Positions 1-38,923 of a stretch of 38,923 nt of DNA are shown piece by piece. The number at the start of each line of letters is the position of its first letter. The first letter of the stretch is position 1. A model generated the notes under the pieces. The model worked only from the letters and a program-made list of their open reading frames with translations. It was not told the DNA's origin and made no database searches. Position numbers and translations under genes: made by a program. The DNA comes from a virus. The stretch is from IMG/VR virus record IMGVR_UViG_3300025298_000117, positions 1 to 38,923 of that record, one strand, 5' to 3'.

Positions 1-1125
1 CTAGGCTTTTTTCTTCTCTTCGCTGATCTGGTCGGGACTATGTCGGGACTCGCTCGCCTCCAGGGCGTTGCGAACGTCGTCGTCCATGACGTGGGCGTAG
101 CGCAGAGTGGTCTCGATGCGCTTGTGCTTGAGGGCCTCCTTCGCGGCCGCCAGCGAACCGGTGGCGCGCACAATGCGGGTGCCGCGCGTGTGGCGCAGGT
201 CATGGATCCGGAAGTTCTCGACCTTGGCGTCTTCCTTCGCCTTGGCGAACGGCTTGCGTAGCGCGGTAGGGGTGAGCGGATAACGCTTGCCCTTCCGGCG
301 CGAGCCCCGGCTCTTCTGGCAGACATAGGTGAAGACGAACGGGACCAGCTCGCCCTCGGCATCCTCGCACTGCGGTTGGCGTGCGATGATCTCGACGAGG
401 GCGGTGGTAAGAGGGCGCGTGACGATGTCCCCGCCCTTGACCCTGGTGATGGCGACCTTGCGGGGGATGTTCACGTCTTCCCAGCGCAGGTTGAGAACCT
501 CGGCGCGTCGCCAGCCCGACTTGAGCAGGAAATCGACGGCATCCGACACGTCGTTGCGCAGCGCGAGGAAGAGCTTCTTCTCCTCGACGATCTCCAGCTC
601 GCGCGGCGGCTTTTTCACGACCTTGAGCATGAGCTGCGCCCAATCGGGCATATCGCCGATGTCGTACTTGGTGCGCTTCGCCCGGCGCCACAGGGACCGG
701 GCATTCTCGATCTCGCGATTGACCGAGGCGCTTGACCGATCATCACGGCGCTTCGCGAAGTAGACCTGGAGTTCGCGCTGTGTGATCTCGGAAAGCAGCT
801 TCCCAGCGCCGAGCCCGCCGACCAGCGCGATCAGCATGTACTTGATCGTCGGCCAGCTCGGCAGCAGTTCGGCGTGATCCTGGTAGAGGCTCGCGGCCTG
901 GTCGAGCGTGATCGGCGGCAACTGCTCGTTCGGCAGGGCGGCCTTACGCCTTTCGCGCCGCTCGAATTCCTCGGCGGCGCGCTTGGACGTACATCCGGTG
1001 GAGCCGTGATAGCGACGGCCCTTGAACTGGAAGTCGAAATGGAAGTGGGGTTTGCCCTTGGGCTTATAGACGCTCACCGTGTCACCGGTCGGCGTTGCGC
1101 ACCGTGAAAGGCACGACTTCGCCAT
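1..1125 (-). CDS. int: Tyrosine-type phage integrase
   Basis: 374 aa site-specific recombinase that would insert and excise the prophage. The catalytic set is visible in the C-terminal half: Arg206/207 in GWRRAEV, Lys230, His308 and Arg311 in IHDLRH, His334 in LKHKRIETT, and the nucleophile Tyr343 in LRYAH. An N-terminal arm-binding-like part and a SAM-like core-binding part precede it. It is the last gene of the leftward early operon; its start overlaps the end of the HTH gene by 44 bp. The last residues (ESRHSPD) are encoded by the 22-bp repeat that recurs near the tRNA, so the final nine residues appear to be host-encoded in the lysogen. Confidence 0.95.
   Translation of the reverse strand: MAKSCLSRCATPTGDTVSVYKPKGKPHFHFDFQFKGRRYHGSTGCTSKRAAEEFERRERRKAALPNEQLPPITLDQAASLYQDHAELLPSWPTIKYMLIALVGGLGAGKLLSEITQRELQVYFAKRRDDRSSASVNREIENARSLWRRAKRTKYDIGDMPDWAQLMLKVVKKPPRELEIVEEKKLFLALRNDVSDAVDFLLKSGWRRAEVLNLRWEDVNIPRKVAITRVKGGDIVTRPLTTALVEIIARQPQCEDAEGELVPFVFTYVCQKSRGSRRKGKRYPLTPTALRKPFAKAKEDAKVENFRIHDLRHTRGTRIVRATGSLAAAKEALKHKRIETTLRYAHVMDDDVRNALEASESRHSPDQISEEKKKA
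30..51. repeat. attL: Putative attL core (22-bp direct repeat)
   Basis: This 22-bp sequence is repeated identically, in the same orientation, at 38653-38674. It is built of two copies of GTCGGGACT separated by AT, with one extra G before and one C after. It lies inside the integrase coding sequence near its 3' end. Flanks differ on both sides, so the match is bounded. Calling it the attachment core is inference from its position at both prophage ends. Confidence 0.8.
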
Positions 1126-1354
1126 GCCGCTTGCTCGGCATGGTCGATCGGCGGATGGGACGGGGCGGCGGGCATTGCGGTTGAACCTGTCTAAGGCGCT
1201 CGATGTACGATTCGAGGTCCGCCATTGTGTACCGAACGGCCCTCCCGATCAAAACGAAGTGGAGAAGGCCCTCTTGGCGGGCCTTGCGGAGCGTCCGCGT
1301 ACACAGACGCAGGCGCTCAGCAGCCTCGGCTTCCGTGAGGAGAAGCTGCTCCAT
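1082..1354 (-). CDS. Excisionase-like helix-turn-helix protein
   Basis: 90 aa. Residues 4-55 form a MerR/excisionase-like HTH domain (LTEAEAAERLRLCTRTLRKA then LIGRAVRYTMADLESYIE), the HTH_17 type used by Xis and AlpA proteins. The start at 1354 is chosen because it has a good GGAGGT ribosome site and begins the conserved domain; a longer reading frame runs upstream without support. It follows the previous stop by 2 bp and overlaps the integrase start, so it is probably co-translated with int and directs excision. The C-terminal 30 residues are basic and Pro-rich. Confidence 0.8.
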   Translation of the reverse strand: MEQLLLTEAEAAERLRLCTRTLRKARQEGLLHFVLIGRAVRYTMADLESYIERLRQVQPQCPPPRPIRRSTMPSKRHGEVVPFTVRNADR

Positions 1355-1356
1355 GG

Positions 1357-1626
1357 TCACCTCCGCCGTCGCTGGAGATACTCTTCCAGCTCCTCGGGGT
1401 GCGTGATCGCGGTGCCCTGGTGATTCGCGAAGAACATGCCGGGGAGTTCGGAGCCATTCGGACGGCCGCCTTGGGTCCACCCGAGGCCGCGCTTTTCCAG
1501 CGAACGGGCGGTGCGCCAGTTGCGCGCGCTCATGAGCTGAACGCCAAGGCCGTTGCCGTCCAGCGGATCGAAGCGGGATGCCCGAAGCATGAGCTTTTGA
1601 TGTTCAGAGAGCTTCGGCGGCGTCAT
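1357..1626 (-). CDS. Hypothetical early phage protein, 89 aa
   Basis: 89 aa, basic at the N-terminus (SEHQKLMLRASRF) with no domain I recognise. It sits between the methyltransferase end and the HTH gene in the coupled early operon; its stop is 2 bp before the next start. The phrase SARNWRTARSLEKRGLGW suggests a short helical segment. Reading-frame integrity and packing in the operon support it as real. Function unknown. Confidence 0.65.
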   Translation of the reverse strand: MTPPKLSEHQKLMLRASRFDPLDGNGLGVQLMSARNWRTARSLEKRGLGWTQGGRPNGSELPGMFFANHQGTAITHPEELEEYLQRRRR

Positions 1627-1735
1627 GGCTATAGGTTCCTGTTGGACGTCGGATAGTGGCGCCGAGGATCAGCGCCGTGTTGATGGTGATGCGGATGCCA
1701 CGGCATCCAAGTACCGTGAAACGAAAGAATTTCAT
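1604..1735 (-). CDS. Small hypothetical protein, 43 aa
   Basis: A 43-codon frame whose ATG overlaps the methyltransferase stop in an ATGA arrangement, the same coupling used throughout this operon. Its end overlaps the next gene by 23 bp. The middle (TINTALILGATI) is mildly hydrophobic. The evidence is coupling only; it could be a chance frame. Confidence 0.4.
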   Translation of the reverse strand: MKFFRFTVLGCRGIRITINTALILGATIRRPTGTYSHDAAEAL

Positions 1736-3879
1736 GCCGCGTCTCCATCGATGCGGAAGGCGAGCTGGTCGTTGTCGACCGCCAAGGCCAGTGCGCCAGG
1801 CTTCGCCCAGATTTCGCGGGTGCTGAGGAAAAAGGTCTCGCCCATGTCCGCCAGGATCAGGGTTTCGCCGATGGTTTCGGCCATGCCAGTCGCGGCAGCA
1901 CCGGGGACCATGTTGCCGATCCACTCCCGCTTGGTGACGTCGCTACCGTCGATCAGATCGAAGGGGGTCAGGCAGCGCCAGACGTTTCCGAACTCGGTGG
2001 CTTCCAGCGAGAAAATCTCCTCCGGATCGAACAGCGCCTGGAGCGCGGCGAGGTCGAGCGTCGTGAATGGGCGATGCCAAGTCCCGTCTGTGGCGATGAT
2101 CCGGCACACGAGGCGATCGTCCGGCTTCGGCAAGATGATCGGCTGACAATCCAGCACGGCCTCGCGCGGATCCGCCACAGAGTTGAACCCATTATCGTGG
2201 CATGCCGAACCGCTGACCGCGTAGGCGGTCTGCTCCCAATCCACGACACCGTAATGTCCGCCGGTCTGGTAGTGATCGCGCTTGCTGCCCCAGTTGGCGC
2301 GCGGGTCCGCAACGGCGAATGCACCATCGCCTGTGGTGCTGGCACCGATCACGGCCCGGCTGCTCTGGTCGAAAGGCGTGACCTTGTACTTCGTGGTGGT
2401 GTAGCCCTTCCCCTCAGGCCTCGGGTCGGCAACCGCCCCGTCCCGCGAAGAGGTCACGGCAACCGCGGGCCTGTCGAATGGCACCACGCGGTAGACGTTC
2501 GAGTGGGCCTTCCGACCCAGACGCGGATCGGCGATCGAATGAGAGCCACCGCCCGGCGCCGACTGGCCCGAGACCGTGCCGACGTTCTCCTCCCACCTAT
2601 TGACGCCATACTGCTGATAGGTCTGGTTAGCGCCCATCGGCGGCCGAGGGTCAGCGACCGAATAGGCGCCTGTCGTAGGCTTCGGGTCGCCCGAAATGGT
2701 CCCCGTCGGCTTGCCCTCCCACTGGTTGACACCAAGCACATGGCGATGGGTACTGCTCCCATAGCCTGGACGGGGATCCGCGACGCTGTGCGCGCCGTTA
2801 TGCGGGCGGCTTGCGCCGGCAACGACGCGGGCGGGATCACCCCATCCGCGAATGCCCAACGCTTCATTGTGCCAATCGTCATGGGGGCGGGGATCCGCAA
2901 CCGAGAAGCGCCCCTGTCCTGGCGCGCGATGGGTGGTGATGACCGGGGCAGTATCGCCCCAGCCATTCACGCCCAGCGCATTTTCGCGGAGGGGTGATTC
3001 GGGGACGATGCCGAAGTCGCGCAGGTTGCCGTCGGCAACCGCGAGATCGTTGAGCGCGCGCCAGTCCTTTCCAGCAGGGACTAGCGCAAGGCGAACCCAC
3101 GTCTTCCACTGGAGCGACGGAACGCGGTGCATGGCGCCAGCGATCGGGTCACCGGGAAGCGGCAGCTTGCCGATCACTTCGCCGACGCCGCGCAGCCGGT
3201 GCTCGCGGGGCTGGTAGATGAAGGGCGGGACGCGCTCCATGTGACGGGCGATCAGCAGTGCGCGCTTGCGGCTCTGGGCAAGGTTGCCGATCACGCCGCA
3301 ATCGTGGGTGTCGAGGTTCACGCTGTAACCGTACGCGCGGAACAGGGCCGTGATCTGGTCGAGCAGCCATTTGCCGCGCGTCAGGATCCTCGGGACGTTT
3401 TCGAAGAGCACCACGGGGATCGGGCTGTCCTTGTAGGCCTCCAGCATCAGCCAAACGCCGCGCAAAGTCAGCCGGTTAAGCGCCTGGTACTTGTCGGTTT
3501 TCGACTGGGTCGCCGAGAGCAGTCCCGAAAAGCCTTTGCAAGGGGCGGAAAGGAACGCGACGTCCACGATAGGGCCGAAGGCACGGCGGATGTCGGCGGG
3601 CGACGCTTCCTGCCAATCGTTGGCAGGCTCCCGGCCATGCCACATCATGTACTGTTCGCGGTCGAACAGATCCATGACCGTGCCCTTCACGCCGGTCACG
3701 CGGTCGAAGTTCGCGATCGCACCGGCATCGACATCGATGCCGCCGACACAGATGAACTTGGCGACCGTGTTGCCGACCTGCGGCGAGGCGCGGTTAAAGC
3801 CCATGGCCCCACCGCCGATGCCGCAGAACAGGTGGGCATGGCGGACTTCGCGGATTTTGGTGACAGGTGCGAGCTTCAT
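1732..3879 (-). CDS. C5-cytosine DNA methyltransferase with VADPR repeat region
   Basis: 715 aa. The N-terminal 290 residues hold the C5 methyltransferase motifs: SAM loop HLFCGIGGGAMGF (16-28), catalytic loop SAPCKGFSG with Cys114, ENVP (160-163) and QSRKR (202-206). The C-terminal part has the motif IX-like HRPFTTLDLAALQALF (602-617) and motif X GNMVP (655-659). Between them, residues about 299-575 are seven degenerate repeats of 35-45 residues, each ending in V/I-ADPR. The start at 3879 overlaps the upstream stop as ATGA; the frame is open further upstream but the SAM loop fits this start. It probably modifies phage DNA to escape host restriction. Target sequence unknown. Confidence 0.9.
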   Translation of the reverse strand: MKLAPVTKIREVRHAHLFCGIGGGAMGFNRASPQVGNTVAKFICVGGIDVDAGAIANFDRVTGVKGTVMDLFDREQYMMWHGREPANDWQEASPADIRRAFGPIVDVAFLSAPCKGFSGLLSATQSKTDKYQALNRLTLRGVWLMLEAYKDSPIPVVLFENVPRILTRGKWLLDQITALFRAYGYSVNLDTHDCGVIGNLAQSRKRALLIARHMERVPPFIYQPREHRLRGVGEVIGKLPLPGDPIAGAMHRVPSLQWKTWVRLALVPAGKDWRALNDLAVADGNLRDFGIVPESPLRENALGVNGWGDTAPVITTHRAPGQGRFSVADPRPHDDWHNEALGIRGWGDPARVVAGASRPHNGAHSVADPRPGYGSSTHRHVLGVNQWEGKPTGTISGDPKPTTGAYSVADPRPPMGANQTYQQYGVNRWEENVGTVSGQSAPGGGSHSIADPRLGRKAHSNVYRVVPFDRPAVAVTSSRDGAVADPRPEGKGYTTTKYKVTPFDQSSRAVIGASTTGDGAFAVADPRANWGSKRDHYQTGGHYGVVDWEQTAYAVSGSACHDNGFNSVADPREAVLDCQPIILPKPDDRLVCRIIATDGTWHRPFTTLDLAALQALFDPEEIFSLEATEFGNVWRCLTPFDLIDGSDVTKREWIGNMVPGAAATGMAETIGETLILADMGETFFLSTREIWAKPGALALAVDNDQLAFRIDGDAA
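2155..2985 (-). repeat. Seven tandem VADPR-type repeats in the methyltransferase
   Basis: Seven in-frame units of 35-45 codons. Each has the pattern (Y/L)GV..W or YxVxPF, then a short beta-like stretch (for example PAVAVTSS or TGTISG), then (S/A)(V/I)ADPR. Units differ strongly in the residues between these anchors, so they are old or diversified copies rather than a recent DNA duplication. They replace the usual target-recognition region. Confidence 0.85.
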
Positions 3880-4394
3880 GCGGCTTCTCCCAGCACATGG
3901 GAGGGGGTGGGCCAGTTCCAGAAGCCCTGGTTGCCGCGCGCGGGGATGGGTTCGTCCCACAGTTCAACCTCCAGCATGGGCCATCCAAAGAGGGCCTCGC
4001 CGTCGCGATCGCTGTCGTTGACGTGTTCGACACCGAATTCCGCTGCGATCTCGGCGGCGGGGCGCGGCTCGCCGAGGATGGCTGTGCCGATGCCAGCGCT
4101 GAGCGGGAGCGGAGTCTGATGGGGCGACCAGGCGCGGCGGAGGATCGGCAGCGCCTTGCGGGGGACGAGGCAGGTCTGCGCAGTCGCGAGTGCCGAATCG
4201 GCATCGCTGTGACGGGCGCGGATGGCGTGGAAGATGCCGCAGGCCTCGTTCCGCACCACAGCGCGGGAAGCGGCGTGGATCACGATACGCTGGCCGATGA
4301 TGGAGCGCGGGGCGCTCCATTTGCGGAACTCGTATGGCTTGGCGCCGGTGACGATCAGCGATGCCCAGGGCTGGTAGACCGTGAGAGCCTTCAT
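3876..4394 (-). CDS. ASCH-domain protein
   Basis: 172 aa beginning MKALTVYQPWASLIVTGAK, the classic opening of an ASCH domain with the QPWA..I..G.K signature followed by YEFRKW. ASCH domains are PUA-like beta-barrels that bind RNA or modified nucleotides. It overlaps the methyltransferase start by 4 bp and the upstream small gene by 4 bp, so it is co-translated with a DNA-modifying enzyme. A role in recognising or processing modified nucleic acid is inference. Confidence 0.85.
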   Translation of the reverse strand: MKALTVYQPWASLIVTGAKPYEFRKWSAPRSIIGQRIVIHAASRAVVRNEACGIFHAIRARHSDADSALATAQTCLVPRKALPILRRAWSPHQTPLPLSAGIGTAILGEPRPAAEIAAEFGVEHVNDSDRDGEALFGWPMLEVELWDEPIPARGNQGFWNWPTPSHVLGEAA

Positions 4395-4561
4395 GCCGCC
4401 CGCCCTTCCAGCTCGCGCTTCGCGGCTGCATAGGTGTTCCAGCCATGAATTCGGGCCACCATTTCGAGGGCCTTGGCGTGCTTGCAGCCAGTTTCCTTTT
4501 TCAGCTCAGTTGCCTGCGATTTCAGGCCTTTCAGGGTTCTTGGCTTGGTCGGGAGCGTCAT
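4391..4561 (-). CDS. Small protein resembling the glyoxalase-superfamily N-terminal domain
   Basis: 56 aa. ATG at 4561 and TGA at 4391 both sit in ATGA overlaps with the neighbours. The sequence TLKGLKSQATELKKETG followed by KHAKALEMVARIHGWNTYAA resembles the small helical domain found alone or at the N-terminus of proteins annotated as glyoxalase-superfamily (LKxQAKxLR...SHxxALExxAxxxGxxxW). Function unknown; probably a small helical DNA- or protein-binding module. Confidence 0.7.
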   Translation of the reverse strand: MTLPTKPRTLKGLKSQATELKKETGCKHAKALEMVARIHGWNTYAAAKRELEGRAA

Positions 4562-4830
4562 GCCGCACCGCCTTCGGCTTTCGCCGATTCGTCAGCCTTG
4601 GCCTTCGCGGGCAACGGCTCATAGCGCTGGCCGCAGAACGGGCAGAATGTCGGGACCGCGATCACGGGGCCGACGCGCTTGCGGGTTTCGATTTTGCTGG
4701 TCGCGATCTTGGGAAAATCGCGCATGGGGCGGCCATCACGCGGGATCACGAAGGTGATGTCGATCTTGGTGTTGTGTTCTTTGAGCCGCTCGTTGAAATC
4801 CGAGAGGCAATTGCATGCTTGGTGCGTCAT
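4558..4830 (-). CDS. Hypothetical protein with CPFCG zinc knuckle
   Basis: 90 aa. The start at 4830 is chosen over a longer in-frame extension because MTHQACNCLSDF begins the ordered part and a CAGGAG sits about 10 bp upstream. Residues near 68-75 hold TFCPFCGQRY, a single CxxC pair; a second pair could be the Cys residues near the N-terminus (ACNC). The tail is Ala/Lys-rich. The stop overlaps the next ATG by 4 bp. Function unknown. Confidence 0.75.
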   Translation of the reverse strand: MTHQACNCLSDFNERLKEHNTKIDITFVIPRDGRPMRDFPKIATSKIETRKRVGPVIAVPTFCPFCGQRYEPLPAKAKADESAKAEGGAA

Positions 4831-4855
4831 TTGCGGGGCACTCCTGGTTGAAAGG

Positions 4856-5158
4856 TCAGTCGGCGGCGGCCGCGAGTTCGCGGTCGATGCGTTCGATTTC
4901 TGCGAGGCAGAGCGCGGCGGCCTGGACGGCCTTGCGGCGCACGCGGGTGAGTTCGGCCCGGTCGGGGCGGCGGCTGAGAAGGTCGGCCGCATCGAGCAGG
5001 AAGACATGGCCGAGGCGCATCAGGTGCTGGCGGGGCGCTGCGTCGTCCGCTTCGGCGGTGTGGCCGTAGCGGGTGACCTGGCGCTGACGTTCGGCCAGCA
5101 CCGCGAGGGCGGCGGCCGGGATCTCGGTGAGTGGCGGGAGCGGTGTTTCCATGGTCAA
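4856..5158 (-). CDS. MazG-like / ERQRQ-family small phage protein
   Basis: 100 aa, largely helical. The segment AVLAERQRQVTRYGHTAEAD followed later by RRKAVQAAALCLAEIERIDR matches the pattern seen in phage proteins annotated MazG-like or NTP-pyrophosphohydrolase-like (AERxRQ..xGxTxxxDD ... KAAALxLAEIERxDR). The metal-binding acidic EExxE pair typical of active MazG enzymes is not obvious, so catalysis is uncertain. It overlaps the previous gene's stop by 4 bp. Confidence 0.6.
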   Translation of the reverse strand: MTMETPLPPLTEIPAAALAVLAERQRQVTRYGHTAEADDAAPRQHLMRLGHVFLLDAADLLSRRPDRAELTRVRRKAVQAAALCLAEIERIDRELAAAAD

Positions 5159-5334
5159 GCCCCCACCCGCATCAGGTCGGCCACGGCCAGCTCAGCGCTG
5201 CGGCATCCCATTTCCCACAGCACATGGGCCTTGGTGCTCTTGCGATGGGGGTTGGCGGGCGCGGCGGCGCCGTGGAAGTGGTGGGCGACCACGGCATCGC
5301 GGGCCTGTCGGCGGATCTTGCGAGCGACCATCAT
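5155..5334 (-). CDS. Hypothetical protein, 59 aa
   Basis: 59 aa starting MMVARKIRRQARDAVVAHHF. The ATG at 5334 overlaps the upstream stop in an ATGA, and its own stop overlaps the next start likewise, which decides the start over an in-frame ATG 12 bp upstream. Basic and His-rich at the N-terminus, no recognised domain. Confidence 0.6.
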   Translation of the reverse strand: MMVARKIRRQARDAVVAHHFHGAAAPANPHRKSTKAHVLWEMGCRSAELAVADLMRVGA

Positions 5335-5531
5335 GCGACGATCCACTTCACGAGCTGGGAAACCGCGCAGGCCGCGCCGAGGATCGCGATTGCGGTCAGG
5401 TAGGCGCGGGTAACGACGCGCTCGACCGGGCGGATGGTCCGGCGCAGGCGGACATTCTCTGCCGGTGCGGCCGGGTCGGGGTCGGTGTCCCAGCTCCAGC
5501 CCTGTACCGCGATGCGGTTGCGCGGGCTCAC
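5331..5531 (-). CDS. Small membrane protein (GTG start)
   Basis: 66 aa read from a GTG that overlaps the upstream stop as GTGA. The C-terminal third (AYLTAIAILGAACAVSQLVK) is one predicted transmembrane helix; the N-terminal 40 residues are polar and Pro/Arg-rich, so a cytoplasmic tail with a C-terminal anchor is likely. Role unknown. Confidence 0.65.
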   Translation of the reverse strand: MSPRNRIAVQGWSWDTDPDPAAPAENVRLRRTIRPVERVVTRAYLTAIAILGAACAVSQLVKWIVA

Positions 5532-5731
5532 TGGACCGAACCCCGAGGCAGGTCCTGGGCGTCGTCGACGCAGTAGGCGTGGATCATGTCGCCAATGACC
5601 TCGGTGCCCCAGCCTTCCGGCAGTGACGGGACGCAGCGGCGTTCGACCGCGCCGCAGGCGCTGCATTCGAACTCGAAGGGCATCGGGAGAGCGGCGGGAC
5701 GCTGGGCGAGAGCGATGGTTTTCAAGCGCAT
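5528..5731 (-). CDS. Hypothetical CxxC protein, 67 aa
   Basis: 67 aa beginning MRLKTIALAQRPAALPMPFE followed by FECSACGAVERRC. CSAC plus later Cys residues (RRC, AYC) could form a zinc site. The ATG at 5731 is the first in frame that gives an ordered protein; the long frame upstream is low-complexity Arg/Pro sequence typical of a shadow. Coupled by GTGA to the membrane protein downstream. Confidence 0.65.
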   Translation of the reverse strand: MRLKTIALAQRPAALPMPFEFECSACGAVERRCVPSLPEGWGTEVIGDMIHAYCVDDAQDLPRGSVQ

Positions 5732-5748
5732 GTCGGGTCTCCGGGGGA

Positions 5749-5928
5749 TCACAGGCCGCGCCAGGCGAACTTGGCGGCGACACCGATGGCCATGGCGAGC
5801 AGGCCCATCCCGCCGATCGCGGCGACGGCCACGTGCAGGGTGATGGACATCCCGAGAGACAGGCGGCGCACGGCGGGGTGGCGCGGCGCACAGCGGGCGC
5901 AGGTGCAGGCAGACGAGTGAATGGACAT
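5749..5928 (-). CDS. Small membrane protein, 59 aa
   Basis: 59 aa: MSIHSSACTCARCAPRHPAV, then a hydrophobic helix around residues 29-52 (LHVAVAAIGGMGLLAMAIGV) and a short basic end. The ATG overlaps the upstream TGA by one base (TGATG). The N-terminal Cys cluster (CTCARC) is unusual. One transmembrane segment predicted by eye; function unknown. Confidence 0.6.
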   Translation of the reverse strand: MSIHSSACTCARCAPRHPAVRRLSLGMSITLHVAVAAIGGMGLLAMAIGVAAKFAWRGL

Positions 5929-6458
5929 CAGGCAGCACTCCTGAGGGCGGCCGGGTGCTCCTCGGCCGGGATGGTGGACGTGGTGGAAAGGGCGGCGACC
6001 GCAGCCGCGAGGCGGTGCGTGGCGGCTGCGGCCGCATGGGTCTGGCGCTGTGGTTCGAGGTGCCAGCGCATGGCGATGACGCGCTGCGTCTGCAGGGCGA
6101 GGTCGGGCGTGAAGCCGCCGCCGTTCTCGTCCACGATCTCGACGATCGTATCGAGGCTGGCATCAAGCGCGGCCTGCCGGGCGGCGAGCGTCCAGAGCGG
6201 AGCCCGCTCACCCTCACCCTTCACGATCCACCGCCAATCGGCGGCGATCGCTGCGAACGTGGCCAATTCGGCGTCGGCATCGGCCTGAGACATCTTCCCG
6301 GCGCGAACCAGCGCGGGGAAGCGCTTCTCGCGCGCGGCGAGCATGCTTTCGGCCATGGCCAGCAGGTCGGGATGGTCGCTGGCCGCCCAGGGAGGATCCT
6401 GCGCCTCGATGCCGCGCCAGATGCGGGTCGGGCCGTCGATGAAGGGGCGCCGGGTCAT
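5928..6458 (-). CDS. Hypothetical phage protein, 176 aa
   Basis: 176 aa, mostly helical and Ala-rich, beginning MTRRPFIDGPTRIWRGIEAQ. The middle (LAAREKRFPALVRAGKMSQA) contains the pattern often seen in small phage proteins of unknown function that follow replication genes. ATG overlaps the primase-helicase stop as ATGA, so the two are translationally coupled. No catalytic motif seen. Confidence 0.7.
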   Translation of the reverse strand: MTRRPFIDGPTRIWRGIEAQDPPWAASDHPDLLAMAESMLAAREKRFPALVRAGKMSQADADAELATFAAIAADWRWIVKGEGERAPLWTLAARQAALDASLDTIVEIVDENGGGFTPDLALQTQRVIAMRWHLEPQRQTHAAAAATHRLAAAVAALSTTSTIPAEEHPAALRSAA

Positions 6459-9097
6459 ATGATCCGCTCCGCCTTCTTGGGCAGATCGAAGATCCAGCAG
6501 GACAGGACCTTGCCCGCCGGGTTGTTGACGTTCTTCGTCGCCGTCCACTTCCGGGACTTTGAATTGCGGAGCAGCTTCTTGAGCTGGTCCATGTTCGGCG
6601 GTTTGACCCCGGCGGTGTGGCAGCGCGCCTCGAAATCGACGAGGTTGATCGCGATCTGCTTTTCGCGGTCGCGGTGCTGGTTGACCGACTTGCCCTCGGC
6701 GTGGTCGTCCGGCTTTTCCCGCTCCAGCAGGTATTGCACCTTGTCCCAGAAGTCGGAGACGGTCGGGTGGTCCCCGCCGCAGGAGTTCTGCCGGTCGAGC
6801 GCCATCGCATCGACCATCTGCAGGGTCTCGTCGATCCACTCACGCTGGATATTCGGGAAGAGGAGAGCCAGCGCCTCGACACCGGCGGCAAGCTGGCTGT
6901 GGCACTTGATCGGGCGGGTGTTGACCAGGCCGTCTACCCGCTTCGGCATGTCCTGGTCGTGATGGGCGAAGCGCTCGAAGAAGTACGGCAGGTACTTGGC
7001 GTTGCGGATGACGTGGACGATCGTGCCCGAGGCTTCCTCCATGGCCCAGCCTTCCAGCTTGACCGCCGCGCTCTTGGTAGCGGGCGACCAGCGGGACTTG
7101 TCGATGTCCATGGACATGAGGCGTTCGAGAACGGCCGGGATCGCGTCGATCCGCTCATTCTGCATGAGGTAGATCGAGCCGAGGAACGGGGGCTCGGAGG
7201 TTTCGAAGCCGCCGCTCTTCTGGCCGGTGCCGCGCGGCGAGCGTCCGTTGTAGAGGACCAGCAGCTCGTTGTAGTCGAACTGCTTGTAGCCGCTGCGCTT
7301 ATCGTCATCGCGGCCGCCCTCGATCAGGCCGACCGGCAGGTTGGCGACCTTCATCAGGCTGCGAGCGAGGAACGCCGTGGTGCCCTTGTTCGGGTCGAAG
7401 CCTTCGTATCCAGCGCGTCCGGCGATCTTCCAGAGGAATTCGACGAGGGTGGACTTACCAGAGCCCGGCAGGCCGGTGATTTCGAGGAAGCCCAGCGATT
7501 TGTGCTTCTCGCGGATCTGCACCGCGAAGAACGACATCGTGAAGAAGGCCAGCGCGGCGAGCCCCTTGGGGCCGAATGCCGTCCAGAGCACCGGCACCCA
7601 ATCGAAGCTGATCTTCTCCGCCTCGTACTGGATATCCAGCATGCGCTCGGCGCTGCGCAGCTTCACCGCCTGCTTGCCGAAATCGAAGTAGTTCTCGCGG
7701 TTGATCTCGACCACGCGGCCATCACGCACGGCCATGTCGCCGAGCAGCCATGCGCGGTGGGGCGCGGAGTACCCGGTGAAGGGTATCGGCTCGACAACCT
7801 TGAGGGCGCGGGTCTGGTTGCGCATCAGCCGGTCGAGCTGCTCGCCGGTGCCGCTCCACATCCCGGCGAAAGCCATGAGGCGCTTCTTGAACTCGCCCGA
7901 GTTGGCGCAGGCCGACGCCGAGAAGCGCGCCTTCACCGTCGGCTGCGAGCCGGGGAAATCGATCTGGAGGAAGTAGTTGGTCTCGTCCGCGATCTCGTCG
8001 CGTTCGCGGTAGAGGAGACGGAAGGCGCAGTTGGCGATCTCGTCTACGTCGCGCTGCGGCTTGTTGTCATCGTCGTAGCGGATCTTGCACCACCACAGCC
8101 GGTTGTCGTGGCGGAAGTCGAACGAACCGAGCGCCTTGTGCTCATGGATCAGTTTCGCCTTGTCGCGCGCGGTCTTCGCAAGCGTGACTTCGCCGTTCCA
8201 GAGATACTCGGCGATCATCTCGTCGGAGAGCGGAGCCTTGCGGCCCTCATCCTTCCAATCGACATGGCGCAGCAGCAGGTCGTTCCAGTCGAGCTTTGTG
8301 CCCTCGCCATCGGGACGAACCTGTGCGGCGGTGGCTTCCCAGCCTTCCTTGCGCGCCCGGGCCACGAATTTGCGAGTGTACGCGACGCCAGCGTTCCCAA
8401 CGTCGAAGGCAAAGATCAGGCGGGGACGATCGCGGCGCTTCTTGGCCTCGCAGGCGGCGCGGATCTCGTCGAGGAAGTGAGCGGGCCAGACGTTGACCGA
8501 CATCGCCGATACAGCGGGCCGATCAACCTGGCACAGGGCCACGGCATCAAAGATGCCTTCGGTAATCCAGATGTCGGCCCCGGCGGCCAGCTCTTCCACC
8601 GTCAAGCGGGGAGGCACCCAGCAGTGCCCATTCCAGCTTCCACCCGCCCGGAAATGAGCCTTCTTTTCGAACCGGCCGGGCCGATCGATGATGCGTTCCC
8701 ACGTCGTATCGCCCACTTTGAAGCGGACGGTGGCCCCGGTCGCGCCGGTCTTGTGGCAGCGGTAAAGCTCCTGCGTGTAGGAGCCGCGCAGAAGACGCAT
8801 ATCGAGGCCGCGCTCGTGTGACAGGTAGGCGTCAGCCGCGGCGTTCGGGTTTTCTTCGGTCGGCGGAAATCGCTTGGACCAGTCCTCAAAGAGGTCCGGC
8901 AGCAGGTTGCGAACGCTGTCTTCCCATCCGCACTTCTCGCGGCGACCGCACTGGACGATCTTAGGGTCTTCCGATGCGCAGTATGCCTCTAGCCTGCCGC
9001 AGTCCGGGCACTTGCCCTCCTGCAACCAGCGTCCCTTGGTCTTGCGAAACTGGAATTGGGCCTGGAGGCCCTTGAGGATTTGAGCTTCGAGATTCAC
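6455..9097 (-). CDS. TOPRIM primase-helicase, replication protein
   Basis: 880 aa. An N-terminal zinc-binding part (CPDCG at 30-34, then Cys40, Cys50 and Cys56) is followed by a TOPRIM-like fold (IWITEGIFDAVAL with Glu180, and FAFDVGNAG with Asp232) and a C-terminal P-loop ATPase (Walker A ITGLPGSGKSTL, 540-551). This is the order of phage primase-helicases that prime and unwind the replication fork. It starts with GTG overlapping the upstream TGA. It takes the place of the rolling-circle gpA of P2, so replication differs from that of P2 although the virion genes match. The C-terminal 150 residues have no domain I recognise. Confidence 0.88.
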   Translation of the reverse strand: MNLEAQILKGLQAQFQFRKTKGRWLQEGKCPDCGRLEAYCASEDPKIVQCGRREKCGWEDSVRNLLPDLFEDWSKRFPPTEENPNAAADAYLSHERGLDMRLLRGSYTQELYRCHKTGATGATVRFKVGDTTWERIIDRPGRFEKKAHFRAGGSWNGHCWVPPRLTVEELAAGADIWITEGIFDAVALCQVDRPAVSAMSVNVWPAHFLDEIRAACEAKKRRDRPRLIFAFDVGNAGVAYTRKFVARARKEGWEATAAQVRPDGEGTKLDWNDLLLRHVDWKDEGRKAPLSDEMIAEYLWNGEVTLAKTARDKAKLIHEHKALGSFDFRHDNRLWWCKIRYDDDNKPQRDVDEIANCAFRLLYRERDEIADETNYFLQIDFPGSQPTVKARFSASACANSGEFKKRLMAFAGMWSGTGEQLDRLMRNQTRALKVVEPIPFTGYSAPHRAWLLGDMAVRDGRVVEINRENYFDFGKQAVKLRSAERMLDIQYEAEKISFDWVPVLWTAFGPKGLAALAFFTMSFFAVQIREKHKSLGFLEITGLPGSGKSTLVEFLWKIAGRAGYEGFDPNKGTTAFLARSLMKVANLPVGLIEGGRDDDKRSGYKQFDYNELLVLYNGRSPRGTGQKSGGFETSEPPFLGSIYLMQNERIDAIPAVLERLMSMDIDKSRWSPATKSAAVKLEGWAMEEASGTIVHVIRNAKYLPYFFERFAHHDQDMPKRVDGLVNTRPIKCHSQLAAGVEALALLFPNIQREWIDETLQMVDAMALDRQNSCGGDHPTVSDFWDKVQYLLEREKPDDHAEGKSVNQHRDREKQIAINLVDFEARCHTAGVKPPNMDQLKKLLRNSKSRKWTATKNVNNPAGKVLSCWIFDLPKKAERII

Positions 9098-9324
9098 CGG
9101 GCAGCATCCCGCATGAGGATGGCGCTGCGCCGGGGCGCTTCGGTCAACAGGGAGACGAGGTGTCGAGCGGTATCGCAGTGGATGCGGCCAGCCTCGGCCG
9201 CCGTGGCGATCTCCAGGCAGAGCTGCGTATAGGCGTCGCCGTATATGTCGAGGCAGGCGAGCAAGGTGACGACCTGCTCCTGTGTCTTGCCTTGCTGGCG
9301 GCTGCTGGTGCGGAAAATGGACAA
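9094..9324 (-). CDS. Hypothetical small early protein, 76 aa (TTG start)
   Basis: 76 aa helical protein (QEQVVTLLACLDIYGDAYTQ). The start codon is TTG with a strong GGGGGA site 5-6 bp upstream. It ends in a GTGA overlap with the primase-helicase. No recognised domain; the position suggests a replication accessory protein. Confidence 0.65.
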   Translation of the reverse strand: MSIFRTSSRQQGKTQEQVVTLLACLDIYGDAYTQLCLEIATAAEAGRIHCDTARHLVSLLTEAPRRSAILMRDAAR

Positions 9325-9397
9325 AGCTTCCCCCTCGGCCGGAGCGCGGCCGTGAAAAATTCAGGTGTTGTGGTGAGTGGGCCGGGCGAGCCGCCGG

Positions 9398-9772
9398 TCA
9401 GGCGGCGCCGAACATGCTCAGCTGGTCATGATCGTCCGCGCCGTCCTTGCGGGGCGGCATGACCTGCGGGATTTCCTCCCTCGGGCACTGCTTCAACTGG
9501 AGGTCCGGCCGGTCGATCAGGCCGGGGTTGAAGCTGTGGAGGAAGTTGATCTCCGACAGGAAGGTGTGCCCGCAGCCGGTGTTGGTGCAGTGGCAATGGA
9601 TGTGCTTCACCGTGGCGGTCACGCGAACGCTGCGGCGAATGTAGGCCGGGGCCTCGCACTTCGGGCAGATGACCAGGGCGCTATCCTTGGCCGGTGCGCC
9701 GCCGGAGCGGAGCCGGAAGTGCAACGGTGCTTCGATCAGCGGGGCTCCCCGCAACAGGCCTTCGCCGCTCAT
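9398..9772 (-). CDS. ogr: Ogr/Delta-type zinc-finger late transcription activator
   Basis: 124 aa. Residues 36-67 read CPKC ... C TNTGC with exact C-x2-C-x22-C-x4-C spacing (Cys36, 39, 62, 67), the metal-binding signature of P2 Ogr and P4 Delta; IRRSVRVTATVK between the pairs also fits. In P2, Ogr binds dyads centred near -55 of late promoters and recruits RNA polymerase through the alpha subunit. Here the gene has about 35 extra N-terminal residues and lies in the early operon, overlapping the CII-like gene by 4 bp, rather than after gene D as in P2. Early transcription would therefore produce the late activator directly. Confidence 0.88.
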   Translation of the reverse strand: MSGEGLLRGAPLIEAPLHFRLRSGGAPAKDSALVICPKCEAPAYIRRSVRVTATVKHIHCHCTNTGCGHTFLSEINFLHSFNPGLIDRPDLQLKQCPREEIPQVMPPRKDGADDHDQLSMFGAA

Positions 9773-10227
9773 TCTACGTCCCCCTGCTCAGCTCTTTCCA
9801 GCGCGGCCAGCCCATCCTTGAGACTGCCGATCGCTTCCTCGACTTCCTTGCGGGCCTTCCGGCGCGTGTCCGGGCAACCGGCGTTCATGCCCGCCTCGAT
9901 CAGGGCGGCCACGGCCTCGCCGGACTCCTTCGCCGTCGACTGGGCGACACAGGCCAGCCCGCGCGCCATCGCCTCGCGGGCGGCAACCTCGATCCGCAGA
10001 CCGAACAGGCGATGGAACGGGGCGTGATCGCCGCCCGCGCCGAGGAACGCCTTGTCCAGGCGCTCGGCGTCGATCATGCGGATCTCGCTCTCGCAGTCGT
10101 GGTCCGACCAGTTGCGGACGCTGCGCTCGGTCACGCCGCAATGCGCCGCGCAGTTGTCCCACCCGATAAGGGCTGCAACCTTAGTTAATGTGTGCTGGTA
10201 GGTGAGTGGTTCGCGACGCTTGGTCAT
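9769..10227 (-). CDS. CII-like phage regulatory protein
   Basis: 152 aa. Residues 9-45 (YQHTLTKVAALIGWDNCAAH then CGVTERSVRNWSD) form a helix-turn-helix of the kind found in phage CII-like or CP76-type regulators; the C-terminal half is a long helix (KEVEEAIGSLKDGLAALERA). It is the second gene of the early operon, overlapping the Cro-like stop by 4 bp. A role in the lysis-lysogeny choice is inferred from HTH and position. A repressor-type operator lies inside its 5' coding end. Confidence 0.65.
   Translation of the reverse strand: MTKRREPLTYQHTLTKVAALIGWDNCAAHCGVTERSVRNWSDHDCESEIRMIDAERLDKAFLGAGGDHAPFHRLFGLRIEVAAREAMARGLACVAQSTAKESGEAVAALIEAGMNAGCPDTRRKARKEVEEAIGSLKDGLAALERAEQGDVE
10175..10190. 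promoter_or_regulatory. Putative repressor operator O3 (inside CII-like gene)
   Basis: GCAACCTTAGTTAATG. It shares GCAACCTTRGTTAA with the operator at 10579-10592 (13 of 14 identical) and the GCAACC...AGTT core with that at 10626-10640. It lies about 390 bp inside the early operon, where a bound repressor could loop to or reinforce the main operators. Confidence 0.5.
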
Positions 10228-10553
10228 GCCCGTGCGGCCTTCGAATTATCGTTGTTTTTGAAAGAGACGCGGTCGGACCGCCGGTCTACGCCACGAAAGC
10301 GGACAGGGACGCATTGGTCGATGCCGTGCCAGCGGGGGGCGGCGGGAAGATCACGAGGGTAGATATCGGGACGAAGAAAATAGCGGGGAACGCCGGTCGC
10401 GTTCTCGACCATCAGAACGAATTCGGCAGGGACACGCTTCGAGCTTTGAACCCACTTCCAAACCGCCGTGGGCGAAATGCAGCAAATCCGAGCAAGGGCA
10501 GATTGCGATCCAGCGAGATCGACGGCCAGCTCAAGGGCTTCGAAGGGTGTCAT
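10224..10553 (-). CDS. Cro/YdaS-type regulator
   Basis: 109 aa. Residues 3-60 (ALELAVDLAGSQSALARICC then ISPTAVWKWVQSSKRVPAEF) match the YdaS/Cro fold, in which helices 2-3 form the HTH and the ending RVPAEFVLMVENATGV is highly typical. It is the first gene of the leftward early operon and is divergent from the repressor. Two ATGs (10565 and 10553) are possible; 10553 has a weak GAAG site and fits the domain start, while 10565 coincides with the predicted transcription start. Confidence 0.8.
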   Translation of the reverse strand: MTPFEALELAVDLAGSQSALARICCISPTAVWKWVQSSKRVPAEFVLMVENATGVPRYFLRPDIYPRDLPAAPRWHGIDQCVPVRFRGVDRRSDRVSFKNNDNSKAARA

Positions 10554-10572
10554 GTCTTCAACCATGGGTGAT

Positions 10573-10601
10573 GATATGGCAACCTTGGTTAAAGAGGTCA
10601 A
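10573..10601 (-). promoter_or_regulatory. Early leftward promoter
   Basis: On the minus strand TTGACC (10601-10596) is followed after 17 bp by CATATC (10578-10573), or after 19 bp by TATCAT (10576-10571). The operator at 10579-10592 occupies the spacer, so bound repressor would exclude RNA polymerase. Transcription would start near 10565. Assigned by eye. Confidence 0.6.
10579..10592. promoter_or_regulatory. Putative repressor operator O1
   Basis: GCAACCTTGGTTAA contains the palindrome AACCTTGGTT. It sits between the -35 and -10 of the early promoter and is the best of three related sites. Confidence 0.65.
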
Positions 10602-10625
10602 CAACAAAAAGTCATGCGCTTTCCT

Positions 10626-10640
10626 GCAACCAAAGTTGTA
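10626..10640. promoter_or_regulatory. Putative repressor operator O2
   Basis: GCAACCAAAGTTGTA, with near-palindromic arms CAAC and GTTG, lies 10 bp before the repressor start. Occupancy would block repressor transcription, which suggests autoregulation. It matches O1 in the GCAACC and GTT parts. Confidence 0.55.
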
Positions 10641-10650
10641 TGTGTCCGCC

Positions 10651-11313
10651 ATGAGTTTAGGGGACCGCATCAGCGCATTGCTGGACGAAAAAGGCTGGTC
10701 TCAGGCCGAACTCGCGCGCCGAGTTGGCGTGAGCACCCAGTCGATATGGAAACTGGTGAAAGGCGAGGCGGCGGGGTCGCGAAACCTCCACAAAATCGCC
10801 CGTGAACTGGGCACGACGGCCGAGTTCTTAACCGGCGAGATCGACGATCCGGCACCGGCACCGGGGAGTGCAATGATTGTCGCACCGGTTGAGCCGAATC
10901 CCGACGAAGTCGAAATCGATTGGATTGATCTCGCCTATGGGATGGGTGGGACGTTCCTGGACAGCGATAACGTTCGCGTCGAGAAGGCGCGCTTCTCACG
11001 TGCATGGCTGCGCGTGTTTACCAGCACTCCACCTAATCTGCTGTTTTCGACGCAGGGATACGGTGATTCGATGATGCCGACGATCCACGATCGGGATGTC
11101 GTGATCATCGACAGGTCCCAACGCACACCTGACATGGGTGATAAGATCTGGGCTATCGTTTACGCTGGGATGGGGATGATCAAGCGGCTGCGCTACCTCC
11201 CCGACGGAACGGTCAAGATCAGCTCCGACAACCACTTGATCCGCGATGAAATCGCAACCGACGCCGATCTTCACATTGTCGGCCGGGTTATCGCGGTGAT
11301 GCGCGCAGTCTAA
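10651..11313 (+). CDS. S24-family phage repressor (CI/C2-like)
   Basis: 220 aa. Residues 4-60 are an XRE-type HTH (WSQAELARRVGVSTQSIWKL). The C-terminal part is a LexA/CI peptidase-like dimerisation domain with the Ser140 nucleophile in YGDSMMP and general base Lys178 in GMIKRL, 38 residues apart as expected. The usual Ala-Gly cleavage pair is not seen; the linker has LAYGMGGTFLD instead. The ATG at 10651 starts the HTH and has no ribosome site, so the message may be leaderless. Divergent from the Cro-like gene across operators O1 and O2; it should maintain lysogeny. Confidence 0.9.
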   Translation: MSLGDRISALLDEKGWSQAELARRVGVSTQSIWKLVKGEAAGSRNLHKIARELGTTAEFLTGEIDDPAPAPGSAMIVAPVEPNPDEVEIDWIDLAYGMGGTFLDSDNVRVEKARFSRAWLRVFTSTPPNLLFSTQGYGDSMMPTIHDRDVVIIDRSQRTPDMGDKIWAIVYAGMGMIKRLRYLPDGTVKISSDNHLIRDEIATDADLHIVGRVIAVMRAV

Positions 11314-11748
11314 ATGCACGATCCAGTCGGGTATCTGCCGGATGTCTCTGTGGCCGTCGTAGGGGTGCAGCACCCGAATGCGGATGGATCAAACCGCCGA
11401 TTTGCGATCAGTCTCTGCGCCCCAGGCGAACCGGTTTACCTTCGTTTGGAGCCGACAAACCCGGTCGACCCTTACGCCATCGCTGTCTTCAACGGCAACG
11501 ATATGCAGATGGGCTACGTCATCGCCGTCCGCGCGCAGCGCATTGGCGACGTCATCCGCGAAGGCAGGGATTGGCGCGCAGTCTTTCAGAAATCCACCGA
11601 GTTCGGCGCATGGATCCGCATGTCATTCGACGGCGAGGATCCCGCGCTGACGCCAGCGATGATCGCGGCGAGTGCCGAACTGCCGGACACCGAAGGTGTG
11701 GATGCTGAGAGCGACTTCTATCCGGACGAAATCTGGCCGGACGATTGA
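11314..11748 (+). CDS. HIRAN-domain protein
   Basis: 144 aa. VAVVGVQHPNADGSNRRFAI through RLEPTNPVDPYAIAVF and GYVIAVRAQRIGDVI is a HIRAN domain, known from SNF2 helicases such as HLTF where it binds 3' DNA ends. Here it stands alone with an acidic tail. The ATG directly follows the repressor stop (TAAATG), so it is expressed with the repressor in the lysogen. This makes it a candidate cargo gene acting on DNA ends, perhaps against other phages; that role is inference. Confidence 0.8.
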   Translation: MHDPVGYLPDVSVAVVGVQHPNADGSNRRFAISLCAPGEPVYLRLEPTNPVDPYAIAVFNGNDMQMGYVIAVRAQRIGDVIREGRDWRAVFQKSTEFGAWIRMSFDGEDPALTPAMIAASAELPDTEGVDAESDFYPDEIWPDD

Positions 11749-11761
11749 AAAGGGGGATAAT

Positions 11762-12082
11762 TTGCTACCATTTATTTTTCTGGCTGCAGGAGCCGCCAAT
11801 ATCGACGCATGTGCTACCGCTGTGCACGGAAATGTGCGGGACGCAGTTATCGCCTGTGATACCTCCACCACCAAGGTCGATCTCTTTGGCAGCGGCGGAA
11901 CTCCCGAAGCTTGCATTGCGGCCATGAAGGCTGGCCGTGATGTTGGGAAATATGGGCCGTCCATGCCCGCTCCCGCTCGCGCCGGGCTGATCAAGGAATT
12001 CGACAAGAAATTGTCGGCCTGCCAGGCTCCTGAGAAAAAGTCGGCAACACCTACTCTCGAGACAACACAACTCTGGGACTAA
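11762..12082 (+). CDS. Small secreted protein (TTG start)
   Basis: 106 aa from a TTG with an AGGGGG site 6 bp upstream, 13 bp after the HIRAN stop. The N-terminus (LLPFIFLAAGAANIDA) is a short signal peptide. Mature Cys residues (DACA, IACDT, EACIAAM, LSACQ) could form two disulfides. It would be exported from the lysogen as part of the repressor operon. The gene ends 4 bp from the convergent end of D. Function unknown; resembles other exported cargo by layout only. Confidence 0.55.
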   Translation: MLPFIFLAAGAANIDACATAVHGNVRDAVIACDTSTTKVDLFGSGGTPEACIAAMKAGRDVGKYGPSMPAPARAGLIKEFDKKLSACQAPEKKSATPTLETTQLWD

Positions 12083-12085
12083 CGT

Positions 12086-13081
12086 TTAGGCGCTCTCCAA
12101 TGTTAGCCGCTGCCTGAGACCACTGGCTCCATTAGTCGTTTCGATCGACGAGATGAGCCATTGAATCTCGTCGATTTTCGAGTTCCAGCCCATGAGCGTC
12201 ACTCGTTGATTGGGCTGGAGCCGCATATTGGCAATCGCCAGCTCGTATTCGAACTGGAACGATCCGCGCTTGCGCTTCGCGGCCTCTGCCTTGGCGGCCT
12301 GCTGCGCCTCGGCCTCGCTGGTGAAGGTACGCTTCAGGCGCTTCCGCTTGTCGCCGCCGGTCGAAACCTTCTTCTTCTTGCCGCTGTCCTGGTCATGCCA
12401 GCTGGCCTCCACGCCGTCGTAATCGTCCCGCTGCGTTCGGGTGAAGCGCCAGGACCAACCGTCGCGCCGCGTCAGCGTGACCGTCGGGATCGCCTTTCCA
12501 CTCGCGGTGGTCGTGCTACCCACCGGCATGAACAGCAGTTTACGGTTCTTCCAGGTTGCCACGGCGTCATACCGGCTGCCGAGATCCTTCACGAAGACCA
12601 TGTCGCTCTTGCCGTGCTGGTCGATCGCCGCGATGGCCTTGCCCGCCAATGTCGGGTGAACCTGCGCGGTGATGCCGTTGCGGCCCGCAATCTGGCGAAG
12701 GACGCTTCCCAGCGTGGTGTTCTTCCAGGACTGGGTGCGGCGCTTGCGATAGTCGCCGTTCAGATCGGCCGAGCGCGCGCGGATCTGGATCTGGTCGGAA
12801 GGGCCGGTCGCTTCGACCTCATCCACGGTGAACCGCCCGCGATCGACCAGGCCGACCTCCACGTCGGCGCCGGACAGCCAGCCCAGCGCGAGGGAGAGCA
12901 CCTTGCCGGGCTCCGGAATTTCCAGCTTGCCGTCGGCATTCTGCAGGGTGAGGGATAGCTCGTCGGCTTCCCCGCCGCGCTTTTCGCTGAGCGAGATGTC
13001 CAGGAACCGCGGATTGATCTTCTCGGCCAGATCGACGCCGTCCAGCATCAGGCGAACGCCCGCGATGTTTGCCGCCGTCAT
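12086..13081 (-). CDS. D: Baseplate hub / late control protein D
   Basis: 331 aa, P2 gpD family: the hub that links the tail tube to the spike. Recognised by order (last of FI-FII-E-T-U-D) and by sequence such as FLDISLSEKRGGEADELSLT at the N-terminus and YDGVEASWHDQDSGKKKKV in the middle. The C-terminus (MRLQPNQRVTLMGW) is the usual end of the family. Starts 1 bp after the U stop. Confidence 0.92.
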   Translation of the reverse strand: MTAANIAGVRLMLDGVDLAEKINPRFLDISLSEKRGGEADELSLTLQNADGKLEIPEPGKVLSLALGWLSGADVEVGLVDRGRFTVDEVEATGPSDQIQIRARSADLNGDYRKRRTQSWKNTTLGSVLRQIAGRNGITAQVHPTLAGKAIAAIDQHGKSDMVFVKDLGSRYDAVATWKNRKLLFMPVGSTTTASGKAIPTVTLTRRDGWSWRFTRTQRDDYDGVEASWHDQDSGKKKKVSTGGDKRKRLKRTFTSEAEAQQAAKAEAAKRKRGSFQFEYELAIANMRLQPNQRVTLMGWNSKIDEIQWLISSIETTNGASGLRQRLTLESA

Positions 13082-13082
13082 C

Positions 13083-13487
13083 TCAGTCCACCCGCGTGAG
13101 CTTGATCTGGAAGTCCAGAGCGCGCGGGATGCCCCCGGCCATGACCGTGCGGTGGGTCGTGTCGAGCTGGTCGATACGGTAATGCCCCAGCACCCGGCCG
13201 GTGCCGTCCACCAAGGGCCAGTTGTCGCCGGTGTCCGCCATCTCGATCAGGAGGTCGATCGCGCTGTAGGTGCCCGCGATCTCGGGCACGAGGAGGCCGC
13301 CGATCGTCACGGTATCCTCGCCGGGGCCGACGAACTGCGTGGCCGGGCGCGCCATATGCCGGTCTGCCCCCTCATGCCGCCAAGCCTGACTGCGGGAGAA
13401 ATCGGAGTAGGGCACGGTGTCCACGCCGAACAGGAACATGCCCAGCGTCATGAGGCTGGCGGGCGAAAGAAACGGGGCAGACGCCAT
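13083..13487 (-). CDS. U: Tail protein U
   Basis: 134 aa, P2 gpU family tail terminator. Opens with LMTLGMFLFGVDTVPYSDFS and contains RHMARPATQFVGPGEDTVTI, the typical gpU pattern, ending in IPRALDFQIKLTRVD. Its start overlaps the tape measure stop by 1 bp and D follows after 1 bp. Confidence 0.9.
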   Translation of the reverse strand: MASAPFLSPASLMTLGMFLFGVDTVPYSDFSRSQAWRHEGADRHMARPATQFVGPGEDTVTIGGLLVPEIAGTYSAIDLLIEMADTGDNWPLVDGTGRVLGHYRIDQLDTTHRTVMAGGIPRALDFQIKLTRVD

Positions 13488-15784
13488 CAGCGGTCCTTGT
13501 ACTCGCGGCGGCCCCGGATGGCCTTGTCGCGTTTGATCTCGTCCAGGATGCGGCGGACCAGCGCGTCCGTATCCTCGCCGGGAAGCTGCTGGATCGAGAT
13601 ATGGTAGGTGTCGCCCGCCTGCTGCACGGGCTGGGCGCGCCTGGAAGCGGCGGCAGGCTGGATCGGCGTGAGGTTGAGCGGCCCGCCTGCGCGCGGCCCG
13701 GCCGCCGCGACCATGGGCGTGAGGGACAGCGCACCCGCAGCGGCAACGCCCGTGGCCATGCGCCCGATCGCGCGCATCGGAGCCTGACTGGTCCGGTCGA
13801 TACCCCGCTCAAGCCCCGCGTTCAGATGCCCGCCCATCGTCATGAACAGGCGCGACGGGGACTTGATGCCGAAGTACTTCTTGAAGGCCGATACGCCGTT
13901 CTTCGCCAAATCGACCAGCTTCCATGCCAGCGCCATGGGATTGATGGCCATGAGCAGGCCCTGCATCATCATGGAGCCGAGCGATTTCAGCCAGTCAGGA
14001 AGGCCGGATATCGCGGACTTCACCCAAGCGACGCCCTTGGTGAACGCTCCACTGATCGTCCCCCAGTGGGTGTAGACTAGGTACGCGGCACCGGCGAGCA
14101 CCGCTATAGCGAGCGTGATGGCCAGGACGATCGGGTTCGCCATCATCATCAGGCCCGCGCGCAGGAACCCTTGAGCGAGGAACATGGTGGCCGTTCGGAT
14201 GAGGCCGAAGGCCCGGACTGCCATGCCGCCCGTCTGGATCGCGATACGGGCGAAGACGCCAAGGTGCCGGCCGAACATCGAAATGCCCTCTACCCTGCGG
14301 AAATAGGGCAGGATGCGGGCGAAGGGGCCGAGGAGCGCGCCGAACGCGAGCTGGGTGACGCCTAGCCCGACGCGCAAGGTGACCAGGCTAGTCAGCACCG
14401 TGACGATGCCGGACGACAGCTGCGGATGTTCCTTGCTCCAGGCGCGGACGCTGTTGGCGATCGTCACGATCTGTTTCGACGCCGACGTGACCGTGGGGAG
14501 AAGCTGCTGGCCCATCGTGATGTTGAGCGCCTTGAGCGCGTTCATGGCGAGCCCAGTCGCGCCCTCGGTCGTGGCGATGGCGGAGAGATACTCGGCTTCC
14601 ATGGACCCGGCGTACTGCGCCTTGTCCCCGACCAGCTTCAGGTTGTTCTGGAGCTTGTCGAGGTTGGTCAGCATCGGCGCAATCGCGCTCACGGATTCGG
14701 AACCGAAGATCTGGGTCAGCACACCGGCCTGTTGCGCCTTCGGCAGCTTCGACAGGCGGCCGAGCACGTCGGTGATCGCGCCGCCTGCGTCCGTCTGCAT
14801 GCGCTTTGCCAGCGTGGTGGTGTTGATGCCCAAGGCCTTGAACGCTTCGGCCTGGCTCTTCGTGGCCGCGTCGCCCTTGGTCATGGCCAGCATCATGTTC
14901 TTGATGCCCGTGGCCGCGACTTCCTCTTCCACGCCTACGCTGTTGAGGAGCTGCGCCATCGCGGCGACCTGGGGCGCGCTGACGCCCGCCACTTTGCCGA
15001 GGGCGCCAATGCGGGTGACGATGCCCGACACCTCTACGGCCGTGCCGCCGTAGGAGTTGGTCAGGGCGTTGATCTGGTTCGCCAGCTTGGTGACGTCGCC
15101 CTGCCCCATGGTGAAGGCGGTGCGCCATTTCGCCATCATGGCACCGGCCTCGTCGCCGGTCATGTCGAAGGCCACGCCCATCTTCGCAGCATCCTCGGCG
15201 AACCCGAGCAGCTCCTGGCGCGGAATGTGCGCGCGGCCTGCGGCGGCGACGATCGCGGCGATGCCCTCGGAGGCCATGGGGATGCGGGTGCTGAGCGCCA
15301 GCACGTCGTCCGACATCTGCGCGAACGCCTTGGGAGTGGGGAAGTCCACCACCTTGCGCACGTCGGCCATGGCGGCTTCGAAGGTCATGGCCTGCTTGGT
15401 GGCGGTGACCAGCGGCAGGGACATGGCCGCGCCTGCGAAGATGTTTTCGACGCCCTTCGAGCGGAACTCCGACGCCTTGCCGAGCATGGCCATGCGATCG
15501 GCGTTTACCCTGGCGAGATCGCGCTGGCGGCGAAGCTGCTCGTTGGTGCCCGCGAGCTGCCGTGCCAGCTCGCGCTCCCGGTTCGCCAGTTCGGTGATGT
15601 TGCCGGTGCTAGTGGACAGTTCGCGGCGGACCTTGGCCAGTTCTCGCTCCAGCTTGCGCGATTCGCCGGTAAGGGCTCGAATCGAATTCGAGCCCTTCGT
15701 GCCGAGGCCGACGATGTTGCGCAGCGCTCCCGACATCTTGTCGACGCCGAGGAAGTTCACGATCAGGGAGAGCTTGTTGCTCAT
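13487..15784 (-). CDS. T: Tail tape measure protein T
   Basis: 765 aa. Residues about 38-105 form a coiled coil (RKLERELAKVRRELSTSTGN...). A TP901-type tape measure domain covers roughly 130-420 (MTFEAAMADVRKVVDFPTPK onwards), followed by hydrophobic segments around 500-590 and a small C-terminal domain ending in basic residues. The length sets the tail length and is near that of P2 gpT. ATG overlaps the E' stop as ATGA. Confidence 0.93.
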   Translation of the reverse strand: MSNKLSLIVNFLGVDKMSGALRNIVGLGTKGSNSIRALTGESRKLERELAKVRRELSTSTGNITELANRERELARQLAGTNEQLRRQRDLARVNADRMAMLGKASEFRSKGVENIFAGAAMSLPLVTATKQAMTFEAAMADVRKVVDFPTPKAFAQMSDDVLALSTRIPMASEGIAAIVAAAGRAHIPRQELLGFAEDAAKMGVAFDMTGDEAGAMMAKWRTAFTMGQGDVTKLANQINALTNSYGGTAVEVSGIVTRIGALGKVAGVSAPQVAAMAQLLNSVGVEEEVAATGIKNMMLAMTKGDAATKSQAEAFKALGINTTTLAKRMQTDAGGAITDVLGRLSKLPKAQQAGVLTQIFGSESVSAIAPMLTNLDKLQNNLKLVGDKAQYAGSMEAEYLSAIATTEGATGLAMNALKALNITMGQQLLPTVTSASKQIVTIANSVRAWSKEHPQLSSGIVTVLTSLVTLRVGLGVTQLAFGALLGPFARILPYFRRVEGISMFGRHLGVFARIAIQTGGMAVRAFGLIRTATMFLAQGFLRAGLMMMANPIVLAITLAIAVLAGAAYLVYTHWGTISGAFTKGVAWVKSAISGLPDWLKSLGSMMMQGLLMAINPMALAWKLVDLAKNGVSAFKKYFGIKSPSRLFMTMGGHLNAGLERGIDRTSQAPMRAIGRMATGVAAAGALSLTPMVAAAGPRAGGPLNLTPIQPAAASRRAQPVQQAGDTYHISIQQLPGEDTDALVRRILDEIKRDKAIRGRREYKDR

Positions 15785-15978
15785 TCGTCGTCCTTGGGGC
15801 CGTGGAGCATGTTCCAGGTCTCCACCGCGCGCTCACGCCAATCCATCAGTTCGTCGATGGTCAGGGCGGCCAGCTCGCTGAGCGGCCAGTGGAAGATCGC
15901 GGCGATCTGCGCGATCAGGTCTTCGGCGTATGTTCCGCGATCAGTGCCGCGATCGCCGCGCGCTCCGCCTTCGTGGTG
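15781..15978 (-). CDS. E': Tail assembly protein E' (reached by -1 frameshift)
   Basis: This frame has no start codon of its own. From about 15930 it reads YAEDLIAQIAAIFHWPLSEL then AALTIDELMDWRERAVETWN, a typical P2 gpE-family sequence, and ends at 15781 overlapping T. It is in the -1 frame relative to E and joins it at the slippery site 15978-15984, giving a fusion of about 163 aa (98 from E, 65 from here). In P2 the E+E' product is a tail assembly chaperone. Confidence 0.85.
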   Translation of the reverse strand, partial: HHEGGARGDRGTDRGTYAEDLIAQIAAIFHWPLSELAALTIDELMDWRERAVETWNMLHGPKDDE

Positions 15979-16271
15979 AAAAAACCGCGAATGGTTCCGC
16001 CGATCTCCGCCAGATCCTCCGCCTCAAGGGCGTCTGCCTCGGGCTGGGTGAGCGGCGGGTTGGTGATGCGCGGGATCACCTTGAGCAGAGCGGAGACGTC
16101 GGTGGTCAGCAGGTCCTGGAGCGTCAGTCCGCGCAGTTCGCCGCCGAGCGGCTTCTTCACGGTGAGGCTCTCGATCCGCGTCTCGCCGCGCATGATCGGG
16201 TATTCCAGCGTTACCGTGGCGAAGCGGTTGTTGGTATCGGCGGCGGGTAGGGTATCGGTCTGGTCTGCCAT
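15915..16271 (-). CDS. E: Tail assembly protein E
   Basis: 118 aa, the tail assembly chaperone E type. The core VTLEYPIMRGETRIESLTVKKP then LGGELRGLTLQDL is the standard pattern of the family. Codons 96-98 (GGT TTT TTC) form a -1 slippery heptamer near the 3' end, so a portion of ribosomes would continue into E'. It follows the tube gene after a 128-bp spacer with a large foldback. Confidence 0.9.
   Translation of the reverse strand: MADQTDTLPAADTNNRFATVTLEYPIMRGETRIESLTVKKPLGGELRGLTLQDLLTTDVSALLKVIPRITNPPLTQPEADALEAEDLAEIGGTIRGFFTTKAERAAIAALIAEHTPKT
15978..15984 (-). promoter_or_regulatory. Programmed -1 ribosomal frameshift site
   Basis: On the minus strand the zero frame reads GGT TTT TTC, giving the heptamer T_TTT_TTC, which fits X_XXY_YYZ. 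Slipping back one base leads directly into the E' frame, which stays open for 65 codons and has no start codon. P2 uses T_TTT_TTG at the same place. Confidence 0.8.
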
Positions 16272-16289
16272 GTGCGGGGCTCCTGGTCA

Positions 16290-16365
16290 GCGGGGCGGGG
16301 AAGGCCGGAGAGGGGGAGAGGAGATTGCCGATCCTCCCCGGCCCACCACCAGAACGGCGCCCCGC
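16290..16365. other. Large foldback between tube gene and E
   Basis: Nested inverted repeats: outer GCGGGGCG (16290-16297) pairs with CGCCCCGC (16358-16365), and an inner arm starting GGCCGG (16303) pairs imperfectly with TCCTCCCCGGCC (16332-16343). No U-run follows. It may attenuate transcription or protect the abundant tube message. Confidence 0.5.
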
Positions 16366-16399
16366 AACAGGACCGTCCGGTGGATATGGATGGAAGGGA

Positions 16400-16909
16400 T
16401 CAGCCGGTGAGGATCGCCATGATTTCGGCGTAGCGATCGAAGCCGTTCACGATGAAGATGCCGTTGGGGACGTCGATCTCGATTTCGACGAGGCCGTCGA
16501 CCACGCGGCGGTAGTAGGCGACCTGCACGGTGTACTTGTGCTCGGTGTTATCGCCCGGCTTCCCCTTGCCTTCGTCGATCTCATTGAACCGGCCGTTGAT
16601 GTAGATCTCGACGGCCTGGGCGGCGCTGCCGTTGTCCGCGCGATAGGCGCTGACCAGGCGCAGGGACACGCCGTCCAGCGCCGTGGTGCCGAACAGCCGG
16701 ATCAGGGAAACCTCATGGCCGCCCATGGTCAACGTTGCCTCCATGGCTTCCAGACCATTGTCCAGCTTCACGGTGCCGAGCATGCCGCCGCCTCGATAAT
16801 CCTCCGTGGCGATGGCGAGCTTGGGCTGTTCGAATTCCGAGATGACGCCGAGGTAGCTTTCGCCTTCGACGTAGGCATTGCAGTTTACGAGCTTGCGCGG
16901 CACGCCCAT
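16400..16909 (-). CDS. FII: Major tail tube protein FII
   Basis: 169 aa, P2 gpFII family. Begins MGVPRKLVNCNAYVEGESYL and contains KLDNGLEAMEATLTMGGHE and VSLIRLFG, all typical of contractile-tail tube subunits that stack into the inner tube. Lies 29 bp after the sheath gene and is followed by a foldback that could limit read-through into E. Confidence 0.94.
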   Translation of the reverse strand: MGVPRKLVNCNAYVEGESYLGVISEFEQPKLAIATEDYRGGGMLGTVKLDNGLEAMEATLTMGGHEVSLIRLFGTTALDGVSLRLVSAYRADNGSAAQAVEIYINGRFNEIDEGKGKPGDNTEHKYTVQVAYYRRVVDGLVEIEIDVPNGIFIVNGFDRYAEIMAILTG

Positions 16910-16938
16910 GGCCGGATCCTTTCAGTGAGGGGACAGGC

Positions 16939-18093
16939 TCAGACCAGCTTCGCGGCGAAGTCCGAGTAATAGAAATCGGTGATCTGCAGGTCGACGTTGG
17001 GGTTCTCCATCGGCGCGCAGGGGGTGTAGCGGATGCGGAAGTTGGGCTTTCCGGCGGCGAGCTGGGCCGAGGTGTTGGCGTCCTTGTCGAAGAAGCACTC
17101 GGCGCCCATTGCGCGCCCGGCGGTGACAACGGCCTTGAAGGCCTTGTTGATCTTTTCGAGGAAGTTCTTGACCTGGCCGACGGTCATCGGGTGATCGATG
17201 AACGGCTTGATGGTGACCGCGATGATGTCCTGGAGCGCGTAGCTGGTGCGCACGGCGCTCTCGAACGAGAAGTCCGGCTGATCCTCGCCCGCCGTGGTGC
17301 GGTTGCCCCAGAACCGGAAGCCGTCCGACTGGATCAGCGTAGTCACTTGCGCGTCGTTGAGCACCCCGGCGTCGGTCGATCCGTCCAGCAGGTCGAAATG
17401 CACGTCCTTGGTGATCGACAGCACGCCGTCCATCGGGATGTTCGACAGCGTCTTGTGCCACCCGATCTCCTCGTCGATGTGGGCGCGCAGGCCGAGGGCG
17501 CGGGCGACGGCATCGCCGGTCCAGTCGTTGGTGTCAGGCCACAGCAGCATCAGCTCGCGGGCGCCGAACAGATCGCGATAGGTGGTGGCGGCGGTGATGG
17601 TCTCCCCGATCGCGCGGGCATAGGCGAAGCCGCGCAGCTTCTTGGCCGTGATGACCAGCTCGGTGGTCACGGCCTGCGTATCGAGGCCGGGGGCGCCAAT
17701 GATGCGCGGGCGAACGGACAGCAGGCTTTCGGCAGCGAGCAGCGCCTGCAGGCCGGTGTAGGTGCTGCCGTCGGTGGCGCCGATCACGTTGGCGTCGGTC
17801 TCCGCCGTGGTGTCGCCTTCCTTCACGCGAACGACGACGACGATCGGGCTGCACTGATCGCCGATAGCTTCCAGCGCCTTCTTTAGGGTGCCGAGCTTGC
17901 CCGCCTTGCCCGATGCGATGTCGACGCTGGTGACCAGGACGGGGGTGTTGAGCGGGAAGGCCGCATCGATCTCGGCCGCGACATCACCCACGCCCGCTTC
18001 GCTGGTGGCGATGAGGCCGATGACGGCCATGCTGGCGGTCGAGGCGGAAACGCCGCTGTCGGCGGATTCGGTAAGGGTAAGGCCGTGCGGCAT
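16939..18093 (-). CDS. FI: Tail sheath protein FI
   Basis: 384 aa contractile sheath, P2 gpFI family. The start at 18093 is set by MPHGLTLTESADSGV; the upstream open frame is low-complexity. ASMAVIGLIATSEAGVGDVA near the N-terminus and DGFRFWGNRTTAGEDQPDF in the middle are diagnostic, and the last 100 residues (VKNFLEKINKAFKAVV onwards) are the conserved C-terminal domain. It follows W after 10 bp. Confidence 0.94.
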   Translation of the reverse strand: MPHGLTLTESADSGVSASTASMAVIGLIATSEAGVGDVAAEIDAAFPLNTPVLVTSVDIASGKAGKLGTLKKALEAIGDQCSPIVVVVRVKEGDTTAETDANVIGATDGSTYTGLQALLAAESLLSVRPRIIGAPGLDTQAVTTELVITAKKLRGFAYARAIGETITAATTYRDLFGARELMLLWPDTNDWTGDAVARALGLRAHIDEEIGWHKTLSNIPMDGVLSITKDVHFDLLDGSTDAGVLNDAQVTTLIQSDGFRFWGNRTTAGEDQPDFSFESAVRTSYALQDIIAVTIKPFIDHPMTVGQVKNFLEKINKAFKAVVTAGRAMGAECFFDKDANTSAQLAAGKPNFRIRYTPCAPMENPNVDLQITDFYYSDFAAKLV

Positions 18094-18103
18094 GATCGGA
18101 TCC

Positions 18104-18454
18104 TCAGCGGGTGTAGTGGATGGAGAGGGTGACCTGCGCGTTCTGCGCGGGGACATCGGTGCGGCGACCGGCGATGGAGATCGTAAGGGTGCCGTCTGCG
18201 AAGGCGCCGGAAACGCCGATCTTGCCAACGGCAATCCGGGGCTCCCAGCGCTTGAGCGCGAGGGCGGCGGCCGCGCGCATGAGCATGACATTGGCGGCGT
18301 TCGCAGGCCGGTCGATCAGTTCGAAGAGCTGCGAGCCGAACTCGCGGCGCATGGGTCGCCGGTTGAGCGGAGTGGTCAGGATGCGCGCGACCGACTGGCG
18401 AAGGTGCTCAAGCCCGTCGATCGCTTTTCCCGTGGTGGCGTCCATTCCGTTCAT
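18104..18454 (-). CDS. W: Baseplate wedge protein W (gp25-like)
   Basis: 116 aa. The segment GLEHLRQSVARILTTPLNRR then PMRREFGSQLFELIDRPAN is the gp25/gpW core, which starts sheath polymerisation at the baseplate. ATG codons at 18454 and 18445 are both possible; neither has a clear ribosome site. The 18454 ATG lies 57 bp from the centre of a late-activator dyad, suggesting a leaderless or very short-leader message. First gene of the W-FI-FII-E-T-U-D late operon. Confidence 0.9.
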   Translation of the reverse strand: MNGMDATTGKAIDGLEHLRQSVARILTTPLNRRPMRREFGSQLFELIDRPANAANVMLMRAAAALALKRWEPRIAVGKIGVSGAFADGTLTISIAGRRTDVPAQNAQVTLSIHYTR

Positions 18455-18501
18455 GGATGAACCCAAGCCGGAATGGTGGCCTAAAGGCCAGCGGCTAGCC
18501 C

Positions 18502-18520
18502 GGTAATCGAGAGCGTTACC
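18502..18520. promoter_or_regulatory. Late-activator dyad, W operon
   Basis: GGTAATCGAGAGCGTTACC, extended by CC/GG to 7-bp perfect arms with a 9-bp spacer. Centre at 18511, 57 bp from the W ATG. It shares the GGTAR-N9-YTACC design with sites at 24786 and 29891. Other small palindromes (TGGCCTAAAGGCCA, GGCTAGCC) lie between it and W. Confidence 0.7.
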
Positions 18521-18661
18521 GGCATGTCAGAACGGCCTTCCGAGGTTCGAAATTTGCCGGTACGATCTGGCATGGCAAAAAATGCAAATGAGCATCAGGT
18601 CTGCGACACGTGGGGCCGCGTAACGAAACGCGAAACCCAAGCGAGGGAGGGAGCACGCATC

Positions 18662-18979
18662 ATGCTGCGTGTCCACTACCTACACCGGCCGCCATATGGA
18701 CCAGATGAGATAGCGAAAGCCGATAGGGAATGGGACGAAGTTGTCGGCCCGAGCACACCTATTTCCGAGATGTACGATCTACTGAGTGATCAGCAAAAGC
18801 TCGACTATAAGCGAAGCACCGAGAGCCCCGCGGTCCGGATGCATACAGATAGCGGTCGAGATCCATTGAACGAAGGGCCGTGGGATCTTCTCCGTCGCTT
18901 GGAAGCGGGCGAATGGGTGGGGCCCGCTGATGAAAAACAGATACAGCGCAAGGCTGGAGATCGCGCGTTTCTTCCATAG
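18662..18979 (+). CDS. Rightward cargo gene in the late region, unknown function
   Basis: 105 aa from an ATG with a GGGAGGGAG ribosome site 8 bp upstream; the frame is open back to 18524 with ATGs at 18524 and 18572. It is the only rightward gene in the 17.7-kb leftward late region and lies between V and W, close to where P2 carries Z/fun. Codon use is less GC-biased than its neighbours. The protein is polar and charged (EIAKADREWDEVVGPSTPIS) with no domain I know. Possibly expressed in the lysogen. Confidence 0.6.
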   Translation: MLRVHYLHRPPYGPDEIAKADREWDEVVGPSTPISEMYDLLSDQQKLDYKRSTESPAVRMHTDSGRDPLNEGPWDLLRRLEAGEWVGPADEKQIQRKAGDRAFLP

Positions 18980-18998
18980 GCACTTCGGCGTATGATTT

Positions 18999-19553
18999 TC
19001 AGATTGGCACCCCGCTCTGTGCGGTTCCCGCCTGGACAAGTCCGTGCTTGTGGTTCTTCAGGCTGACACTGCCCGCGAGGACATCGTCGGAGGCGGTGAG
19101 CTTGCCCTCGATCGTCACGTCGCCCTTGATCGTCAGTCCTCCGGTCGCCTCGATCAAGGCCGTCGCGCCGCCGGGGAGGATAGCGATCAGGGCATGGGTT
19201 TCGGGATCATAGCCGATGCGGGCGCCGTCCTTGTACTCGGTCACCTCGGCAAGGCCATTGCCCGGCAGCGGGAACTGGTCGCTCTCGATACCCAGCAGCG
19301 CGACCGCTGCGGCGAGTTGGCCGTCCGGGCACAGCAGCATGACCTGCTCCCCGACACTGGGCGGGCTGTAGACCCGCGTATCCCCGGCGCGCGGGGCAAA
19401 CCAGCGGATCGGCGGCGTGGTGGCGCCGCCATCTTCGTCATCCTCGTCTCCGTAGAGGACGGTGCAGCGACGGGCGGCGAGATCGACCGAAGCTATCGTG
19501 CCCAGGCGGATCAGTTCCGACAGGTCTGCCGGGATGTCTTCCTCTTCCTTCAC
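18999..19553 (-). CDS. V: Baseplate assembly protein / tail spike V
   Basis: 184 aa, P2 gpV family. An N-terminal OB-fold (LIRLGTIASVDLAARRCTVL then PPIRWFAPRAGDTRVYSPPS) is followed by a beta-helix stalk (GGLTIKGDVTIEGKLTASDD) and a tip NHKHG whose HxH motif holds the iron atom in gpV. It begins with GTG overlapping the Rz stop as GTGA. Last gene of the J-to-V late operon. Confidence 0.93.
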   Translation of the reverse strand: MKEEEDIPADLSELIRLGTIASVDLAARRCTVLYGDEDDEDGGATTPPIRWFAPRAGDTRVYSPPSVGEQVMLLCPDGQLAAAVALLGIESDQFPLPGNGLAEVTEYKDGARIGYDPETHALIAILPGGATALIEATGGLTIKGDVTIEGKLTASDDVLAGSVSLKNHKHGLVQAGTAQSGVPI

Positions 19554-20125
19554 GGCCCCTGCTCCGCTGGTACCGCAAGCCCCGATGCGATCCATTGCTG
19601 GCCGAGATCGTGGAGCCGGAGCAGGCGATCCGTGTTGACGGTCAGGGTGTCGAAGTCTGCGCGGCTGAGAACGACGGGAGCTTGACCGGGTCCGTCATCG
19701 CCCGAGGGAGCACGATCCGCGCCGGAGGTTCCGGCTCCGCTGCCTGTACCGCCAGCGCCCGTTCCCGCGTGGATGAGCAGGCCCCCAGCATCGGCATAGC
19801 GGCGAGCAGCAGCGCGCCAGCGGTCAACATTTTCGTTCGCATCGTCGGCATCCTTGGCAAGGGCGGCGAAGCGCCGCTCGGTTTCGAGGCGCGCCGCCAC
19901 GGCCTTGGCTTTCGCCTCGGCCGTGGCGGCGCGGTAGTTTTCCTTGGTCTGACGGTGGTTCGCGGCCTCGACTTGCGAGTGCACCTGCCACTGTTCCGCC
20001 CGGTCGCACTGCCACCAGGCGAGGCCGAGTGCGAAGCAAAGGGCGCACTGCCATGGGTATCGGTGGAGAATGTCGAGAAGGATCTCCACCAAGTTCCGGG
20101 ACGCCCGGTAAAGCATCAGGCTCAT
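19550..20125 (-). CDS. Rz: Spanin inner-membrane subunit Rz-like
   Basis: 191 aa. An N-terminal membrane anchor (residues about 22-42, WQCALCFALGLAWWQC) is followed by a long periplasmic helix (QVEAANHRQTKENYRAATAE through FAALAKDADDANENVDRWRA), typical of Rz. It overlaps the lysozyme stop by 1 bp and contains Rz1 in another frame. Its C-terminal region is Gly-rich then helical. Confidence 0.8.
   Translation of the reverse strand: MSLMLYRASRNLVEILLDILHRYPWQCALCFALGLAWWQCDRAEQWQVHSQVEAANHRQTKENYRAATAEAKAKAVAARLETERRFAALAKDADDANENVDRWRAAARRYADAGGLLIHAGTGAGGTGSGAGTSGADRAPSGDDGPGQAPVVLSRADFDTLTVNTDRLLRLHDLGQQWIASGLAVPAEQGP
19642..19842 (-). CDS. Rz1: Spanin outer-membrane lipoprotein Rz1, nested in Rz
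   Basis: 66 aa embedded in Rz in a different frame, as in lambda. MRTKMLTAGALLLAAMPMLG is a lipoprotein signal ending in the lipobox MLGAC; the mature part carries a Pro segment (EPEPPARIVLP). In-frame ATGs at 19851, 19842 and 19830 are possible. It would pair with Rz to fuse the membranes at lysis. Confidence 0.82.
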   Translation of the reverse strand: MRTKMLTAGALLLAAMPMLGACSSTRERALAVQAAEPEPPARIVLPRAMTDPVKLPSFSAAQTSTP

Positions 20126-20589
20126 CACAGCCCCCGCAGGCAGATGGTGCGCTCGGCACGGCGGCGGTTGGTGAGGCCCTGCACCGGCTTCCCACCGGCG
20201 CGGTTCCACATGAGGAACGCGTCGCAGGCGCCACGCCAGTCGCGGGCGCTGAAACGCTTGGCCACGGTCGATCGGGCATAGGCCTGCGGGCCGATGTTGT
20301 AGGCAAGGCTGGTCGCGGCGGCGAGCTGGGCATCGCGGCCTTTCAGTTCCGGATTCCGCTTGAGCACCGGCGCGGCGAAGTCGGCCAGGGCATCGGCCAG
20401 CATGGTTTCGCACTCCGCATCGGAGTAGCGCCGCATCTTCACCCGCGTCTCGCCGTAGCAAACGGTCTGGACGCCGACGATATCGAAGTAGGGATCGTTT
20501 TCCTTGCCCTCCCACGCGCCGACCAGCGGCACCATGATCGCCGCCGCACCGGCGCCAACGAGGGCAACGAGCTTCTTCGTATCGGCCAT
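20125..20589 (-). CDS. SAR-type endolysin (lysozyme, GH24)
   Basis: 154 aa. Hydrophobic Gly/Ala-rich residues 7-25 (LVALVGAGAAAIMVPLVGA) form a signal-anchor-release segment. The catalytic triad Glu27, Asp36, Thr42 lies in WEGKENDPYFDIVGVQTVCY with the same 9 and 6 residue spacing as phage 21 lysozyme. The start at 20589 has an AAGGA site 8 bp upstream; an ATG 9 bp earlier is possible. It would be secreted by the host Sec system and released when the holin collapses the membrane potential. Confidence 0.9.
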   Translation of the reverse strand: MADTKKLVALVGAGAAAIMVPLVGAWEGKENDPYFDIVGVQTVCYGETRVKMRRYSDAECETMLADALADFAAPVLKRNPELKGRDAQLAAATSLAYNIGPQAYARSTVAKRFSARDWRGACDAFLMWNRAGGKPVQGLTNRRRAERTICLRGL

Positions 20590-20590
20590 G

Positions 20591-20821
20591 TCAGGCATCC
20601 TTCTTCGTGGTGAGGCGCAGCGCGATCGCGGTCACCGCCATGACGACGCCGACCAGCGGCTGAGCCCAATGGGGCAGGAGGTTCACAACCTGGGCGAAGC
20701 CCTTGGGGTCGCTGGCGGCCCAGCTGGTGATGGCACCGCCCAGGAGGGCAAAGCGCACGCTGGACCAGCGCCACCAGTCGCGGGCATCCGCGACCAGGCG
20801 CGCCTTCAGGCGGTCGATCAT
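20591..20821 (-). CDS. Holin-like membrane protein 1
   Basis: 76 aa, starting MIDRLKARLVADARDWWRWS. Two hydrophobic stretches (VRFALLGGAITSWAA and LVGVVMAVTAIAL) and a basic end fit a small pinholin-like protein directly before a SAR endolysin. The start overlaps the upstream stop as ATGA. Holin function is inferred from position and topology. Confidence 0.7.
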   Translation of the reverse strand: MIDRLKARLVADARDWWRWSSVRFALLGGAITSWAASDPKGFAQVVNLLPHWAQPLVGVVMAVTAIALRLTTKKDA

Positions 20822-21012
20822 GATTCCGGTTCCTTGCGCTTTACGAGCCGCTGGACGGTCTCGGTTTCGTAGATGCGGATCGTGGTCCACAGGATGGTCA
20901 GGATAGTCGCGACGGCGGGCAGCATGCTGGCTAGGGCCCCCAGCAGAGTGATCACGGAAGTGGCATCGAACAGGTGCTTGAGGCCGTCGGGAAGGTGGTC
21001 GAAGGGGCGCAT
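20818..21012 (-). CDS. Holin-like membrane protein 2
   Basis: 64 aa with one or two membrane segments (TSVITLLGALASMLPAVATI then LTILWTTIRIYE) and a charged end ETVQRLVKRKEPES. Similar small proteins precede lysozymes in many phages. ATG at 21012 overlaps the upstream stop by one base; a GTG one codon earlier would give a GTGA overlap. Paired with the next gene it could be holin and antiholin. Confidence 0.65.
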   Translation of the reverse strand: MRPFDHLPDGLKHLFDATSVITLLGALASMLPAVATILTILWTTIRIYETETVQRLVKRKEPES

Positions 21013-21269
21013 CACTCCTCCGACGGTTCGTCGGCCGGGGCTTCCGGCTCGGGCGGCTGCGCCACGATGACGCCCAGCTCGAACTTGTAGGCGACGCCGC
21101 GCGCGACTTCCTCAACACGCGCCTCGGTTCCCGCCACGTCATAGGCGCCATCGGCGTCCAAGACTGCATTCACGTCGCGCGTGTGGACGATTTCGCCGCT
21201 GGTGAAGGTGACGGAAACGACGCGCTTATCCTTGTCGAATGCGCCGATCTCGGTGGTCAGTTCGGTCAT
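21012..21269 (-). CDS. Hypothetical late protein, 85 aa
   Basis: 85 aa: a small beta-rich domain (KRVVSVTFTSGEIVHTRDVN) with an acidic Pro/Glu tail. The start at 21269 is the first ATG giving the ordered part. It lies between the fibre-assembly gene and the lysis cassette. Function unknown. Confidence 0.7.
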   Translation of the reverse strand: MTELTTEIGAFDKDKRVVSVTFTSGEIVHTRDVNAVLDADGAYDVAGTEARVEEVARGVAYKFELGVIVAQPPEPEAPADEPSEE

Positions 21270-21280
21270 GCAATGGCCTT

Positions 21281-21667
21281 TCAGGCAGGTGCGACCGGCC
21301 ACACGACGGCGGCAAGGTCGGCAGTGGTTTCGGGAAGGTCGCGGAGCGCCTGACGATAGATGCACCAGGCGGCGCGCTGTTCGTCGGTGACCGGGGCGTC
21401 CGAAACTTGGGTCCAGTCGCAGTCGGTCAGCAGCCGGTTGCGATCGGCGCGCATGTTCCCGGCCAGTACGTCATTCGGCGGCAGGGGCTGGTCCGTCGCA
21501 ATCGGCGCTCCATCCGGGCCGGGGACGATACACTTCCCTTCGGATTGCTGCCGCAAAAGCGCCGTGTGGGTTTCGCCATCGATCGGCACGGCATCGGCCG
21601 GGATCTGGGCTGCGCTATGGATACCGTCGTCGAAGAAACCGCCCGCAGTGGCAGAATAGAAGATCAT
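21281..21667 (-). CDS. Tail fibre assembly protein
   Basis: 128 aa. The C-terminal RNRLLTDCDWTQVSDAPVTD then EQRAAWCIYRQALRDLP is a common signature of tail fibre assembly or chaperone proteins encoded directly after fibre genes. It lies 9 bp after the fibre gene and occupies the position of P2 gene G. Confidence 0.85.
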   Translation of the reverse strand: MIFYSATAGGFFDDGIHSAAQIPADAVPIDGETHTALLRQQSEGKCIVPGPDGAPIATDQPLPPNDVLAGNMRADRNRLLTDCDWTQVSDAPVTDEQRAAWCIYRQALRDLPETTADLAAVVWPVAPA

Positions 21668-21676
21668 CGATTTTCC

Positions 21677-23278
21677 TTAATATCCGAGCGCAAACCAGTA
21701 GGCACCGATCGTTCCCGAAGCGGTCGCCGCGATGGCTATTCGGCCCTGACTGTTGCTGATGGCGCCTGCGCCGATGCCGATCCGGTTCTCGGTCAGGGAG
21801 GTGTCAGTTCCCATGCCGCCCCACATGGCAAACACGCCGTTGGGGAAGGTTGTCGGAAATGTGACAGTGTTGTTGGCGCGATTGGTGAATGCGGCGTTCC
21901 AGCCCCATTGCAATATGAAGCCGTTGGACAAGCGTATCCATCCGCCAGGTCCAGACAGCGCCAAGGTGAAATCCGTGTATTTCGCGAGCTGGGAGGCATG
22001 GAAGCCATCGACCATGTCCGCATCAAGTCCGCTTCCGGAACCGTCGCTGAGGGCCGACCAGATGCGCTGGCCCATCTGGGTTAGTTCAACGGTGTTGATC
22101 TCCACGTTTTCCAGCGTGGCGGCGCCTTGGCAGGCGAACTGCAGCTTTTTGAAACCGGCAATGTTGGGGCGGATCACGTAGCCCCAACCATCAGTGGTGC
22201 GGGAGATATAGACGTCCCCCGTCTTCACTTCCAAGTTCGCAGCAGCGAGCAGACCATCCACCGCCGCGTTCCCACGTGACCACAGGGTGGCGGCACCGAT
22301 CCCGCCCGCAAAGATTTCGCTGGCTAGGTCCTTGCGGGCGTAATTGCTGCCATCAACACCGTCGAGCAGGTCCGCATCCAAACCCGAGCCGGACCCGTCC
22401 ACCGTCAATAGCTTCGCCAGCAGGGCGGCAGCGGTCAGCAGTCCATCCACATACTGCTTGGTAGCCGCGCCGAGGGCGGCGGTCGGGTTGGCGGCAAGCG
22501 TGAGCGGCCCGGCCATCGTGCCACCCGCCTTGTCGAGCGGGGTGAAGCCCAGGCGGGCGATGATATCGGTGTAGAAGCTCGGCAGTTGTCCGGCGAGCAG
22601 CCCGGCATCTAGCCCCGAGCCTGCACCGTCATTGTTCGGCCCCCAAGGGATGTAGCCGAGGCGGGCTATAATATCGGCGTACCAGGAGCCGTGCTGGCCA
22701 TCGAGAAGGTCTGCGTCGAGCGCCGAGCCCGCGCCGTCCTGCGCGAGCAGCCAACCGAGAATGGCCGCCTGCGCGGAAGCGGGGGTGAGCGCGCGCAAGG
22801 CGTCTAGGCCCGCCTTGGCCTCTGCAAGGGTGGCCAGCTCAACGACGCCCTGCCGCTCCGTGGTCGCTGGCGGGTTCGTGAAGTTCGTGGCACCGAACGT
22901 GATCTGCGCGGCGTTGATGTCCGCGAAGACTGCGTCGATCGACAGGGCCGCGATGGAAGAGGCCGTCTTTTCCAGAATCGGCGCGGGCTGGCCGTAGAGC
23001 GCGAAGAGGGTGCCGTCCGCAAGATAGAGCGCGAACGATCGCAGCTCGTAGGCGTCGGCGCTGGCATCGGTCGCGTTGACGTGGATGATGTCATCCGCAA
23101 CCACCTCGCCCGGCACACCGGCGATACGCTTGAACTCGCTCGCCAGCGCCGTCATCGCCGGGGTCGGTACGATCGCGCTGTTGGAGAAACCGACGTGCGT
23201 GATGATGACGGCGGCGGTGCCGGTGTTGGCGGCGTTGATGAGAGCGGCTCGGCCCGCATTGGTGACGACGATATCCAT
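21677..23278 (-). CDS. H: Tail fibre protein H
   Basis: 533 aa. The first 130 residues match the P2 gpH-like baseplate-attachment domain (VVTNAGRAALINAANTGTAA onwards, then GTLFALYG). Four copies of DGxGSxLDAxLLDGxxxSxY-like units follow at about 181-200, 217-236, 294-313 and 412-431. The C-terminal GGWIRLSNGFILQWGW and TFPTTFPNGVF resemble the gp53-like receptor-binding tip. It determines host range together with the chaperone next to it. Confidence 0.9.
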   Translation of the reverse strand: MDIVVTNAGRAALINAANTGTAAVIITHVGFSNSAIVPTPAMTALASEFKRIAGVPGEVVADDIIHVNATDASADAYELRSFALYLADGTLFALYGQPAPILEKTASSIAALSIDAVFADINAAQITFGATNFTNPPATTERQGVVELATLAEAKAGLDALRALTPASAQAAILGWLLAQDGAGSALDADLLDGQHGSWYADIIARLGYIPWGPNNDGAGSGLDAGLLAGQLPSFYTDIIARLGFTPLDKAGGTMAGPLTLAANPTAALGAATKQYVDGLLTAAALLAKLLTVDGSGSGLDADLLDGVDGSNYARKDLASEIFAGGIGAATLWSRGNAAVDGLLAAANLEVKTGDVYISRTTDGWGYVIRPNIAGFKKLQFACQGAATLENVEINTVELTQMGQRIWSALSDGSGSGLDADMVDGFHASQLAKYTDFTLALSGPGGWIRLSNGFILQWGWNAAFTNRANNTVTFPTTFPNGVFAMWGGMGTDTSLTENRIGIGAGAISNSQGRIAIAATASGTIGAYWFALGY

Positions 23279-23293
23279 GGGCGGTCCTGCTGA

Positions 23294-23839
23294 TCAGATG
23301 GCGGGGGCGAAGATGCGGGCGGCGACACAGGCGCGGCCCGCCGCGCGCAGACCGATGCGGGCGCGGGCGGACTGGGCAACGGTGAAATCGAAGTGGCTGC
23401 GTACCGGCTTGGTGCGGAAGACTTCCGCAACGACCGCGTCGATGAACTCAGCGGTCGGCGCACCGGCGCTCTGGCCTCCGAGGGTCACGGTTAGGTCGAA
23501 GGTGTGGGGTTCGCGCGGCGGATCGAACTGGAACCACTCGCGCACGATCACGTCGCCGCCGAAGCTGGCCACCACGTCGATGACAGATTGCGCGGTGCCC
23601 TTGATGCGCTGGATCGCAATCGCGGAGGCCACGCGGGCGCGGCGGACGTTGAGGGGCCAGTCTGCCGACCACTGATCGACCGAAAGTGCCCAGGCGAGCC
23701 ATGGCAGCAGGTTCTCAGGGCAATTCTCCGCCGACCACAGATCGCGCAAAGGCGTGGTGATGTCGTTGATTCGCCTATCGAGCAGCAGCTCCAGCGCCCG
23801 TTCCAACTCGGTTGCGTTCGGTGGGAGAAGGCTGTTCAC
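23294..23839 (-). CDS. I: Tail protein I
   Basis: 181 aa, P2 gpI family baseplate protein. Begins with a GTG overlapping the J stop as GTGA. NSLLPPNATELERALELLLD then LPWLAWALSVDQWSADWPLN is diagnostic of the family. Residues 50-120 are the conserved core; the C-terminus is basic and Ala-rich. Confidence 0.92.
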   Translation of the reverse strand: MNSLLPPNATELERALELLLDRRINDITTPLRDLWSAENCPENLLPWLAWALSVDQWSADWPLNVRRARVASAIAIQRIKGTAQSVIDVVASFGGDVIVREWFQFDPPREPHTFDLTVTLGGQSAGAPTAEFIDAVVAEVFRTKPVRSHFDFTVAQSARARIGLRAAGRACVAARIFAPAI

Positions 23840-24738
23840 TCGCCCACTCCCGCGTCGATCAGCTCGATGCCGGTGCAATACTGCGCTTCCTGCCGGGTGA
23901 GGACGATGTCCGCCGCTGGAGACGAGAGCGCGATGTTGTGGACGCCTTCGGGGAACAGCGCCGCAATGATCCCGGCGCGAGTGATGTCGCGGCCCAGACG
24001 GCGCGTGTTTGCCAGATAGCTTTCAAGCTGGGTGCGCGCGGTCTCCAGCACGACCGAGCGGTCGGGACCGGAAAGGAAAGTGAGCGTGGCGCTGATGGCG
24101 AACGGCACGATCGTGGCGCGCTGCACGGTGACGTGGTCGGTAAGTGGTCGAACGCTCTTGCTGGAAAGGCGCGCATCGACGTCGGCCAGAACCTGATCGG
24201 ACACGGCCCCGTTGCCGGTGCGGGACAGAACGGTCACCACGACCTCACCGGGGCTGGGGCTGACGGCCGACGCATCGAGCACGTCGGAGTTCGCCGACAG
24301 GGAGTGGAAAATGTAGGCGCCCTCGGGGCCAGCGACGGAAAATCCTTCCGGTGCCAGGACCATGCGGCGGCGAAGGCTGTCGTCGCTCTCGTAAGTGGCA
24401 GGAATGTCCAGCGCCGGATTGCCAGGATCGAGAATGAAGCGTTCGACGCCAACGATCGCGGCGATATTGTCCAGGTCAGTACCGGTGGCAAATGCGGGCA
24501 TGACGGCGCGGGCCGCTTCGTTCACCCGCTGGCGCATCAGGAGTTCGCGATAGGAAAATAGCTGGATGATCGCGACGACCGGGTCGCTTTCCACCGTTGC
24601 GTCGAAGCTCGGGAAGTACGTCTGGAACTCTGCGATCGACTGGGCAAAAATCTCCTCGAAGCTAAGACCCTCAATGAGCGAGGGCGCAAGCAAGCGGGAG
24701 AGATCAACCCCGGTGAAACTGTCGGATGCAACGGCCAT
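23836..24738 (-). CDS. J: Baseplate assembly protein J
   Basis: 300 aa, P2 gpJ family wedge protein. FDATVESDPVVAIIQLFSYR then ELLMRQRVNEAARAVMPAFA and TGTDLDNIAAIVGVERF are the classic N-terminal signature. It is the first gene of a late operon (J I H ... V); its ATG has no ribosome site and lies 57 bp from the centre of an activator dyad. Confidence 0.94.
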   Translation of the reverse strand: MAVASDSFTGVDLSRLLAPSLIEGLSFEEIFAQSIAEFQTYFPSFDATVESDPVVAIIQLFSYRELLMRQRVNEAARAVMPAFATGTDLDNIAAIVGVERFILDPGNPALDIPATYESDDSLRRRMVLAPEGFSVAGPEGAYIFHSLSANSDVLDASAVSPSPGEVVVTVLSRTGNGAVSDQVLADVDARLSSKSVRPLTDHVTVQRATIVPFAISATLTFLSGPDRSVVLETARTQLESYLANTRRLGRDITRAGIIAALFPEGVHNIALSSPAADIVLTRQEAQYCTGIELIDAGVGE

Positions 24739-24785
24739 GCATCACGGCATGCCGCAGCTTCGTGCGCGCGCGGAGATGGCGGCGG

Positions 24786-24804
24786 GGTAGAGGCGCGCGC
24801 TACC
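24786..24804. promoter_or_regulatory. Late-activator dyad, J operon
   Basis: GGTAGAGGCGCGCGCTACC, extended by CG/CG to 8-bp perfect arms (24783-24807). Centre at 24795, 57 bp from the J ATG. It sits just after the S stop at 24808, so it may also act as a hairpin at the end of the previous operon, but no U-run follows. Confidence 0.65.
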
Positions 24805-24807
24805 CCG

Positions 24808-25287
24808 TCAATCGTCGGGATTGAGCAGGGATGCAGCGATTTCGAGGGCGAGATGCTCGTCTTCCGGCCCGAAGCCGAGAAGCCGGCGCTGCGGATAGCG
24901 GGCGCGGATCTGCCGCCCGCTGCGCAGGTAGCCCACCGTCGCCATCTCACCGAACTGGCTGACCGAGGCCACCCGGTCGACGCTGCCGGTTGCGGGCCGG
25001 ATCTCCACGCCGGAGGCATCGGCGTCGATGCGCCAGTTGCGCAGGCGGCGCAGGCCCTTGAACATCTTGCCGGACTGGCGGCGGCGCAGCCTGCCCCGCC
25101 GATCGAGGCGCGGCTTGCGTGGTTCCATGGCCCGACCGTCGGGCTCGACGTTGTCGGCAATGCGCTTGAGGTTCGACCGGCGGAGCGCCTGCCCCAGCTT
25201 CACGGCGGCGCGGCGGCGCTCGGTCGGCCCGACTGCGGCGAGGATGCGGCCGAACCATTCGTTGAACTGGGTCAGATCGTGGGCCAC
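24808..25287 (-). CDS. S: Tail completion / virion morphogenesis protein S
   Basis: 159 aa, P2 gpS family. A basic middle (RKPRLDRRGRLRRRQSGKMF) followed by VSQFGEMATVGYLRSGRQIR then ARYPQRRLLGF is typical. Follows R after 4 bp and ends the O-to-S late operon. Confidence 0.88.
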   Translation of the reverse strand: MAHDLTQFNEWFGRILAAVGPTERRRAAVKLGQALRRSNLKRIADNVEPDGRAMEPRKPRLDRRGRLRRRQSGKMFKGLRRLRNWRIDADASGVEIRPATGSVDRVASVSQFGEMATVGYLRSGRQIRARYPQRRLLGFGPEDEHLALEIAASLLNPDD

Positions 25288-25291
25288 GACA

Positions 25292-25798
25292 TCAATCGTC
25301 CCACGGCGGCAAGTCTTCCGTCACATCGAAGCCCTTGAGCGGAGGGGCGGCCTCCGGCGCGATGATGCTGAGGATATCGGGGTCCGGCGGATCGCGCTCG
25401 GGCATGTACTGCAGATCGTAGCCGCCCTTGGCGCCGCGCACCGCGCCGACCGCCTGGTCGAGCTGGATCTGCAACAGGATGTCGGCGGTCGCATTGTCGA
25501 GGATGTCCGCGTCGAAGGAGATGCCCTCTTTGCCCGGCACCATCAGATCGGGCTGATTGACGCGCATCCACTCGAAAACGGCCAGGAACAGGACGTGCAT
25601 GTCGCTGGCCATCTCCACGACCAGGACGTTGAGCTGGAACGCGGACGTGATCGCGCGGTCGTCTGTCTGGGTGGACGAGGCCGAACCGCGTTCGATCCAC
25701 ATGCGGACGCGGTCGGGATCCCGTTTCAGTTCGGGCAGCGCGGCAAGGATCGCGGCCTTGAGGGTGTTGATCTTGCTGGTGATGGGGCGGTGGCTCAC
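25292..25798 (-). CDS. R: Tail completion protein R
   Basis: 168 aa, P2 gpR-like. Order (after X, before S) and features such as RVRMWIERGSASSTQTDDRA and LFLAVFEWMRVNQPDLM support it; the C-terminal DILLQIQLDQAVGA fits the family. Its start follows X by 4 bp. It helps finish the tail so that it can join the head. Confidence 0.85.
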   Translation of the reverse strand: MSHRPITSKINTLKAAILAALPELKRDPDRVRMWIERGSASSTQTDDRAITSAFQLNVLVVEMASDMHVLFLAVFEWMRVNQPDLMVPGKEGISFDADILDNATADILLQIQLDQAVGAVRGAKGGYDLQYMPERDPPDPDILSIIAPEAAPPLKGFDVTEDLPPWDD

Positions 25799-25802
25799 CG
25801 GG

Positions 25803-26015
25803 TCAGTCCCATAGCTTTTCGGTTTCGAGGATGGGCGGGCTGGCCTTCGTCAGCTCGGGCAGCGTGATGACAGTACCGGCGGGGATCGTCGGGCCGAGAT
25901 CGGCGAGGCCGGGGTTGAGTTCCAGGACCTGCTCGGTGACCGATTGCGTGCGGCCCAGCTCGCGCCAGCAGATGGCATCCACGGTGTCTCCGGCGAGGGC
26001 GGTCGCGGACGCCAT
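25803..26015 (-). CDS. X: Tail protein X (LysM-like)
   Basis: 70 aa, P2 gpX family with a LysM-like fold: AGDTVDAICWRELGRTQSVT then EQVLELNPGLADLGPTIPAG and TVITLPEL. Thought to act in tail-tip or peptidoglycan contact. Lies 2 bp after the small gene upstream. Confidence 0.92.
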   Translation of the reverse strand: MASATALAGDTVDAICWRELGRTQSVTEQVLELNPGLADLGPTIPAGTVITLPELTKASPPILETEKLWD

Positions 26016-26017
26016 CT

Positions 26018-26254
26018 TCAGGCGCCTTTCTGTGGCGGTGGAGGGCCACGCTCGGCCGCCCGCAGCGCCTCCAGCAACCTGCTTTCGATCTTGTCCGCGC
26101 TGCCTAGCCAGTTCTCATGCTCGAACCGTTTGCCGCACCGCAGGGCAACGACGAAGAACCGCTTTCCGCGAATTTCCTCACGGCCAAACCACGAGACCTC
26201 ATCGAGCCGAAAGCAGGCAGAGTTGAAGTCGAAGAAGGATCTGGGACAGCTCAT
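26018..26254 (-). CDS. Hypothetical late protein, 78 aa
   Basis: 78 aa: MSCPRSFFDFNSACFRLDEV then SWFGREEIRGKRFFVVALRC, a small domain rich in Phe and Cys. Its ATG overlaps the L stop by 1 bp. Not found in this place in P2. Function unknown. Confidence 0.7.
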   Translation of the reverse strand: MSCPRSFFDFNSACFRLDEVSWFGREEIRGKRFFVVALRCGKRFEHENWLGSADKIESRLLEALRAAERGPPPPQKGA

Positions 26255-26748
26255 CAGATCAGCTCCACCCGGTTGCGGGCCACGGGCTTGTCAGCGCCAA
26301 TACTGCGAAGGTCCGCGACGGCGGCCAGCGCGATGCGCCGCGAATCATCGGCCGTCACTGTCTTCTCCGCCGCGCGATCGAGGCCGTCATCGGTCGCGGA
26401 GATATCGCGATACTGGCCCTGCAGCTCGGCGGCCGCGAAGTACATGACCACGCGCTCCCACAGCTTCACCGCAAGGTTCTGCTGGTTGATCTGCTGGTCG
26501 GTCACCTGCGCGAGTGAGGTGACACCGGCACTGGCGCGGGCGCTGCGCCAGACGGCAAGCTCGCGGAAGCCATGCAGCATGCCGCTTTCGATGGCCGCGA
26601 TCAGACGCGCAGTGGGAACGGTGCCATCGCCGAGGCGCACGACATCCCGGATGAGGACCAGCTTGACCGGCGGGAACCAGCCATCGGCAACGACCTCGGC
26701 TTCCTCGGGGTCGGCTTCGGGGCCGGGAAACGGGATAAGGCCGGTCAT
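26254..26748 (-). CDS. L: Head completion protein L
   Basis: 164 aa, P2 gpL family. VLIRDVVRLGDGTVPTARLI then AAIESGMLHGFRELAVWR and KLWERVVMYFAAAELQGQYR are typical; the protein plugs the filled head for tail joining. Preceded by a 106-bp spacer holding a long hairpin. Confidence 0.92.
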   Translation of the reverse strand: MTGLIPFPGPEADPEEAEVVADGWFPPVKLVLIRDVVRLGDGTVPTARLIAAIESGMLHGFRELAVWRSARASAGVTSLAQVTDQQINQQNLAVKLWERVVMYFAAAELQGQYRDISATDDGLDRAAEKTVTADDSRRIALAAVADLRSIGADKPVARNRVELI

Positions 26749-26769
26749 GCTGGGTCCTTCGAGACTATG

Positions 26770-26837
26770 TCGGGGGGTGGGGATGGCGTGACCGGCAAGG
26801 CCGCAAGCGGTTCCCGGTCAGTCCATCCGCCCCCCGA
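26770..26837. other. Long interrupted hairpin between M and L
   Basis: Nested arms: TCGGGGGG/CCCCCCGA (26770-26777 and 26830-26837), GGATGG/CCATCC (26781-26786 and 26823-26828), TGACCGG/CCGGTCA (26789-26795 and 26814-26820) and an inner CCGC/GCGG. Together they make about 25 base pairs with small bulges. There is no U-run. Likely an RNA structure affecting M-L message stability or attenuation. Confidence 0.6.
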
Positions 26838-26854
26838 GCGCCGTGGGGCGTTCC

Positions 26855-27619
26855 TTACTGCTGCGCGTCGGCGGCGGCCGTCAGCGCGGCGAGCTGGCGT
26901 TCCAGCTCCTGAATGTCCTTTTTCACGCCGACGTTGCCGTCGAGTTCGAGGGCGCGTTTCATCTGGGCCAAGGCGGCATCGACGAACGCGGCCTTGCCAC
27001 CGGCGGGGGCGTTGTCTGCCGCCGGATCGAAGTCCTTGGCGCGCTGGCGGTAGCCGCGGCCGATTGCCTTGTGCAGCTTCGCTTTGGCCTGATCGGGCAT
27101 GTCGGCGCCTTCGACCAGTGCCAGGATCTGCACGAGCTGTTCCAGCGTCACGAGTTCCTTTTGGGTGAGCGAGATCGTGGCGATCTCCTCGGCAAGGAAG
27201 CAAGCCGGGGTGCGGTTGTAGCGCGAGGGCAGGACGAGGTTGAACTTGAGGACATGCGCGCCGAGGCGGATCGCATAGTCGAAATCGCGATAGTCGATCG
27301 CCCAGACCATGTTCGTGGTCAGAATCTCGTCCTGGACGGCCTGGCCCTTTTCGCCAGCCATCAGCACGCCTTCGATCCAGTGCGTGAATTCCTTGGCGAA
27401 TTCGGCCTTCATCGGGTTGCGCGCCTCGATCGAGGCGACATCGGCAAGGGTGCGCAGGTTGTCGTCCAGCAGGACGCGCAGCGCGGCGTATTCCTGCCCG
27501 GCCGGGGTGGTGGCCTGAAGTTCGGGTGCGGCGGTTACGACGCGGTGGCTGACGTGATTGGGACCCGCGCTCTTGAGGCCGTGAACCATCTGCTTGTGAC
27601 GTCGGAAGGGGCTGACCAT
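26855..27619 (-). CDS. M: Terminase small subunit / endonuclease M
   Basis: 254 aa, P2 gpM family. Begins MVSPFRRHKQMVHGLKSAGP; LRVLLDDNLRTLADVASIEA then RNPMKAEFAKEFTHWIEGVL and TTNMVWAIDYRDFDYAIRLG are strongly conserved. It cuts cos together with P. The C-terminal 60 residues are helical and Ala-rich. Confidence 0.93.
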   Translation of the reverse strand: MVSPFRRHKQMVHGLKSAGPNHVSHRVVTAAPELQATTPAGQEYAALRVLLDDNLRTLADVASIEARNPMKAEFAKEFTHWIEGVLMAGEKGQAVQDEILTTNMVWAIDYRDFDYAIRLGAHVLKFNLVLPSRYNRTPACFLAEEIATISLTQKELVTLEQLVQILALVEGADMPDQAKAKLHKAIGRGYRQRAKDFDPAADNAPAGGKAAFVDAALAQMKRALELDGNVGVKKDIQELERQLAALTAAADAQQ

Positions 27620-27666
27620 GCGGGGCTCTCCTGTGATGGGTAGAATGGCCGCTCTATTCGGCGGCG

Positions 27667-27713
27667 GCCGACCGGCGGAGGGACGAGAGGTGCGCGCCTC
27701 CCGGCTCCCCGGC
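27667..27713. other. Foldback between major capsid gene and M
   Basis: GCCG..CCGG.GGAGG (27667-27681) can pair with CCTCCCGG...CGGC (27697-27714) around a GC-rich loop. It lies in the 159-bp spacer after the major capsid gene. No U-run is seen; possible attenuator or mRNA stabiliser. Confidence 0.35.
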
Positions 27714-27778
27714 CTATGCTCTGGGCTCCAGCGGTGCCGACCCGAATGTCAGCCACCCGCCATCGCTGCCCCTCGGTA

Positions 27779-28891
27779 TTACGGGCGGGCGCCGAAGGTG
27801 ATGTTTTCGGCCATGACCGCGAAGTCGGTGTTCTCGATCACGTAGCCTTCATTGACCGAGTTGTAGTCGACCAGGCTCGCCTTGTTCTCCGGCTCGTCCT
27901 TGATGTAGCGGCGGCGCGATTCCTCCTGGAAGTAGATCGACAGGTTCGAGCTGTCGGTGGCGTCGCGCTGGCCCAGCGGCGTGATCAGCATCGTGCCCTC
28001 GGGGAACTTCGGCACGATGGCCGCCGGGCGGCCGCCGATCTGCTTGGTCGACATGATGATGTCGCTGGTGACTGCATCGCTGGTCGAGCGGCCGCCGTCG
28101 ATGGTGTCCGACAGGGCGCGGTTGATCATCGGGAAGTACTTCTCGTCGACGAGGTCCTGGCTGACGCAGACGACGTGGTCGGTCGAGTTCTTCGCCCAGC
28201 TCGGCATGCCCGCGATCAGGTCGTAGGCCAGCGCGTCGATGTTCTTGTAATCGCCCTGGGCAAGATCAGAGTTCGGGCCGATGTAGATCGGCTTCGCCGC
28301 GCCGGTTGCGGTGCCGTTGCCCGCGATGACGCGGCCCATGACGTGATCGGGGCGTTCGAGGCGGAGCTTCTGCAGCCAACCGATGTTCACGTCTTCACCG
28401 TTGGGGTTGGCGACAGGGTCCGTGGTCGCGGCAGCGGTCAGACCGTTCCAGCCCACGGCGATGCGGCTGAGCGCGACGGAAATGGCGACGTGGCGCGAGT
28501 ATCGCTGGGCAAAGTCGGGGAACTTCGACCAGGCGTCGATGATCTGCCACGGCAGCTTGGTGTTGAACTCGGTGTCTTCGAGCAGGTACTTCCGGTCATC
28601 CATCTTGCCGACGTAGCGGGCCTTGCGCGGCAGATCGGCGTCGGCGGTGCGCGAGGCGATCATGTCCTCAGTACCCAGGCCGATGATCTGGCCGATCATG
28701 TCCCGAACGCCGATCACGTTGATGCGCTGCAGGAAGCCGACCTGCTCGCGCTGGAGATCTTCGAGACGCTGCTCGCTGGTGGGATCGAGCGCGAACTGCC
28801 GGCTGACGCCATCGGCGTTGTTCGCCTGGGCAATGGCATTGAACAGGCCGTCGAGCGCCCGGCGCCCGCGATCGGAAAGGTTGTAACCCAT
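27779..28891 (-). CDS. N: Major capsid protein N
   Basis: 370 aa, P2 gpN family. MGYNLSDRGRRALDGLFNAI sets the start at 28891. FLQRINVIGVRDMIGQIIGL, QRYSRHVAISVALSRIAVG and IGWNGL-like segments (GWNGLTAAATTDP) are family hallmarks. Cleaved by the O protease during head maturation in P2. Followed by a 159-bp spacer with a foldback, which may set its higher expression relative to M. Confidence 0.95.
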   Translation of the reverse strand: MGYNLSDRGRRALDGLFNAIAQANNADGVSRQFALDPTSEQRLEDLQREQVGFLQRINVIGVRDMIGQIIGLGTEDMIASRTADADLPRKARYVGKMDDRKYLLEDTEFNTKLPWQIIDAWSKFPDFAQRYSRHVAISVALSRIAVGWNGLTAAATTDPVANPNGEDVNIGWLQKLRLERPDHVMGRVIAGNGTATGAAKPIYIGPNSDLAQGDYKNIDALAYDLIAGMPSWAKNSTDHVVCVSQDLVDEKYFPMINRALSDTIDGGRSTSDAVTSDIIMSTKQIGGRPAAIVPKFPEGTMLITPLGQRDATDSSNLSIYFQEESRRRYIKDEPENKASLVDYNSVNEGYVIENTDFAVMAENITFGARP

Positions 28892-28944
28892 GGTGTGTGT
28901 CCTGTGTGGAAAAGAGCGGGGCGGGCGGTGAAAGGTGGGCGGGT

Positions 28945-29790
28945 TTAAAAGATGCCTGCGTAATTTCCGGCGTTCCCCTTGCCCTGCGGGCGGGAGCGGA
29001 AGTTGCGTTCGGGCGTGTGCTCCTGCTCCTTTTCCAGATTGGCGAACTTGACGCCGAGGGCGTCGATCTCGGTGCGAAACTCGCCCTGAAGATCGCGGAG
29101 GCCATCGGTCAGGGATTTGCCGAATTCCTCGAACAGCGGCTTGAGCTGGTTGAAGTCGAGGCCGGTGGCGGCAGGCGGCGTTTCCGCCGGGGGCGTGGTC
29201 ACGACCGGCTTTTCCTCGGACTTGAGGCCGAATTTGTTGGCGAACACGTCGAGCATGGTGCTGAATTTGGAGGCGAGATTGTCGTCGGCGCCGGTGGGCT
29301 TCTCGTCGTCGAACTCGACGGCGGCGGCAGTGTCGCGGGAATAGACATCCGTGCCCGGCAGGCGGCGATTGAACTGCAGGCGGTCGGTGGCGATAGACGC
29401 GGGACTGTCGGTCAGCGCGCAGCCCATCAGGTACGCGAAGCCCTTCCCCGCGAAGTTGGGCTCGATCTCGATCGACGGATAGACCTTCTGGCCAGCATCG
29501 TTGAGGGCCTTTGCGTCCTCGTTGATGTCGAACACGCCGTAGAGGCCGGTGCGCTTTTCCTTCTTGCCGTTGAAATCGACCTCCACTTCGGCAGTCGAGA
29601 GTTCCAGCACATCGCCGAATGCGCGGAACGGTGCCTGCCCGGTCGCGCCGCGAATGTGCTCGATGTTGAGGCGGGCGCCGTACGTTTTCGGATCGTAGCT
29701 CTTGGCCATTTCCTCGAGCCACTTGGGATCGATGTTGCGGCCATCCACGGTCGGGCCGGAGGTGGCGAGGAGGAAGGACTTGGTCTTCAT
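28945..29790 (-). CDS. O: Capsid scaffold-protease O
   Basis: 281 aa, P2 gpO family. The serine protease set is visible: Asp16 (TVDGRNI), His45 (NIEHIRGATG) and Ser106 (VYPSIEIE), spaced as in P2. The C-terminal 100 residues are the helical scaffold part. Start 29790 has a GCGGAG site. First gene of the O-to-S late operon; a dyad lies 110 bp upstream, between O and P. Confidence 0.94.
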   Translation of the reverse strand: MKTKSFLLATSGPTVDGRNIDPKWLEEMAKSYDPKTYGARLNIEHIRGATGQAPFRAFGDVLELSTAEVEVDFNGKKEKRTGLYGVFDINEDAKALNDAGQKVYPSIEIEPNFAGKGFAYLMGCALTDSPASIATDRLQFNRRLPGTDVYSRDTAAAVEFDDEKPTGADDNLASKFSTMLDVFANKFGLKSEEKPVVTTPPAETPPAATGLDFNQLKPLFEEFGKSLTDGLRDLQGEFRTEIDALGVKFANLEKEQEHTPERNFRSRPQGKGNAGNYAGIF

Positions 29791-29890
29791 GTTCGGGCTC
29801 CGCTTGCAGTCCAGAGAGGGCGGTTGCGGCGCCCGGCGTTCGATGAGGACTTGAAGCCCGACGGCAGGCCATCCCGCAACGCGCGGGCGC

Positions 29891-29909
29891 GGTAACGCTG
29901 GCGTTTACC
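29891..29909. promoter_or_regulatory. Late-activator dyad between P and O
   Basis: GGTAACGCTGGCGTTTACC, centre 29900. Compared with the W site read in reverse (GGTAACGCTCTCGATTACC), 15 of 19 bases agree. It lies between divergent P and O: 56 bp from a P ATG (29956) and 110 bp from the O ATG. Confidence 0.7.
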
Positions 29910-29955
29910 CGCGCAGGCCCGCGCCAGAGGGGGCATGGCGGTGCATGGCATGCTC

Positions 29956-31863
29956 ATGCCCACGCCAAGTCCCTCCAAGAGCGCGAAGAATGCCGCCACG
30001 GTCAGCCGTCAGGTCGGCCGCGCGCTTCGCCGCGAGGCGCGTTCGCTGTTCTGGCGGGGATGGCAGCTCGCGCAGATCTCGGACGAGCTGGGCGTGAACT
30101 ACAACACGCTGGCGAGCTGGCACCGGCGCGACGGGTGGGAGGTCTCGGCCGCCGTCGACGTGATCGACGACAGGATCGAGGTGAAGGTCGCCAACCTGAT
30201 CGACAAGGAGCCGCTGACCGAAGGCGACATGAAGCGCATCGACTTCCTGACGCGGCAGCTTGAGCGGACGGCGCGGATCCGGAAGTACAACGAGACCGGC
30301 AAGGAAGGCGATCTCAACCCGAAGATCGGCAACCGCAACAACGCCGAGGCCAAGGCCAAGCGCGCGGAGAAGCGCAAGAATTTCCTGACGCTAGAGCAGT
30401 GGCAGGCGCTGCTGGACGACTTCCACGACCGGAACTTCGAATACCAGGAGGCCTGGTGGGATCAGCGCCACCAGCGCACCCGCAAGATCCGAAAGAGCCG
30501 TCAGGTCGGCGCGACCTGGTACTTCGCGCGGGAGGCGCTGGCAAAGGTCGCCGAGGCGGTTCTGGATGCCGAGCAGCCGCGCAACCAGATCTTCCTGTCC
30601 GCGTCCGAGCGCCAGTCGCTCAAGTTCCGCCGCGAGATCGTGGGATGGGTGCGCCGCGTCACCGGCGTGGAACTCAAAGGCAAGATCATCGAACTCGACT
30701 TCCACGGGCAGTACCCGGAAGACGAGGAAAGTGACGCCAAGCCCGTTCGGCTCGACACCGTCGGCTTCTACTTCCTCTCGACGAACAGTGCGACGGCACA
30801 GGGCGAGAGCGGCGACTTCTACTTCGACGAGTACGCGTGGGTCCACGGCTTCGGGGACCTCAACCGCGTGGCCAGCGGCATGGCCACGCACAACATCTAC
30901 ACGAAGACCTATTTCTCGACGCCGTCGACCAAGACGCACGAGAGCTATGCCTTCTGGGCTGGCGAGGATTGGAACAAGGGCCGCGCGAAGGGCGATCAGC
31001 AGCCGTTCGACATCAGCCTGAAGAACCTTCGCCGTGGCGCCATCATGCCGGACGGCAGTTGGCAGCAGATCCTGACGATCCACGATGCGCTCGCCATGGG
31101 CTTGGCGTCGCGCATTAACCTCGACGAGCTGCGCCAGGAATACTCGGACGAAGCGTTCCGCAATCTCTACGAGTGCGAGGACGTCGACGATTCCGAGAGT
31201 AGCTTCCCGTTCGCGCGTATCGCCCCGGCCCGCGTGGACAGCTTCATGCGCTGGCGAGACTTCAAGCCCGCGCTGATCGACATACCCGGCGGCCGCCCTT
31301 TCGGCGACCGGCCCGTATGGATCGGCTACGACCCGAACAAGCAGGGCCGCGACGATGCCGCGCTGATCGTCGTCGCACCGCCCGACCAAGCGGGGGTCGG
31401 CAAATTCCGGGTTTTGGAAAAGCACCGGCTCAATGGCCTGGACTTCGCTGGGCAGGCCGAGTTCATCAAGAAGGTGGCCGGGCGTTACCGCGTCACCGAC
31501 ATCGCGATCGACACGACGGGCCACGGTCTGGCGGTGTGGGAGCTGGTGCACAACTGGTTCCCCAACGCGCGCAAGATCGAATACTCGGTCGCCAGCAAAA
31601 CCGCCCTGGTCGTGAAAGGCCAGAACGTGTTTCGCAACCAGCGCATCGAGTTCGACGCGGGATGGACGGACCTGATGCAGGCGCTGATGGCAATCCGCCC
31701 GGCGCTGACCGGCAGCAAGAAGGGCGTCACCTACATCGCCAAGCGCAACGGCGAAATCGGCCATGCCGACGTCGCCTGGGCGCTGCTCAATGCACTTTCG
31801 AACGAACCGCTTGATGCCGGGACCGCCAGCCAGGGCATCGGCGGCCGCGTCGTTTTCTACTGA
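29956..31863 (+). CDS. P: Terminase large (ATPase) subunit P
   Basis: 635 aa from ATG 29956. ATGs at 29935 and 29950 and a GTG at 29941 with an AGAGGGGG site are alternatives; 29956 was chosen for its fixed distance from the dyad. An N-terminal HTH (WRGWQLAQISDELGVNYNTL) is followed by the ATPase with Walker A-like SRQVGATW (181-188) and the acidic FYFDEYAW. A C-terminal RNase H-like nuclease begins WIGYDPNKQGRDDAALIVV. P2 gpP family DNA-packaging motor. Confidence 0.94.
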   Translation: MPTPSPSKSAKNAATVSRQVGRALRREARSLFWRGWQLAQISDELGVNYNTLASWHRRDGWEVSAAVDVIDDRIEVKVANLIDKEPLTEGDMKRIDFLTRQLERTARIRKYNETGKEGDLNPKIGNRNNAEAKAKRAEKRKNFLTLEQWQALLDDFHDRNFEYQEAWWDQRHQRTRKIRKSRQVGATWYFAREALAKVAEAVLDAEQPRNQIFLSASERQSLKFRREIVGWVRRVTGVELKGKIIELDFHGQYPEDEESDAKPVRLDTVGFYFLSTNSATAQGESGDFYFDEYAWVHGFGDLNRVASGMATHNIYTKTYFSTPSTKTHESYAFWAGEDWNKGRAKGDQQPFDISLKNLRRGAIMPDGSWQQILTIHDALAMGLASRINLDELRQEYSDEAFRNLYECEDVDDSESSFPFARIAPARVDSFMRWRDFKPALIDIPGGRPFGDRPVWIGYDPNKQGRDDAALIVVAPPDQAGVGKFRVLEKHRLNGLDFAGQAEFIKKVAGRYRVTDIAIDTTGHGLAVWELVHNWFPNARKIEYSVASKTALVVKGQNVFRNQRIEFDAGWTDLMQALMAIRPALTGSKKGVTYIAKRNGEIGHADVAWALLNALSNEPLDAGTASQGIGGRVVFY

Positions 31864-31874
31864 CAGGAGCCCCT

Positions 31875-32942
31875 ATGACCACGACCGATATCGTTCCCGT
31901 CGGTGACACCGCAGCCGCCCCGGCCAAGGCGGCCATCTATTCGTTCGGCGAGCCCGCCAGCGTGCTCGATCGCCGTGAAATCGGCCAGTACTTCGAGATG
32001 TGGCACAACGGGCGCTGGTACGAGCCGCCGCTGCCGATGGGCAAGCTGGCCCAGACGTTCAACATGAGCCCCTATCACCGCAGCGCCATCGCCCTGAAGG
32101 TGAACCTGCTCGTCGCCCAGCAGACCTCGACGGCCTGGCTGAGTTCGGATGCCTTCGAGCGATTCGCGCTCGACTTCCTGCAGATGGGCAACGGCTATCT
32201 GGAGTGGATCCCGAATAGGGCGGGGCGCCTGGCGCGGGCCGACCATGCCCCGGCGCTCAACCTCCGCCCCGGCGTGGATCCGGGCAAGTTCTGGTTCGTG
32301 AACGGACCGCTGGGCGACATCCACGAATTCGATGTCGGCCGGGTCTTCCAGCTGCAGCAGCCCGACGTGATGCAGGAGATTTTTGGGATGCCCGAATGGC
32401 TCGCCTCTCTGCAGGCCGGGCTGCTGTCGGAGAACGCCACACTGTTCCGGCGCCGCTACTACCTCAACGGGGCGCATGCGGGTTTCGTCTTCTACCTCAG
32501 CGAGACGCTGGCAGATCAGGAGACCGCCGACGCGCTGCAGGAGAAGCTGGGCCAGGCCAAGGGCGTCGGCAATTTCAAGAACATGCTCGTCCATATCCCC
32601 GGCGGCAAGAAGGACGGCATCCAGATCATGCCGATCGCCGACGTGACCGCGAAGGACGAGTTCTCGAACGTGAAGACGTTGAGCCGCGATGACATGCTGG
32701 CAGCGCACCGGACGCCGCCGCAGCTTATCGGGATCGTCCCGACCAACAACGGCGGTTTCGGCAAGGTGACTGAGGCGCGGGATGCCTTCTACGAGACGGA
32801 AATCGTGCCTATCGCCCGGCGCATGCTGCGCATGAACGAATGGTTCGGTGTGCCCCTGCTCGCCTTCGCCGATTACATCTGCACCGATGGCTCGATCATC
32901 AGGCAGGAAGGCAGCGGGTTTCGGAAGATCCTCGCGGGCTAA
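31875..32942 (+). CDS. Q: Portal protein Q
   Basis: 355 aa, P2 gpQ/PBSX-type portal. AIYSFGEPASVLDRREIGQY then FEMWHNGRWYEPPLPMGKLA at the N-terminus and LLSENATLFRRRYYLNGAHA are diagnostic. CAGGAG precedes the ATG. It forms the ring at the head vertex through which the terminase pumps DNA. Last gene of the rightward P-Q operon. Confidence 0.95.
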   Translation: MTTTDIVPVGDTAAAPAKAAIYSFGEPASVLDRREIGQYFEMWHNGRWYEPPLPMGKLAQTFNMSPYHRSAIALKVNLLVAQQTSTAWLSSDAFERFALDFLQMGNGYLEWIPNRAGRLARADHAPALNLRPGVDPGKFWFVNGPLGDIHEFDVGRVFQLQQPDVMQEIFGMPEWLASLQAGLLSENATLFRRRYYLNGAHAGFVFYLSETLADQETADALQEKLGQAKGVGNFKNMLVHIPGGKKDGIQIMPIADVTAKDEFSNVKTLSRDDMLAAHRTPPQLIGIVPTNNGGFGKVTEARDAFYETEIVPIARRMLRMNEWFGVPLLAFADYICTDGSIIRQEGSGFRKILAG

Positions 32943-32943
32943 C

Positions 32944-32977
32944 GCCTACAGTTAGGCGCAGTGATGCGATAGCGCAT
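32944..32977. other. Two small hairpins after the portal gene
   Basis: GCCTA-cagt-TAGGC (32944-32957) and ATGCG-atag-CGCAT (32964-32977) stand side by side in the 62-bp gap between Q and the convergent NTPase gene. They could end both transcripts. In P2 the cos site lies next to the 3' end of Q, so part of cos may also be here; no P2 cos sequence is seen. Confidence 0.35.
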
Positions 32978-33004
32978 ATCAAGCGCAAATCTCCCGAAGC
33001 CAGT

Positions 33005-34486
33005 TTATTTTGGAGTGCCAAATCGACCTACGGCGCGAATTAAATCAGGATATCGGCTTATGTCACCTAAAGGCGGTGGGTTAGATCGCCAATCTCGCTC
33101 ATTCGCCACAGTTTCGACGCCGAAGGAGGGGGAGTTTTCATTGTATAGGGCAGCAAGACGGTCTTGGGTTATAGACGCAGCCTCAAGGAAATCGGCTGCA
33201 ACTCTTTCGATGGTGTAGCTTTCCCACCCCGAGTTTTCACTTCGATGGATATAACGCGTGTACGCAAACGGCACCGTGTTCCTTGGAACTGGGAGCACTC
33301 CCGCCGGAAGGCTGCGTAACTGGCCGATTGCTAGGGGAAGCAATAAAGGCGCATGAAGACGTCTTTGTCCGGCCACAGCCAGCGAAGTTTGCAATATGTC
33401 AATCAGCGGGAACGTGTCGCGAGCTGCCAGTCCATACAGCTGCATGTAAATCGCGATAACGTCATATAGATCACTCGCCGATTCGCCGCCTGACGTGCTG
33501 GTAAGATTAGGATATCTGAGGTCGCCTGGGCCGATCCCGGCATCTTCGCAAAGATGTTTTATTAATTTATAGTGGTTGGGCACGGCGAGATCATATTGCC
33601 TGTTAATGAACCGCCTAAGATAAGACTTGCCATCAAAGCTGTGCCCGTAAGCTCCCACAACTGAATGAGCAAGCTGCTCTGTGTGAATTCCTAATACGAA
33701 AACAAGCCCTGGCACATCAAACAGGTGCTTTATTTCTTCCAAAAGCTTGATCGCGTAAGTTGGTCGGCATCGATCAAGCTCATCAATTACGATGATGATA
33801 GGTGGGTGCTTCTCTTGTCGATCCAATGCATCCACAATCGAGGATAGGCTGTCCTTCATTGCCTGGACTGCTGCTCGGCCATGTTCAAACTCAGCGATGC
33901 GGGCTTGCATCAAGTCATGCGGCGAGACGCTGCTGATCGCGGCGGCAGTATCGTCAGTCAGGCCCTGACCAACATCCTTCAGGCTATCATTTATCGAGCT
34001 TTTTACAGCCTCACTGGAGCCTGCAAGCACGCCCCCGATGTCGTCTACAGCGCCAGCAGTGAGTAGCGTTGCCACCCCTCTTCGCACGAGGCCCAAGCCC
34101 GCGATCTTTGCTACTTGACCAGATTTGCTCATAAAAGTCGCGACGCGGCTTTTAATCTCGGGCTCCGCCATAAACGGCTTGAGAGCCTCGTTCAAAGTGG
34201 CAGCCAGGGCGGTGAGTGGCTGGTCAGCGAGGTCATCTGCCCAAGCGTCAACGAAAGCTACGGGGTGATTTACGCCCATGTGTTCGGCGAACCTTTTTAG
34301 GAAAAAGGACTTCCCCTCACCGTACCCGGCATCGATCGCGATAGTATATGCGCGCTTATCTTCCCGAAGCGGCCGACGGGCGGTGACGCTCTCGATATAG
34401 GCCTGAAGCAGTACAGCTTCCTCACGGCGATCGAACAGGTCGCCTTGCCAGATTTCGTCTAAAGATCGCTGTTCGCACGAAGTCAT
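33005..34486 (-). CDS. KAP-family P-loop NTPase, probable defence cargo
   Basis: 493 aa. Walker A AGYGEGKS (53-60), Walker B IIIVIDELDRCRP (230-242), with a moderately hydrophobic insert between them (about 123-158) as KAP NTPases have. DALDRQEKHPPI and HLFDVPGLVFVLGIHTEQL also fit. KAP NTPases are large STAND-like ATPases often found on mobile elements and in anti-phage loci. It is convergent with Q and sits where P2 carries old/tin, both exclusion genes. The DNA is more AT-rich than the phage genes, suggesting separate acquisition. Confidence 0.82.
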   Translation of the reverse strand: MTSCEQRSLDEIWQGDLFDRREEAVLLQAYIESVTARRPLREDKRAYTIAIDAGYGEGKSFFLKRFAEHMGVNHPVAFVDAWADDLADQPLTALAATLNEALKPFMAEPEIKSRVATFMSKSGQVAKIAGLGLVRRGVATLLTAGAVDDIGGVLAGSSEAVKSSINDSLKDVGQGLTDDTAAAISSVSPHDLMQARIAEFEHGRAAVQAMKDSLSSIVDALDRQEKHPPIIIVIDELDRCRPTYAIKLLEEIKHLFDVPGLVFVLGIHTEQLAHSVVGAYGHSFDGKSYLRRFINRQYDLAVPNHYKLIKHLCEDAGIGPGDLRYPNLTSTSGGESASDLYDVIAIYMQLYGLAARDTFPLIDILQTSLAVAGQRRLHAPLLLPLAIGQLRSLPAGVLPVPRNTVPFAYTRYIHRSENSGWESYTIERVAADFLEAASITQDRLAALYNENSPSFGVETVANERDWRSNPPPLGDISRYPDLIRAVGRFGTPK

Positions 34487-34575
34487 CAGTAACCTCTTCC
34501 GAGAAATTCGGCATTCCAAAAACCACGGAAGGCCTCACGGTAAGACTTTGGAATGCCTCCGAGCTTTGGGATCGG

Positions 34576-34896
34576 TCAACTACGAAAGCGATTGATAGCT
34601 CGCTTCCATTCCCGCTCGTCCGGCATTGGCAGGTGGATCGTCGGTTCTTCTCGGCAGGTCTCGAACTTTGCAGGCCGCAGCTTGCGGCCCTTCGTGCGCC
34701 AGCACTCACGGCAGTAGAAGCGCTCCCGAGCCTCCCTGAAGTTTTCGTCCCATCGCTTTCGCTCGAACCGATACCATAGCGCATGGGGATCGAAGACGGC
34801 CGACCTTCCGCACGCGCACGTCACCTTGATCGGGTAGTGCCAGGCGGCGGCCTCGAACAGCCGCGTTGGTATCCTCAGGCCGTCTTCGTAGCGCAT
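34576..34896 (-). CDS. Hypothetical zinc-binding protein, 106 aa
   Basis: 106 aa: IKVTCACGRSAVFDPHALWY then later RFYCRECWRTKGRKLRP. Two CxC/CxxC pairs (CAC, CREC) suggest one zinc site. It is 4 bp after the 57-aa gene and forms a two-gene leftward unit under the LexA-type box. Similar small proteins occur widely in related genomes, without known function. Confidence 0.75.
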   Translation of the reverse strand: MRYEDGLRIPTRLFEAAAWHYPIKVTCACGRSAVFDPHALWYRFERKRWDENFREARERFYCRECWRTKGRKLRPAKFETCREEPTIHLPMPDEREWKRAINRFRS

Positions 34897-34900
34897 GGCA

Positions 34901-35074
34901 TCAGCCGGGCGTGGGCTGCTTGGTCAGCAGGGCGGCACAAGCAAGGGCGCCGGTCATGTAAGGGCCATCGTCCTGCTCGCCGGAGCGGATTTGTCGCAGG
35001 AACTCCCGGTTGTCGAGACCGCGCGTCTCCAGCGCCTTTGCGACCGCTCTGCGGATTTCCTTAATCTGTGCCAT
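34901..35074 (-). CDS. Small protein, 57 aa
   Basis: 57 aa: MAQIKEIRRAVAKALETRGL then DNREFLRQIRSGEQDDGPYM. Supported by a strong AGGAGG site 7 bp before the ATG. First gene of the leftward unit that starts about 45 bp from the LexA-type box. No recognised domain; helical. Confidence 0.7.
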   Translation of the reverse strand: MAQIKEIRRAVAKALETRGLDNREFLRQIRSGEQDDGPYMTGALACAALLTKQPTPG

Positions 35075-35116
35075 CTCTTGTCCTCCTGTGCGCCCGAAAG
35101 CGCCGACTCATGGTGC

Positions 35117-35131
35117 GAACATATAGAGAAC
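35117..35131. promoter_or_regulatory. LexA box (alphaproteobacterial type)
   Basis: GAAC-ATATAGA-GAAC, which reads GTTC-N7-GTTC on the minus strand, the direct-repeat SOS box of Alphaproteobacteria. It lies in the 97-bp gap between the divergent 57-aa and YozE-like genes, with AT-rich -10-like sequence overlapping it. Confidence 0.75.
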
Positions 35132-35171
35132 ATGATAGGCTCGCGCCACCGATTCGACAGCGAGGATTGCC

Positions 35172-35552
35172 ATGGAAAAGACGCCCACCACGCCAAAGCT
35201 TGATGATTTACGTAGGGAAGTCAGCAGGATCGCGGAGGGTGGAGGTGCCTTCCAAGATTTTACGAAAGGGCCGGATTTCCGCGCCTTCGTGCCTACGCCG
35301 CCAGACCCGCGCCTGCGGCCTGCAGGCCGCACGACATCGCCTGCAGAGCGCGGGGCATTCGGCCGCTGGCTGCTCATGCAGGCCGGGCGCGGAGGGCTGG
35401 TCGGCGAACTGGCGAAGTGTGCTATGGCCGATCGCGGCTTTCCCAAGGACGGAGACCCTGAGGCCGTCCGCCAGCGCCTGCGCGTAGGTCAGGCTGAAGG
35501 CGATATGTTTGAGGCGGTGGACGAGGCCGAACTCGACTGGCTGAGCTACTGA
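35172..35552 (+). CDS. YozE SAM-like-fold protein
   Basis: 126 aa. The C-terminal 70 residues (AFGRWLLMQAGRGGLVGELA then KCAMADRGFPKDGDPEAVRQ and EAVDEAELDWLSY) match the YozE SAM-like domain. The N-terminal half is polar. GAGGA precedes the ATG. Divergent from the 57-aa gene across the LexA-type box, so probably damage-inducible. Function unknown. Confidence 0.75.
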   Translation: MEKTPTTPKLDDLRREVSRIAEGGGAFQDFTKGPDFRAFVPTPPDPRLRPAGRTTSPAERGAFGRWLLMQAGRGGLVGELAKCAMADRGFPKDGDPEAVRQRLRVGQAEGDMFEAVDEAELDWLSY

Positions 35553-35650
35553 GGCCCACCCGGCCGTCTGGTCCAGCGCGGATCTATCCGGCGTTGCCTA
35601 CCGGTGGATTGCGGGGGATCACCAGACAATGCTGAAAGATGCCGAGATGA

Positions 35651-36304
35651 TCATAGTAGCGTTGCTGATGGCGGTGGCGTTCGTGGCGCAGGTTGTGGGC
35701 TGGCTCTCTTGAACCAAGGCTCGTCCGTGCGATCGACCACCAGCGGGGCATCGTAGACGCGGCATAGCGCGAAGGCCTCGTCCGGATCGCCGTTCGTCCA
35801 GCGTTCCCAATCGTCTTGGGCGAGGATCGTTGGCATGCGGTCATGCACGTCGGCCATCTGTTCGCACCCATCCACCATGACCATGGAATAAGCGTCGCCC
35901 CACTCGGCCGTCGGGCGCCAGACGCCCGCGACGGCAAACAGATCATGATCGGGCAGCGAGTACCACGTCCGTGTCATCGCGCCTTTCGCGCCTTCGGCCT
36001 CTGCCCAAGCGGTGACGGGGATCAGGCAGCGCCGCTTGCGGAAGCTGTCGATCCAAAAGCCGGTGTGCAGCTTGTCCTCACGGGTGTTGTTCACCGGCTT
36101 GGGCTTGAGCGGCGCGCCGGTCTTCTTGCTCTTGAGCACGAGGGGGAAGCCCCAGTTCATCGCGCGGACCTCGCCGCCTGCGACGACGAGGCCAGGATAG
36201 CCGGGGTAGATCTCGGCCGCGAAGTTCGGCGCGGCGCCGGTAGTCGCTCGGAACAATCTTGCAACCGCGCCCGCAGGCGCTGTCATCCGGTAGAGGTTGC
36301 ACAT
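35651..36304 (-). CDS. SOS response-associated peptidase (SRAP/HMCES type)
   Basis: 217 aa. The start at 36304 gives MCNLYRMT with catalytic Cys2, which needs removal of Met1. NNTREDKL holds the conserved Asn, RCLIPVTAWAEAEG the Glu, and VHDRMPTIL the His. SRAP proteins crosslink to abasic sites in single-stranded DNA and shield them. The C-terminus (Pro-rich after DEPWFKR) is longer than usual. Phages carry it probably to protect replicating DNA. Its own promoter shows no LexA box. Confidence 0.9.
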   Translation of the reverse strand: MCNLYRMTAPAGAVARLFRATTGAAPNFAAEIYPGYPGLVVAGGEVRAMNWGFPLVLKSKKTGAPLKPKPVNNTREDKLHTGFWIDSFRKRRCLIPVTAWAEAEGAKGAMTRTWYSLPDHDLFAVAGVWRPTAEWGDAYSMVMVDGCEQMADVHDRMPTILAQDDWERWTNGDPDEAFALCRVYDAPLVVDRTDEPWFKRASPQPAPRTPPPSATLL

Positions 36305-36444
36305 GGGCAAGGTGCTCACTTTTTATTTTCAGACCAATCGGCGGCGTCTGACAGCGGAAAGCTCATAATAAGCAATCAATTAAGACCCTTCAGGGCACAT
36401 CACGATCAATCCGACTATATAAGTCATACATCAACGGAGGCCTT

Positions 36445-36624
36445 ATGATCGAATTTACGTTCACCCACACGTCGATTGGACCCTGGACACATGTTGTCCG
36501 TCTGACGCCTGGAACAACTGGCGGCGCAGCTTTTGATCTGGCGGCTTCTGAATACAAAACCCAGGTATTCCCAGAGTATCGCCCCGGCCATCCTGAGGTC
36601 ACCGTGGCCATCACTGGTAAGTGA
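36445..36624 (+). CDS. Small protein with strong expression signals, 59 aa
   Basis: 59 aa: MIEFTFTHTSIGPWTHVVRL then TPGTTGGAAFDLAASEYKTQ, beta-rich. GGAGG lies 7 bp before the ATG and TATATAAG (36416-36423) provides a good -10. A perfect terminator follows 52 bp after the stop, so this is a complete single-gene transcription unit in the cargo region. No known domain. Confidence 0.7.
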   Translation: MIEFTFTHTSIGPWTHVVRLTPGTTGGAAFDLAASEYKTQVFPEYRPGHPEVTVAITGK

Positions 36625-36676
36625 CAGACTAAGATCCCAACTGACTCGCGGATCGCATACGCCGTAAGTCAAATTT

Positions 36677-36705
36677 AGAGCTGAGGAGGAATCCTCAGCT
36701 CTTTT
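36677..36705 (+). terminator. Intrinsic terminator
   Basis: A perfect 11-bp stem AGAGCTGAGGA / TCCTCAGCTCT with a GGAA tetraloop, followed by TTT C G TTT. The strongest terminator in the window; ends the 59-aa gene's transcript. Confidence 0.9.
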
Positions 36706-36941
36706 CGTTTGCAAAGCCCTGCACTCCTTCAGGTCACGGACCGGCTATCGTGCACGAGAGGTGGATTTTCGCCGGGTTCGAATTCCTTGAGGAGCGGCTC
36801 AGCTACACGGTGGGCGGTGGCTGACAGGCGAAGACCGTGAGTGAGCAAATCAACACAAATTGAGTGCGGGGCGACTGCCTATTCGACGGCCGCCCCTGCT
36901 ATTCACCCAGTTTGTTCTTTCAGCGGCGATCACGCAAAAAC

Positions 36942-37943
36942 CTAGCGAACCCAGTTCAGATCCTTGTGAAAACTATAGGCGTATTCGTAGGGTGTCGTCG
37001 GCTTCTGGCCCTTTCTCAGAAATGCCTTGCCGACGCCGACAGAAAGGCCCGCTCCCATGGCAGCCCAAACATCGCCAGTGAACGCGCCGAATAATCCGCC
37101 TTTTAGGGATTCTTCAAGGATGGGCTTTGCCACCTCATCAGCGAAAAGATCACCGTCCAAGCGGGACTTGAGGCTTGTCCAAACCGCCTGAAATCCAGTT
37201 TCGGCGGTGACTTCGCGAAGAGCTTTTGTCGCCTTATCGATCCGCGAGAACGCACTTGTCTCCGCCAATGGGCGATCCGGAGCAACTAAGATTTCTTGGT
37301 AAAGTTGGTCGATCTCGTTCCTTAGATTGAGCAACTCATCTCTGCGACGCGAGCGAAATTCCAGCACGTCACTGTAAGCAACGTCCGCGTGCGGGACCGG
37401 GATGGCTTTCACTAATTCGCACCATAAGCCTCGTCCGTTGGACGGGAGCAGAGTATCTGAAACAGAAATTGAGTTCGTTCCTTGAGACAATGCCCACTGG
37501 CCTGGAGACTGTTTCTCCCGCGCATTAAATAAGTCCGCCGAACTCTGGGCGAAGGCAATGCCTGTAATCTGCGTAAGGTCGCATGTGACCATACTCCTCA
37601 CGATGACGCCTTCGGAAACAAGATATTCAACGCTATGATCAACTATATTTATAGCGTTGTTAACAGGCCAATCTATACGATCCCAAAACAACAAGGCAGT
37701 CCGCAAGTCCTGCTGATCTAGCCTATTTTTTATTACTGTAATTTGATCGCCTTCTACCTCGATTGGGCATGAGACTATGATTCCTCGCTCATCTCTCCCG
37801 AGGGCATCTTTCAACTCTGTTGTTGAGCCGACATTCGCATCATCCTTGGGAACGGCAGGAAGGCGGTTAATGCGTGGGGCTGGGGCAATCCGACCTCGGC
37901 TCGATGAAAGTTTCCGTCGCCCGCTGGGCCAATGAGTTTTCAT
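36942..37943 (-). CDS. DUF6236-like cargo protein
   Basis: 333 aa. ERGIIVSCPIEVEGDQITVI then QDLRTALLFWDRIDWPVNNA and VEYLVSEGVIVRSM match the pattern of DUF6236-like proteins (RGIIxxxPI ... LLxWDKIDxPxxN ... LExxGxLxR). A helical middle and a Gly-rich segment GGLFGAFTGDVWAAMGAGLS near the C-terminus are seen. The start at 37943 has GGAGGG and AGGA upstream; the frame stays open to 38219 but that part is low-complexity. Located at the end of the cargo region beside attR; a defence role is possible but unproven. Confidence 0.65.
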   Translation of the reverse strand: MKTHWPSGRRKLSSSRGRIAPAPRINRLPAVPKDDANVGSTTELKDALGRDERGIIVSCPIEVEGDQITVIKNRLDQQDLRTALLFWDRIDWPVNNAINIVDHSVEYLVSEGVIVRSMVTCDLTQITGIAFAQSSADLFNAREKQSPGQWALSQGTNSISVSDTLLPSNGRGLWCELVKAIPVPHADVAYSDVLEFRSRRRDELLNLRNEIDQLYQEILVAPDRPLAETSAFSRIDKATKALREVTAETGFQAVWTSLKSRLDGDLFADEVAKPILEESLKGGLFGAFTGDVWAAMGAGLSVGVGKAFLRKGQKPTTPYEYAYSFHKDLNWVR

Positions 37944-38652
37944 CCGATCCTGCCCTCCGATAATCTTCCGCTCGCGCATCCAAGCCCCATCGTCGGCAAC
38001 GCGCGACAATCCCAATAACTCAAACTGGCTACTCGATCTCGCTCCGGGAAGGGGTGGCCGCAGCCGGCATCTCGACCGTCTCGTTTTGGGGCAAGCAGTC
38101 GTGCCGGCCGGTTGAGCGTGTCGCCCCCGCCGCGCGCCGCGCTCACCCCCACGCTTCGCTTTCGCCTTCTTCATCGGAAATTGTGCATGTCGGTTGGTCC
38201 GCAGTGCGCCCGAGGTCACCCCCTATCCGCCGCAAAGGCATAATCTCCCTAATCACCCTGGAAATTGGCCCTGAAAACCGCAAAAATCCGCCATTTCCGA
38301 GATTATGGCTCAGCCCTAATCGGCCATAATATTTTCGGGCATCAATCATTACATCATTGAAAAACAACGGTTTTATCAGGCCAGAATATTACCCATCATT
38401 CATATAATCAGATTACATCAATATTAGTAATTTGTTGGACATTAAGCCTCTGAAAACGTTGGAGTGTTAGGAAGATTAGGAAGTCGCGGAGCATACCCGC
38501 CTCCTCCGCTGCTGCCTATGGGGCGTCAAGGTTTTCGGTCGGTATGCGCGGCCTAGCTCACGCTCGTGCGGTCGTGTCCTGGCTGTGCAGATCTGTGCGC
38601 TGGGGTGCGTCTTGCGCGATCGCGAGATGAGGGCGGGACACGCCGCGTTGTC
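37944..38652. other. Non-coding right end with AT-rich, repeat-containing stretch
   Basis: No convincing gene in about 700 bp. From 38230 to 38460 the DNA turns AT-rich, with an inverted repeat ATTATGGC/GCCATAAT (38302-38330), AAAAC/GTTTT (38361-38374), two ATTACATCAWT copies and three TAATCnnCC copies. It ends about 190 bp before attR, so it may hold integrase arm sites and host-factor sites. Part of 38558-38652 is the antisense continuation of int in the circular phage. Confidence 0.5.
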
Positions 38653-38674
38653 GGTCGGGACTATGTCGGGACTC
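38653..38674. repeat. attR: Putative attR core (22-bp direct repeat)
   Basis: Identical to 30-51 in the same orientation. On the host side it continues into an inverted arm: TCGGGAC (38666-38672), a 5-bp spacer, then GTCCCGA (38678-38684), like a tyrosine-recombinase core site. It lies 110 bp upstream of tRNA-Val, outside the tRNA itself. Confidence 0.8.
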
Positions 38675-38726
38675 TGGGTCCCGATCTGTTCCATTCGGAC
38701 CCGCTATGTTCCGTTTCGATAGGAGG

Positions 38727-38754
38727 TTGACGCCGCTGCAAAATGCCTTATTTG
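38727..38754 (+). promoter_or_regulatory. Promoter of tRNA-Val
   Basis: TTGACG (38727-38732), 16-bp spacer, TATTTG (38749-38754). Transcription would start near 38761, giving a leader of about 23 bases. It is entirely on the host side of attR, so integration leaves the tRNA promoter intact. Confidence 0.55.
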
Positions 38755-38783
38755 GCGCGGTCTGCGGCGCGTAGAGCGCATGC

Positions 38784-38859
38784 GGGCGGTTAGCTCAGTT
38801 GGTAGAGCATCTCGTTTACACCGAGAGGGTCGGGGGTTCGAGCCCCTCACCGCCCACCA
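38784..38859 (+). tRNA. tRNA-Val (anticodon UAC)
   Basis: 76 nt cloverleaf with acceptor GGGCGGT/ACCGCCC, D stem GCTC/GAGC, anticodon stem TCTCG/CGAGA around loop TTTACAC (anticodon TAC), T arm GGGGGTTCGAGCCCC-like, and encoded ACCA. The anticodon reads GUA and GUG valine codons. It is complete and not split by the prophage. Confidence 0.97.
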
Positions 38860-38886
38860 TTTCCCAGACAGCATCGATCCCGTTCC

Positions 38887-38906
38887 GCTCCGCATTGGCG
38901 CGGAGC
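38887..38906. other. Hairpin after tRNA-Val
   Basis: GCTCCGC and GCGGAGC with a 6-base loop, 28 bp after the tRNA. No U-run follows before the window ends, so termination is possible but unproven. Confidence 0.35.
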
Positions 38907-38923
38907 AGATCGCGCGCGCGCAT

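Follow-up and report, generated by a model that had tools for sequence, protein, structure and literature searches.

The DNA analysed here (hereafter the window: 38,923 nt, the entire IMG/VR virus record IMGVR_UViG_3300025298_000117) is a P2-like prophage of a Novosphingobium-type bacterium, in which the dyad GGTAR-N9-YTACC stands upstream of late genes. One copy (18502-18520, minus strand, GGTAACGCTCTCGATTACC in the reading direction of W) precedes W, encoding a gp25-like baseplate wedge protein (18104-18454, minus strand), a second (24786-24804, minus strand) precedes J, for another baseplate wedge protein (23836-24738, minus strand), and the third (29891-29909) is common to the promoters of the divergent genes P, for the terminase large subunit (29956-31863, plus strand), and O, for the scaffold/protease (28945-29790, minus strand). 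An Ogr-like protein of 124 aa is encoded at 9398-9772 on the minus strand and belongs to the Ogr/Delta family (PF04606, 1.5e-11; 44.5 bits against a curated cut-off of 26.3). The gene names W, J, P, O and Ogr, assigned in the original prediction from the nucleotide sequence, are upheld (GPW_gp25 for W, PF04606 for Ogr). On the strand opposite to W, and only 4 bp from its dyad, there is an open reading frame of 151 aa (18524-18979, plus strand) for which a Pfam search gave no match. Furthermore, the end of the prophage beyond the portal gene carries genes for a KAP-family P-loop NTPase (33005-34519, minus strand) and a DUF6236 protein (36942-38219, minus strand), which are possibly defence cargo.

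That GGTAR-N9-YTACC occurs at three places only had been claimed by eye, and a scan of the whole window found precisely those three, while 100 dinucleotide shuffles gave a mean of 0.02 matches and at most 1. The looser GGTA-N11-TACC, many further copies of which in coding DNA would have spoken against a regulatory role, has no extra exact match and seven sites with one mismatch. Measured from the dyad centre, the ATG lies at +57 for W, +57 for J and +56 for P, as first proposed, and at +110 for O, on the opposite flank of the P/O dyad; P has other in-frame ATGs at +35 and +50.

The same arrangement was followed in relatives, comprising 178 loci from four viral-contig scans and 16 from one genome scan (the latter nearly all from Novosphingobium and other Sphingomonadales); a nucleotide search for relatives among sequenced phages gave one trivial match only. 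N9 was the sole enriched spacing, with 21 dyads versus 0-1 at other spacings in the terminase set, 28 versus 0-6 in the Ogr set and 44 versus 0-7 in the W set, and the 87 distinct dyad contexts were mostly ahead of W, J, P/O, E, U or lysis genes, a few being in coding DNA. Conservation upstream of J, W and P, on which the original prediction had staked itself, is strong: among non-redundant promoters, the ATG falls at +56 to +58 from the dyad centre in 24/24 for W and 15/15 for J, and at +56 to +60 in 11/11 for P. Some relatives (L041:1987-2150, L054:2930-3094 and similar loci) also have an extra dyad before E, followed by a strongly conserved leader of ~100 nt (ATCGCAGATCCATCGCCGGTCCTGTTGCGGGGCGCCGG), perhaps a structured leader RNA; neither this dyad nor the leader is found in the window.

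What kind of promoter would such a dyad serve? Agreement with TTGACA and TATAAT was scored by offset over 71 non-redundant promoters and compared with 100 shuffles. The former was highest at centre +21 (2.97 of 6; shuffles up to 1.69) and the latter at centre +44 (1.72; shuffles up to 1.58, i.e., a weak -10), and the spacer between these -35-like and -10-like elements is 17 bp, so that +1 is to be expected at +56/57, on the start codon. The sequences conserved in the relatives, CT/TTG at +20 to +23 and GGC[AT]T at +42 to +46, fit a -35 and a -10, respectively. The original prediction had instead pointed to a CGG followed 13 or 14 bases later by the ATG; this pattern is present in the window, but as a conserved promoter element it gives way to GGC[AT]T and CT/TTG. 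Accordingly placed in the window are, for W, a -35-like hexamer at 18485-18490 (minus strand, centre +21 to +26) and a weak -10-like hexamer at 18462-18467 (minus strand, centre +44 to +49), and for J, the -35-like position 24769-24774 and the weak -10-like position 24746-24751 (both minus strand), with CT at +20/+21 in 15/15 J promoters. For P, the -35-like hexamer is at 29921-29926 and the -10-like position at 29944-29949 (both plus strand), and at the -35 offset the 11 P promoters agree with TTGACA at a mean of 4.0 of 6 positions, while a GGGTGCATGGC block is conserved at +41 to +51; the -35-like hexamer of O is TTGCGG (29874-29879, minus strand), with a mean of 4.1 of 6 matches in 10 O promoters. 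At the O, E and lysis promoters, where the gene start is elsewhere, A or CAT is still frequent at +55 to +57, and a leader follows. In three relatives (L161:893-975, L163:6248-6330, L168:3969-4050), an inverted repeat, GCGCGCGATGGCC...GGCCATCGCGCGC, comes after the lysis-gene dyad and extends across the putative transcription start.

This geometry is that of P2. In the P2 record, the distance from the centre of the activator site to the annotated start is 56 bp for P, 55 for O, 55.5 for V and 57-59 for F, P and O are served by one site, and the V transcript begins at the first base of V codon 1, with leaders of ~23-26 nt at P and F. Like P2 (pP, pO, pV, pF), the prophage has three activator sites for four late promoters, a zinc-finger activator and similar spacing from site to start codon, with a joint site for divergent P and O; the dyads ahead of W, J and P/O would lie at the P2-type distance of about 55 bp if +1 is where it is predicted. 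Unlike in P2, the operons are split before J and W, the start codon falls on the putative +1 at W, J and P (in P2, at V), and Ogr has an extra N-terminus and a tail (P2 Ogr has 72 aa). The half-sites also differ, GGT(A) with N13 here versus TGT-N12-ACA in P2, a consensus from which other P2-like phages depart too. As a site finder, strict TGT-N12-ACA misses the late sites of P2 itself, and for this reason the annotated P2 sites were used.

The start codons were taken from alignment (ATG in W 30/30, J 4/4 and P 6/6). A core Shine-Dalgarno (SD) motif precedes 8/54 dyad-linked starts versus 150/204 other genes, and 13/13 O genes; in a wider set, it precedes J in 3/37 and P in 3/27 versus N in 26/26, FI in 27/27 and Q in 16/19. 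The core-motif count was preferred because SD hybridisation energy discriminates weakly (medians -5.5 versus -6.1). Dyad-linked starts thus have the hallmark of leaderless mRNAs, an AUG without an upstream SD, yet the absence of the SD is by itself no proof, since I (0/28) and V (2/21) are also poor in it. Taken with the promoter geometry and the mapped V promoter of P2, it makes the messages of W, J and P probably leaderless, as originally suggested, with starts at 18454, 24738 and 29956, respectively, and that of O leadered. A literature search on leaderless transcripts in Novosphingobium found nothing relevant. The nearest competing explanation accepts the dyads as Ogr sites and gives W, J and P short leaders, the start codons merely lying near compact promoters. 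The leaders of P and F in P2 and the several in-frame ATGs upstream at P speak for it, but in 39 W and J promoters the ATG stays within 3 bp of one position, the SD is missing, and the -35 and -10 offsets put +1 on the ATG, which together leave short leaders rather unlikely.

How the dyad relates to other Ogr sites can be judged from its dialects. Two reports describe TGTTGT-N13-ACAACA in phiRSY1/phiRSA1 (PMC5694545) and TGT-N12-ACA in Smp131, with PP', PO', PJ' and PV' (PMC3931495). The same site type stands before the same operons, phiRSY1/phiRSA1 share the N13 register, J of Smp131 likewise has its own promoter, and the outer base is T where here it is G; the phiRSY1 site is placed at -50 to -90 from the codon, and no leaderless reading is proposed in the portions of these reports that were consulted. 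The P geometry in the P/O regions of Smp131, KS14, KS5, Dobby and Mae-JY29 is mixed, their annotated starts being uncertain. Alphaproteobacterial P2-like prophages with TGTAGAG-N5-CTCTACA or other dialects also have dyads of 19-21 bp whose centres lie 56-60 bp ahead of the ATG of J and of P, with other arms and another Ogr sequence; none was found at W in the records examined. The dyad of the window would be a new dialect, GGT-N13-ACC, of the P2-type Ogr site. The original prediction of Ogr-type sites is supported, but it overstated their unlikeness to those of P2, given that the TGT-N13-ACA register is kept and one (outer) base is changed per half-site.

Of another 40 records that carry an Ogr gene (Ogr proteins were recovered from 29/40), most have a dyad of their own, common to the J and P promoters. 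With the ATG position left free within 20 codons, the dialects include TTGTAGAG/CTCTACAA, TTGGACAG/CTATCCAA, GTGTCGGG/CCCGACAC, CGGGCGAGAG/CTCTCGCCCG, TGTGGGAA, TGTGAAA, GGTA and others. With ATGs picked without regard to dyads, the 56-60 bp bin holds the strong dyads of 29/66 J and P promoters of these phages, other bins having 0-7 and mostly 0-2. Dyad and Ogr variants vary together, as anticipated: dyad distance correlates with Ogr distance (0.56) and not with J distance (0.12; n=24), and the partial correlation with Ogr is 0.55 (permutation p 0.0002, n=24), shared ancestry not being fully removed. GGT-type Ogr proteins form one clade and do not overlap with TGT-type ones at K38, R47, R50, T63, H79 and R88, among others, positions that are candidates only, on account of that shared ancestry. 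Upstream of W in L153, a hybrid dyad combines the half-sites GGTA and TACA, and the Ogr of this phage is GGT-type. Another record, PP438421.1, labelled as a Microcystis phage, is a P2-like genome with an Ogr similar to the sphingomonad type (QPDMF tail). Its dyads read CCGTT-N11-AACGG, and one stands 57 bp ahead of a gene; the phage may in fact infect a bacterium accompanying Microcystis.

Could the dyads instead be operators of another regulator, such as a host factor, a prophage repressor or a YdaS-like protein? A YdaS-type HTH protein is indeed encoded at 10224-10670, but the P2-type placement ahead of late operons, the joint O/P site and the covariation with Ogr make this very improbable. 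Chance repeats, terminators or RNA hairpins are scarcely credible, in spite of inverted repeats being found in DNA of 64% GC, since chance is refuted by the shuffle expectation, the enrichment of N9 only and the 56-60 bp clustering, no T-run follows the dyads, their two arms vary symmetrically from phage to phage while the distance stays the same, and those of W, J and P lie upstream of the predicted transcripts.

Hence, the virion genes are very probably switched on at the three dyads by the Ogr-like activator, as judged from sequence comparison. The Ogr-like product would bind them and, with its centre ~56 bp upstream of +1, recruit host RNA polymerase to promoters in which 17 bp separate a -35-like hexamer from a poor -10, the P/O site driving both divergent operons as in P2. 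A start at centre +56/57 would leave the W, J and P transcripts beginning at the AUG or within one or two bases of it, and that of O, from near 29844, with an SD-containing leader of ~54 nt. We consider this joint reading (Ogr sites at a fixed promoter length, with leaderless W, J and P and leadered O) quite likely in view of the sites, their spacing and conservation, the promoter-element enrichment, the SD contrast and the dyad-Ogr covariation. Against it stand the 56-60 spread of the P ATG with its in-frame alternatives, the lack of an SD in some other genes too, the weak -10 match and the shared ancestry that the covariation test leaves in part.

The activator itself has the CX2CX22CX4C zinc motif described for Ogr/Delta proteins (PMC3931495), with C36, C39, C62 and C67 invariant in 18 relatives; in a structure model the zinc-ribbon core is confident and the tail uncertain, and a search for solved structures resembling it found nothing convincing. 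The tail ends in QLSMFGAA, and Q-x-[ST]-M-F, preceded by a variable, acidic stretch, is found no more than a few residues from the C-terminus in 37/38 distinct relatives with intact ends (chance ~0.2% per protein, the clade members not being independent). More distant tails have QITMF, QPGLF and QESLF, and Mae-JY29 has QPDMF; other alphaproteobacterial Ogr proteins have a PAND-rich/repeat tail instead, and P2 Ogr has neither. The motif resembles the β-clamp-binding consensus QL[S/D]LF or QxxLF, its fourth position being M as in QADMF of E. coli Pol III α (PMC12309361), and host polymerases have QHGLF, QGGLF and QLPLF. It is conceivable, if doubtful, that the tail grips the host β sliding clamp, so that replicating prophage DNA would be the preferred template of the leaderless late operons; a literature search on Ogr and the clamp found nothing relevant. 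Such a replication-coupled late switch would be T4-like in principle, late transcription in T4 being driven by the sliding clamp gp45 (PMC7892883, PMC2988020), and only if the tail does bind the clamp. T4, however, relies on a phage-encoded clamp together with gp55/gp33 and lacks a site-specific zinc-finger activator, whereas here a site-specific zinc-ribbon protein would be the link.

In these phages, nature supplies matched pairs of Ogr and dyad, and the recognition code of this zinc-finger family could be deduced from them. The clamp-like tail also makes it directly testable how late transcription of the P2 type is tied to DNA replication. Finally, a large group of P2-like phages from alphaproteobacteria is predicted to translate its virion operons from leaderless mRNAs, so that J, W and P would share the feature recorded for V in P2.
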